The notes under the pieces: model-generated
Told to the model about the DNA's origin: nothing
What the model saw: only the letters and a program-made list of their open reading frames with translations
Database searches by the model: none
Part shown: positions 1 through 52,173 of the stretch, piece by piece
Layout: each line of letters opens with the position of its first letter
Numbering within the stretch: position 1 is the first letter of the stretch
From: Candidatus Chloroploca sp. Khr17
Lineage (GTDB): Bacteria > Chloroflexota > Chloroflexia > Chloroflexales > Chloroflexaceae
Assembly (NCBI RefSeq): GCF_004138165.1
Contig: NZ_RYFF01000039.1
Location: 1 to 52,173, forward strand
Direction: 5' to 3'
DNA length: 52,173 nt
Program-made: the position numbers and the translations under genes

Positions 1-2693
1 CGGATGGCGTGACGCTGGTGGCACGTATGCACCGCATTTGACCAAGACTCGTGTCCAAAGGTGCTTGACACATTCCGGTAGTTCCCTTGGGCATAGTGCA
101 GGAGCGCGAGATTGTTGAGGCTTCCAGCGGTCTGCGGATGCTCGGGGCCGAGCACGCGCTCGCGGAGGGCCAAGGCGCGTTCATAGAGCGGGCGGGCCGC
201 GTCGTAGTTCCCTTGGGCTTGGTGCAGGCCCGCGAGATTGTTGAGGCTGGTGGCGGTCTGCGGATGCTCGGGGCCGAGCACGCGCTCGCTGAGGGCCAGG
301 GCGCGTTCATAGAGCGGACGGGCCGCGTCGTAGTTCCCTTGGGCATAGTGCAGGCCCGCGAGATTGTTGAGGCTTCCAGCGGTCTGCGGATGCTCGGGGC
401 CGAGCACGCGCTCGCTGAGGGCCAGGGCGCGTTCATAGAGCGGGCGGGCCGCGTCGTAGTTCCCTTGGGCGTCCAGCAGGCCCGCGAGATTGTTGAGGCT
501 TAAGGCGGTATTGGGATGCTCGGGGCCGAGCACGCGCTCACGGATATCCAGGGCGCGTTCGGCGTAGGGCTGGGCTAGGGCATAGCTGCCCAAGCGATCC
601 AGGTGCCGTCCCAGCCAGAGGCAGAGATCTGCCGCTCGTGCATCCTCGCGCCCCATGGCCGCATCGGTGAACCCGCGCAGGATGGGCAGGAAGGCGGTGA
701 TTGGCGCAAGGGTTGGAGCGTCCACCATGTTCCCGGACACACGAATCACCACCCGCTCCACGGCGGCCTGGGCGTCGGGATCAGCGCTCACCTGGCGCAC
801 GTAGGCCCCGACGAGCCGATGCATGCGTAGGCTCTCAGCGCCGTCGCGCTCGATGAGGCCCAAGGCGACGAGGCGATCAAGGGCGGCTTCGGCCACCAAC
901 TCCGCGTCGGTGTCGTCATCAGCTTGCGCCAGTGTCGCCAGCAGCAACGCGGTCGGAACGACCTCCCCCGGCACGAGATGCGCCGCACGAGCGAGCAGTT
1001 TCAAGGCCAGCGCGTCCTCGGTCGCAGCGGGATCAAGCCGTTCGTAGCTCAGGGCGAAGCTGCGGGCCACGTCGCGGTTGTGGCCGGTCGGCAGCGTGCC
1101 ATCCTGTTCGCGCAGCGGTAGGCGGTCGAAGAGCCGTGGGCTGCGCAGTTCTTGCAGGTAGCGCTCACCGCTCCAGCGCCTGCCCAGGCTCGCCAGGAAG
1201 CGCCCGGCGAGGTGCAGGGCCAGCGGCAAATCCCCGAGTTCCTGGGCGAGCTCGTCAGCCTCCTGGTCGCGCAGATCAGGCCGGTGTTGGCGCAGTAATT
1301 CGCAGCTTTCGGCCCGGCTGAGCACGCCGAGCGCATGGCGCTGCACGCCCAGGTCACCGGGCCAGGCGGGGTTGCGGCTGGTGATCAGTACTCGGGTCGC
1401 GCCGCCAGGATGGTGCGCACGTACCAACTGTGGGTCTTCGCAGTTGTCGAAGATCAGCAGGTAGGGTAGGCCGCAGGCCAGGCGCGAACGTACCAGATTG
1501 ACCTGCTCGTTGAGTTTGAGGCCCGCCGCGTCGGTGAAGAGTTGGAGATGGGCGGCCCCCCCCAGGCGGGCGAACTCGGTCGGAATGGTGTCAGGCTGGG
1601 CAAAGGAGAGCCAGAAGACGCCGGCGAAGTGCTGACCGTAGCGAGCGGCGAACTCAACGGCCAACTGAGTCTTGCCAATGCCACCCAGACCACTGGCAAC
1701 GGCGGCTTGCCCCTGGTTCACCGCGACACTCTGGCCCCCTTTGAGCAGCGTGGCGAGCGCCAGGAGGTCGGCTTCACGTCCGACGAACTGGTGATTGCGT
1801 CTCAGCCCGCCCAGCCACGCGCCAGGGGGCAGCACGTCCTGCGGCGGGGGGATCGTCGCGGTCGGCAGGGCCGCGAGCGTGGCCTGGGCCGCAGCGAGTT
1901 CTTCGGCGGTCGCCGCAACAGGGCGGGGGGTGAAGGCTTGCTGGAAAACCTTGTCGCCGTAAATGACATCGCCTGCATTTTTGTTGACATCACGCCCAGC
2001 GACATCGCCCATCGTCACATCACGGAACTGGTTGCCGCTGCCAAAATCCACCAGCGCCTGGCGCTGCGTATCACGCAAGGCGGTCAGCGCCGCGATCACC
2101 TCGTCGAAGCGAGCATCGCTGCGGGCCGTGAGCGCTGCGATCACCCGGTCAGCTTCGGCGATCATGGCTGGCCCCAACGCGCCGCCGCTCACGTGCAGGC
2201 GCTCCATGTCGGCACTGACACGGGTAAGCAGATCGTACTGGGCGCGCAGCAGATCGCTCTGCGCCCCTTGTTCCTCAGCGATGGCCGCAAGCGCTTGGGG
2301 CAGCGCGTCGAGGGTACGGAGCAGCCGCGCCAGTTCAGTGGCGAGCGCCTGGTCACTAACCGCCGCCGCATCGAGGCGCTGGCCCAGAGTGGCCACCCAC
2401 GCCGGATCCGGTTCGTCCTCCGCGAGCGCGGCCTGCACGCCGTCAGCGGCCAGATTGCCGATCCAGCCCGCCAGCGCGTTCATGCCCATGCCGGTGAGCC
2501 AGGCGACCACCGGCCCGGTCGCCAGCGTCCCAACGCCCAGCCCTGCCAGCAGCGGAGCCAGCCCCGCCGCGCCGAGCAGGCCCAGCGTGGCCGCGCCGCC
2601 CGCCCCAGCGAGCAGCGCAGGCCAGCGGGTGCGGCGCAGCCCGGCGCGGGCCTGGATGGTCAACGGATCGTCAGCGGGCGGCGTTGGTGGCAT
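1..2693 (-). CDS. NB-ARC ATPase with C-terminal TPR repeats (STAND protein), 3' end outside the window
   Basis: The frame is open from the ATG at 2693 to the window edge, about 897 codons, with no stop seen. In order it shows a Gly/Ala-rich hydrophobic N-terminus (about residues 20-75), a linker, a P-loop GLGGIGKTQ near residue 335, a Walker-B-like LLIFDNCED, a sensor-like ATRVLITSRNP, a GDLPLALHLAG motif and, from about residue 690, TPR units of 42 residues with the signature LGPEHPQTA..LNNLA. These are hallmarks of STAND NTPases, which oligomerise on sensing a ligand; many act in defence or signalling. No effector domain is evident in the visible part. An alternative ATG lies 18 bases upstream at 2711. 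The lower start is preferred because a decayed copy at 3577-3690 conserves MPPTPP and has an in-frame stop just upstream. Below about position 80 the TPR pattern stops abruptly while the frame stays open, so the gene may be broken there. Confidence 0.85.
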   Translation of the reverse strand, partial: MPPTPPADDPLTIQARAGLRRTRWPALLAGAGGAATLGLLGAAGLAPLLAGLGVGTLATGPVVAWLTGMGMNALAGWIGNLAADGVQAALAEDEPDPAWVATLGQRLDAAAVSDQALATELARLLRTLDALPQALAAIAEEQGAQSDLLRAQYDLLTRVSADMERLHVSGGALGPAMIAEADRVIAALTARSDARFDEVIAALTALRDTQRQALVDFGSGNQFRDVTMGDVAGRDVNKNAGDVIYGDKVFQQAFTPRPVAATAEELAAAQATLAALPTATIPPPQDVLPPGAWLGGLRRNHQFVGREADLLALATLLKGGQSVAVNQGQAAVASGLGGIGKTQLAVEFAARYGQHFAGVFWLSFAQPDTIPTEFARLGGAAHLQLFTDAAGLKLNEQVNLVRSRLACGLPYLLIFDNCEDPQLVRAHHPGGATRVLITSRNPAWPGDLGVQRHALGVLSRAESCELLRQHRPDLRDQEADELAQELGDLPLALHLAGRFLASLGRRWSGERYLQELRSPRLFDRLPLREQDGTLPTGHNRDVARSFALSYERLDPAATEDALALKLLARAAHLVPGEVVPTALLLATLAQADDDTDAELVAEAALDRLVALGLIERDGAESLRMHRLVGAYVRQVSADPDAQAAVERVVIRVSGNMVDAPTLAPITAFLPILRGFTDAAMGREDARAADLCLWLGRHLDRLGSYALAQPYAERALDIRERVLGPEHPNTALSLNNLAGLLDAQGNYDAARPLYERALALSERVLGPEHPQTAGSLNNLAGLHYAQGNYDAARPLYERALALSERVLGPEHPQTATSLNNLAGLHQAQGNYDAARPLYERALALRERVLGPEHPQTAGSLNNLALLHYAQGNYRNVSSTFGHESWSNAVHTCHQRHAI

Positions 2694-2828
2694 CGGGATT
2701 GCCCCTGTCATGTTGTCTTGGTTGCCTGCCCTCAGGATACTCGCTTGCAGGCACGAATCTTTTCTCTTTTCTCTCGCCTTTTTCGTCCGCAACTGGCCTC
2801 GCCCCGCCCGCCCCGCCCAGGCTTGCCT

Positions 2829-3236
2829 TCATAACTGGGCCATGAGTTCAGCAGGCGTCAAGACTGGCATCGGCGCATGGGCAAAATCAGCGCCATTTCG
2901 CGTCACAATCGCTGCAACTCCGAGGCGTATCGCACAGGCCACCAGGAGATTATCCTCAAAATCATGGCCCGGCAGCGCGGTCGCATCTTCAAGGGTCTGG
3001 CGATCAACCGGTGCGATTGCAAAGGCAGCGAGGCACAACCCAACCGCCACCTGCGCCCGCGCCAGATCAGTTGTGCGGCGCGCAATGTAGAAAATGTCGG
3101 TGAGTGTTGATGCCGGAAGAAAGCCAACCAGACGCCCACGGTCACAGGCGTCCCACACGGCGCTGGCCTCAACCACAAATGGGGCACGATCAAGCAACAC
3201 ATCAAGCACACTATTGGTGTCAAGCAGGACGTTCAT
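2829..3236 (-). CDS. PIN-domain toxin (VapC-like)
   Basis: 135 aa starting MNVLLDTNSVLDVLL, the usual PIN opening with the first metal-binding Asp. The C-terminal part carries DFEDNLLVACA and IVTRNGADF, which supply the remaining acidic residues. PIN toxins are Mg-dependent ribonucleases that cut tRNA, rRNA or mRNA and are neutralised by a partner antitoxin. The start at 3236 is chosen because it overlaps the stop of the upstream antitoxin gene in an ATGA, showing translational coupling; the longer frame from 3272 would run into that gene. In the middle region the usual Glu of the fold appears as TLTDIFY, so an Asp may replace it. The product should be a small cytosolic protein. The family call is firm; the target RNA is unknown. 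Confidence 0.85.
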   Translation of the reverse strand: MNVLLDTNSVLDVLLDRAPFVVEASAVWDACDRGRLVGFLPASTLTDIFYIARRTTDLARAQVAVGLCLAAFAIAPVDRQTLEDATALPGHDFEDNLLVACAIRLGVAAIVTRNGADFAHAPMPVLTPAELMAQL

Positions 3237-3469
3237 AGCCCATACCGTTCCGTGCGCCGCTCGTTCAGCCACTCCGCTACCTGTGCGTCGGACGGCGGAG
3301 CCTGATCGGTCGCAAGCAAACCGCGTGCGTGGGGGAGGGTCGGGCGTGGCTCCCGTTCCACCGGTGCGAGGGTGCCGAGCACATCCTGTACGAGCGCAAA
3401 GCGTTGTGCGGCGGGCCAGGAGCGCACTAACCTCAGGATCGTTTCATAATCGCTTGTTTGGGCTGACAT
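3233..3469 (-). CDS. antitoxin of the PIN toxin
   Basis: 78 aa from the ATG at 3469, which is preceded by a good ribosome site (GGAGGG, read on the minus strand). The protein is charged, reads MSAQTSDYETILRLVRSW at its start, and ends in an Arg/Glu-rich stretch (AEWLNERRTERYGL) that would suit wrapping round a toxin. I do not recognise a strong DNA-binding motif. The assignment rests mainly on position: it lies directly upstream of the PIN gene and overlaps it by four bases (ATGA). A longer reading from 3538 is possible but adds low-complexity residues before the ribosome site. Pairs of this shape usually repress their own promoter; no operator was identified here. Confidence 0.65.
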   Translation of the reverse strand: MSAQTSDYETILRLVRSWPAAQRFALVQDVLGTLAPVEREPRPTLPHARGLLATDQAPPSDAQVAEWLNERRTERYGL

Positions 3470-3576
3470 ACCCACCCTCCTGTGATCCAACCGTCTTCGT
3501 TCTTGTTCTGATCGCCGTTCGTTCATGAGGGCCAGCACGCGCTTGATCCGCGCTGTGCCATCGTCGTTGCGTCTGG

Positions 3577-3690
3577 TTCGGTCAACGGATCGTCGTGTGG
3601 CGGCGTTGGTGGCATCGACGAGGCCCTGTCAGCGTAGGATGCGTTGCATGTCCTCAGTATACCCGATTTCAGACACGAATCTGTGCGGCT
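3577..3690 (-). pseudogene. decayed copy of the 5' end of the NB-ARC gene
   Basis: This stretch resembles 2661-2762, the start and upstream region of the NB-ARC gene. Shared blocks include the codons for MPPTPP followed by DDPLT, and the upstream sequence around CCTCAG.ATAC and CACGAATCT. In this copy a stop codon precedes the MPPTPP ATG and the reading frame ends within about 30 codons. It looks like the scar of a tandem duplication of the STAND gene, or of recombination, with the toxin-antitoxin pair now lying between the two copies. The rest of 3470-3576 shows nothing I can name. Confidence 0.6.
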
Positions 3691-3715
3691 TGACGGAGCG
3701 TACTGACCCACGCTG

Positions 3716-3840
3716 CTTTTTTGACGCCAAGGCGCGAAGGCGCAAAGCTTCGGGCAACGGAGGTGGGCGGCACCAGTCTCGTCATGCGTGCGAGCGTCCC
3801 TCATGATCCTCTGCGCCTTGGCGTCTTTGCGTCAAACCTG
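3716..3840. repeat. MITE-like inverted repeat with GACGCCAAGGCGC ends
   Basis: The left end reads TTTTTGACGCCAAGGCGC and continues with GAAGGCGCAAAG. The right end, 3811-3840, reads CTGCGCCTTGGCGTC and continues TTTGCGTCAAAC, close to its reverse complement. About 60 non-coding bases lie between. Related ends recur elsewhere in this window in gaps between genes (4486-4700, 5213-5272, 34900-35030, 35370-35550). The element has no coding capacity and falls between two toxin-antitoxin remnants. Confidence 0.6.
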
Positions 3841-3864
3841 GCCATGAGGCTCACGCAGCCAGCA

Positions 3865-4089
3865 TCACGCGGCATAATCGCGCACATCCACCTGGATCCC
3901 CACGGCAGCGAGGTGCTCGGCAGTCGTGAGCAACGTCCTTGCCGCCTCTTCATTGACGTAGGCTTCGCCACAGTTGGGACAGATCTGGGCCGGGACGCCA
4001 CGGACAACAAAGGTCAGTTTCCCCCGCGTGAGGGTCACCGTCGTAGTGCCAGGCGCGGTCTCGGCCTGACGACAGATAACACACGTCAT
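3865..4089 (-). CDS. MqsA/YgiT-type zinc-finger antitoxin
   Basis: 74 aa with two CxxC pairs (CVIC near the start and CPNC around residue 38), the zinc-binding N-terminal domain of the MqsA/YgiT family. In full-length MqsA this domain binds the toxin, while a separate helix-turn-helix binds DNA; here the protein ends in NEEAARTLL and VDVRDYAA with no helix-turn-helix, as in the many short members that pair with DUF4258 toxins. The start ATG overlaps the stop of an upstream frame (ATGA) that encodes a DUF4258-like tail, so the pair was once an ordinary operon. The toxin gene is broken, so this may be an orphan antitoxin. Confidence 0.75.
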   Translation of the reverse strand: MTCVICRQAETAPGTTTVTLTRGKLTFVVRGVPAQICPNCGEAYVNEEAARTLLTTAEHLAAVGIQVDVRDYAA

Positions 4090-4190
4090 GGGCGTTTCCT
4101 TTTGAAATCAGCTTCCCACAAGGCTGGATCAGGCTCATAGGCGGTAATGATAATGATTTCGTCCTCCAACCGCGCCCCCTCGACAAACTG
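4086..4190 (-). pseudogene. C-terminal remnant of a DUF4258 toxin
   Basis: The minus-strand frame ending at 4086 reads VEGARLEDEIIIITAYEPD and then PALWEADFKRKRP before the stop. That is the typical end of DUF4258 proteins (a beta strand, then YEPD..LWE.DFKRR), the usual partners of short YgiT-type antitoxins. The stop overlaps the antitoxin start. No matching N-terminal half lies upstream: a different frame takes over near 4190. The gene is therefore truncated by a deletion or frameshift and cannot make a normal toxin. Confidence 0.6.
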
Positions 4191-4323
4191 TTGCTCCACT
4201 GCGCACCAACGCATCCATTTCCTGTTCAAGCGCGAAGCATGACCACTTCATCAGTTGAACCGGTGCTACAGCGCGACCTGCCTGTTGCAAAAGGAGCAAG
4301 ACAGCTTTTTGGCGATTGAGCAT
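4191..4323 (-). pseudogene. N-terminal fragment of a small protein fused to the toxin remnant
   Basis: A frame opening with ATG at 4323 reads MLNRQKAVLLLLQQAGRAVA then PVQLMKWSCFALEQE, an amphipathic start resembling SocA/DUF4065-like or related small regulators in which a KLLL..AG.P...QL.K motif occurs. After about 45 codons the similarity stops and the sequence continues out of frame into the DUF4258 tail. I read it as a junction between two broken genes. The family name is tentative. Confidence 0.3.
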
Positions 4324-4485
4324 CTGAAATAATCCGCAGATCGAAGGTTCGATGACCCTATTATGGCATGCGTACCAGCGTATCGCAACGTTCTTGCCGC
4401 AACAAAAGCCAACCCCATCGACAATGGGGACACCGAGGCTCGTTCGGCGTATGCACCGTGCCCAAGCAGCGCCAGCACTGCTGCA

Positions 4486-4724
4486 CGTTTTGACGCCAAG
4501 GCGCAAGGGCGCAAAGCTTCGGACAACGGAGGTTAGCGCACCAGCCTGGTCAGGTGAGCGCCCTACGGTGGTTGTTGTGACGCCAAGGCGCGAAGGCGTA
4601 AAGATCGCACCGCCAGGGCGTGCTGCACCACCCACGATCAGGCCCGCCGCTTCGCTCGCGCCCCGTTGCGCCTCTGCACCTTGGCCTCAACCATACCGAC
4701 ACACCATCGGCGCAAAAGCGTCCC
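4486..4724. repeat. further copies of the dispersed GACGCCAAGGCGC element
   Basis: TTTTGACGCCAAGGCGCAAG begins near 4489 and a second left end, TGACGCCAAGGCGCGAAGGC, begins near 4578. A right end (GTTGCGCCTCTGCACCTTGG) closes the second copy near 4690. The stretch 4324-4724 contains no gene I can support, only these elements and short unique sequence. Confidence 0.5.
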
Positions 4725-4912
4725 TCACGCCCCCTGCCCCTGCGCCACCAGCGCCGTGACCTGCGCCTGCAACGCCGTCACCGCCTCGGCGAGCTGCGCC
4801 ACCTCCGCCCGCGCCTCGGCCTCCTGCCGCGCCACCTCCGCCCGCGCCTCGGCCACCTGCTGCGCCGCCACCTCCGCGTGCGCCTGCGCCTCCAGCAGCA
4901 ACCGGCTGGGGG
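4725..4912 (-). pseudogene. coiled-coil tail remnant, Uma2-nuclease-like
   Basis: The minus-strand frame ending at the stop 4725-4727 encodes LLLEAQAHAEVAAQQVAEAR and continues as Ala/Glu/Arg/Gln heptads to VTALQAQVTALVAQGQGA. Ala-Glu-Arg coiled tails of this kind end many Uma2-family (PD-(D/E)XK) proteins in Chloroflexota and cyanobacteria. Upstream of about 4912 the frame turns into tandem AAAGATGAAAGCGG repeats with no nuclease domain, so only the tail survives. An unrelated coiled-coil gene is an alternative. Confidence 0.4.
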
Positions 4913-5482
4913 AAAGATGAAAGCGGAAAGATGAAAGCGGAAAAGCGGCGAGCGCCTGAGGACGCGCTGCACACCGCCGCATGGTCACGGAGCGCGTTTC
5001 GCACGACCCGTCGCGCCGTTGCGTCAAACCAAGCGGCCAGGCCGGGCGAAAACCATCTCGCTTTCGGCTGGAATGACGCAAACGAGATGGTTGCAAGGGA
5101 GGCCGAGGCGTCCTGCGCTACGCGGGGGGCGGGCGACGTACCAGCGGGCGCGGGCACAGGCCCACCACGGGCAGGCCCACCCGCTGGTCACGGTGATCGG
5201 GCGGGGGAGCGTTTGACGCCAAGGGGCCAGGGCGCACCGAGCGCAATGCCCCGTTGCGCCTCGGCGTCAAACCGAGCGGGCATGAAGGGAATCCATGCCC
5301 CGCTGCGCTGCGGAAGCTGTCATCTGCGTCATCTGCGCACAATCGAAATGACGTTGCCTCAGCCCTACCCGCCCAGCGGTGAGGGATGCGCTGGTGGCCC
5401 GGTAGTGCTACACTGAAGAGTGACTTCAGTGATGCTTTGAGGTAGAAAAAAGAAACAACAGGATGGCTGAATTCAAATAAGG
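4913..5482. other. gene-free stretch with short tandem and inverted repeats
   Basis: 4917-4946 holds about two copies of a 14-base unit (AAAGATGAAAGCGG). 5213-5272 is a compact inverted repeat whose outer ends are GTTTGACGCC and GGCGTCAAAC, a short member of the dispersed element family. An isolated right end (GTTGCGTCAAACC) sits near 5022-5034. No open frame here resembles a known protein. The last 70 bases before 5483 are more AT-rich and probably hold the promoter of the DUF433 gene. Confidence 0.5.
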
Positions 5483-5488
5483 ATGAGG

Positions 5489-5812
5489 ATGAATCTGGAA
5501 GCCTATTTTACTATTCTGGCACCTGATGACATCCGGATCACGAGGACACGGATCGGGATCGAGAGCGTGTTGTATGAGTATGTCCATCGTGGTCAGGCTG
5601 CTGAAGCCATTGCCGCGCACTTTCCTTCGCTGAGCCTGGAGCATGTCGATGCGACCATCCTCTGGTATCTGCGCGATCAAGAGCGCTTGGCAACGTACCT
5701 GGCGACCTGGCTCGCCAGTAGTGCGGCCGCACAAGCGACCCAGGATCGTGACCCTCCCCCGGTGGTGCGCAAACTCCGTCAACGGCGCACCGTGCAGGAA
5801 GCAGCATCGTGA
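5489..5812 (+). CDS. DUF433 family protein, likely antitoxin
   Basis: About 107 aa. Residues 30-70 contain the DUF433 helix-turn-helix pattern: GQAAEAIAAHFPSLSLEHVD followed by ATILWYLRDQERLATYL. DUF433 proteins are small winged-helix DNA binders usually encoded just before a PIN-like DUF5615 toxin. The second ATG (5489) is preferred over 5483 because AAGG then lies six bases upstream. The next bases, from 5822, look like the start of such a toxin but break off at once, leaving this antitoxin without a partner. The Arg-rich C-terminus (VVRKLRQRRTVQEAAS) may be its natural end. Confidence 0.7.
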   Translation: MNLEAYFTILAPDDIRITRTRIGIESVLYEYVHRGQAAEAIAAHFPSLSLEHVDATILWYLRDQERLATYLATWLASSAAAQATQDRDPPPVVRKLRQRRTVQEAAS

Positions 5813-5821
5813 GGTACGGCC

Positions 5822-5862
5822 GTGCGCTATCTGCTTGATGGTGTTGGCAAACGTGCAACGGG
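5822..5862 (+). pseudogene. 5' stub of a DUF5615 (PIN-like) toxin
   Basis: Nine bases after the DUF433 stop, GTGCGCTATCTGCTTGATGG reads V/M-R-Y-L-L-D-G, the usual opening of DUF5615 toxins (MRYLLD.). The following codons do not continue the family, and the 3' end of the oppositely oriented gene begins at 5863. I read this as a toxin truncated by a deletion. Only seven codons support it, so the call is weak by itself and rests on the neighbouring antitoxin. Confidence 0.35.
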
Positions 5863-6879
5863 TTACCGGCGGCGACGGACAGAGTCCTTTGGTTCTGGGT
5901 TTTTGGCCGAACCATCGCCCTCACGTGACCGTCGGCTCTGGTGTATCCACGCAAATCGGATCGGGTCTTCTTCGAGCAAGAAATCCTCCAATGCTCTTCG
6001 TTGAGGCGGGGGCAGTTGAGAGAGGATGGTGCGAATATCTCGATCAATGACAGCAACGTTCGCACCTCGTTCTATGGCTTTGTCGTACCACGCTTGTCCA
6101 AGTGCATGCTGTCCCGTTTGCATGTAAACTGCGCCCAGCAGGGTGCAAGGACGATAATCTTTGGGTTGAAGTTCGTGCGCTTGCTCGCCCATCAGCAGCG
6201 CGTTTGACCAGTGTTTGAGGTCTCTCATCACGCCACCATGAGTGGTGAGGATCGCTGCATGCAGCTTGGGCGGGTGCTCCCTGGGATTGATCGTGCTGAG
6301 GAGGGCATCAGCATTATGAGAACCATTACACTTACGATAATGACTACTGGCGTTGACGGCGGCCCATGGGTCGTGGGTCTTGTGGAATTCACTGGCAAAA
6401 AAGCGGGCTTCCAAGTGATGGAACGCACTACGGAGCGCAGGGGTGAAGTAGCCCTCGCCGATGCTAACTAACCATGCTCTGTCCTTTTCGTGCAGCCGCT
6501 GGCCTGCGCTCACCCGCTTCAAGATATCCATTAACCGATGGGGACAGCGCGGCGCAACAAAATCAGGAATTCCGTATCGCTGACATAGCGCTTGATTCGC
6601 GTTGTTGACCTCGTCAAGGGAGCGGCGTTCCTGTTCAAGTCGACCGGCTTCACGGATCTCCGCTTGGGCTTCACGCGCCCGTTTTGCCTTCACCGCTTGC
6701 TGCATACGTCGCGCTTGTTCAGCAAGCGCTAGTTCATGGAAGCGTTCATACGACAACGCACCGATAGCAAGGCGATACAATTCATACAGCCCTTGCTGCA
6801 GTAAAAAATCAAGAGTGGAGGGCGTGAGGGGTTGCTCATCGTGAAGAGCGCTCAGGATCCTTTGCAGGCGAGTATCCAC
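5863..6879 (-). CDS. hypothetical protein with TPR-like C-terminal half
   Basis: 338 aa from a GTG start at 6879. Residues 60-90 form a charged helical segment (AEQARRMQQAVKAKRAREAQ). Residues 205-275 look like two TPR-type helical pairs (HWSNALLMGEQAHELQPKDY, then LLGAVYMQTGQHALGQAWYD). A CxxxxxxCPHRLMDILKR segment lies near residue 100-115. There is no signal peptide and no membrane segment, so it should be cytosolic. I do not recognise a catalytic domain. It stands alone, facing the DUF433 gene. The C-terminus is Arg/Lys-rich (DSVRRRR). It may be a scaffold or a defence-associated repeat protein, but the sequence does not decide. Confidence 0.6.
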   Translation of the reverse strand: MDTRLQRILSALHDEQPLTPSTLDFLLQQGLYELYRLAIGALSYERFHELALAEQARRMQQAVKAKRAREAQAEIREAGRLEQERRSLDEVNNANQALCQRYGIPDFVAPRCPHRLMDILKRVSAGQRLHEKDRAWLVSIGEGYFTPALRSAFHHLEARFFASEFHKTHDPWAAVNASSHYRKCNGSHNADALLSTINPREHPPKLHAAILTTHGGVMRDLKHWSNALLMGEQAHELQPKDYRPCTLLGAVYMQTGQHALGQAWYDKAIERGANVAVIDRDIRTILSQLPPPQRRALEDFLLEEDPIRFAWIHQSRRSREGDGSAKNPEPKDSVRRRR

Positions 6880-7199
6880 GATGCTTGCGTCCGGAATGTC
6901 ATCAACACCATAATGTCGTGCAATGTCAAGCTGTGCATGAGAGTCTCGTTATCGTTATGCAGACGGTGCTTTTATTATCCCAGCAAGGGTTTATCTTATA
7001 ACTGAAAATATACCTTATTTCATTTCATGAAGATATGGCCTCACAGTCCCATTGTTCTCTAGTACTGAGCGGCAGATGAGGAATTCTGATCTGAAGAAGC
7101 CGAGGTAATCCTAACCCAACACGTTGTACAGAGTCCGGTGTTGTGGTAACGTGCATGTGGCGCAGGAGACAAAGCCCTCTGTCACGAAAGGAGCAGCCC
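6880..7199. other. AT-rich divergent intergenic region
   Basis: This 320-base gap separates the minus-strand TPR-like gene from the plus-strand cold-shock/DUF1294 gene. Positions about 6945-7035 are clearly AT-rich for this window and probably carry the promoters. A TTGACA on the minus strand at 6924-6929 could be a -35 box for the left gene, but no convincing -10 box follows. No coding sequence or repeat was found. Confidence 0.4.
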
Positions 7200-7775
7200 A
7201 TGGCCCGTCGTCAGCGCGGGGTCATCCGTACCTGGAAGGCTGCGCAGGGCTATGGCTTCCTTGCCCCCGAGGACGGCGGCGAGGAGGTCTTTGTCCACAT
7301 CACGGCGGTCGTCGCCGGTCGGCACCGCCTCGGCCCCGGCAGCGTGGTGGTCTATGACCTGGGCCGCGATGCCCAGCAGCGCCTCCGCGCCGTGAACGTC
7401 CGCGTCGGCCCCGGCCTCGGCACGCCGCTGCGCCTTGCCCTGCTCGCCAGCAGCCTCTTTCTGCTCGCCGTCGGCGTCATCAGTTGGCTCGGCTTGCTGC
7501 CCGCCTGGATCGTGCTGGCCTATCTGCTGCTCAGCGGGTTCACCGCCCTGGTCTACCGCTTTGACAAACGCCAGGCCACCCAGGGCCAGCGGCGCGTCCC
7601 TGAAGCGACGTTGCACCTACTCGACGCCCTCGGCGGCTGGCCGGGAGCGCTGATCGCGCAGTGGGCGCTGCACCACAAAACCCGGAAGGGGGCCTACCAA
7701 CTCACCTTCTGGCTGCTGGTGGGCCTGCACCTGCTCGGGCTGGCCGGGGTGGTGTGGGTGGTGGGGCGGGGCTGA
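7200..7775 (+). CDS. cold-shock domain plus DUF1294 membrane protein
   Basis: 191 aa from the ATG at 7200, preceded by AAAGGAG. Residues 5-65 are a cold-shock (OB-fold) domain: GVIRTWKAAQGYGFLAPEDG followed by GEEVFVHITAV, close to the GxVKWFNxxKGYGFI and VFVH motifs. Residues 75-190 form a DUF1294 domain with hydrophobic segments LALLASSLFLLAVGVISWLG, WIVLAYLLLSGFTAL and WLLVGLHLLGLAGVVWVV, and the conserved YRFDKRQA and KTRKGAYQ stretches. This fusion is common in bacteria; it would place a nucleic-acid-binding domain at the inner membrane, with unknown role. A longer frame from 7143 has no ribosome site. It appears to be transcribed alone. Confidence 0.85.
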   Translation: MARRQRGVIRTWKAAQGYGFLAPEDGGEEVFVHITAVVAGRHRLGPGSVVVYDLGRDAQQRLRAVNVRVGPGLGTPLRLALLASSLFLLAVGVISWLGLLPAWIVLAYLLLSGFTALVYRFDKRQATQGQRRVPEATLHLLDALGGWPGALIAQWALHHKTRKGAYQLTFWLLVGLHLLGLAGVVWVVGRG

Positions 7776-8061
7776 TAGAATCTGTCAACGAAGTTTTCCG
7801 ATCGGTTGCCGCAAAGAACGCAAAGAACGCAAAAGGCCGGAAGACCCGTTTGGGACGCAGAACCTGAGCAACGTAATCCTCAGCACGCCTTTGATGATAT
7901 GTTGCAACGAGTGAGACATGAGGAGCTTCGCACGAGCACGTCATGGTCTCCATGGTGCGTGCTACAATAGCCTGAACATGAAAGCGTTTGTTCATCCGGT
8001 TGGTACCTCCTTTCGACCGTCGTCGTGATGATGCACAGAAACTCGGGAAAGTTGTGGTGTT
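7776..8061. other. intergenic region with possible promoter and small antisense frame
   Basis: 7809-7835 carries a short direct repeat (GCAAAGAACGCAAAGAACGC). TACAAT at 7963-7968 may be a -10 box for the ATPase gene at 8062, though no good -35 box is seen. On the minus strand a strong ribosome site (AAAGGAGGT) precedes ATGAACAAACGC at 7995; the frame runs about 97 codons into the repeat and the end of the DUF1294 gene and resembles nothing I know, so it is probably the stub of a lost gene. Confidence 0.35.
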
Positions 8062-9312
8062 ATGATAAAAGAACTGAAACTAGAAAATTGGAAAAGTTTT
8101 GCCGAAGCAACCCTCTACATCGATCCGTTAACGATCTTAATCGGGAGCAATGCCAGCGGGAAATCCAATGCCCTTGATGCATTGCTCTTCCTGAACCGCG
8201 TCAGTCAAGGGGTGGCGATTTTTCCTGCTCTTGCCGGTGACAGTAACCTCCCCTCCTTACGGGGAGGCATGGAGTGGATCTGTCGCAAGCCGGAAAAGCA
8301 GTTCACGTTGTCAGTGCTCGTTGAGGGTGAGCGTGATCAGCAGGACTACCGCTATACCCTTACGGTTCAGGTGAATGGCACCAAAGCGGACGTCTCCGCC
8401 GAGCAGTTGACGTTGCTTACCTACCGTCCACGAAGCGAACAAGCGCACGCAAAGACCCTCTTCCACACGAAACAGGAAGATGCGAATACGCCGTCGCTTC
8501 CTACCTATTTTTCAACCGGTACCCAGGGGCCGGGCAAGCGGATCGAGTTGAGCCGGAGTCACACCATTCTGGCTCAGACAGAGACGCTTTCGGTTCGCAA
8601 AGAGGTGTTGGACGGCGCACGCGCTGTCTTGTCCAAGCTGCAAAAGATCTTCCTCTTCGATCCCATTCCCAGCCATATGCGCGCGTACACGACCCTCTCA
8701 GACACCTTGCTCGCTGATGGTTCCAATCTTGCGGGCGTCCTGGCTGGCTTGGAAGACACGCGTAAAGATGCGATCGAGCGTACGCTAACCCACTATCTGA
8801 AAGAACTACCGGAGCGCGATATCAAGCGGATCTGGACGGAACCGGTCGGCAAATTCGGCACCGATGCCATGCTCTATTGTGAGGAAGAGTGGGGGCAGCA
8901 GGCTACCCATGAAATTGACGCCAGGGGCATGTCTGACGGCACGCTGCGTTTTCTTGCGATTATCACCGCCTTGCTGACCCGTGAGCCTGGCAGCCTCCTG
9001 GTGATCGAGGAGGTGGATAACGGCTTGCACCCATCGCGTGCCCACCTCCTGGTCACCATGCTTCAGACGCTTGGCGCGGAGCGGAAGATCGATATCTTGG
9101 TAACCACCCATAACCCAGCCTTGTTGGATGCGGCGGGTGTTGCCATGGTGCCCTTTATTACCGTTGCGCACCGTGATAACAACTCCGGTTGGAGTACCTT
9201 CACCCAACTCGAAGAACTTGAGCCCTTGCCGAAACTGCTTGCCGGTGGGAGTTTGGGCACCTTGTCTAGTCAAGGTCGCCTGGAAACTGCCCTCAAGCGG
9301 GAGGGCACATGA
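8062..9312 (+). CDS. AAA family ATPase (AAA_21 / OLD-like, ABC-type fold)
   Basis: 416 aa. The N-terminus has the SMC/RecF-like opening LKLENWKSFAEATLYIDPLT followed by the Walker A GSNASGKSNALDALLFL (near residue 32). The C-terminal half shows a signature-like MSDGTLRFLAIITALL, Walker B LLVIEEVDNGLHPSRAHLLV and a switch/H-loop ILVTTHNPALLDA. These define the AAA_21/AAA_15 ATPases found with OLD nucleases, PARIS AriA, retrons and other abortive-infection modules, where they sense phage and license an effector. The partner here is the PIN-like nuclease that overlaps the stop by ATGA. There is no TOPRIM domain, so this is not a complete OLD nuclease. A defence role is inferred from domain content and pairing. 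Confidence 0.85.
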   Translation: MIKELKLENWKSFAEATLYIDPLTILIGSNASGKSNALDALLFLNRVSQGVAIFPALAGDSNLPSLRGGMEWICRKPEKQFTLSVLVEGERDQQDYRYTLTVQVNGTKADVSAEQLTLLTYRPRSEQAHAKTLFHTKQEDANTPSLPTYFSTGTQGPGKRIELSRSHTILAQTETLSVRKEVLDGARAVLSKLQKIFLFDPIPSHMRAYTTLSDTLLADGSNLAGVLAGLEDTRKDAIERTLTHYLKELPERDIKRIWTEPVGKFGTDAMLYCEEEWGQQATHEIDARGMSDGTLRFLAIITALLTREPGSLLVIEEVDNGLHPSRAHLLVTMLQTLGAERKIDILVTTHNPALLDAAGVAMVPFITVAHRDNNSGWSTFTQLEELEPLPKLLAGGSLGTLSSQGRLETALKREGT

Positions 9313-9824
9313 CGAGGCGCGTGTTGATCATTGATACCAGCATCCTGTGCGTCTGGCTGGATGTGCCGGGTATGGATAGCTGTGGGCCGGATCACGACAG
9401 GTGGGACAAGCAGCGCGTTGACGCCAAGCTTCAGGCAGAAATGGCTAAAAAGACGACGTTCGTGCTGCCCCTGGCGAGCATTATCGAAACGGGCAATCAT
9501 ATCGCACAAGCGCATCATAGCCGCAAAGAACGCGGGGAGGCGCTGGCGGATCTGATGCGAAAAAGCGCCGATCAAGCGTCGCCATGGGCGGCGTTCTCCG
9601 ATCAATCCGTGTTATGGTCGGCAGAAAAATTGAAACGGTTGGCCGATGCCTGGCCCGAACTTGCCAGCCGAAGCTTCTCGCTCGGTGACGCCACGATTAA
9701 GGATGTGGCCGATCACTACGCGCAAATGGGCTATGCGGTTGAAATTTTGACCGGCGATCAGGGATTGAAGGCCTACGAACCAGTTGCCCCGCTTGCCGTA
9801 CCGCGAAGAAGGCGGCGGGGGTGA
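9309..9824 (+). CDS. PIN-like ribonuclease, partner of the AAA ATPase
   Basis: 171 aa opening RRVLIIDTSILCVWLDVPG, with the first PIN Asp in IIDTS. LPLASIIETGNHIAQA near residue 60 supplies the conserved Glu, and LGDATIKDVADHYAQMG plus ILTGDQGLKAYEP supply the C-terminal acidic residues. It is longer than ordinary VapC toxins (about 130 aa), with an insertion after the first strand (CGPDHDRWDKQRVDAKLQAE). Its ATG overlaps the ATPase stop, so the two are translated together. The simplest reading is an RNase effector held in check and triggered by the ATPase. The C-terminus ends PRRRRRG. Its target is unknown. Confidence 0.75.
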   Translation: MTRRVLIIDTSILCVWLDVPGMDSCGPDHDRWDKQRVDAKLQAEMAKKTTFVLPLASIIETGNHIAQAHHSRKERGEALADLMRKSADQASPWAAFSDQSVLWSAEKLKRLADAWPELASRSFSLGDATIKDVADHYAQMGYAVEILTGDQGLKAYEPVAPLAVPRRRRRG

Positions 9825-9830
9825 TCGTCT

Positions 9831-9906
9831 GCTGGCACGTAGCCGGACATCTGCGCCCTGGTACCGGGGCTGGCACGTAGCCGGACATCTGCGCCCTGGT
9901 ACCGGG
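9831..9906. repeat. 38-base tandem duplication
   Basis: Two adjacent identical 38-base units (9831-9868 and 9869-9906), each beginning GCTGGCACGTAGCC and ending GGTACCGGG. They lie directly after the PIN-like gene. The sequence CCCTGGTACCGGGG within each is nearly palindromic. It is non-coding, and two perfect copies suggest a recent slip or recombination. Confidence 0.8.
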
Positions 9907-10568
9907 GCGTCACATCGTGATGCCCCGGCACCAAGACACAACGAGATGAAATATCTTTGCGCCCTTGCGCCTTTGCGTCGTACCTGCCGCGCGCTGCTCT
10001 TTTCCATTTTGACACCATGGGCGCTCGCGTTTTAGCCCTCGCGCTTGGGGGCGATCTTGCTGCTTCCCGGTGGGTCTTGGCTGGATCGGCTTTTGCGCGG
10101 CCTTTCTTGCTGGTTCTTCACATACTGTTAGCACATGGTAATGGATCGGTGCTCCCGGTGTGCTATGGTAGCGGGCAAGGAGCATCACGGCGACGCGAGG
10201 CGTATGGTCGCCGCCATGTGCTGGTTGGCCCGCGACCTCCGTGGGCAGGCTTGATCAGCGGTGGGTTTGCCCCTGCTCGGGTTGGCCGGGGTGGTGGGGG
10301 TGGTGGGGCGCTTCTGAGCAGCGACGCAGCGCGTGCATGCCAGCTCGCTCTGTCGCTACGGTACAACCGTGGTCCCATGTTCCCCTTTTATCTTTCCGCA
10401 TTCATCGTTCCGCTTTTTTGCTCCCATTTCTCCTTGATTCTGCGGGCAAAGGTAGATCGTGGTTACACCGTGGTTCCCCATGTGTGGTATCGTAGGGGCA
10501 GTGCGGCGATGGGGGGCACGACCGGGTGGCTCTCCGGTCGCAGCGTCCCGCAACGAAGTGAGCACGCG
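9907..10568. other. gene-free region upstream of the helicase, with remnants
   Basis: Although the helicase frame stays open upstream to 9957, this stretch does not look like its N-terminus: it holds a dispersed TTGCGCCCTTGCGCCTTTGC repeat (9957-9976), a segment at 10274-10312 resembling the 3' end of the DUF1294 gene (7727-7772), a TTTATCTTTCCGC block like the repeat at 4917, and two similar copies of AC.CCGTGGTYCC.ATGT near 10362 and 10464. No promoter can be picked with confidence. Confidence 0.45.
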
Positions 10569-13500
10569 ATGGTGCGCTTGGAAGCAGTCACGCCGGGGAC
10601 GGTGCTGCATGGCATTGTGCCGATGGGGGCGGTGACCGTGGTGGCGGTGCAGTGGTATGGGTCAACGGCGGTTGACCTCACCTATAAGGACGCCGAGGGG
10701 CGGCCTGGTACCCGCTTGCTCTACCGTGACGATGAGCCGACCTTGACCCTGGTCAACGCCGGCCGTGCCTGGAGCTTCGATGGCGATGGGCGACTCTTCC
10801 GCCTAGTCGCCGAGGCCCACCGCATCCGCCTGGCCCATCTCTTTGATCCGGTGCTGGCGGTGCATACCTCGCTGGTCGAGCCGCTGCCCCACCAGATTAC
10901 CGCCGTGTATGAGACCATGCTCACGCGCCAGCCATTACGTTTCTTGCTCGCCGATGACCCCGGCGCGGGCAAGACGATTATGGCCGGGCTGTTGATCAAG
11001 GAGCTCATCGCTCGCGGTGATCTCCAGCGCTGCCTCATTGTCTCCCCCGGCAGCCTGGCCGAGCAGTGGCAGGATGAGCTGTACCGGCGCTTCCACCTGC
11101 CCTTCGAGATCCTGACCAACGACAAGTTGGAGGCAGCCCGCACCGGCAACTGGTTCCTGGAGAACCACCTGGTGATTGCCCGCCTCGACAAACTGGCCCG
11201 CGACGAGGCGGTGCAGCAGAAGCTCCAGGCCCCCGACGCCCGCTGGGATCTCGTGGTGTGCGATGAGGCGCACAAGCTTGCGGCGACCTTCTTCGGCGGT
11301 GAGGTGAAGTATACCAAGCGCTATCGGCTGGGCCAGGTGCTTGGCACGCTCACCCGTCACTTCCTGCTCATGACGGCCACGCCACACAATGGCAAGGAAG
11401 AGGATTTCCAGCTCTTCCTGGCCCTGCTCGACGGCGACCGCTTCGAGGGGCGCTTCCGCGATGGGGTGCATCAGGTGGATGTCGCTGACCTCATGCGGCG
11501 CATGGTCAAGGAGCGCCTGCTCAAGTTCGATGGCACGCCGCTCTTCCCCGAACGCATCGCCTACACCGTCCCCTACACGCTCTCCGACGCCGAGGCGCAG
11601 CTCTACCGCGAGGTGACCAACTATGTCCGCGAGGAGTTCAACCGCGCCGAGGCGCTGCAGAACGACAAACGCGCCGGGACGGTCGGCTTCGCGCTGACGG
11701 TGCTCCAGCGCCGCCTGGCCTCCTCGCCCGAGGCGATCTCTCAGTCGCTCCACCGCCGCCGCGAACGCCTGGAGAAGCGTCTGCGTGAGTTGGAACTCTT
11801 GCAGCGTGGGGCGGTGGGTGGCGGTGTGGGGAGCGTCCCAACCGCGCCCGATCTCAGTGCCGACGATCTTGATGATCTCGAGGACGCGCCGGACACCGAG
11901 GTGGCCCAGGTTGAAGCGGAGATCCTCGACCAGGCGACGGCGGCCCGCACGATTGACGAACTGAAGATCGAGCTTGCCAACCTGGCGCGGCTGGAGGCGC
12001 TGGCCCTGGCGGTGCGGCAAAGTGGCGAAGATCGCAAGTGGCGCGAGTTGGCGAGTCTGCTGGGCGCGTTGTTCACGCCAGCGTCCATCGCGAACCACCT
12101 GGCCGAAGGCCGCGCCGCCTATCCTGCGCCGCCCGTGCCGCCACCCACCCCCTCGCCGCATCAGAAACTGGTGGTCTTTACGGAGCACCGCGATACGCTG
12201 AGCTATCTGCGGCAACGGATCACGACGTTGCTGGGGCGTGAGGCGGCGGTGGTCACGATCCACGGGGGGATGGGGCGTGAGGAGCGCCTGAAGGCGCAGG
12301 AGGCCTTTCGCCACGACCCGGAGGTGCAGGTGTTGCTCGCCACCGATGCGGCGGGCGAAGGTATCAACCTCCAACGGGCGCACCTGATGGTCAACTACGA
12401 TCTGCCCTGGAACCCCAACCGGCTGGAGCAGCGCTTTGGTCGTATCCACCGCATCGGCCAGACGGAGGTGTGCCACCTGTGGAACCTGGTGGCCGCAGAG
12501 ACCCGCGAAGGCGATGTCTATGCGACGCTGCTGGCGAAGCTCGAACAGGCCCGGACAGCCCTGGGCGGCCAGGTCTTCGATGTGCTCGGCAAGCTCCAGT
12601 TTGCGGGCCAGCCACTGCGCGAGTTGCTGCTCGATGCCATTCGCTACGGGGAGCGCCCCGACGTGCAGGCCCGGCTGACCCAGGCCATTGAACACGCGGT
12701 CGATCAGCGGCAACTCCAGGCTCTGCTCGACGAGCGGGCGCTGGTTCACGACGCGATGGATACGCGCCAGGTCGCGTGGGTACGGGCGGAGATGGAACGG
12801 GCGGAGGCACAACGGCTGCAACCGCACTACATCGCCTCGTTCTTTCTGGAAGCGTTTCGGTACCTCGGCGGGACGGTGCGCCAGCGCGAGCCGCACCGCT
12901 ACGAGGTAACCCACGTCCCAGCCCTGGTGCGCCAGCGCGACCGCATGATCGGGAGCGGTGAGCCGGTGCTGGCCCGCTACGAGCGGATCGCCTTTGCCAA
13001 AGGCCTGCTCACGCCGCCGGGCCAGCCGCCCGCCGCGTTTGTCTGCCCCGGCCACCCGCTGCTCGATGCCACGCTCGATCTGCTACTGGAGCGCCACCGC
13101 GATCTGCTGCGTCGCGGAACCGTGTTGGTTGATGAGGGCGATCACGGTCTGCAGCCGCGCGTGCTCTTCACCCTGGAGCATGCCATCCAGGATGCCAGCG
13201 TGCTCCCAAGCGGCGAGCATCGCACGATCTCCAAGCACCTGCTGTATGCGGAACTGGCGGCCGATGGGACGACCCGCAGCCTGCGCTATGCGCCGTACCT
13301 CGACTACCGACCGCTGGCGGATGGCGAGCCGGACATGGCAGCGGTGTTGGCGCACCCCGCGTGTGGCTGGCTCACCCGCGACCCGGCGACCGCCGCCGGG
13401 CCACCCCTTGAGCAGCACGTGCTGGGCCATGCCATCGCGGAGATTGTGCCGAGCCACCTGCAGGAGGTGCGGAGTCAGCGCCTGACGCTGATCGCCAAGA

Positions 13501-14174
13501 CGCGGGCTGCCGTGCAGGATCGGCTGACCAAAGAGATCAACTATTGGGATTATCGGGCCGAGGAACTGAAGCTGCAGGAGCAGGCGGGCAAGCCGAATGC
13601 GCGGCTGAATGCGCAGGAGGCGCGCCGCCGGGCGGATACCTTGCAAACGCGGTTACAGCAGCGTATGGCGCAGTTGGATCGGGAAGCGCAGATCGGGGCG
13701 CTGCCGCCCGTGATCCTGGGGGGCGTGGTGGTGGTACCGCTGGGGTTGATCGCGGCGATCACCGGTCGCCCCCTTCCGGCGGGACATCCGGTTGACACCC
13801 AGGCTGCTGCGGCGCGGGCGCGGGCGGCAGTGATGGCGGTCGAGCGCGCGTTGGGTTATGTGCCCGTTGATCGCGAGTTCGAGCACCTGGGCTACGATAT
13901 CGAAAGCCGCGACCCAGCCACGGGCCAGCTCCGTTTCATCGAGGTCAAGGGCCGCGTCGCGGGGGCGGCGACGATCACCGTAACGAAGAACGAGATCCTG
14001 TATTCGCTCAACCAGCCCGATCAGTACATCCTGGCCCTGGTCGCGTTTCAGCCAGACGGAACGCACCAAGTCTCGTACCTGCGCCGACCGTTCCAGCGCG
14101 AGCCGGACTTTGGCGTGACGAGCGTCAACTATACGTTTGCCGAGTTATTAGCGCGCGCGAGCGAACCATCGTGA
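10569..14174 (+). CDS. SNF2-family helicase with C-terminal DUF3883 (DISARM DrmD-like)
   Basis: About 1201 aa from the ATG at 10569, chosen because [15 protein letters not shown] begins the conserved N-terminal domain. Helicase motifs in order: LPHQITAVY (Q-like), [15 protein letters not shown] (Walker A, about residue 127), VVCDEAHKL (DEAH, about 231), [14 protein letters not shown] (about 268), [28 protein letters not shown] (about 595) and [10 protein letters not shown] (about 622). The end (about 1087-1180) is a DUF3883 domain with FIEVKGR, a PD-(D/E)XK-like nuclease fold whose activity is unproven. Proteins of this build occur in DISARM-like and methylase-helicase defence sets, translocating on DNA. 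It opens the block that continues with the RHH/PIN pair and the DUF1156 methylase, all on the same strand. Confidence 0.85.
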
Positions 14175-14362
14175 GGGCATTCACCGCAGAGGCCGCGGAG
14201 GTACGCAGAGGTGTGAAAATGGTACAATCCTCAGCACCCCTCTGCGCCCTCTGCGGTAAAACAAGCCTACGCACCCCAGAGGCTGCGGAGGTACGCAGAG
14301 GGTTATAATGAACTGGTGAGCCGTATCGACTGCAAGAATAGCGTACCGGGAGGAATATAATC
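14175..14362. repeat. intergenic CGCAGAGG inverted/direct repeats and possible promoter
   Basis: CCGCAGAGGCCGCGGAGGTA then CGCAGAGG (about 14182-14210) is followed by its near reverse complement CCTCTGCGCCCTCTGCGG (about 14241-14258) and a further direct copy (about 14279-14301), giving a possible hairpin after the helicase stop. TTATAAT at 14304-14310 may be a -10 box for the toxin-antitoxin genes, but no clear -35 box is present. A ribosome site GGGAGGA lies before 14363. Confidence 0.45.
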
Positions 14363-14746
14363 ATGACCAGTTTGACCATTGAATTGCCCCCCGACCTCTA
14401 CGAGCGGTTGCGCACTGAGGCGCAGCGGCAAGGCAAAGCCGAAAACTTGCTGGCCCAGGAACTGCTGACCGGCCAGTTACGCGCCACGCCCTCGCGTGAG
14501 GTGCCACTCTATGTACACATGCTGCCGCAAATCCGTGCGCTCGTGGCAACAATGAATGTTGATGATCTCATTGTTCCGGGTAAGGGTTCTCCTGAGGAGG
14601 CGATTGCCCTGCTGCGCTCGTGGAGCGAGGCAGAGACTGAGGACGATGACGAGGATACGGAGTCCTGGGAAGATGTGATGCGCTCCATTGACGCCAATCG
14701 CACCTCGTACCGGAAGCTCTTTCCAGACTTGGAGCAACCGGAATGA
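14363..14746 (+). CDS. ribbon-helix-helix antitoxin-like protein
   Basis: 127 aa. The N-terminus MTSLTIELPPDLYERLRTEA and QRQGKAENLLAQELL is a typical ribbon-helix-helix start: a short beta strand followed by two helices, used by CopG/VapB-type repressors to bind their operator. The C-terminal part is very acidic (EAETEDDDEDTESWEDV), suited to occupying the toxin. A good ribosome site (GGGAGGA) precedes the ATG. The gene overlaps the following PIN gene by ATGA. The pair sits inside the helicase/methylase block on the same strand and might act as a guard or addiction module for it; that is inference. Confidence 0.75.
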   Translation: MTSLTIELPPDLYERLRTEAQRQGKAENLLAQELLTGQLRATPSREVPLYVHMLPQIRALVATMNVDDLIVPGKGSPEEAIALLRSWSEAETEDDDEDTESWEDVMRSIDANRTSYRKLFPDLEQPE

Positions 14747-15198
14747 GCCGCTTCATTTTGCTGGATTCTGGCCCCTTGGGCTTAGTGACCGGCTCCCCCA
14801 AGTCGGCAGAGACAAATGCCTGTCGCACGTGGCTCGAAAACATGCTTGCTGCGGGGATAAATATGCGCGTTCCTGATATTACGGACTATGAGGTGCGGCG
14901 CGAACTGTTACGCGCCCGGCGCATGACCGGGGTGCATCAGATCGACGCGCTCCGGGCACGCATCGGACACCTTGCGGTTACGACGGAAACGCTGTTTCTG
15001 GCGTCTGAGTTCTGGGCACAGCTGCGGCAGCAGGGCAAGCCGACTGCCGCGCATGATGCCCTTGATGGTGATGTTATTCTCGCTGCCCAGGCCGCACTGC
15101 TCATTGGGATTGGGCACTCGGTTGTGATTGCCACCACCAATGTGGGGCACCTCTCACGGATGGTTCCCGCCGACGAGTGGCAGAACATCACTGCATAG
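14743..15198 (+). CDS. PIN-domain nuclease, toxin partner
   Basis: 151 aa. [19 protein letters not shown] gives the first PIN Asp; [14 protein letters not shown] near residue 47 gives the conserved E/D pair; [15 protein letters not shown] near residue 107 and [14 protein letters not shown] give the last part of the fold. The family is often annotated as type II toxin-antitoxin PIN nuclease, or as a PIN protein of unknown target. The start overlaps the RHH gene stop, and the stop lies only 11 bases before the DUF1156 gene, so all three are probably on one transcript. Confidence 0.75.
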
Positions 15199-15209
15199 CA
15201 AGGATTCCC

Positions 15210-18302
<3,093 letters not shown>

Positions 18303-18414
18303 TGGTTACCACCGAGGACGCCGAGAGCCGAGAGCAGAAGATAGACAAAACATCTTTGCACACCTTCGCCCCCTTTGCGGTACGTTGGAGTTCCGCTAGC
18401 TAGGAGTTTAGCTT

Positions 18415-19761
18415 ATGAGTGGTCAATGCGCGTCGGGATCCACGCTTATCCTGCTGGTGGGTTCAAACCCACTGCCAAACTATCTCGCGGCCTGCACACT
18501 ACATCCAAGCGCCATCACGCTCGTTTATACCGACGAGACCGAGTCGGCAAAAGATCGGTTGAAGCGAGCATTGCGCCAGGCGCTGGGCGCAACGATCACC
18601 CTCGATGATCACTTCGTGGAGGATGCCACATGTGCAACAACGGTGTCGCGGGCGATCAGTCCCCTGGTCGGCCCGACAACCCACTTACACTACACCGGTG
18701 GCACGAAAGTAATGGCGGCTCATGCGCGCCTCGCCTTTCAGAAGGCTGATGGCACCGGTACACAAGCCTCCTATCTTGATGAGGGCGGCTCGAAGCACAC
18801 GCCACGCTTGCGTTTCGATGACGGGAATGCTGTCCCGCTCCCAGCAGATGTTCCGCTCACCCTAGAGACAGTGCTTGCGCTGCATGGTATTACCTGTACG
18901 CCACGGGGAGTAAAGCCGCCAGCACCCACCGCTGAGGATGCGCGTGAGATTTTATGTCACGTGTTAGCCGACCCACATATGGGGGCAAAGAGTATCGATG
19001 AACATACGATTCTCGGCAATGTGCTGTCGAATCTGCAAACTGCATCTGAGTGTTCGGATATACCTTGTATACCTGAGCACTTAGACAAGGCTTTAACGTA
19101 CCTGAGGAGTGTCTTTCCTGATCCAAAACTCGTAGCCAAACTGTATGCAGAGCGTAAGCGGCTTGAGCATTTTAAGGATAAACCGAATCGTGCAACGGCA
19201 CAACCATTCCGTACCGATGATTATGGCTTGACATTGAGCTTGCCGCAGTTCCCCACGGCAGAACAGCTTAGCCAACTTGGTACTACCAAGGAGAAAGAGT
19301 CTTGGTTTGAGCAGTGGTACAAGTTCATCGGTGGTGAATGGTTAGAAGAGTGGTTAGGCGCACAAATCCATGCGCTCAACCTTGAGCCAACACCTGAAAT
19401 CACCGTTGGCGTCAATGCAAAGCGCGGTGAGCGGAAAGCACAACTGGAAGTTGATGTGGTCGTGATGCGCGGGCACCGGGCCTACTTCATCTCATGCACG
19501 ACCGATGACACCAAACCTATTTGCAAATCAAAGCTCTTCGAGGTGGCGGTGCGTTCGCGGCAACTTGGCGGCGATCTGGCCCGCGCTGCGCTGGTTTGCT
19601 TCGCCAATAGCACGACGGTTGCAAAGCTGCAAGCTGATATTGATGACGTGTGGGGCGCGAGCAATACCACCAGAGTGTTTGGGTTGGACGACATCCGCAT
19701 GTGGGCTGATTGCACTACCCCGCCGCATCAGCATGCGTTGAAAACTTGGTTGGAGAGCTAA
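18415..19761 (+). CDS. Card1/Can2-like CARF nuclease (DUF1887 family)
   Basis: 448 aa with an AGGAG ribosome site. The N-terminal CARF domain shows LLVGSNPLPNYLAACTLHPS, LVYTDETESAKDRL and the ligand-loop motif HYTGGTKVMAAHARLAF (about residue 98). The C-terminal third resembles the PD-(D/E)XK nuclease of Card1/Can2: GGEWLEEWLGAQIHAL, then KAQLEVDVVVMRGHRAYFIS and CTTD. In this family CARF binds cyclic tetra-adenylate made by Cas10 and unleashes cutting of single-stranded DNA and/or RNA. The usual ExK/SxK ends in Lys; here it reads S-C-T, so catalysis may be altered. The gene ends one base before cas10, confirming its place as accessory effector of the III-D module. Confidence 0.82.
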   Translation: MSGQCASGSTLILLVGSNPLPNYLAACTLHPSAITLVYTDETESAKDRLKRALRQALGATITLDDHFVEDATCATTVSRAISPLVGPTTHLHYTGGTKVMAAHARLAFQKADGTGTQASYLDEGGSKHTPRLRFDDGNAVPLPADVPLTLETVLALHGITCTPRGVKPPAPTAEDAREILCHVLADPHMGAKSIDEHTILGNVLSNLQTASECSDIPCIPEHLDKALTYLRSVFPDPKLVAKLYAERKRLEHFKDKPNRATAQPFRTDDYGLTLSLPQFPTAEQLSQLGTTKEKESWFEQWYKFIGGEWLEEWLGAQIHALNLEPTPEITVGVNAKRGERKAQLEVDVVVMRGHRAYFISCTTDDTKPICKSKLFEVAVRSRQLGGDLARAALVCFANSTTVAKLQADIDDVWGASNTTRVFGLDDIRMWADCTTPPHQHALKTWLES

Positions 19762-19762
19762 C

Positions 19763-21391
19763 ATGGCTGTTCTTACCGGAATTGATCTGCTTGGCATTCA
19801 ACGGTACGTCTTTGCCTCGAACCGCCTGAAGGATGTGCTTGCCGCTTCATGGATGGTCGATCATGTGGTCAGCAAGGCGAACCTCATCGAGCACGGCATC
19901 ACGGAAGACCGGATCATCCTGGCTGGTGGCGGCAACGCTATCCTTGCGTTTGAAGACGTATCTGCGGCCCGTACCTGGACCACACGATACACGCGCTGGT
20001 TGCTAGATAGCGCACCTGGACTTGAGATCGTCGTGGCTCACCAACCCTACGATAGCCAGAAGTTGGCCTGGGCACTTAAGGCGCTTGCCATCAATCTGGC
20101 TCGTGCCAAACTCGAACGCCGACCAAGCGCGCCGCAACTTGGGTTGAGCGTGACAGAGTCGTGTGTGCTGACAGAGCTACCCGCGATCACGATTATTAAA
20201 GATCAAGGTGATGATCAAGGTGAACGCGTATCAGCACGCATTGCCAAGCAACGTGAGCATCTCCAGGACGCGAAAAGCCGCTGGCAGCAATTCTTGCCCC
20301 ATCAGTTCATCCATGTTCCGGGATGGAGGTTTGCTTTTCCCGATGACCTTGATGTGATGGGGCGAAGTCATGGGGAGACGAGTCTTGTCGGGGTGGTGCA
20401 TATCGACGGGAATAGTCTTGGCCTCGCGATTACCCAGTGGGTGCAACGCTGTATCGAGAACGAGGTTGACGATGCCCACGTTCGTCTGGAGTATCGGGCA
20501 TGGTCAAGTAAGCTTGCTGAACTTCTTGCCCACGTTCTTGAGACCGTAGTCACGCGGGTCGTCAATGCGCTTGTTGAAGAGCCGAACGAGCGAGGTGTGC
20601 AGCAATGGATGCTGCGGGGCATGCCCGCGCAGCTTGACTTCCCACTCCAAACTCATCAGGAGACAATTTCGCTTCCCATCCGCCCCATCTTACTTGGCGG
20701 CGATGATCTGACCTTTGTGTGCGATGGGCGCATCGCGCTGGATCTTGCAGTCACGGCACTCAACGCGTTTGGGGCGCAGACGATCCCCCATCTTGGTGAA
20801 GATGGTGGGGAGATGCGTCTTACGGCTTGCGCAGGCGTTGCGCTCGTGAAAGCCCACGCATCGTTCTACCGCAGCTACGAACTGGCCGAGAGGCTTTGTG
20901 CTTCCGCCAAGTATGCCCGGAACAGCTACAACAAAAAACACCACTCCGAGTCGGGCTCCTGGCTCGATTGGCATATCGGCTCGGTGCGCCCCTCTGACAC
21001 CATCACAGAACTGCGGAAGCGTCAGTATGCTGGGGACAAACTGACTATGCGCCCCTATCCACTCACGCATGAGGCGCGTCCTCAGACGTGGGCTTGGCTC
21101 GACCGTGAACTGCTTGGGCCGGTCGAGGCAGCCAAGCAAGGGTTGCGCGGTGCTGATGTCTGGGCGAACAGTCGCAGCCGCGTGAAGCAGCTGGATGGAC
21201 TGGTTCACGCGGGGGGGGACAGTATCAAACGTCAACTGGAAGCGTGGAACGTGCAGTTACCAGCACGGCTATCAAGCGCATCAAGCAACGGTTTCATTGG
21301 CCCACGCACCCCGTTGCTTGATGCGACCGAACTGCTTGATCTGCATCTCCGCTTAGATCGCGACTCAGACGTAGGGAGGGACGCCTCATGA
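19763..21391 (+). CDS. cas10: Cas10 (type III-D), cyclase-type without HD domain
   Basis: 542 aa, shorter than typical Cas10 (700-900). It starts directly with the first palm: LTGIDLLGIQRYVFASNRLK and DVLAASWMVDHVV, the GIQ..I..T..LKD motif. VGVVHIDGNSLG (about residue 211) and RPILLGGDDLTFVCDG (GGDD at about 312-315) are the palm motifs; GGDD is the site that makes cyclic oligoadenylate. RLTACAGVALVKAHASFYRS and LAERLCASAKYARN follow. No N-terminal HD nuclease is present, so the complex probably cannot cut DNA through Cas10 and should act by signalling. It overlaps the next gene by ATGA. Together with the CARF gene just upstream this supports an active second-messenger pathway. Confidence 0.88.
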   Translation: MAVLTGIDLLGIQRYVFASNRLKDVLAASWMVDHVVSKANLIEHGITEDRIILAGGGNAILAFEDVSAARTWTTRYTRWLLDSAPGLEIVVAHQPYDSQKLAWALKALAINLARAKLERRPSAPQLGLSVTESCVLTELPAITIIKDQGDDQGERVSARIAKQREHLQDAKSRWQQFLPHQFIHVPGWRFAFPDDLDVMGRSHGETSLVGVVHIDGNSLGLAITQWVQRCIENEVDDAHVRLEYRAWSSKLAELLAHVLETVVTRVVNALVEEPNERGVQQWMLRGMPAQLDFPLQTHQETISLPIRPILLGGDDLTFVCDGRIALDLAVTALNAFGAQTIPHLGEDGGEMRLTACAGVALVKAHASFYRSYELAERLCASAKYARNSYNKKHHSESGSWLDWHIGSVRPSDTITELRKRQYAGDKLTMRPYPLTHEARPQTWAWLDRELLGPVEAAKQGLRGADVWANSRSRVKQLDGLVHAGGDSIKRQLEAWNVQLPARLSSASSNGFIGPRTPLLDATELLDLHLRLDRDSDVGRDAS

Positions 21392-22035
21392 CCCAGGACG
21401 AGAAACCTGCATTTTTGCGGATCGATCTTCTCTCCGATAGCACCTTCAGCCGTGGTGAGGGAACCGCTGGTATAGTGGATACAGACATTGACCGTGATGA
21501 CTATGGCATGCCCTGTATCGGGGGCAAAACCGTGCGCGGCCTACTCCGTGACACATGGCTCTCAATGGCCCCCCATTTTCCTGACCTTGAGGCAGCGGCA
21601 GAGCGCGTGCTTGGGCGCAGCCAAAGCCTTGCTGACGCCTGCCGTCTGCGGATTGGTGACGCACTATTGCCAGAACCGATCCGCCGCATGGTGCGGCAAG
21701 CGGTTGAGCGTCAGGAGTATCCGCTCACCCCGGCCATGATCCTTGATGGGTTCACCTGCATTCGCTATCAGACGGCTGAGGATCGGGAAACTGGTGCCCC
21801 AGATGCAACCACACTGCGTTCATCACGCCTGGTGATCCGAGGTTGCAGCTTGGAAGCACGCCTGACCTGGTTGCATGGCTATCAACCAGAGCCTTCCGAC
21901 CTCCGCCTGCTCAGTTTGTGTGTCTTAGCCACGCGCCACGGTGGGTTGTTGCGCAACCGAGGACGCGGTCATCTTCAGATGACCCTTGATGGCGATCTGG
22001 CGAAGACACGGCACTATGCGGAGGTAAGTCAATGA
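21388..22035 (+). CDS. Cas7-like RAMP protein (Csm3-type)
   Basis: 215 aa. The opening LRIDLLSDSTFSRGEG and TAGIVDTDIDRDDYGMPCIG then GKTVRGLLRDTW are the RAMP pattern of a beta strand, Gly-rich turn and the IPGK..RG.LR motif. HGGLLRNRGRGHLQMTL near residue 190 is the Gly-rich loop at the end of the fold. Cas7 subunits form the backbone that coats the crRNA, and an Asp in the thumb loop of Csm3 cuts target RNA; DTDIDRDD offers candidate Asp residues. ATGA overlaps on both sides link it to cas10 and csx10. Which position in the complex it takes cannot be told from sequence. Confidence 0.8.
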   Translation: MTQDEKPAFLRIDLLSDSTFSRGEGTAGIVDTDIDRDDYGMPCIGGKTVRGLLRDTWLSMAPHFPDLEAAAERVLGRSQSLADACRLRIGDALLPEPIRRMVRQAVERQEYPLTPAMILDGFTCIRYQTAEDRETGAPDATTLRSSRLVIRGCSLEARLTWLHGYQPEPSDLRLLSLCVLATRHGGLLRNRGRGHLQMTLDGDLAKTRHYAEVSQ

Positions 22036-23765
22036 ACAAGCCCGCAACCCCGACCTACCTGCATTACACCCTCCGCCTCCGCTCGCCCGCGATCCTGACG
22101 ATGTTTGCGGGCGATCCCAACAGTGCGGCCACCAAAGCGTTCATTCCCGGGAGTACCCTGCGCGGGCTTGTTGCGGCACGGCTGCTCGCCAACGGCTTTG
22201 CTGACCACAGCGACGAATTTTGGCGACTCATTCTCTCAGGTGAGGTGCGCTATCTGCATGCCTATCCCGAACTAGGCGGCGCACGATCCATGCCCCTGCC
22301 CGTCGCTTGGAAGCGCACGAAGGACGCTGATGATGACGTGGTTGATCTCGCCGGCTTCAGCGGAGAGACCACGCCGCTCGTTGTTGATGATGACGACGAT
22401 GCGGTTTGGCCGAAGGTTGCCCTTGTGTCATGCGCTGAATCGTTCATGTCCGCCTCCGTTTCAAGCGGTACGTGGCTCGTTGCGACACCAACGATTGGAT
22501 CGCGGCTTCATCAGCAGCGTGACCGGGTGAAAGGGCGCCCATGGAAAGATTCAAGCGCTCCGAACGCGCAGTCGCAGGGTACGATCTTTGCCTATGAGTA
22601 CCTTGAGGCTGAGCAAGTCTTCAGTGGGACGATCCAGCTTCAGCCTGAGGTGCAGAACGACCTTGGTTTGCTCAAACAGTTGCTGACGAGTAGTCCGATC
22701 TTTTTTGGACGTTCCCGGCGAGCGGGCTATGGCGGCGATGCTGAACTGGTCTTTACTGGTCAGGGGGATCGCGAGTATGAGCATGTTACTGGACGTCTGC
22801 AAACCGATCTGCTGACCGAAACATCCTTCAGAGTATTGCTCACCTCGGCCTACCTAGGTCGCCACCCGATCACCGGCCAGTTTGATCCCTCTGCACTAGG
22901 CGACGAGCTTTGCCGCCAGTTGGATGGTGCCGCGACGGTTGAACGCATGCGTTGTGCCTTTACCACCGTCGGTGGCTTTAATCGCAAGTGGCGCTTGCAT
23001 CTTCCCGAAGCGCAAGCCGTTGCTGCGGGAACGGTGCTGGTGCTTAGAGCGACGGCCCCGATCTCTGTTGCCAAGTTGCGCATGCTTGAGCATGATGGAC
23101 TCGGCGAGCGTCGGAGCGAGGGTTTTGGGCGGCTTGTCTTCCTCGAAGCTCCCAATCAACTGCACATGCGACTGCGTTCTCATGATGCGCACGCAGACCC
23201 GCACCCACGGGACGAGGGCGCTGTTGTGCTTACAGGGATGGCCCCAGAGCAACGCCAGCACCTTGACGCCCTCGAAGCGCGCATCGTTCTGGCGGCGGCA
23301 CGGGCAGAACTGGATCGGGTGGCTGCTGAGCTTGCTGCCAAGGCAAAGCAGCGCCCAACGACGAGTTTGCTTGGGCGCTTACGTACGCTCTTCCGCCCCG
23401 TTGTCGATGAGCAAACCGCTGCAGAGGCGCTTACTCGCCTTGCACAGTGGTGCGACGACGATGACCGTCACGCTCTCAAAAAGCCTGCGCGGAGTCAACT
23501 CGACCGTTGCGCAATGACGTCCCAGAACCTGCGTTCATGGCTCGTGCAGTTGGCACAGGCTGATCATGGTACGCCAGGCTGGACGGCGCTCCTTCACGCC
23601 GCCGGTGATCAGACCACCTTGACGAGACTCGCGCTGCAACACCACCTCACCCAGCGCGAAGCAGCCGAGGCCATCGTGCATGGTCATGCGGCGCTGCTAC
23701 GGGTGTATCTCATTGACGCGCTGCTCGTTACGCTGGCGCGATTGAATCGTGGAGATATGCAATGA
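22032..23765 (+). CDS. csx10: Csx10-like RAMP protein (Cas5 group, type III-D)
   Basis: 577 aa. It begins with LHYTLRLRSPAILTMFAGDP and FIPGSTLRGLVAARLL, the RAMP opening of Csx10, continues with FGRSRRAGYGGDAELVF and then carries a second RAMP-like unit (RVLLTSAYLGRHPITGQFDP, then LGERRSEGFGRLVFLEAP). The last 170 residues are helical (LDALEARIVLAAARAELDRV), possibly doing the job of a small subunit. Csx10 is the Cas5-type subunit that defines type III-D and binds the 5' handle of the crRNA. An acidic stretch of seven Asp/Glu (VVDDDDDAVW) is a loop oddity. Both ends overlap neighbours by ATGA. Confidence 0.82.
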   Translation: MNKPATPTYLHYTLRLRSPAILTMFAGDPNSAATKAFIPGSTLRGLVAARLLANGFADHSDEFWRLILSGEVRYLHAYPELGGARSMPLPVAWKRTKDADDDVVDLAGFSGETTPLVVDDDDDAVWPKVALVSCAESFMSASVSSGTWLVATPTIGSRLHQQRDRVKGRPWKDSSAPNAQSQGTIFAYEYLEAEQVFSGTIQLQPEVQNDLGLLKQLLTSSPIFFGRSRRAGYGGDAELVFTGQGDREYEHVTGRLQTDLLTETSFRVLLTSAYLGRHPITGQFDPSALGDELCRQLDGAATVERMRCAFTTVGGFNRKWRLHLPEAQAVAAGTVLVLRATAPISVAKLRMLEHDGLGERRSEGFGRLVFLEAPNQLHMRLRSHDAHADPHPRDEGAVVLTGMAPEQRQHLDALEARIVLAAARAELDRVAAELAAKAKQRPTTSLLGRLRTLFRPVVDEQTAAEALTRLAQWCDDDDRHALKKPARSQLDRCAMTSQNLRSWLVQLAQADHGTPGWTALLHAAGDQTTLTRLALQHHLTQREAAEAIVHGHAALLRVYLIDALLVTLARLNRGDMQ

Positions 23766-25255
23766 CTGCAAACCCCCTTGCTGATGCAATGCCACCGCGC
23801 CCGGTCGAAGCGCGGTGGGTGATCTGTGGCCTGCTCACGCTTGAAACTGCCCTCCACCTTGGCGGTAGTGCGAGTGAGCGGATAGACATGCCCGTGCTAC
23901 GCGACTCCCGTGAGGGTAAGCCGCTGCTACCAGGGACAACCCTCGCTGGCGCGTTGCGGAGCGCCCTCACGGATCGACTTGCTGGGTATTGGAGCGCTAA
24001 GCCAGAGTCATCTCAGGTTGCCCACCTTTTCGGCGGATGGCGGGGCGATGACGACGGATCGCAGAGTCCTCTGATCGTGTTTGATGCGCTTGGGCAATTG
24101 CCTGATGCTCAAGGTATCGAAATTCGTGATGGCGTCGCGATTGATCCCACAAGTGGAACTGCCGAGGATCAGAAGAAGTACGACTATGAGGTTGTGCCGG
24201 CGGGTACGACGTTTCCCATCCGGATCGATCTGCTGCTGCCAGTCCCGGGAAGCCGCCACCACCCCACCCCACCCACAGAGCAAGAACTGCTCGCCAGTTT
24301 AGCCATGGCGCTTGATGCCTTGACACATGGTGAGACCGCCTTTGGGGCAAGGCGCTCGCGTGGGCTTGGCAGAGTCCGGGCCGTTTGGTCAGCCCGGCGC
24401 TTCGATCTCAGTTCCGCAGTGGGCTGGCGCACATGGATCGGAGCAGATCATCAGCAACCCAATTTGATACCACCAAGCCAGGTTTCCATCCGCGATGTGC
24501 TTGAGGCTGCTGCCCCCGCTGCGTTTCGCCCCCTTGAGCTTGCCCTTGATCGGCGCGAACGGGTCGTCATCGCCCTCAACCTCCAGGTTGTTCACGACAT
24601 CCTCGTGCGTAGCCCTAGCCCCGAGCCGCTTGCGCCTGATGTCACCCACCTCCAGAGCGGCGGTGCACCGATTCTGCCTGGGACGAGCCTTGCGGGGGTC
24701 ATGCGTGCCCATGCCCTACGGATTGCGCGGTTAGTACGTGACCATCATGACGCCGAAGCGTGGATTGAGCGCCTCTTTGGGCCACGCTTTGAAGGTCAAT
24801 CCCCAACCAATGATCGCCAGCCGCGAGCCTCGCGGGTACGGATCAGCGAAGCGCGGCTGACGCAGAGCCACCCACAGACGCAGACGCGGGTTGCCCTTGA
24901 TCGCTTCACCCAGGGAACCGTTCCTACGGCGCTCTTCGACGAACAGACCGACGTTGCAGGAAGGGCGACCGTACACGTGGAACTCTGGAAACCCCATGAG
25001 GGTGAGCTGGGGCTGATCCTGCTGGTACTCAAGGATCTGCTCGCTGGATGGCTTCCGGTTGGCGGGACAACAAATGTTGGTCGGGGCGTCTTACAAGGCC
25101 AAGCGACCGTCACATGGTATGACGGTGATGGGAAGCCCCCTCGTTTGGCCACCATCCAGCCGGGAGCGTACCCCTCTGGCACAGCGGCGCAGGCGATCAA
25201 TCAAGCGATTACGGCGTTTCACGAGGCGAAATCACTTCAACAAACTGCGAGGTAG
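23762..25255 (+). CDS. double Cas7-like RAMP fusion (type III-D)
   Basis: 497 aa containing two RAMP units in series. Unit one: ICGLLTLETALHLGGSASER, LLPGTTLAGALRSALTDRLA and the end loop FGARRSRGLGRVRAVW (about residue 200). Unit two: VVIALNLQVVHDILVRSPSP, ILPGTSLAGVMRAHALRIAR, then VALDRFTQGTVPTALFDEQT and TTNVGRGVLQGQATV (about residue 445). DRFTQG..ALFDE is the kind of thumb loop in which Csm3-like subunits carry the target-RNA-cutting Asp. Fused Cas7 subunits are known in III-D and III-E effectors and reduce the number of separate proteins. Start overlaps csx10 (ATGA); csx19 begins three bases after the stop. Confidence 0.82.
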   Translation: MTANPLADAMPPRPVEARWVICGLLTLETALHLGGSASERIDMPVLRDSREGKPLLPGTTLAGALRSALTDRLAGYWSAKPESSQVAHLFGGWRGDDDGSQSPLIVFDALGQLPDAQGIEIRDGVAIDPTSGTAEDQKKYDYEVVPAGTTFPIRIDLLLPVPGSRHHPTPPTEQELLASLAMALDALTHGETAFGARRSRGLGRVRAVWSARRFDLSSAVGWRTWIGADHQQPNLIPPSQVSIRDVLEAAAPAAFRPLELALDRRERVVIALNLQVVHDILVRSPSPEPLAPDVTHLQSGGAPILPGTSLAGVMRAHALRIARLVRDHHDAEAWIERLFGPRFEGQSPTNDRQPRASRVRISEARLTQSHPQTQTRVALDRFTQGTVPTALFDEQTDVAGRATVHVELWKPHEGELGLILLVLKDLLAGWLPVGGTTNVGRGVLQGQATVTWYDGDGKPPRLATIQPGAYPSGTAAQAINQAITAFHEAKSLQQTAR

Positions 25256-25258
25256 TGC

Positions 25259-25894
25259 ATGACTGGCTCTGATCATTCAGTGCAACTCTTTGGTTGCGAC
25301 CTGCTGCCCCTCGACGCCGTGGCATGTGAGCAGTACCTTGCGTGGCTCATCGGCGAAGCGGGGACCGCTGAACCAAACGCCCTTGGTTCAGCACGATGGC
25401 TCCTTGCCCATAGCCTTGATGGGATCACCTGGGGCCGTTATGAGCGAACAACGCAAACATGGCTGCTTGGCCATACCATTGCGCCTGAAATTTCGCCACC
25501 ATTGCAGCGGCAAATGCTCCTTGAGTTACGCATCTTTGGGGCTGCTGGTGAAGTCTTGATCTGGCGTACTGATGACGGACTACGGGGCCGAGTGCTGCGC
25601 GAAGATGGAGAAGCGTATCAACGAGACAATCCCCTTCGTCCAGCCGATGAGGAACGTATTGTGCTGGGCAGGCATATCCTCGAAACGCATCATACTGCGG
25701 GCTTTACCCATGTCCGCGACGGAACGGCGAAAGAACAGGTACTGCCGCTTGTCGTAAGCGAACAGGATCTCCGCTCGGGCAAGGTGCGCCTTGTGATCCG
25801 CAACTACTACGAGGCGGATGCAACGACAGGGGTGGTACGCATTGCCGCGACACGCTTGGTCAAACTCACAATAGGAGGCAACGATGGCGCTTGA
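25259..25894 (+). CDS. csx19: Csx19 (TIGR03984 family, type III-D)
   Basis: 211 aa. The central part, EVLIWRTDDGLRGRVLREDG followed by DEERIVLGRHILE, then GFTHVRDGTAKEQVLPLVV and LVIRNYYEADATTGVVRIAA with TRLVKLTIGG, matches the pattern I know for Csx19/TIGR03984. These proteins are found only with type III-D modules; their exact place in the complex is not settled to my knowledge, and a role as a structural subunit or in crRNA handling is possible. It overlaps the next RAMP gene by 11 bases. No membrane segment or catalytic motif is visible. Confidence 0.75.
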   Translation: MTGSDHSVQLFGCDLLPLDAVACEQYLAWLIGEAGTAEPNALGSARWLLAHSLDGITWGRYERTTQTWLLGHTIAPEISPPLQRQMLLELRIFGAAGEVLIWRTDDGLRGRVLREDGEAYQRDNPLRPADEERIVLGRHILETHHTAGFTHVRDGTAKEQVLPLVVSEQDLRSGKVRLVIRNYYEADATTGVVRIAATRLVKLTIGGNDGA

Positions 25895-28334
25895 ACTGGG
25901 TAAGTTGGTAGTCCGAAAGAACAAGAACAAGCCTCCAACGATTCAAGTTGAAATAAATGGAAAACTATTCAGTCCTACTGGTAGTGAAATTTCACAATCG
26001 GTGCTTGATCGCTTAGCAGAGCTTGATGGTCAAGAAGTCGAGTTTGAGCGAGTGAAGGGTCAACCCAAACAGGTTCGCGAGCGTGGCGGTCGCTTTGTCG
26101 CACCACGACAAGGTGTCCCCGCAGATCCACGCAATCAGAGGCGCGGTCATGGCGGGGGTGGCGCAAACCAGCCGCAAAGCAGTACGCAGCCAAGTGCTAG
26201 CGGATCGCCTGCCGACTTCCGTAACCCCTACAACTTTGTTCCGGCCCCTCCGCGCACCCTTGCCGATCCTGAGCTTGGTGATCAGTGCCCGATTGACCAA
26301 TCTATATTTAATATTGATCGCTACTCAGGCTGGTTGCGCGTGCGCATGGTTGCCCAAACGCCGCTGCTCGTGCCCGACACCGAGCATGTTCGCGAGGAAA
26401 ACCACCATAAGACCTATCCACTCCGTGTAGGAAAAGATGACACGCCTCTGATTCCCGCCTCAAGTGTGCGGGGCATGCTCCGTTCCGCCTATGAGACGAT
26501 CACCAACTCGCGCTTTGGCCGCTTCTCTAGCGTTCATACAAACCGCCTCGCTTTCCGTATGTCCACAGCCGACGGCTTGCAACTGATTCCTGCCCGTATC
26601 ATCAACGGTCACATCCACCTGCTCACAGGTACTTCACGCATCGGTGGCGAGGGTAAACCAGACGGCCCGATGTATGCGGCGTGGTTGCCAAGGTATCACC
26701 GCAATGGACAGATTGCTACCGGGGCCATCCGTTATCCAGATCGCAGTCTACCAAAGCATGGCGATGAGGTGGTATGTTGGGTAGAGAAAATACAGTACAC
26801 CAACCCAAGATTTTTCTGGCGTGTTCGTAGAATGGTGCGAGGGAATGATCTTGATCAGCTTGGCCCGCAACCAGAGGCCAGCCAACCGCATGGAAAGACA
26901 GCACCAGCTCAACCCCAAGAAATGCGACGCATCCACGGCTGGGTTTGCATCACCAATGCCAACATCAACCGCAAACACGACGAGCGGGTATTCTTCCAAG
27001 ATGGAGCCCCTGCCGCTGAGCCATTTGCTGTGACAGAGCAGCATAAGCGCATGTGGTGGGAATTGATCCAAAACTATCAAGCCATCCATGAGGATGAGCT
27101 TGCAAGACGTGCAAGGAACAACGAACAGCCTGATGCGTATTTGGGCGGTGAGCCAGGAAGAACTGCATGGTCACGACACATCTACATGGAGCATGCTCGC
27201 GAGCTAACTGACGGCACACTATGCTATGTGCGCTTGAATGCAGATCAGACAGATGTCGAGGCGCTTTTCCCCGTCATGATCTCACGCGAACTCTATGCAG
27301 TTGCGCCGTGGGATCTCCTTGATGCATCCTTGCTTCCGGCTGCCTCGACTAACCAACTCTCGCCCGCCAACCGCGTCTTTGGCTGGGTTAAGGCTGATGC
27401 CGACACTGGAGCAAGGGACGAGAAGCAGGTCGCTATACGTGGGTTGCTGCGCGTGGGGCCAATCACCTGTCTTTCAAGTCGCGATGATGCCGTGGAAGAA
27501 TTTGCACCTCCGGGTGTTCCCCTCGCTATTCTTGCAACGCCCAAGCCGCAACAGGGGCGCTTCTATGTTGCCAAATCGCCTAAAGGTGAAGCACTGACTA
27601 ACGGCCTCTCGAAGCAGGAAGCGGGATACCAGGCACGCAAAGGGCTACGTGGGCGCAAAGTTTACCCTCACCAGCGCAGCTTACCCAATGGCCACTGGGA
27701 GCATCCTACTGAAGATCGAACGCAGCAGGGGCTGGGTAACCCAGCTCACTATCAAGAGTATCGGCGACCAGGGGGACGGCGCGATGAGCAGAACCGCTCG
27801 ATCCTTGGCTGGGTCAAGCCCAGTGCGGTCTTCACCTTCGATCTGCATGTACAAAACCTATCTGTCGTCGAACTTGGGGCGCTGCTCTGGCTTGTAGATC
27901 TGCCTGAAGAGCACTTCTTACGCTTTGGGAGTGGGAAACCGTTCGGTTTCGGCAGCGTACGCTTGTCTATTGAGACTTGTGATGTGCGTACTGGTGCCGC
28001 ATTACGTGCCCGCTATCGCACATGGCATGAAGACGGCCCCCTCAGTGATCCCCGTGAAGCAGCCGTTGCTGCCTTCAAGCAGGCGGTAGCTCACGCTTAT
28101 AACGCTACATTTGAAAAAGTTCCATTCATCAACGCCTTTCTGGTCGCCTGCTTTGGGCATAACGATAACCTCCCCACACACTACCCGCGCGCAACAGCCG
28201 ATGGTCAGGCTGGCCCGCCAAGCCCGGCAGGTGAGGCATTCAAATGGTTTGTTGCCAATGAACGAAATGGCACACGATATGCGCTTTTAGATCTCGTGCA
28301 GGATCGTGGCTTGCCCACGTTGCCCGAAAAATAA
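25884..28334 (+). CDS. large RAMP protein, TIGR03986 family
   Basis: 816 aa. An N-terminal basic region (residues 1-75, VVRKNKNKPPTIQVEINGKL) resembles a small RNA-binding barrel and is followed by a low-complexity linker (RRGHGGGGANQPQSSTQPSA). The RAMP core starts near 150: WLRVRMVAQTPLLVPDTEHV, then LIPASSVRGMLRSAYETITN, the xPxSSxRGMLR motif of Csm3/Csm5-like proteins. The C-terminal part has LLWLVDLPEEHFLRFGSGKP and FGFGSVRLSIETCD, the Gly-rich loop. TIGR03986 is a standard III-D backbone component. It is the last gene of the effector operon; 196 non-coding bases separate it from DUF499. Confidence 0.82.
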   Translation: MALELGKLVVRKNKNKPPTIQVEINGKLFSPTGSEISQSVLDRLAELDGQEVEFERVKGQPKQVRERGGRFVAPRQGVPADPRNQRRGHGGGGANQPQSSTQPSASGSPADFRNPYNFVPAPPRTLADPELGDQCPIDQSIFNIDRYSGWLRVRMVAQTPLLVPDTEHVREENHHKTYPLRVGKDDTPLIPASSVRGMLRSAYETITNSRFGRFSSVHTNRLAFRMSTADGLQLIPARIINGHIHLLTGTSRIGGEGKPDGPMYAAWLPRYHRNGQIATGAIRYPDRSLPKHGDEVVCWVEKIQYTNPRFFWRVRRMVRGNDLDQLGPQPEASQPHGKTAPAQPQEMRRIHGWVCITNANINRKHDERVFFQDGAPAAEPFAVTEQHKRMWWELIQNYQAIHEDELARRARNNEQPDAYLGGEPGRTAWSRHIYMEHARELTDGTLCYVRLNADQTDVEALFPVMISRELYAVAPWDLLDASLLPAASTNQLSPANRVFGWVKADADTGARDEKQVAIRGLLRVGPITCLSSRDDAVEEFAPPGVPLAILATPKPQQGRFYVAKSPKGEALTNGLSKQEAGYQARKGLRGRKVYPHQRSLPNGHWEHPTEDRTQQGLGNPAHYQEYRRPGGRRDEQNRSILGWVKPSAVFTFDLHVQNLSVVELGALLWLVDLPEEHFLRFGSGKPFGFGSVRLSIETCDVRTGAALRARYRTWHEDGPLSDPREAAVAAFKQAVAHAYNATFEKVPFINAFLVACFGHNDNLPTHYPRATADGQAGPPSPAGEAFKWFVANERNGTRYALLDLVQDRGLPTLPEK

Positions 28335-28530
28335 GCCTGGGTCACGCGATCCTGACGTGCTACGAAGGCACAGGGAGCACCTGGTGATGATGCGCACCCT
28401 CGACATCAATCATTGCCAATCGTGGTAGGCCGCCAAGAAGCCCTCGCATCCCAAGGCAGTGAGGGTAGGGCAACGTCGAACGATGGACACCGCCACCGCC
28501 GTGCAGTAGGTGAGCGATAAGGAGCAACCG

Positions 28531-31500
28531 ATGGCTATCAGCAACTACGAGCGTGTCGGCAAGACAATGGAACTCTTGCGGCAGGGGTTGCAGCCCTTCA
28601 TTGAGCGCGAACTTCAGGCCCAGCATGGCAAATATTGGATCACCACGGTCACCAGCGGCTGGCGCAACGACCTGACCTGGGCCGACGACGAGACGCCGCA
28701 CCTCGACATTGCCGCCTTGCTCCGGCTGATGTGGGAGCAGTGGAACGATGTCTTCCGCACGACGCTGGGCTTTGCCGAGCGCAGTCTCGTCAGTGAACTG
28801 CGTGACCACCGGAACAAATGGGCGCACCAAGTGACGTTTTCGACCGACGATGCCTACCGTGTGCTCGATTCGGCGGCCCGGCTGCTCACGGCCATCTCGG
28901 CCCCGCAGGCCGACGAGATCGAGCGCATGAAGATGGAGTTGCTCCGCCTGCGCTTCGATGAGCAGGTGCGCAGCGAGCGCCGCAAGAGCGCTGGGGCCAT
29001 TGAGAGCACCGTGACCGGGGGCCTCACGCCCTGGCGCGAGGTGGTGACGCCGCATCAGGATGTCGCCAGCGGGCGCTACCAGCAGGCTGAGTTTGCTGCC
29101 GATCTCTGGCAAGTCCACCTCGGCGAAGGCACCGATGAATACCGTGACCCGGTCGAGTTCTTTCGCCGCACCTATCTCACCACGAGCCTGACCCGCCTGC
29201 TGGTCAGCGGCTTGCAGCGGCTGACCAGTGGCGGCGGTGATCCGGTCGTGCAACTCCAGACCAACTTTGGAGGCGGCAAGACCCACTCAATGCTGGCGCT
29301 CTACCACCTCGTCGCGGGGGAGGCCTCCACCGACCTGGTTGGCCTTGACCAGGTGATGCTGGCGGCGGGCGTGACCACCCTGCCGACTGCCCGCCGGGTG
29401 GTGCTCGTGGGCAACAAGATCTCCCCTGGCAACCCCATCGTCAAAGCCGATGGCACGGTCGTACGGACGCTCTGGGGCGAACTGGCCTGGCAACTCGGCG
29501 GGCGCGACGCCTACGAGCGGGTGCGCCTCGACGACGAACGGGCCACCAACCCCGGTGATACGCTGCGCCTCCTGTTCAACGCCTACGGCCCGTGCCTCAT
29601 CCTGATCGACGAGTGGGTGGCCTATGCGCGTCAACTCCACGAGGAGAGCGACCTCCCAGCGGGGAGCTTCGAGACCCAGTTTAGCTTTGCCCAGGCGCTG
29701 ACGGAGTCGGCCAAACTCGCCCAGCAGTGTCTGCTGGTGATCAGTCTGCCCGCGTCGGACACGAGCGGCTCACCCCATACCCAGGCCGATGACACCGAGG
29801 TGGGCGGGCAACGCGGGCGCGAGGCGCTCGACCGGCTCCGCAACGTGATCGGGCGGGTCGAGGCATCATGGCATCCGGCCAGTGCCGAGGAGGGTTTCGA
29901 GATCGTGCGCCGTCGCCTCTTTACCCCGCTCAGTGATCCGGCGCAGTTCAAAGCCCGCGATGTCGTCGCCCGGGCCTTCGCTGACCTCTACCGCACGCAG
30001 GGGCAGGAGTTTCCGCCCGAGTGTCGCGACAGCGGCTACGAACAGCGGCTCAAGGCAGCCTACCCGATCCATCCCGAGGTCTTCGACCGGCTCTACACCG
30101 ACTGGTCAACCCTCGCCAAGTTCCAACGCACGCGGGGCGTGCTGCGCCTGATGGCGGCCGTGATCCACCGCCTGTGGGCGACGGGCGACCGCAATCCACT
30201 GATCATGCCTGCCAATCTCCCGTTGGACGAAGAGCATGTGCAGACCGAACTCACGCGCTACCTCTCCCCACAGTGGGTGCCCATCATCGAGAAAGATGTG
30301 GATGGCCCCCATGCGCTGCCCCTGCACCTCGACCGCGACGTCCCGAACCTGGGCAAGTACGCGGCCACCCGCCGCGTGGCGCGCACGGTCTACCTCGGCT
30401 CGGCCCCCACCGCGAGTGCGGCCAATCGGGGCCTGGAAGATCGGCGCATCAAGCTGGGCTGTGTGATGCCCGGCGAGTCGCCCGCTGTCTTCGGCGATGC
30501 ATTGCGGCGTCTGGCGGCGGCGGCGACCTACCTCTATCAGGACGGGCCGCGCTACTGGTACGCGACCCAGCCGACGGTCACCAAGTTGGCGGAAGATCGG
30601 GCCGAGCAGTTGAAGCGTGACCCTGACCAGGTGCTGCGCGACGTCGAGCAGCGGCTGCGAGCCGACCTGCGCACCATGGGCGACTTCCCCCGCATCCACG
30701 CCTTGCCCACCGCGAGTGCCGACGTGCCCGATGACTTCGACGCCCGCCTCGTCGTGCTCAGTCTCACCCAGGCCTACCGCAAAGAACCGGGCAATGCGGC
30801 TGAAGTGGCCGCCCGGACGATCCTGGAACAGCGCGGCACGACCCCGCGGCTCTTCCGCAACACGCTGGTCTTCCTGGTGGCCGACGCGAACCGGGTGCAG
30901 GATCTGGACGAGGCCGTGCGCAGCTATCTGGCGTGGACGGCGATCCTGGATGATCGTGAGCGCCTTGACCTCTCGCCACACCAGGTCAAGCAGGCCGAAA
31001 TGCAGCAGGCCAACGCCGACAAGGTCGTGACGGCACGGCTGCCGGAGACGTACCAATGGCTGCTGGTACCGACGCAAGCGACGCCGCAGGTGCCGGTGAC
31101 GTGGCACGCGCTGCGGCTGAGTGGGCAGGAGGCGTTGGCGGTACGGGCGAGCAAGAAACTGCGCAGCGACGACCTGCTGATCCTCGCGCTGGCCCCGACC
31201 AGCCTGCGGCTCGAACTCGACAAGATCCCGCTGTGGCGGGGTGACCACGTCGCGGTGCGCCAGGTGCTCGAGGACTTTGGACGGTACCCCTACCTGCCGC
31301 GCGTGCGCAGCGTCAGCGTCCTCCTCGACGCGATCCAGGCCGGGGTCAACTCCTTGACCTGGGAACTCGACACCTTCGCCTACGCCGAAAGCTACGACGA
31401 GGCGACGGGGCGCTATCGTGGGCTGCGCAGTGCCGCCCTCGTCACCCTCACCGAGGATGAGCGTGGGCTGCTGGTGCATCCGGACGTTGCGCGGACGCAC

Positions 31501-32040
31501 CTGCTTGCGCCCCCCGTCCGGCTTACCTTGACGCCAGCGGAGATCCAGCTTCGTCCTGGGATGAGCGTGCCGTTCCGTGCAACGGCGTTCACTGCCGACC
31601 ATCAGCCGGTTGAGGTCACGGCGCTCCGCTGGTCAGCCGACGGCGGAAGCATCACCCAGCACGGCCTGTTCCAGGCGGGTGACACCATCGGCACCTTCAC
31701 CGTCCGGGCTGAAGGCAACGGCCTCTCTGCCGTTGCCTCCGTGGTGATCACCGAGCAGGCCATCGATCCGCCACCATCGCCACCGTCGCCACCACCGCGC
31801 AAGCAGCTGCGCCGCTTCCACGGGAGCGTCGCGCTGAGCGCCGAACGCGCGGGACGCGACGCCAGCAAGATCGCCGAGGAAGTGATCGCCCACCTGACCG
31901 GCCTGGTCGGGGCCAATGTGCGCATCACCCTGGAGATCGAAGCGAACATCCCCAACGGCGCACCAGATCACGTCGTGCGCACGGTGACCGAAAACAGCCG
32001 GACACTCACGTTCACCCAGGCCGGATTTGAAGAGGAGTGA
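28531..32040 (+). CDS. HEPN(Swt1-type)-DUF499 ATPase with Ig-like insert
   Basis: 1169 aa from the ATG at 28531 (ribosome site AAGGAG). Residues 1-115 resemble Swt1-type HEPN (YERVGKTMELLRQGLQPFIE) and hold the RNase-type motif R-x4-H as RNKWAH (94-99). DUF499 follows: Walker A NFGGGKTHSMLALYHL (about 246), LILIDEWVAYARQL as Walker B (about 355), LLVISLPASDTSGS as sensor. Residues about 997-1075 (LTPAEIQLRPGMSVPFRATA to AVASVVI) look like a bacterial Ig (Big_2-type) domain, odd for a cytosolic ATPase, followed by a Pro-rich linker (DPPPSPPSPPPRK) and a C-terminal domain. DUF499 proteins accompany DUF1156 methylases in defence clusters. Here the type III-D operon separates the two. Confidence 0.85.
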   Translation: MAISNYERVGKTMELLRQGLQPFIERELQAQHGKYWITTVTSGWRNDLTWADDETPHLDIAALLRLMWEQWNDVFRTTLGFAERSLVSELRDHRNKWAHQVTFSTDDAYRVLDSAARLLTAISAPQADEIERMKMELLRLRFDEQVRSERRKSAGAIESTVTGGLTPWREVVTPHQDVASGRYQQAEFAADLWQVHLGEGTDEYRDPVEFFRRTYLTTSLTRLLVSGLQRLTSGGGDPVVQLQTNFGGGKTHSMLALYHLVAGEASTDLVGLDQVMLAAGVTTLPTARRVVLVGNKISPGNPIVKADGTVVRTLWGELAWQLGGRDAYERVRLDDERATNPGDTLRLLFNAYGPCLILIDEWVAYARQLHEESDLPAGSFETQFSFAQALTESAKLAQQCLLVISLPASDTSGSPHTQADDTEVGGQRGREALDRLRNVIGRVEASWHPASAEEGFEIVRRRLFTPLSDPAQFKARDVVARAFADLYRTQGQEFPPECRDSGYEQRLKAAYPIHPEVFDRLYTDWSTLAKFQRTRGVLRLMAAVIHRLWATGDRNPLIMPANLPLDEEHVQTELTRYLSPQWVPIIEKDVDGPHALPLHLDRDVPNLGKYAATRRVARTVYLGSAPTASAANRGLEDRRIKLGCVMPGESPAVFGDALRRLAAAATYLYQDGPRYWYATQPTVTKLAEDRAEQLKRDPDQVLRDVEQRLRADLRTMGDFPRIHALPTASADVPDDFDARLVVLSLTQAYRKEPGNAAEVAARTILEQRGTTPRLFRNTLVFLVADANRVQDLDEAVRSYLAWTAILDDRERLDLSPHQVKQAEMQQANADKVVTARLPETYQWLLVPTQATPQVPVTWHALRLSGQEALAVRASKKLRSDDLLILALAPTSLRLELDKIPLWRGDHVAVRQVLEDFGRYPYLPRVRSVSVLLDAIQAGVNSLTWELDTFAYAESYDEATGRYRGLRSAALVTLTEDERGLLVHPDVARTHLLAPPVRLTLTPAEIQLRPGMSVPFRATAFTADHQPVEVTALRWSADGGSITQHGLFQAGDTIGTFTVRAEGNGLSAVASVVITEQAIDPPPSPPSPPPRKQLRRFHGSVALSAERAGRDASKIAEEVIAHLTGLVGANVRITLEIEANIPNGAPDHVVRTVTENSRTLTFTQAGFEEE

Positions 32041-32146
32041 GGCGATCACGCCCGTTCAGGTCGGCTTCGGTTCACATCCGTGCGCATTCGCGCACCGTCT
32101 GATCCAGAGCATATGACATGGATCGTCATCGATCAAGCGAGGTGGT

Positions 32147-33148
32147 ATGGAAGATGCGCGTTCCCCGGGGCGTGAGTTCGTGGCAGGGGCATTGCCGACG
32201 TTGCCGACGTTGCGCGTACGGCTGACGTTTCGGTTGCTGTCGGATGGCGTCTTGCCGACCCGCAAAGGCAGTATGTTTCGCGGCGGTTTTGGGTACGCCT
32301 TTCAGCAGGTGTCGTGCCCGCGCTCGTGCTGGGGCAGCGAGGTCTGCGCGGGCGAGACGATCTGCCCATTTCGCTGGATCTTTGCCACGCCGCACCCGCC
32401 GGACAACCCCTATCTGCACGATCTGCGTGACGTGCCCCGTCCGTTTGTGATTGAGCCGCCCCCCGAGACCCGTACCCACTACCGTGCCGGTGAGACGCTT
32501 GAATTGACGCTGGTCTTGATCGGGCGGGGGATCGACTTTCTGCCCTATTTTCTGCTCAGTTTTGCGCGTCTCGGCGACATGGGGCTGGGACGCGACAGCA
32601 CCCGTGCCCGCCTGGAACGCGCCGAAGCGCTGGCACCGTGGCGTCCGGTGGGCACGGTGATCTACCAGGATGGGCGCATGGTCGCGACGGAGCCGTTGCC
32701 CGTGCTGAGCAGCGCCGAGGTTGTGGCGCGAGCGGCGGCCATGCCGGAGGATCTGCGGTTGACGTTGCACAGCCCGTTGCGGCTGAAATATCGGGGCGAC
32801 TACCTCAACCGCGTGGTGCCAGCGGCGCTGATCCACGCGGCCTGCTGGCGGATTGACGTGCTCGCGGCGTTTCATGCCGACGGCGGCTGGGCCACCCCGT
32901 ACCGCCCGCTCGTCGAGGCCGCCGAGGCGATTGAGGTTCAGTCAGGGCCGACCACGTGGAACGACTGGCGCCGCACCTCGACGCGCGGCCCGACCCCGCA
33001 GACCATGTCGCTCGGCGGCATCGAAGGGAGCGCCGAGTTGCGTGGCGTGCCAGCCGCGCTACGGGCGGTGCTCTTGATGGGCAGCATCGTGCATATTGGC
33101 AAAGCGTGCGTGTTTGGGCATGGCGGGTATGCGTTGGAGGGGCTGTAG
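32147..33148 (+). CDS. cas6: Cas6 crRNA-processing endoribonuclease
   Basis: 333 aa. RVRLTFRLLSDGVLPTRKGS and MFRGGFGYAFQQVSC open a RAMP fold, followed by a Cys cluster (CPRSCWGSEVCAGETICPF) that may bind a metal, as seen in many bacterial Cas6 of this branch. LTLHSPLRLKYRGDYLN begins the second half and the protein ends in GKACVFGHGGYALEGL, the Gly-rich loop. Cas6 cuts array transcripts within the repeat, leaving the eight-base 5' handle; here that would be ATGACGAC. GAGGTGG lies just before the start. It begins the processing/adaptation set with csx15, cas1 and cas2, separated by 106 bases from DUF499. Confidence 0.85.
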   Translation: MEDARSPGREFVAGALPTLPTLRVRLTFRLLSDGVLPTRKGSMFRGGFGYAFQQVSCPRSCWGSEVCAGETICPFRWIFATPHPPDNPYLHDLRDVPRPFVIEPPPETRTHYRAGETLELTLVLIGRGIDFLPYFLLSFARLGDMGLGRDSTRARLERAEALAPWRPVGTVIYQDGRMVATEPLPVLSSAEVVARAAAMPEDLRLTLHSPLRLKYRGDYLNRVVPAALIHAACWRIDVLAAFHADGGWATPYRPLVEAAEAIEVQSGPTTWNDWRRTSTRGPTPQTMSLGGIEGSAELRGVPAALRAVLLMGSIVHIGKACVFGHGGYALEGL

Positions 33149-33269
33149 GTGGGGTTTTTAACGCAGAGACGGGGAGACGCGGAGGCGCAGAGGATCCTTG
33201 ATGATGAGGGGGGAAGGTTGTGATGGGTACGACCAGCGATCACGATCTCACGCAACGAAAGCGAAGGTT

Positions 33270-33650
33270 ATGCTGTTATTAAACTATGCCCATCCACTGA
33301 CTGAGGAGCAATTGGCCCACCTCGAGGCGCTGGTGGGGGTGCGACCAGAGGTGCGCAGTCTGGCGGCCCAGGCGGATCGGAGCCAGTCGTTTGCCGAGCA
33401 GGCGTGTGCGTTGGCTGATGCGGCGGGCTTGACCGGGGAGGCCTGGCAGACGATGCCAGTGCTGATCAATCCGCCCGGCCTGGCGGCGCTGGCGCTGGCG
33501 TTGCTGACTGAAGTGCATGGCCGCTGTGGCTACTTTGTGCCGGTGCTTAACATTCGCCCGGTACCCGGCAGTGTGCCTCCTCGCTTTGAAATCGCCGAAA
33601 TCATCAATCTCCAGGCACTCCGCGACGAGGCGCGAACCCGCCGGGGGTGA
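33270..33650 (+). CDS. csx15: Csx15 family CRISPR-associated protein
   Basis: 126 aa from the ATG at 33270 (MLLLNYAHPLTEEQLAHLEA), which matches the usual start of the family (MLLLN.SHPLT); the frame from 33198 would add 24 unrelated residues. VLINPPGLAALALALLTEVH and GRCGYFVPVLNIRPVPGSVP followed by RFEIAEIINLQALRDEA are further family landmarks. Csx15 is a small Rossmann-like protein encoded with type III systems and has been put forward as a cyclic-oligoadenylate-binding protein, possibly a ring nuclease; I am not certain how far that has been tested. Such a role would fit the Cas10/CARF pair upstream. Confidence 0.75.
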   Translation: MLLLNYAHPLTEEQLAHLEALVGVRPEVRSLAAQADRSQSFAEQACALADAAGLTGEAWQTMPVLINPPGLAALALALLTEVHGRCGYFVPVLNIRPVPGSVPPRFEIAEIINLQALRDEARTRRG

Positions 33651-33859
33651 GGTGGGATTTGAGATTTGAGATTTGAGATTTGGTGCAGTCGGTGTTGCGC
33701 TGATACCAACTGAAATTGAACACTCCGCATAGGCGTTGTCGCCAGAGCGCGTGAGAACGCCATGCGCGGCAATCTGCAATCCAAAATCTGCAATCTGAAA
33801 TGGTATGAGACTCGAACAGGTCGCATGGCATCGCACAAGGCACGAGGGGAAGGACGCGG
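33651..33859. repeat. GATTTGAGATTT simple repeats between csx15 and cas1
   Basis: 33657-33681 holds tandem GATTTGA units, and near 33770-33800 GCAATCTGCAATCCAAAATC is a related inverse motif (CAAATCTCAAATC-type). These are low-complexity intergenic repeats. The rest shows no clear promoter; the ribosome site AGGGGAAGGA lies before cas1. Confidence 0.5.
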
Positions 33860-34882
33860 ATGGCAACGCTCTATATCATCGAACAAGGCGCAGGCGTCAA
33901 TTTAGAGAATGAGCGCATTGTGGTCAGCCGGGACGGGCAAGAGGTGAGTGCCTTGCCGCTGATCAAGATCACGGATGTGGTTGTCTTTGGCAATTGCTCC
34001 TTTACCCTCCCGACGCTCAAACGGTTGCTTGACCGCGGGGTCGAGTTGAGCTTTTTGACGGTACGGGGGCGGTATCACGGGCGGCTGGTGGGCATGGCGA
34101 CGCCGCATGTGGGCTTGCGGCGAGATCAATACCGGAAGGCCGACGATCCGGCGTGGGCGCTGGATCAGGCGCAACGCATTGTCACCGGCAAGCTGCGCAA
34201 CTGCCGCGCCCTGCTGCAACGCTTTGCGCGGAACCGCAGCAGCGTGGATCCCGAAGTGACGAGCACGATCAGCGCGTTGAGCGATTTGAGCGAACGGGTG
34301 CAACGCACCACCAAGGTCTCGGCCCTGCTTGGCGTGGAAGGGAGCGCCACGGCTCGCTACTTTCGTGGGTTACGGGCCCTGTTCGATCCCGCCTGGCATT
34401 TCCAGGATCGCAACCGGCGGCCCCCGACCGACCCCGTCAACGCCGCCCTCTCCCTCGGCTACACGCTCTTGCAGCACCATGTGCTGGGGGCCGTGCAGAC
34501 GGTCGGCTTTGACCCGTACCTGGGCTACCTGCACCAACCCGACTACCACCGGCCTTCGCTGGCGCTCGACATGATGGAGGAATTTCGCCCGCTGATCATT
34601 GACTCGCTCGTCTTGCGTTGCTGCAGCGACGGGCGACTGACGCAGGACGACTTCAGCGTCGGTGATGACGAAAGCCCGTACGCCGTACGGATGAGTGACG
34701 ACGCGAAACGGCGCTTCATCAAAGCCTACGAAGAGCGCGTCCACGTACGGCTGATGCACCCGGAGGGGGCGGATCGCGGGCCAGGCGAAGTTGACTACGC
34801 CCGTTGTTTTGAACTGCAAGCGCGGCGGTTGGCACGCGCGGTACGTGGTGGCGAGCCGTATCAACCGATGTTTTCGCGTTAG
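33860..34882 (+). CDS. cas1: Cas1 integrase
   Basis: 340 aa. LYIIEQGAGVNLENERIVVS and LIKITDVVVFGNCSFTLPTL form the N-terminal beta domain. The catalytic part shows LLGVEGSATARYFRGL (the metal-binding Glu, about residue 160), GYLHQPDYHRPSLALDMMEE (the His and following acidic residues, about 222-241) and the EEFRPLIIDSLVL helix. All expected catalytic residues are present, so the protein should be active. Cas1 and Cas2 insert new spacers next to the leader; the array begins about 470 bases after cas2. There is no reverse-transcriptase fusion. A dispersed GACGCAAAGGCGCAAAG repeat follows the gene. Confidence 0.92.
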   Translation: MATLYIIEQGAGVNLENERIVVSRDGQEVSALPLIKITDVVVFGNCSFTLPTLKRLLDRGVELSFLTVRGRYHGRLVGMATPHVGLRRDQYRKADDPAWALDQAQRIVTGKLRNCRALLQRFARNRSSVDPEVTSTISALSDLSERVQRTTKVSALLGVEGSATARYFRGLRALFDPAWHFQDRNRRPPTDPVNAALSLGYTLLQHHVLGAVQTVGFDPYLGYLHQPDYHRPSLALDMMEEFRPLIIDSLVLRCCSDGRLTQDDFSVGDDESPYAVRMSDDAKRRFIKAYEERVHVRLMHPEGADRGPGEVDYARCFELQARRLARAVRGGEPYQPMFSR

Positions 34883-35063
34883 GGTGGGGTCGGGGGGCGG
34901 TTTTTTTGACGCAAAGGCGCAAAGGTTTTTGTGGAGGTGTACGAACCCTTCGCGTCTTCACGTCTTCGCGTGAGCTTCTTTTTTCGCGGAGGTGCGCTCA
35001 CCCTTCGCGCCTTTGCGTGAGTTTCTTTGCGTGGTCTTGGGTTTAGGGAAGCGCGAGGCGAGC

Positions 35064-35345
35064 ATGCTCTACCTCATCTCCTACGACATCTCGATTGACC
35101 GGCGGCGCACCAGGATCGCCAAAATCCTCGCAGGCTTTGGCCAACGGGTGCAATACAGCGTCTTCGAATGTGACCTGGACGCGAACCAATACCAGGCCTT
35201 ATGGAAAAAACTAGCCCGCACCATCCAGCCGGACGAAGGCGACAACCTGCGGATCTACCGGCTCTGCGCAACGTGTGCGAGCACCATCGCGGTCATCGGC
35301 GCGGGGCCACCGGTCGAAACGAGCCCCGACTTTTACCTGGTCTAG
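35064..35345 (+). CDS. cas2: Cas2
   Basis: 93 aa from the ATG at 35064 (MLYLISYDISIDRRRTRIAK), the normal Cas2 start; the frame from 34992 would add residues coded by a dispersed repeat. YDIS supplies the conserved Asp, GQRVQYSVFECDLDANQYQA is the second strand and helix, and DNLRIYRLCATCASTIAVIG the third strand. Cas2 is the dimeric centre of the Cas1-Cas2 integrase. It ends DFYLV, as many members do. The gene is flanked on both sides by copies of a GCGGAGGTGCGCTCACCCTT repeat, so expression signals around it are unclear. Confidence 0.92.
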   Translation: MLYLISYDISIDRRRTRIAKILAGFGQRVQYSVFECDLDANQYQALWKKLARTIQPDEGDNLRIYRLCATCASTIAVIGAGPPVETSPDFYLV

Positions 35346-35816
35346 GGTCACTCCTTTGCGAAGAAGGCGGTTTTTTTGACGCAAAGGCGCAACGGCGCAA
35401 AGGTTTTCGCGGAGGTGCGCTCACCCTTCGCGTCTTCGCGTGAGCTTCTTTTTTCGCGGAGGTGCGCTCACCCTTCGCGTCTTCGCGTGAGCTTCTTTTT
35501 TCGCGGAGGTGCGCTCACCCTTCGCGTCTTCGCGCCTTCGCGTGAGCTTCTTTGAAGCGTCGTGGGTCGAGGGGCACGGTCTTTCAAGGTACACCAGCGA
35601 GCGCGAAGGCAACGGCGTAAAGCACACCTGAGGGTAAAAGAGGCACCGAGCGTTCGCTACGAAAGCCTCATGCCGCGCAAACGCATCAGAAAGGGCTACA
35701 ACGGCCTTGAACAAGCACGAAACCACCAGAAACGCTTTACACAAAACGCCCAAAACAGCCCAACCGCGCAACCGACCCCGATTCAGGGCTTTGCAACGCC
35801 CCAAAAATATGGTACT
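35346..35816. other. presumed CRISPR leader region with 47-base tandem repeat
   Basis: No gene. 35407-35547 holds three tandem 47-base units beginning TCGCGGAGGTGCGCTCACCC; a fourth related copy lies before cas2 at about 34984-35030. The remainder up to the first repeat (35548-35816) is unique and should contain the leader and array promoter, because spacer acquisition is expected at the cas1-cas2 side and the degenerate repeat is at the far end. The last 90 bases are A-rich, with runs such as ACAAAACGCCCAAAACAGCC. No exact promoter is claimed. Confidence 0.5.
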
Positions 35817-38800
35817 ATCAGAGAGACCTCCCCGCAGTGCAGGGGATGACGACCGACTCAGTACGATAGTCTTATCCAGACCTACATGGCTACGAACATC
35901 AGAGAGACCTCCCCGCAGTGCAGGGGATGACGACTTAGTACACCCCCGAGTGTAAAGTAAGCACAGTGATCAGAGAGACCTCCCCGCAGTGCAGGGGATG
36001 ACGACAAGTCGCCGTCTGAAATGATCCGCCCATCCTCGCCGTATCAGAGAGACCTCCCCGCAGTGCAGGGGATGACGACTGTTGCTGAATGAGGCACAAC
36101 TCATGTCAACTAGGACGATCTCGATCAGAGAGACCTCCCCGCAGTGCAGGGGATGACGACTCAAACGCCTCGTACTCGCCAGCGACCGAGATGACGGCAT
36201 ATCAGAGAGACCTCCCCGCAGTGCAGGGGATGACGACGGTCTTTGTCATGCCAATACCGAGCAAGCGCGTTCACGGATCAGAGAGACCTCCCCGCAGTGC
36301 AGGGGATGACGACCTCTTGAGGTTGATCAGGACTCAAGAACCCGACAACTTCGAATCAGAGAGACCTCCCCGCAGTGCAGGGGATGACGACTGGCCTCGC
36401 CCAGGCCAACTGCAGCTAGGGGCTAGGGGATCAGAGAGACCTCCCCGCAGTGCAGGGGATGACGACCGCCGATCTCCCACCCTTGCGCATTGAACCACCA
36501 AATCGTATCAGAGAGACCTCCCCGCAGTGCAGGGGATGACGACGCCACGCTCCCTGGTGGGCATGCGCCAAAAGCGCCTGCATCAGAGAGACCTCCCCGC
36601 AGTGCAGGGGATGACGACTCGCACAGTAGTTCTAGATAGTACTGTTGTGCTATGGTATATCAGAGAGACCTCCCCGCAGTGCAGGGGATGACGACCATAG
36701 ACTACCTTACCAGTTTTAAGCGATTCGATACGCTCAATCAGAGAGACCTCCCCGCAGTGCAGGGGATGACGACTGGATGGTCTGGCGCTCGATACGCCGC
36801 CGTGGTTGCCGCCATCAGAGAGACCTCCCCGCAGTGCAGGGGATGACGACGACTTCACCGCCCGCACCATATCCGCCAACATGCCTGCGTATCAGAGAGA
36901 CCTCCCCGCAGTGCAGGGGATGACGACCGGAGTTGTGCCGAAAATACTACACACAACAGGAAAAAATCAGAGAGACCTCCCCGCAGTGCAGGGGATGACG
37001 ACAGAACGGCCCAATACCGAGACGTGCATGAAATCCTCCTGGTGAATCAGAGAGACCTCCCCGCAGTGCAGGGGATGACGACGTTCATCCTCGGTCGTCG
37101 GCTGTCCGTTCCGATCAAACATCAGAGAGACCTCCCCGCAGTGCAGGGGATGACGACGCAACCTTCCAGCTCTTCATGGTGTCTCTCCCCTTTATCAGAG
37201 AGACCTCCCCGCAGTGCAGGGGATGACGACGCAAAGATAAATATTCCTTTGCATCATGAAACCCTTTTGATCAGAGAGACCTCCCCGCAGTGCAGGGGAT
37301 GACGACGACTACTAAGGTAGAAATACCCTATACCGTATCATGTATCAGAGAGACCTCCCCGCAGTGCAGGGGATGACGACCCAGGATCTGCGCCGCGATA
37401 AACACCGGTTGTTCCTGCATATCAGAGAGACCTCCCCGCAGTGCAGGGGATGACGACGCCCATGCCCCCTCTTCCCAATCGCACACATTCCATTCAATCA
37501 GAGAGACCTCCCCGCAGTGCAGGGGATGACGACACTCGTGCCATCTGTCGGTATTTTTGTAGACGATGTATGGATCAGAGAGACCTCCCCGCAGTGCAGG
37601 GGATGACGACATTAGCAGCCGCATCAGCACTTACAGCTAAAGCCTTATTAATCAGAGAGACCTCCCCGCAGTGCAGGGGATGACGACATTGACAGTGCGC
37701 TTGCAGGAACTATGCAGCCTGATGTATCAGAGAGACCTCCCCGCAGTGCAGGGGATGACGACCCGCAGGAATGGGCAATAGTTATGGATATGCTACACTG
37801 ATCAGAGAGACCTCCCCGCAGTGCAGGGGATGACGACCTGTCGCAACCAAATTACCATACAATTCTCCGTATCATTTATCAGAGAGACCTCCCCGCAGTG
37901 CAGGGGATGACGACGCAACGCAAGGCGATTGAGTGCTTGCTCGAAGGCCAAAATCAGAGAGACCTCCCCGCAGTGCAGGGGATGACGACTGCATCAGATT
38001 GTGAATGATAATCATTGTTCTCCCCCATCAGAGAGACCTCCCCGCAGTGCAGGGGATGACGACCATAAGGGCTTGTGGTGTCACGATCTCCTGAGCCTGT
38101 GATCAGAGAGACCTCCCCGCAGTGCAGGGGATGACGACGCAATTAGTCCACCGGCAAATGTTTCTACCGTTTCGTCATCAATCAGAGAGACCTCCCCGCA
38201 GTGCAGGGGATGACGACGCTCACCGTGTTAAAACTGGCGATGGGCGTCCCGGCAGCGATCAGAGAGACCTCCCCGCAGTGCAGGGGATGACGACTTGCAC
38301 CGGCATGCCCAGCAAGCGGGCGTACAATTCACCATCAGAGAGACCTCCCCGCAGTGCAGGGGATGACGACCAAGAACCGTACTCACCAGCACTCGGATCA
38401 AACACCGCAACATCAGAGAGACCTCCCCGCAGTGCAGGGGATGACGACTTCTGGATTATCACAATGCGTTATTAGTGTTTATCAATCAGTATCATCAGAG
38501 AGACCTCCCCGCAGTGCAGGGGATGACGACCTTACCAAGAATGACCATAGACGAAGCACAGGTGTTCCATCAGAGAGACCTCCCCGCAGTGCAGGGGATG
38601 ACGACTACTGGGAAGTCACCGTGGACGGCTGCCAGCTGCTGGTTGATCAGAGAGACCTCCCCGCAGTGCAGGGGATGACGACCCGCCGACCCTGGCCTCG
38701 ATGTAGCCACGTTGCCCGAATCAGAGAGACCTCCCCGCAGTGCAGGGGATGACGACATGCTTTGCATCTGGTGCGTATCCTGCGGTCTGGTAAAGATCAG

Positions 38801-39815
38801 AGAGACCTCCCCGCAGTGCAGGGGATGACGACATAATGATAGATAAAGAACCCGCGCCAATGATCTGGCAATCAGAGAGACCTCCCCGCAGTGCAGGGGA
38901 TGACGACGAACTATTCAGGAGAGGTCACTACAATGTTACAGATTACAAATCAGAGAGACCTCCCCGCAGTGCAGGGGATGACGACTATGCTTTGCTTGTT
39001 TTTTTGACATGGCAGAGTACAATGCTGTATCAGAGAGACCTCCCCGCAGTGCAGGGGATGACGACCTTGACAATTGGCAATGCCATAACAGTACAATTCA
39101 TCAGAGAGACCTCCCCGCAGTGCAGGGGATGACGACTTCAAATTCTAAGAACGGATCATCACGTAAGGTTTCATCAGAGAGACCTCCCCGCAGTGCAGGG
39201 GATGACGACTAAATATCATCATTACCATCTAAATGATAGATAGTACTATTGCATCAGAGAGACCTCCCCGCAGTGCAGGGGATGACGACCTAACACATGG
39301 TTAAGACCGTCTACGAACAATTATCAGAGAGACCTCCCCGCAGTGCAGGGGATGACGACCACGAGGAACGCCAGCCACGCCAGCGGCGCACCGTGCAGCA
39401 TCAGAGAGACCTCCCCGCAGTGCAGGGGATGACGACTCAACCTTGCAACTCGTTTTAACCCCAACGTCCATGCCAATCAGAGAGACCTCCCCGCAGTGCA
39501 GGGGATGACGACGCAACCCATTGTTCGATGACGTGCAGGATCGTTTGCATCCATCAGAGAGACCTCCCCGCAGTGCAGGGGATGACGACTCGAATGAGGT
39601 GACGGGAACGAACTCGGAAGTGATCACTCCATCAGAGAGACCTCCCCGCAGTGCAGGGGATGACGACCTGTATGAATCGACCGTTGCTGCGTCAGAAAGC
39701 ACTGTATCAGAGAGACCTCCCCGCAGTGCAGGGGATGACGACCCTCCCTCTTGGCTTCGAGATCGGCAAGCTGCCTCCATCAGAGAGACCTCCCCGCAGT
39801 GCAGGGGATGACGAC
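35817..39815 (+). CRISPR. CRISPR array, type-1 repeats (53 copies, 37 bases)
   Basis: 53 copies of a 37-base repeat that begins ATCAGAGAGACCTCCCC and ends GCAGGGGATGACGAC, all reading as identical here. The 52 spacers between them are 33-45 bases, mostly 37-41. CCCC and GGGG in the centre can form a short stem, so Cas6 would leave ATGACGAC as the 5' handle. Near-perfect repeats and the adjacent cas1-cas2 suggest recent, active acquisition. The frames of about 60-160 codons crossing the array are artefacts of the repeat. Orientation is plus strand, with the leader on the left. The spacers look unrelated by eye; their targets cannot be found without a search. Confidence 0.97.
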
Positions 39816-39853
39816 CTTAGTTCTTCCGATTGGGCGACCCGAGGTTTTTACCA

Positions 39854-40695
39854 ATGACGACCAATGCCCCGCTGAGCAGGGGATGACGACATGAAGGCAA
39901 TGATGGCCTGAGTGCCGAAGCGTTGTATGACGACCAATGCCCCGCTGAGCAGGGGATGACGACTCGCGGTGGCTGTCGCCGTCGCTGTTGCCGTGGGCGA
40001 TGACGACCAATGCCCCGCTGAGCAGGGGATGACGACAGATAACCTGTGCGGCGCTGGCGCCGGGCAGGTGAAGATGACGACCAATGCCCCGCTGAGCAGG
40101 GGATGACGACTGTAACCTCGACCTGCGCCTGGTTGGCGCTAGGTGCCTCATGACGACCAATGCCCCGCTGAGCAGGGGATGACGACTAGACCTGTGGCAG
40201 CAGTGAGGCTTACGAATGGAGATGACGACCAATGCCCCGCTGAGCAGGGGATGACGACTTACATGTCAACTTTAATATTCAGCATTTTAAACAGCATGAC
40301 GACCAATGCCCCGCTGAGCAGGGGATGACGACCATCGTGGACGCATTGATGATGATACGCTGCGCCGCCAGGAGATGACGACCAATGCCCCGCTGAGCAG
40401 GGGATGACGACCTGCGTGCTGCAACGCGTCCGAGACATAGAAATCGTATGACGACCAATGCCCCGCTGAGCAGGGGATGACGACTTCAAGGCTCTCAGAG
40501 AACAATCATCACATAACCCAATGACGACCAATGCCCCGCTGAGCAGGGGATGACGACCGAGCCGCCCCATCGCGACCATGAGCAGGGCGGCGACATGACG
40601 ACCAATGCCCCGCTGAGCAGGGGATGACGACATAATGTTTTCAGTGCTCGTATAGAATAGTAGCGGCGATGACGACCAATGCCCCGCTGAGCAGG
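39854..40695 (+). CRISPR. continuation of the array with type-2 repeats (11 full, 1 truncated)
   Basis: After one ordinary 38-base spacer (39816-39853) the repeat changes to a 37-base unit that begins ATGACGACCAATGCCCCGC and ends GAGCAGGGGATGACGAC. It shares the last 15 bases and the stem with the type-1 repeat but differs over most of its first half. Eleven full copies are followed by a final copy cut at base 27 (40669-40695), the degenerate distal end. Spacers are 35-41 bases. The 8-base ATGACGAC occurs at both ends of this repeat. Both repeat types would give the same crRNA 5' handle. Confidence 0.95.
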
Positions 40696-40821
40696 AGGGT
40701 TGGGCTGAACATAACGCAGCGACGCCGCTTCCGCGACGGTGACACTGAACATAACGACGGCTTTTTTGACGCATCTGTGCGCAGATGCGCCTGGCACGCG
40801 AGGATGGTGTCTACGTAACAG

Positions 40822-41053
40822 AGGAACAGCAAACGCAAGAGCCGTTGCCGTGGACGCGCCTCCTTCCTTGCCACGGGAACCCCGTAGCGGATGCCACGCT
40901 CCTCGTTGCAGATGGTCGGGTAGAGGCCCTCACCCGTGCTGCGCGTCACCAGCCGCATGCATCGCTCTCGTGTCCCAAGGTGGAGATCGTGAACCCTGGC
41001 ATGTGGCCGCAACGAACGTCGCTCATCGCATCCAGAAACGGCGTCCGCATGCG
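40822..41053. repeat. left copy of a direct repeat bounding an island
   Basis: About 190 bases (40822-41008, weaker to 41053) closely matching 46915-47102. Shared blocks include AGGAACAGCAAACGCAAG, TCCTTCCTTGCCACGGGAAC, CTCGTTGCAGATGGTCGGG and CACCAGCCGCATGCATCGCT. I find no convincing protein in it. The two copies point the same way, 6.1 kb apart. The rest of 40696-41424 has no supportable gene. Confidence 0.8.
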
Positions 41054-41424
41054 CTCACGAAACACGCGTGACGGCAAAGCCCAGGCTTGAGGCACCTTGA
41101 GGCCAGTGCCACGAAGCTCGGCGCACGGCCTCTTGGGGGCGCGGCTCGCGAGGGTTGCGCCGAAGGCGGTGAGGGGCCACGGGGCCGACGGGTCGTCGTT
41201 CCCTGCTGCTGAGCCGAGCCTTCTTCCACCGCGTGACCTCGTGCGCACGCGGTGCCCACGCCCCGCTTGCTCCGCACCCACCATGCGGTATCATGGGCAC
41301 CAACGACGCGATCCGTTGACCCACGCTGCTGATCATTGACCCAGCCCCGCGCCGCCGTCGGCGGCCCCGCCCGCTCGTCCGTGCAGGCGGCGTACGCAAC
41401 CGTGGCAACCCGAGGAAGAAGCGA

Positions 41425-42993
41425 TTGCCTGCACCACCCTTCCCTCAACTGACGACCACCCTCCCCAATGGGGTCGTGGCAACCGTGGAGGCCGCGCCGC
41501 ACGACATTGATCTGGCGCATTGGCACCGCAATAACGCCGTGATCATCACCGATAACACGGTCATCACCCTGCGCCTGCGGCGGCGCGACCAGTTGGCCCT
41601 CACCGCCCAGCACGCCGGAGCCTGGCTCGCCGCCACGCCGGTGCCCATGACGCCGCTGCTCGCCCTGGCGCTCAGCACCCTGACCGGCGAACTGCCTGAA
41701 CCCTGGCACCTGTCCATTCTGCGCTTTGTCGGGGCGACGCTGCCCCCGCTGAACGTCCCTGACCACGAACCCGCAGCGCTTCGGGAGATCCGGGCGCTTG
41801 TCCACGCGGCCCTGCACCGCCCGACCGACGACCCCGGCCTCGATCTCGGGGGCGACCGCTGGGTCGTCGCTCGCATGCTCGGCTGCTACGGCGAAGCGCT
41901 GTGGGCGCTGCGCGGCGCGGATGCCCGCCGCTGGGGTTCCCTGCCGCTTGGCGTGCCGACCGATCCCCCCTTGCTGCGGATCCTTGTGGGCATGGCCGGG
42001 GTCATGCACCGCACGGCGCAGCGAGCGGGCCACGTGACACTGCCCCTGGCTGAGGGCGGGCATCCCACCGATGCGATTATTGATTGGCTGGCGCTCGTTG
42101 CTGGGCCAGCGCCGCCACCGGCCGCACTACTCCCTGGCGGCCTGGGCCGCGTCAGTACCCATGCGCTGGTCGTCGGCTCCGCGACCGAACCCCTCACCCT
42201 TGACGCCACCCGCGCCGAGGCGCTGCGTGACCTCGCCGCGATCCTCCTCGCACGGGTGAGCCGCCCGGCCCCCCGCTACCTCGGTGAGGTGCTCGATCTG
42301 ACCATCCCCCCGGGCCTGATGGCGGAAGTGACCGCCTGGAACATCGCGCGCGTGCGCGTCATCCCCCACCCCGAAGGCCTCTGGGTGGCGGTGGGCGGGG
42401 CCGATGACGAGGCGGCGGCGGTGGCCTGGTGGGCGGCCACCCCAGCCAGCAGTGCGCGTTTCCCGATCTCGTTTCCGCCGGCGGCCTGGCTGCTCATGCA
42501 CGCGATTCTGGCGGCCCTCTGGCACGATCTCTGTGCGGAGGCCATCGTAGTTGAGCCGCAGCCGGACGCCACCCCGCCCGCTCGCTCGCCGGGGGCGCGT
42601 GCGCCTGCGGGACGGAACCCCGGTGGTAAGCGCAGCGTCCGCTTGCCACCGGTACGCTACGTGGCGCACTGGGGCAGCGACGAAGATCGGGCGCTGATCA
42701 ATGCCTATGTCTTGGCAGGCCATGGCTATCGCCGCCTTCCGAGCGGATGGGAAGCGCGGCAGGACAGGCGCGACTTCCAGCGACGCACGGCGGACGCCGC
42801 CGACCGCGCCCACGCGCACGGGCTGGATGCCCCGCCGCCCGGCTACACGTACGTTGCGCCCCATCAGCGGCCTGCGGGGCGCAGCCAGGGCGACGCGGGC
42901 CTGGCGGCCCCACGGCAAGTACAGGCGCGTGGGCTGTTTACGCTGCGGCTCGGGCTGCGGCGGAACGACGACGAGGCTCCGCTGCGAGCCTAG
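41425..42993 (+). CDS. unrecognised 522-aa protein
   Basis: The frame opens with TTG at 41425, preceded by GAGGAAGAAG, a good ribosome site. The protein is rich in Ala, Leu and Pro, with GC-rich codons like its surroundings. It shows repeated helical stretches (TPLLALALSTLTGELPEPWH, LRILVGMAGVMHRTAQRAGH) and a basic C-terminal part (AGRNPGGKRSVRLPPVRYVA) with DEDRALINAYVLAGHGYRRL. The N-terminus has THWHRNNAVIITDNTVITLRL-like strands around residue 30. There is no signal peptide or clear membrane segment. I recognise no family or catalytic motif. It follows the direct repeat and precedes a dead recombinase, so it is probably cargo of a mobile element. Genuine coding is supported by length and by the in-frame ribosome site. 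Confidence 0.6.
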   Translation: MPAPPFPQLTTTLPNGVVATVEAAPHDIDLAHWHRNNAVIITDNTVITLRLRRRDQLALTAQHAGAWLAATPVPMTPLLALALSTLTGELPEPWHLSILRFVGATLPPLNVPDHEPAALREIRALVHAALHRPTDDPGLDLGGDRWVVARMLGCYGEALWALRGADARRWGSLPLGVPTDPPLLRILVGMAGVMHRTAQRAGHVTLPLAEGGHPTDAIIDWLALVAGPAPPPAALLPGGLGRVSTHALVVGSATEPLTLDATRAEALRDLAAILLARVSRPAPRYLGEVLDLTIPPGLMAEVTAWNIARVRVIPHPEGLWVAVGGADDEAAAVAWWAATPASSARFPISFPPAAWLLMHAILAALWHDLCAEAIVVEPQPDATPPARSPGARAPAGRNPGGKRSVRLPPVRYVAHWGSDEDRALINAYVLAGHGYRRLPSGWEARQDRRDFQRRTADAADRAHAHGLDAPPPGYTYVAPHQRPAGRSQGDAGLAAPRQVQARGLFTLRLGLRRNDDEAPLRA

Positions 42994-42999
42994 GGCGCG

Positions 43000-43491
43000 G
43001 TGGCAGTGCAGGCAACGGCTTCCGGTGAAGACCCGCGCTCACGCCATCATGCGCAGCCCACCAGGATCACCGACGGTGCCAGCGCAGGCCCCTGCGCTGG
43101 CATTCAGCACTGGGGGCTTATGGTTCAGCAGAATGCCTTAAACCGATCACATGGCACGATTCTGCGCGAATCGTTGCCATCCCCCAAGGAGCCGCAGGCG
43201 CGGCATGGGCCGCTGTGCAGAGCACTGAATGGCCAGCCGCTACGCGACCAGACCATCCAGGCGCGTTGGGCGGCCTCCTGCGCGCAAGCTGGCGTTCATG
43301 GTACCCTGCACCAGCTTTGCCACCGTCACGCACCAGCCCTTGTCCAAGACGGGGTGAGCCTGGACACCATCCGCACGCGCCTGGGCCACCAACACATCCC
43401 GACGACGCTCCGTTACGCCGAGCAGAGCGACGCCGCGGCTGATGCCGAGCGACGCCAGCGACGGCGGGGCCTTCCGCACAAGCACACGTAA
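43000..43491 (+). pseudogene. C-terminal fragment of a tyrosine recombinase, active-site Arg lost
   Basis: From about codon 65 the frame reads LCRALNGQPLRDQTIQARWA, then GTLHQLCHRHAPALVQDGVS and LDTIRTRLGHQHIPTTLRYA, EQSD. This is the last 90 residues of a XerC/D-like recombinase: the H-x-L-R-H motif here reads HQLCH, so the second catalytic Arg is Cys; the later His (GHQH) and nucleophile Tyr (LRYAEQ) remain. The N-terminal DNA-binding domain and the first catalytic Arg are absent. Both truncation and the Arg-to-Cys change argue for a dead gene. Confidence 0.75.
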
Positions 43492-43675
43492 GCGCCGTAC
43501 ACGCTCTCGGTTCTTGCGTTTTCTGTTCCTATGATACGTAGACCCCTGGTATGCTGGTCATGCGGAGCATCCTTTCGTGATGAGGGCGGATAGAACAAAT
43601 CCCTTCTCATACGGCATGCTCCGTTTGTGTGCGGCACCGTAGCCGCCATCGCAGCGGCGTGCGGCGGCCCCCCCC

Positions 43676-43828
43676 TCAAAGGGTTTCACCTGTTCTGGGA
43701 AGGGCTTCCCAATGCAGTAAAACGCCTCATGGGTGCATGCCAACATATATACCGCATTGGGACGAGTTAAACCGGGGCTGTGTCTCACGAAAAGCGGTCG
43801 TTTGACCCTATTTAGTGAAACCCTTTGA
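43676..43828. repeat. 153-base inverted-repeat element upstream of an IS remnant
   Basis: TCAAAGGGTTTCAC (43676-43689) is the exact reverse complement of GTGAAACCCTTTGA (43815-43828). The segment between them is non-coding. It may be a small MITE or the end of a decayed IS. The gap 43492-43882 contains nothing else I can name. Confidence 0.55.
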
Positions 43829-43882
43829 AGCGGCCCCCCCTTTGAGGGGTCTCATCGCTTAAGTATATGACAATGGGCGTGG

Positions 43883-44665
43883 ATGCCGCATATCCTGGCC
43901 TTCATCGATCACCTCGTCCCCGCCATTCCGGAAGGCTGGTGCACCCTGGTGCTGGCCGATCGGGGCTTGTGGAGTCCGCGGCTGTGGGCGCACGTGCGGA
44001 CGCATCGATGGCACCCGCTGGTGCGCATTGCGGATGGGGTGGCCGTCCGCCCGCTGGGATGCAAACGGACGGTGACGCCGGCCCGCTTAGTGGCCAAACC
44101 CGGGCACGGCTGGGTCGGGGAAGCCGATGTGTTTGGGGAAGACGCACGCCAGACGGCAACCCTGATCGTGATCTGGGGCGTCGGGCACAAGGCCCGCTGG
44201 GTGCTGCTGACCGATCTGGCCCCACGGCAGGTGCAACACAGTTGGTATGGGATGCGGATGTGGATTGAATTGGGCTTCCGAGCGCTGAAACGTATGGGCT
44301 GGCAGTGGCAGAAAACCCATCGCACCGACCCCAACCGGGTCGCACGCCACTGGCTGGTGTTGGCCGTCGCGACGTTGTGGGTGTTGGGCTGCGGGACGCG
44401 CGAGGAGGACGCGGAGCGCCTGCATACCACGCCGGATCGCCTGCGTGTGCCGCCGGATCTGGAACCGCCGACCGGACCGAACGAGGTCAGCCTCTTTGCG
44501 TGCGGCAGCAGCGCCGCGCGTCGCCAATTGGGGCGCGGACGCCTCTGGCAACGCGTGTGGTTGCGTCCTGGCTCCTTGCCCGCACCGTATCCACATATCA
44601 AAATGATCGTGCATCGCACGCCGAAACCGGGGAACCATACCAATCACCAATCCGGAACCGGGTAA
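43883..44665 (+). pseudogene. IS4-like DDE transposase, 5'-truncated
   Basis: 260 aa covering only the C-terminal part of a DDE transposase. TLVLADRGLWSPRLWAHV holds the second catalytic Asp in the ADRG motif; YGMRMWIELGFRALKRMGWQ and WQKTHR hold the Glu in the WxE..F...K pattern of IS4-type enzymes, followed by VARHWLVLAVATLWVLGCGT. The first Asp and the N-terminal domain are missing: an in-frame stop lies five codons before the ATG. The IS is therefore inactive, and its inverted ends were not identified. Confidence 0.7.
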
Positions 44666-44761
44666 TGTGCCTTGAGCGTACATACCCTTGTAAGATACTA
44701 AGGTGCCCCCAGCTAGAAGCAGTACTATCTTAAAAGAGGATACATGTACTATAGATTAATA

Positions 44762-44790
44762 TTGTAATAAGCAGAATTTGGATTTATAAT
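44762..44790 (+). promoter_or_regulatory. sigma-70-type promoter of the Tat-signal gene
   Basis: TTGTAA (44762-44767) and TATAAT (44785-44790) are separated by 17 bases, in a strongly AT-rich stretch 37 bases before the start codon at 44827. GGAGGT follows as ribosome site. The -10 box is perfect and the -35 box matches four of six. Confidence 0.6.
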
Positions 44791-44826
44791 TATAGTTATG
44801 ATTATGGTAGTCTAATGGAGGTAATT

Positions 44827-45774
44827 ATGAAGCGTAGAGATTTCATAAAACTTTTAGGAACTGCAGGAGGAGGAGCAATTATCTCATCTATTGGAGGAAT
44901 CCCAACACGAGCTCAATCATATAATTCTACAATCGGAAACAATAAGATCTTTCTTCCATTCGTAAGTAACGGGGTATCGAGACCCTTTACTATCTACGCT
45001 ACTCCATCATATGCAGTAGAAATATTTGATCATGAAAGCTCTAATCTCAGTTTTGCTTCTGGTGATCTTTTTACGCCAATGATTAATGCTATACAAACTT
45101 TTGGTATCGAGAGGTTTTGTAGTGAGAGTTTGTGTGTAAATAAGACTGAAGCAACAAAAGACGAGGCATATGCCAATCTGGCACTCAACAATATTGTTGA
45201 ATCTGTGCCTGCGCCTTTAATTCCTTTATTTAATCACCCTATTAACACTATAGGTAGAATTGAAGATGGCTATGCCATTGAGGGTGACTTAATATTGAAA
45301 CCAGATCCCGGGGGGGTACTAAATGAAATTGAATGTCTACCTCTTGAATATCAAAACTCTGCTTCTTTTTCCAATATAGGTCTGGCAGCCGAAATGAAGG
45401 GGTCTATCAGTAATTACTTTTGGAGGCTGTCTCTTGAGAAGCACTATATTGGTGGATGCATCAAGCGGGATGTATGGCATGGAGGGGCGTTATTAAAATA
45501 CAAGCCTAATGATAGAATGATTTTTGATATGCATTTATGCGGATGGTGGGAAGGATGGACTCCATGTTTTGGCGTTTATGAGAGTAGATCGGGATTTTGT
45601 ATTAGGCAATGCACTTGGAATGTATGGGCAGTGCTCTTCTCACTTGCTTTTGCTGCTGGTATCACATATTTTCCAGCTGCTGCGGCATGGATCGTAAATG
45701 CGTTAGCCGCCCATTTTGCTACTGGTACTTTAGCGTTACTAACCGCAGCTCCTGGAGCACCACCTCCACCATAA
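44827..45774 (+). CDS. Tat-signal exported protein with hydrophobic C-terminus
   Basis: 315 aa from the ATG at 44827, six bases after GGAGGT. MKRRDFIKLLGTAGGGAIIS is a twin-arginine signal (RRDFIK), followed by a likely cleavage after TRAQS. The body has several Cys (FCSESLC, CIKRD, CGWWEGWTPCF, CIRQC) and no family I recognise. The last 65 residues are hydrophobic and Ala-rich (WAVLFSLAFAAGITYFPAAA, WIVNALAAHFATGTLALL), ending APGAPPPP, so it may anchor in or insert into a membrane. Codon use is AT-rich, unlike all neighbours except the next gene, a sign of transfer. A hairpin terminator follows at 45805. An exported toxin with a neighbouring immunity protein is one possibility, unproven. 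Confidence 0.7.
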   Translation: MKRRDFIKLLGTAGGGAIISSIGGIPTRAQSYNSTIGNNKIFLPFVSNGVSRPFTIYATPSYAVEIFDHESSNLSFASGDLFTPMINAIQTFGIERFCSESLCVNKTEATKDEAYANLALNNIVESVPAPLIPLFNHPINTIGRIEDGYAIEGDLILKPDPGGVLNEIECLPLEYQNSASFSNIGLAAEMKGSISNYFWRLSLEKHYIGGCIKRDVWHGGALLKYKPNDRMIFDMHLCGWWEGWTPCFGVYESRSGFCIRQCTWNVWAVLFSLAFAAGITYFPAAAAWIVNALAAHFATGTLALLTAAPGAPPPP

Positions 45775-45804
45775 ATTATTAACACGAACAACTGCCAAGT
45801 TAAC

Positions 45805-45837
45805 TTAGGGATGAGAGTGACCCACCCTCATCCCTAA
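45805..45837 (+). terminator. hairpin terminator after the Tat-signal gene
   Basis: TTAGGGATGAG (45805-45815) pairs perfectly with CTCATCCCTAA (45827-45837) across an 11-base loop, then TCTTATA. It lies 30 bases after the stop. Confidence 0.65.
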
Positions 45838-45903
45838 TCTTATATCAATTATCTGTGAACATACCGCATAATTAATGGCGTCAAAGCGCATTGGAGTACC
45901 ATA

Positions 45904-46368
45904 ATGAATAAAAGATACTACTATCAAGAGTTAGGAATAAGTCAAGCAAATTTATGGAGTGAGTTACTAAAGTATGTATTACCACAAGCTACTGAAGTGG
46001 AATTTGCAATCGGAGGAGTTAATGATAACTTATCGGTTAGGCTTGCAGAGTATTCTGACCTCTTAGTAGAAAGGCATGTAGATCAAATTAGATGGAATTT
46101 TAAACAAATTGGTGTTTCAACTTTCTTCAAGTTTCGATTAGCACCAAATCTAAAAATTTTCATAGCCAGTATAAACAAGCTCGGAATGTGGATAGATGAC
46201 TTACCAGAAGATCCGACCTTCTACCACGACAAGAAAAAAATACTATGGACAATAAGTCACTCCGAATCAATATTCTGGCTCCTAAGTTCAGAAGAGGCGC
46301 AAGGACTTAATCAACGTGGCTTTTCATTATCACCAATACCTTCGCCAATTTCTCTCGATACCGGATAG
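45904..46368 (+). CDS. small AT-rich hypothetical protein, candidate immunity protein
   Basis: 154 aa with GGAG before the ATG. No signal peptide or membrane segment; mixed alpha/beta appearance with ELGISQANLWSELLKYVLPQ at the start, DQIRWNFKQIGVSTFFKFRL in the middle and HSESIFWLLSSEEAQGLNQR near the end. I do not recognise the family. Its base composition matches the Tat-signal gene before it and differs sharply from the surrounding DNA, so the two probably arrived together. They are separated by a terminator, so this gene likely has its own promoter. The size and cytosolic nature would suit an immunity partner, but nothing in the sequence proves it. Confidence 0.6.
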   Translation: MNKRYYYQELGISQANLWSELLKYVLPQATEVEFAIGGVNDNLSVRLAEYSDLLVERHVDQIRWNFKQIGVSTFFKFRLAPNLKIFIASINKLGMWIDDLPEDPTFYHDKKKILWTISHSESIFWLLSSEEAQGLNQRGFSLSPIPSPISLDTG

Positions 46369-46568
46369 GCAGGTAGCGCAGCACAATCACTCAAACGGCT
46401 TGTCCGTGTGTCTATCAGGGTTAAATAATACCTGATCCGGGTTTTCTCGGACACATTTTTATATTCTACAGGGGATTCAGTGATGCCTATTGAAACGTGT
46501 GTTTCTACTACTTTCGGGCTATTGAGGTGGCGAATTCCGCTTTAGGACGCCATTGGCTCTGGCCCACC

Positions 46569-46607
46569 TTTTTGGCGAAGGTATTGTATCACAATACCCT
46601 CGCCAAA
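46569..46607. terminator. long hairpin, likely bidirectional terminator
   Basis: An 18-base stem (46569-46586 with 46590-46607, one mismatch) and a three-base loop. The arms begin TTTTGGCGAAGG and end CTCGCCAAAA, so T and A runs flank the stem and it could stop transcription in both directions. It lies about 200 bases after the AT-rich gene. Confidence 0.6.
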
Positions 46608-46742
46608 ATGACCACCGCTCAAGTAAAGCTGCCACTATTTTGAGCAACACCGCAGAAGAGCGCGTTAGATCACTCTAGTTCGCATCATAGGCCTTGACCC
46701 GAGATTCGTGTCACCAGCCGCAGTAAGCGAGAACGTGTAGCT

Positions 46743-46914
46743 CTACGCGACCACTCGCAGGGGAAGTCGTGTCGTGAGATCCAAGTCGAACACGCCGTAC
46801 GGGCTGACGTGCTGGTACACCAGCAGGGTCAAGCCACGCCGGTCGTCGCTCGTGAGCCGCGCTTCCCAGGCTGGCTCGGCCAGCCGCTCCTGGATCATGG
46901 GCTCCGTGCAACAA
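46743..46914 (-). pseudogene. C-terminal remnant of a Tn3-family transposase
   Basis: The minus-strand frame ending at 46743 reads EPMIQERLAEPAWEARLTSD, then DRRGLTLLVYQHVSPYGVFD and LDLTTRLPL. This resembles the end of Tn3-type transposases, where an L-SP.-..H....G.Y.LD pattern followed by PL closes the protein. Upstream (minus sense) it runs into the direct repeat at 46915 and similarity stops. The call is tentative because only about 50 residues remain. Confidence 0.4.
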
Positions 46915-47133
46915 AGGAACAGCAAACGCAAGCACCGTTGCCATGGACGAGCCTCCTTCCTTGCCACGGGAACCCCGTAGCGAATGCCTCGCTCCTCGTT
47001 GCAGATGGTCGGGGAGAGGCCCTGACCCGCGCTGCGTGTCACCAGCCGCATGCATCGCTTCTGTGCCCCAAGGTGGACAGCGTGAACCCTGAGCATGTGG
47101 CCGTGACGATCACCGAGCGACGGCGTCCGCATG
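46915..47133. repeat. right copy of the island-bounding direct repeat
   Basis: About 190 bases nearly identical to 40822-41008, with shared ends AGGAACAGCAAACGC and GTGAACCCTG.GCATGTGG; CGGCGTCCGCATGC is shared further on. It lies against the Tn3-like remnant, so the repeat may be part of that transposon. The rest of 46369-47292 has no supportable intact gene. Confidence 0.8.
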
Positions 47134-47292
47134 CCTGGGGTTCATCCCACCAACCTCGGCGCAAGATCGAACATCGGCATGAGCCGGGCCTTGCGTGTGT
47201 GGCGCGAGCGCTGCGAAGATCGTCAACGTACGCCCATGCGCTCGCAGCGCATCCAGCGCTTCCGCTGCATCAGCCGCACGACCCCGCGCCCC

Positions 47293-48366
47293 TCAGCCCC
47301 CGCCCCCCGGCGGATCTTCATCGTCCTCAACGGCCAGTTTGACCCGCTCATTGGCAATCACCGCCGCTTCAATGTAGCGGCGCGGCATCGCCAGACTGCT
47401 CCAGCCCCCCGCTTCTTGCAACGCCAGCGGATCCGTTCCGGCCCGCGCCGCCCGCGTCGCCCAGTCGTGCCGACAATCATGCGGGCTCAGCCCCGCCACG
47501 CCAACCCGTTGCCCCAGGATGCGCACCCGGTCGCGCAGGCCCTGGATGGAAATGGGGCCGCCGAGGTTGACCGCGCGTGGGCCCGTGGTGGCGCGAAGCA
47601 CCTGGCCGTCCGCACGCAGATCGCCCGCTGCGGCGTAGCGCCGGATGGCGCGGAGGGTGTCCCCCGTCAGGCGGTGAGTCTGCGTGGCATCCACTTTGCG
47701 CCGGTAGAAGCGCAGCAGGCCCCGTTCCAGGTCAAGATCGCGGACTTGGAGATCGGCGACTTCGGAGACGCGCAGCCCGTGATCGAGCAGCAGGCACATC
47801 AGCACCGCGTCGCGCCGCCCCTGCGGGGTGTCCGCATGCTCATGCTTGAGGCGCCGCACCTGTTGGGCCGTCAGCTTCGTCGGCGTGCCTTTTTTGGCCC
47901 CCCGGCGGGTCGTGGCCCGCTGTGCGTCACGGTTACGGCCCGCTTTGGAGCGTGGGGCCGGCGCTTTGACCGTCTGGATCAACGCCAGCGCCGCCGGGCT
48001 GAGGGTGCCCGCACGGGTGGCCTGGATGCAGTAGACCCGGATCGTCGCCAAGGCCCGGGCGATGCTCGCCAAACTATAACCGGCCGTCTCTTGCCACCGC
48101 AGGAACCCTTCGACGAGGCCCCAGGTCACATGCGTCCAGGCGCTGGGTTCCGTGGCCCACGCCGCGTCCTTGGCTTCCCCCACGCCGACGGCGGTGAGAT
48201 AGCGCTGCCAGCGGGCCAGGTCAGCATCCTGCGCCCGGCGGGTCTGTGCGGCGAGCTCGGCGCGGTAGCGGGCGAAAACGCCCTGCGCCGCAGCTTGGTC
48301 AGCCGCCGCCGCCGCACGCGCCAGCGCGTGGGGCGCGGGAAGACTGAGGGCATGATCATCAGGCAT
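47293..48366 (-). CDS. tyrosine recombinase (XerC/D-like integrase)
   Basis: 357 aa from the ATG at 48366, preceded by GATGAGG; frames from 48378 or 48381 are slightly longer. The N-terminal SAM-like domain includes RYRAELAAQTRRAQDADLAR and WGLVEGFLRWQETAGYSLAS. The catalytic domain shows LLDHGLRVSEVADLQ (Arg I), FYRRKVDATQTHRL (Lys), LSPHDCRHDWATRAA (H-x-x-R) and GGWSSLAMPRRYIEAA (the His/Trp position as Trp, then the Tyr nucleophile). All key residues are present, so it should be active. A strong promoter lies about 100 bases upstream. The C-terminus DDEDPPGGGG is low-complexity. It probably mobilises an element that also includes the divergent gene at 48598. Confidence 0.88.
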   Translation of the reverse strand: MPDDHALSLPAPHALARAAAAADQAAAQGVFARYRAELAAQTRRAQDADLARWQRYLTAVGVGEAKDAAWATEPSAWTHVTWGLVEGFLRWQETAGYSLASIARALATIRVYCIQATRAGTLSPAALALIQTVKAPAPRSKAGRNRDAQRATTRRGAKKGTPTKLTAQQVRRLKHEHADTPQGRRDAVLMCLLLDHGLRVSEVADLQVRDLDLERGLLRFYRRKVDATQTHRLTGDTLRAIRRYAAAGDLRADGQVLRATTGPRAVNLGGPISIQGLRDRVRILGQRVGVAGLSPHDCRHDWATRAARAGTDPLALQEAGGWSSLAMPRRYIEAAVIANERVKLAVEDDEDPPGGGG

Positions 48367-48468
48367 GGGCAACCTCATCAAGGCGTCGAGACGGGTGGCG
48401 GGCGTGGCACCCGTAGGCGCACGGCCCGGCCCCGGCGTGGCGCGCAGCGGGCCAGGGCGCTGGCGTTC

Positions 48469-48497
48469 ATTATACCGTGATAAATCCTAGTTATCAA
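48469..48497 (-). promoter_or_regulatory. strong sigma-70-type promoter of the recombinase
   Basis: Read on the minus strand, TTGATA (48497-48492) and TATAAT (48474-48469) are separated by exactly 17 bases. The first matches five of six consensus positions and the second all six. It points to the recombinase and leaves a leader of about 95 bases. Confidence 0.75.
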
Positions 48498-48597
48498 GGG
48501 GTTGTTCGCCCCCCGACGGCCACCGGCGAGCCTGCCCCATCCTCCCCGCAGATCAAGTAAAATAGAGCAGCTCTACCTTCTGTGAAAGACGCCGCCC

Positions 48598-49152
48598 ATG
48601 CAGCTCACCACCCTGACCGTTATCAACGGCCACCTCGCCGCCGCCGAGGACACCATCCCCAGCACGCTCGCCGTCGCGCCGCATGCCCCCGACGCCCCAC
48701 GCGGCCTCTTCGTCACCGTCGTAAGCGTGGAAGACGCCGCGTACGATCTTGCCTACGCCGCCGTGATCTGCGGAGCGCTGCACCTCGATGCGGCGCAGCG
48801 CCCCGTGGCCGTCGATCTGCTCCACCCGCTGACTGACCTTACCCTGGCTGAGCAGCAGACCCTACGGAACCACCTGATCCAGCAGGCCTGGCGGGCCTGG
48901 GCTCGCGCCCCCCACCATGTGCGCACCCTGCTCGGGTGTCCCGCCGCCCCGCTGCGCCTCGCGGACGCCGCCCGCCAGCTTGGGGATCCCTTGCCCACCC
49001 TTGCCAAGGCCGCCGCAGAGGATCGGCTGCCCACCATCCACGTCGGCGACCGTCACCTTGTTTACCTGGCGACCGTAACGGAGGCGCACGACCGAGGGCT
49101 GCTGCACGATCAGCGGGGGCGGCCCCCGCGCACGGCAACGCCGAGGCGCTGA
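48598..49152 (+). CDS. hypothetical protein with excisionase-like C-terminal end
   Basis: 184 aa divergent from the recombinase. Residues 115-160 read LRLADAARQLGDPLPTLAKA and AEDRLPTIHVGDRHLVYLAT, which resembles the winged helix-turn-helix of excisionases and MerR-like HTH_17 proteins (L...EAA..L..S..T...A...G.L.....G....). The N-terminal 110 residues (VINGHLAAAEDTIPSTLAVA) are not recognised. Position next to an integrase and the DNA-binding-like end suggest a directionality factor or regulator of the element; this is inference. The ribosome site is weak (AAAGACGCC). Confidence 0.55.
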   Translation: MQLTTLTVINGHLAAAEDTIPSTLAVAPHAPDAPRGLFVTVVSVEDAAYDLAYAAVICGALHLDAAQRPVAVDLLHPLTDLTLAEQQTLRNHLIQQAWRAWARAPHHVRTLLGCPAAPLRLADAARQLGDPLPTLAKAAAEDRLPTIHVGDRHLVYLATVTEAHDRGLLHDQRGRPPRTATPRR

Positions 49153-49278
49153 TGCGGGGAGCGCAGCGCACTGCGCCTGTATGTGATTGGCATCAAAAGG
49201 GCGCATTTGCGCCCTCAGTGCTCAGTATACTAGAGAGAGACCAAGCAATGCCGCCCACCATCAGAAAGGTCGCTCGTT

Positions 49279-50481
49279 ATGCATGCCCACATACGCCTGT
49301 TCCTCTTGGTGACCCTCATCGCAGTCCTCACGGCCTGTGGTACGACAGAACCCGCTGCCTCTGGTACATCATCGGACACCCCTCTGATCTCCGCGCAGAC
49401 CGAGGCGTCAGAGACAACCCTTGACCCACCCCCCACAAGGTTGCCCATGGCAACCGCGACGCCACGGCCCACCGCGACGCCACGGCCCACCGCGACGCCA
49501 CGGCCCACCGCGACGCCACGGCCCACGGCCACGCCTGAACCGCTTGAACCTGGCACAAGCCGCCAAGCACCGCTCCCGTTTGCGACAGAGCTTCGTTTTG
49601 CCCATTGGGCGGTGACGTTGACCGAGGTCGTGCGGGCTGACGAAGCCGCCCAGGCGCTTGCCAATGCGAATCAGTTTAATGATCCGGCCCCTGAAGGATG
49701 GCACTATGTACTGGTCTCACTCAGGCTGACCAATATCTCAACGGAGCAAGAGGCAAAACATGTTTTCTTGGCGGTCGATCTCCGCCTGACCGGTGATCGT
49801 CACCTCCTCTACCGCGAAGCCTCGGTCGTTGTGCCGCAGGAACTCGAGGGCGAACTCTTTCCTGAGGGGACAACTGCAGGTCAAGTTGCCTTCCTCGTGC
49901 CCGCTGATGAGGGCAATCTGATGGTTCAGGTCGATGAAAGTTTCTCCTTTGATCGCACAACCCGGCGCTTTGTGGCGCTTGACGCCAACGCCGCATTATC
50001 CCCCGACCCGGAGGTGCAGCGCCTCGCGGCGACGGATGTTGGCGTTCAACGCACCAACCCAGCCCCGCTCGGAACCACCGCTATCAGTCCCCAATGGGAA
50101 GTCACCGTGCTGGAGGTGATCCGTGGTGAGGAAGCGGTGCAACGGATCAGCGAGGCAAACCCATTCAATGATCCGGCACCCGCAGGCGAGGCCTACTTGC
50201 TGGCCCGCGCGCGGGTGCGGTATCGCGGCGACCACGACCCAGATGACGTGGCCGCGATCGGGCAGGGAGACTTCAAGATTACCGGGGCCAACAATATCAT
50301 CTATGAACGCCCCAGCGTGGTCGTGCCCGATCCGCGCCTTGAGGCCGATCTCTTCGCTGGGGGCGAAGTGGAAGGATGGCTGGTCGTGCAAGCACCCCGT
50401 GATGAAGCAGGACTGACGCTCGTCTTTGCCCCAAGCTTCGATTTCGACCATCAACAGATGCGCTTTCTTGACCTGGAGTGA
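49279..50481 (+). CDS. lipoprotein with Pro/Thr linker and two DUF4352-like domains
   Basis: 400 aa. RLFLLVTLIAVLTACGTTEP is a lipoprotein signal with lipobox LTAC, so the Cys would be lipidated and the protein held on the outer face of the membrane. A linker of five PTATPR units (residues 55-80) comes from a 15-base DNA repeat. Two similar domains follow: one from LRFAHWAVTLTEVVRADEAA to SFSFDRTTRRFVALD, another from ISPQWEVTVLEVIRGEEAVQ to SFDFDHQQMRFLDLE. Both contain N.FNDPAP.G..Y and SVVVP, showing internal duplication. DUF4352-type domains are extracellular beta sandwiches of unknown role. It appears to be a single-gene unit with a hairpin after it. Confidence 0.8.
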   Translation: MHAHIRLFLLVTLIAVLTACGTTEPAASGTSSDTPLISAQTEASETTLDPPPTRLPMATATPRPTATPRPTATPRPTATPRPTATPEPLEPGTSRQAPLPFATELRFAHWAVTLTEVVRADEAAQALANANQFNDPAPEGWHYVLVSLRLTNISTEQEAKHVFLAVDLRLTGDRHLLYREASVVVPQELEGELFPEGTTAGQVAFLVPADEGNLMVQVDESFSFDRTTRRFVALDANAALSPDPEVQRLAATDVGVQRTNPAPLGTTAISPQWEVTVLEVIRGEEAVQRISEANPFNDPAPAGEAYLLARARVRYRGDHDPDDVAAIGQGDFKITGANNIIYERPSVVVPDPRLEADLFAGGEVEGWLVVQAPRDEAGLTLVFAPSFDFDHQQMRFLDLE

Positions 50482-50528
50482 GTCAGTGTGCCTGCGGGTT
50501 GCCTGGCACAGGCCACGCCACGAGCGGG

Positions 50529-50565
50529 CTCAGGGGTAGGCCCAGATGCTGGGCCTGCCCCTGAG
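50529..50565 (+). terminator. hairpin after the lipoprotein gene
   Basis: A 17-base stem with a three-base loop: CTCAGGGGTAGGCCCAG pairs with CTGGGCCTGCCCCTGAG with one G-T pair. No T run follows, so it may act as a Rho-independent terminator only weakly. The remaining gap to 50806 is GC-rich and has no gene I can support. Confidence 0.55.
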
Positions 50566-50806
50566 CGGGAAGATCATCAACCCCAGCTTGTACGCCCCAC
50601 ACACCGCGCCAGCCGTCGCGTTCCGGGCTGCGCACGGAACGCCCTCAGCTCCGCCACGACCGAGCCTTCCCGGATCACGGTGCATCCGGCGATGAAGCGC
50701 CGCATGATCGACGGGGTCGTCGCCGAGGGCCAGGCTTGCTCGCGGCGCGTATCCAAACGAAGCCTCGGGTTATGGCGAAGGGCATCCTGTCCTGGGCGGT
50801 CGTCCC

Positions 50807-51127
50807 TCAGTGGTCGTCGGGGGCCTCATCGTCCTCATCATCATCCTCATCATCAGGCCAGCAGGTACGACAGAGGCCGTGCCGCAGCGATTCGGCGGGC
50901 TTTCGACAGTCATAGCAAAGCCCAAACGCCTCATGTCCATCCAGAATCTCGCCGGCGTTACAGTCGTGACGATCACAGGCCAATTTGACAATCCTGATCA
51001 CAAGATCCTGCTGAACAGTGCGCGGCATTGCAGCCCAGACCCCTGCCTCATCGAGTAGGGTGAGCACATCCCGCAGCATATAACTTCCATCATGGTTTGA
51101 CATGAGCCTTGCCCTTTCCTTGCCCAT
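50807..51127 (-). CDS. small zinc-ribbon-like hypothetical protein
   Basis: About 106 aa from the ATG at 51127 (MGKERARLMSNHDGSYMLRD); a longer frame from 51343 is less likely because its extra part is low in coding character. The C-terminal third has two Cys pairs (LCYDC and LCRTCW), a likely zinc ribbon, plus earlier Cys/His (ACDRHDCN). It ends in a run of acidic residues (PDDEDDDEDDEAPDDH). A zinc ribbon with an acidic tail could bind protein or nucleic acid; the family is not recognised. It stands alone on the minus strand. Confidence 0.55.
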   Translation of the reverse strand: MGKERARLMSNHDGSYMLRDVLTLLDEAGVWAAMPRTVQQDLVIRIVKLACDRHDCNAGEILDGHEAFGLCYDCRKPAESLRHGLCRTCWPDDEDDDEDDEAPDDH

Positions 51128-51773
51128 AGGATCACCCACGTTGCGACGTTCGCAGTATGGTGGTGGTGTCCGCAGAGCCAGTTGCACGTTGTAAGACAAC
51201 ATAAATTGTAGGACATATGTGTGACAATAAGTGTCACAACCTGTGAGCACAACACGATCCCAATGCTCCGCATCCACACACCAACACCCCTGCCGTTTAC
51301 CGCGCCAGGCAGCGCAGTGAGCAGCAGGGGTGCGTGGAGACAATGAACAAGCATCGCCATGTGACAGAGAAGCGAGGACGGGGCGAGTCGCTCACATACC
51401 AGGCGGACACCCTGGGGCTGCCCCACCGAACGGCCAGCAACGGTGCAATGGATTGTGTATCCGCGACCTGCTTTCCATCACAAGATCAGCGTGGAGGATG
51501 GTACTACAAAAGAGGAGTACTTCTATCGCATATTCGCTCCCACAAGCATAGCCTACAATAGAGGTATCGGATCAGCATCCGAAATGTGGTTATGGGGGAG
51601 TGGTATTACGCAAGAGAATCAGCGCAGCCACCCCGCCACGCAGGGGATGATCATCACGGTGCATCGATCCGCAAGGAGCGTTGCTGCCACCTGTGCTCGG
51701 ATCGCGTTCATCGCAAGGGGGCAAGCGCACACCACTGAGCGTCAGGGCCGCCGCGCTCCCGGAGGAACCAGCC
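51128..51773. other. gene-free region before the secreted nuclease
   Basis: GTGACA..AAGTGTCAC near 51219-51236 is a small inverted repeat. A 72-74 codon frame starts at 51334/51343 (MNKHRHVTEKRGRGESLTYQ) but does not resemble a known protein and has no good ribosome site. I see no repeat or RNA gene here. GGAGGAACC lies just before the nuclease start at 51774. Confidence 0.35.
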
Positions 51774-52173
51774 ATGACTCAGCCCCGTCTCTGCACCACG
51801 CGCATCCTGCGCGTCACGCTGCTCACGCTGCTCACGCTCGTCCTGCTGCTCGATGGCTTCACCGCCGCCGCGCAGCCGTCCGTCAGTCGCCACCTGGCCC
51901 TTGGGATGCCCAGCCCGGCCGTCACCGACGTCAATGCGCCCGCCGACTACCTCATCGTGCGCGATCAGTACGCCCTCAGCTACCACCGCGACCGGGGCAT
52001 CCCAAACTGGGTGAGTTGGCACCTCCAGGCGAGCGATCTGGGGGACGTGCCCCGCTACAGTGGCCCCTTCATCACCGATGCCAGCCTGCCCGAGGGCTGG
52101 TACCGCGTCACCCACAACGACTACACCAATAGCGGCTACGACCGAGGCCACATGACCCCCTCTGCGGATCGGA
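51774..52173 (+). CDS. secreted DNA/RNA non-specific endonuclease (NUC1 family), 3' end outside the window
   Basis: 133 codons are visible. The start is fixed by GGAGGA six bases upstream. RILRVTLLTLLTLVLLLDGF followed by TAAAQ is a Sec signal peptide. LIVRDQYALSYHRDRGIPNW and VSWHLQASDLG match the NUC1/EndA fold, and the visible end, YTNSGYDRGHMTPSADR, contains the DRGH motif whose His is the catalytic base of this His-Me finger family. Homologues degrade single- and double-stranded DNA and RNA outside the cell for nutrient uptake or defence. The metal-binding Asn and the rest of the domain must lie beyond the window. Confidence 0.9.
   Translation, partial: MTQPRLCTTRILRVTLLTLLTLVLLLDGFTAAAQPSVSRHLALGMPSPAVTDVNAPADYLIVRDQYALSYHRDRGIPNWVSWHLQASDLGDVPRYSGPFITDASLPEGWYRVTHNDYTNSGYDRGHMTPSADR

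Follow-up and report, generated by a model that had tools for sequence, protein, structure and literature searches.

Changes of the terminal repeat and recombination between repeats are already known from CRISPR arrays (PMC8047081 and PMC4390879, in the parts drawn on here). Substitutions and truncations often affect the 3′ portion of the final repeat (PMC8047081, same part). 'Mixed repeats' arising by rearrangement between CRISPR arrays were reported in a 2022 preprint by Ou and McInerney, as cited in the part of PMC12282179 used, and the excerpted text of PMC4390879 describes a Sulfolobales host whose two Cas6 enzymes differ in repeat specificity. Acquisition of a spacer takes place at the leader-proximal repeat and duplicates it (type II-A; PMC6895254, in part). 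The array described here, in which a first repeat type (T1) passes into a second (T2), is probably a single real array with two histories, an older T2 remnant and a T1 cassette that took over the leader end.

The window, i.e. the whole stretch of 52,173 nt that was analysed, is an entire contig (C146) of a genome of 171 contigs and 6.38 Mb. Its relevant features are as follows.

18415-28334, + strand: CARF-nuclease and III-D-type effector genes (Cas10, Cas7/Csm3-like, Cas5-IIId, Csx19); PADLOC
32037-35816, + strand: T1 cassette of Cas6, Csx15, Cas1, Cas2 and leader; PADLOC, NCBIfam (Csx15) and blastn to the C84/C69 sibling
32147-33148, + strand: Cas6; PADLOC, with no match in NCBIfam
33198-33650, + strand: Csx15; PADLOC and NCBIfam
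33860-34882, + strand: Cas1; PADLOC
34992-35345, + strand: Cas2; PADLOC
35817-39815, + strand: 53 identical T1 repeats, separated by 52 unique spacers of median 39 nt; exact repeat match
39816-39853, + strand: junction spacer, 38 nt; exact repeat match on both flanks
39854-40631, + strand: 11 identical T2 repeats, with 11 T2 spacers, median 37 nt; exact repeat match
40669-40694, + strand: a twelfth T2 repeat, cut to its first 26 nt; the next base (40695) suits repeat and element alike
40695-40806, + strand: IS-end-like element, about 112 nt long, also known from the genus with a total of four array ends carrying near full-length copies

The effector genes were labelled Csx1/CARF-PDDEXK, Cas10d, Cas7_IIId, Cas5_IIId and Csx19 by PADLOC, which thus found the combination that marks type III-D (Cas10, a Cas5/Csx10-like protein, several Cas7-like proteins and Csx19); the NCBIfam matches to Cas10 lay below cut-off (20.1 versus 79.4 bits and 16.5 versus 170 bits). 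These genes are nested in a Hma-like defence system, between hmaB (15177-18302) and hmaC (28510-32040), with hmaA at 9957-14174. A gene pair matching the candidate defence system PDC-M07 occupies positions 8062-9824 of the window.

Both repeat blocks were uniform, all 53 T1 and all 11 T2 units matching exactly with zero intermediate repeats; chance or mis-seen repeats were rejected. The locus has the regular direct repeats and unique spacers of a CRISPR array (64 full repeats, spacers of 33-45 nt, no duplicates), and departs from the rule of a single repeat type apart from decayed ends in having two types with no mismatch within either block. Further full matches to T1 or T2 were absent from the window at up to 6 mismatches on the + strand and 8 on the − strand. 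Direct comparison of the repeats placed the switch between nt 22 of unit 53 and nt 3 of unit 54, where the only homology available is the 15 nt common to both types, GCAGGGGATGACGAC. Because Cas1 and Cas2 lie upstream, and because the 600 nt preceding repeat 1 align closely to the leader of an array on contig C69 of the same genome, the leader is on the T1 side. The original prediction that 53 T1 repeats run into 11 T2 repeats across one normal-length spacer (39816-39853), with T1 leader-proximal and T2 distal, was therefore borne out by the exact matches and by the Cas1/Cas2 genes and leader that precede T1.

The two repeats agree at 22 of the 24 positions on the 3′ side and at 4 of the 13 on the 5′ side. 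Their last 15 nt, including the 8-nt handle ATGACGAC, are identical, and the hairpin CCCCGC-NNN-GCAGGGG is common to both except for 2 loop bases, so that the 11 differences between the blocks are confined to the first 13 nt and the loop. The claim of a common 15-base end and handle with a divergent first half agrees with this count (4/13), and it understated the likeness, since the 5′ arm of the hairpin is also common and brings agreement to 22 of the last 24 nt. T2 both starts and finishes with ATGACGAC (39854-40631), hence its 5′ end equals its own handle. As the two halves have identical hairpin arms and handles, one Cas6, which belongs to the T1 cassette, and one III-D effector could serve the whole array. 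In a set of 38 repeats (703 pairs), the T1 handle was matched 8/8 only by T2 and by the sibling repeat on C69. The T1 hairpin alone was matched at 14/16 equally by T2, the sibling, the repeat of contig C142 and two further repeats, so the handle alone singles out T2, which counts against the reading of one array with two histories. So does the finding that a divergent 5′ part with a similar remainder is a common pattern in the order, seen in 39 of the 703 pairs at the chosen thresholds.

Every part of the T1 cassette, i.e. leader, Cas2, Cas1, Csx15 and Cas6, has its sibling on contigs C69 and C84 of the same genome. DNA identity by blastn was 88.8-91.4% (Cas6 segment 88.8%, Csx15 90.8%, Cas1 91.4%); the Cas1 protein is 97% identical to that of C69, and Cas6 92% to its sibling at the edge of C84. 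In the C69 array, a closely similar leader precedes 22 full repeats, which depart from T1 at 2 loop nt. Apart from this sibling, the first 13 nt of T1 were matched best by three repeats adjoining Cas1 genes of the same clade (11/13, 9/13 and 9/13; median 4). A recent conversion between the C146 and C69 cassettes was considered and rejected, as 150-nt windows gave 85-95% identity without a clear step except in the first (70%), most of which precedes the start of homology at 33248. The possibility that the T1 cassette had inserted into a T2 repeat was likewise rejected, because no full T2-like repeat lies left of the cassette; its left edge had a single 12-mer in common with the leader region.

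The kin of T2 lie elsewhere. Contig C142 of the same genome carries 85 full copies of another 37-nt repeat, with neighbouring genes for Cas6 and for III-D-type Cas7, Csx19 and Cas5. The first 13 nt of T2 agree with this repeat at 11/13 (next best 8, median 4 among the 38 repeats), and the T2 handle at only 4/8. A T2/C142-type pattern (≤3 mismatches) occurred in 4 of the 82 genomes of the order: the own genome, G014 of the same genus, which holds a 5-unit remnant of a C142-type array, and G001 and G011 with single sites. The T2 hairpin and handle are confined to the window within the own genome; with a free loop, this pattern occurred in the own genome only among 41 family genomes, and in a public genome set that may exclude the own genome it had one lone match, in Nocardiopsis. 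Of the separate arrays looked for in support of a fusion, a near-T1 array thus exists on C69, whereas the 82 genomes of the order yielded no separate T2 array, which weighs against two histories.

On the preferred two-history reading, an older array would have carried T2, with a 5′ module like that of the C142 repeat. A cassette of Cas6, Csx15, Cas1, Cas2, leader and T1 repeat would have taken over its leader end by crossover or conversion near the junction, most simply inside the 15 nt common to T1 and T2, and all later units would be T1, copied from the leader-proximal repeat. Since this repeat is duplicated at acquisition, a change in it passes to later units, and uniform blocks without intermediates fit best with one recombination or conversion event near the junction. 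We infer both this event and its direction. A length of 15 nt is short for RecA-dependent recombination, which speaks against it. It is possible, though unlikely, that only the 5′ half of the leader-proximal T2 was rewritten to T1 from a related array, the leader and cas genes being kept. A clean switch that leaves no intermediates would also follow from conversion of a single repeat, and across the order the repeat is highly variable in its 5′ part; however, the siblings found for the leader and for all four genes of the cassette point to the whole module.

Spacer lengths were compared among loci chosen near Cas1 or Cas6 matches, which therefore do not form a random sample. Medians were 39 nt for T1, 37 for T2, 38 for C69 and 36 for C142; T2 spacers were shorter than those of T1 (p=0.003), while T1 and C69 (p=0.37) and T2 and C142 (p=0.06) gave higher values. 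Arrays adjoining Cas1 of the T1 clade had medians of 38-43 nt, except T2 and G039:C727, and those adjoining more distant Cas1 (≤41%) had 34-38 nt. This pattern supports the two-history reading without proving it. Since G039:C727, with the closest Cas1 relative outside the own genome (82%), has 36-nt spacers, length does not cleanly track the Cas1 clade, which counts against that reading, as does spacer GC, which differed between T1 and C69 (p=0.011) but not between T1 and T2 (p=0.18). Shorter T2 spacers, together with the four Cas1 matches in the genome, would also suit two adaptation modules that fed one array in trans at different times, with no recombination. This is extremely improbable, because acquisition duplicates the resident repeat, as described in the literature, and so does not itself change the repeat sequence.

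No spacer was common to the own-genome arrays (seven sets, at 15 nt), and the spacers had no match to phages and two weak plasmid records. Among the matches listed for the 41 family genomes, two T2 spacers (40333-40374 and 40558-40594) matched chromosomal ORFs of the genus. One of these ORFs, also present in the own genome with mismatches, we take to be tyrosine-recombinase-like, and the other, in G015, is presumably RadC-like. Another T2 spacer had many weak low-complexity matches, and T1 spacers had weak matches only (best E 1.5e-4), among the matches listed. One C142 spacer strongly matched own and same-genus sequences, and C69 spacers had weak matches only, again among those listed. Comparison of the spacer targets of the two halves, as had been proposed, thus gave matches to genus ORFs for 2 of 11 T2 spacers against 0 of 53 others (52 T1 and the junction spacer), a difference (p=0.027) that was picked post hoc.

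Deviant units were flagged at seven loci, four of which (the window, L107, L175 and L176) have a second 5′ type with a conserved remainder, whereas L143 and L196 are cut by an element. L107 is a second mixed array, of similar layout and in a different genus (G034:C117, reverse complement 8496-9060), where 5 units of the first type are followed by 2 of the second and 1 cut unit of the first. Its repeat types differ at 8 of 13 positions at the 5′ end and agree at 23 of 24 at the 3′ end, and it sits just upstream of a T1-clade Cas1. In L175, from the one-contig genome G007, uneven changes affect the last 5 of 84 units, and in L176 (G027) the last 4 of 19 form one second type. In L144, the remaining flagged locus (the G014:C169 array, reverse complement 14849), the first 13 nt of a single internal repeat are replaced, and the adjacent unit lies at a distance of 72 nt.

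The variant distal units of G007 and G027 would suit a repeat that drifted step by step at a single locus and later lost its intermediates by deletion, and deletions between repeats are on record (PMC8047081, in the part used). Such drift is nevertheless improbable, because 11 differences separate two uniform blocks and because the 5′ parts of T1 and T2 have kin in different arrays. A wrong joining of two arrays during assembly could be suspected in a 171-contig genome where the arrays of C69 and C93 stop near contig edges. This is very improbable, since the join has only 15 nt in common, beside a unique spacer, and since a mixed array recurs in another genome and variant distal units in a one-contig one. 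The sibling cassette, the 5′ kin of T2 on C142, the lack of intermediates and the shorter T2 spacers support a repeat replacement or array fusion as first proposed; service of both halves by one Cas6 and one III-D complex is plausible, and the proposal as a whole is partly supported.

The distal T2 end is more than simple decay, as it runs into an element known from other array ends. The original prediction rightly gave 11 full T2 repeats there and overlooked this element. Searched with a query that started one base early, at 40694, the element had at least four near full-length copies in the 82 genomes of the order (the window, C96 of the own genome, G015:C8 and G014:C169), all at array distal ends, and at least three partial copies, among the matches listed. 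The partial copy on C79 adjoins, by eye, an apparent lone repeat. On the two-history reading, an insertion element, or what remains of one, would have truncated the distal end at nt 26 of a T2 unit, the rest being lost or elsewhere.

Cut ends were surveyed in 46 array rows with repeats of 34-40 nt, L130 being doubtful and L107 entered twice. A terminal repeat cut to ≥9 nt occurred in 17 rows, in 4 of which (L115, L117, L149, L160) the stretch stopped there. In nine of the remaining 13, spanning four genera, the cut follows nt 26 and GAG comes next (the window, L011, L105, L106, L108, L118, L162, L180 and L196); in repeats with G at nt 27, either 26 or 27 could be the boundary. The others are cut at nt 11 (L107), 25 (L114), 29 (L143) and 30 (L169). 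With random and independent cuts, an assumption that may not hold, the probability of ≥9 of 13 at one of 37 positions is about 2e-10. The terminal 74-nt stretches of L011 (C69, 1-74) and L105 (C93, 1-74) are identical up to the contig edges despite different repeats, as for a collapsed multicopy element; this stretch is of another kind than the window's element of about 112 nt. A homology between the trailing ends of C69 and the window was rejected, as local alignment was no better than for shuffles (p 0.99); a p of 0.0004 came from an anchored comparison over 16 nt, a length picked post hoc.

Right-hand ends in L143 and L196 read ...CCAGTCTC, after which the repeat resumes at nt 21; in reverse complement they give GAGACTGGTGCAGAATA, which is similar to the left ends of C69, C93, G039 and G040. 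A left end after nt 26 and a right end before nt 21 would imply a 6-bp target duplication, the two ends coming from different copies and no single copy with both ends in one array being seen. A DUF772 ORF adjoins the right end of L196; it scored 52.7 bits against an NCBIfam IS1182 cut-off of 270, and its 422 aa are incomplete, the ORF being open at the edge of the stretch. No transposase was linked to the window's own element. The recurring position suggests that insertion elements may aim at one site in CRISPR repeats. Element ends of G014:C169 and G034:C95 lie inside spacers, which, like a 1.87-kb insertion within a spacer inside the array of L113 (G039:C853), counts against a strict target rule. 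The L113 insertion has ends unlike the GAG type.

More generally, we give even chances to the proposal that a group of insertion elements of the order targets one site of the 37-nt repeat irrespective of its sequence, with the left end after nt 26 and the right end before nt 21, in the hairpin region, and prunes arrays distally, the end of the window's array being one such cut. In the same proposal, arrays would be assembled from exchangeable parts, with a 5′ module that goes with the adaptation genes and a hairpin-handle module that goes with Cas6. If the nt-26 site holds, mobile elements that prefer CRISPR repeats would help to set array ends. The array would document how one adaptation module gave way to another while old memories were kept, apparently thanks to continued compatibility of the repeat's processing half, and it opens to test the idea that different machines govern the two ends of a CRISPR repeat.

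In conclusion, the locus is of a known kind with an unusual, well-defined history, and the insertion-site pattern is most worth pursuing. As in terminal-repeat polymorphism (PMC8047081, in the part used), repeats differ at the leader-distal end; unlike there, 11 intact second-type units differ in the 5′ half, and the last is cut after nt 26 into sequence common to other array ends. Repeats of different arrays stand within one array as in the 'mixed repeats' cited in PMC12282179; in the window, hairpin arms and handle are common and the 5′ halves have kin in different arrays. Among the titles and abstract openings searched, in a literature with few subscription journals, insertion elements that use a fixed site in CRISPR repeats were not described. 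The elements resemble IS1182-like (DUF772 transposase) elements in their related left and right terminal sequences and in the DUF772 ORF at one right end, but differ in a score far under the NCBIfam cut-off (with an incomplete ORF) and in an apparent fixed target in CRISPR repeats. Recombination between repeats was likewise inferred for the CRISPR loci of Sulfolobales, where mobile elements within arrays are reported to be rare and the excerpted text of PMC4390879 describes no two-type array of the form seen in the window.
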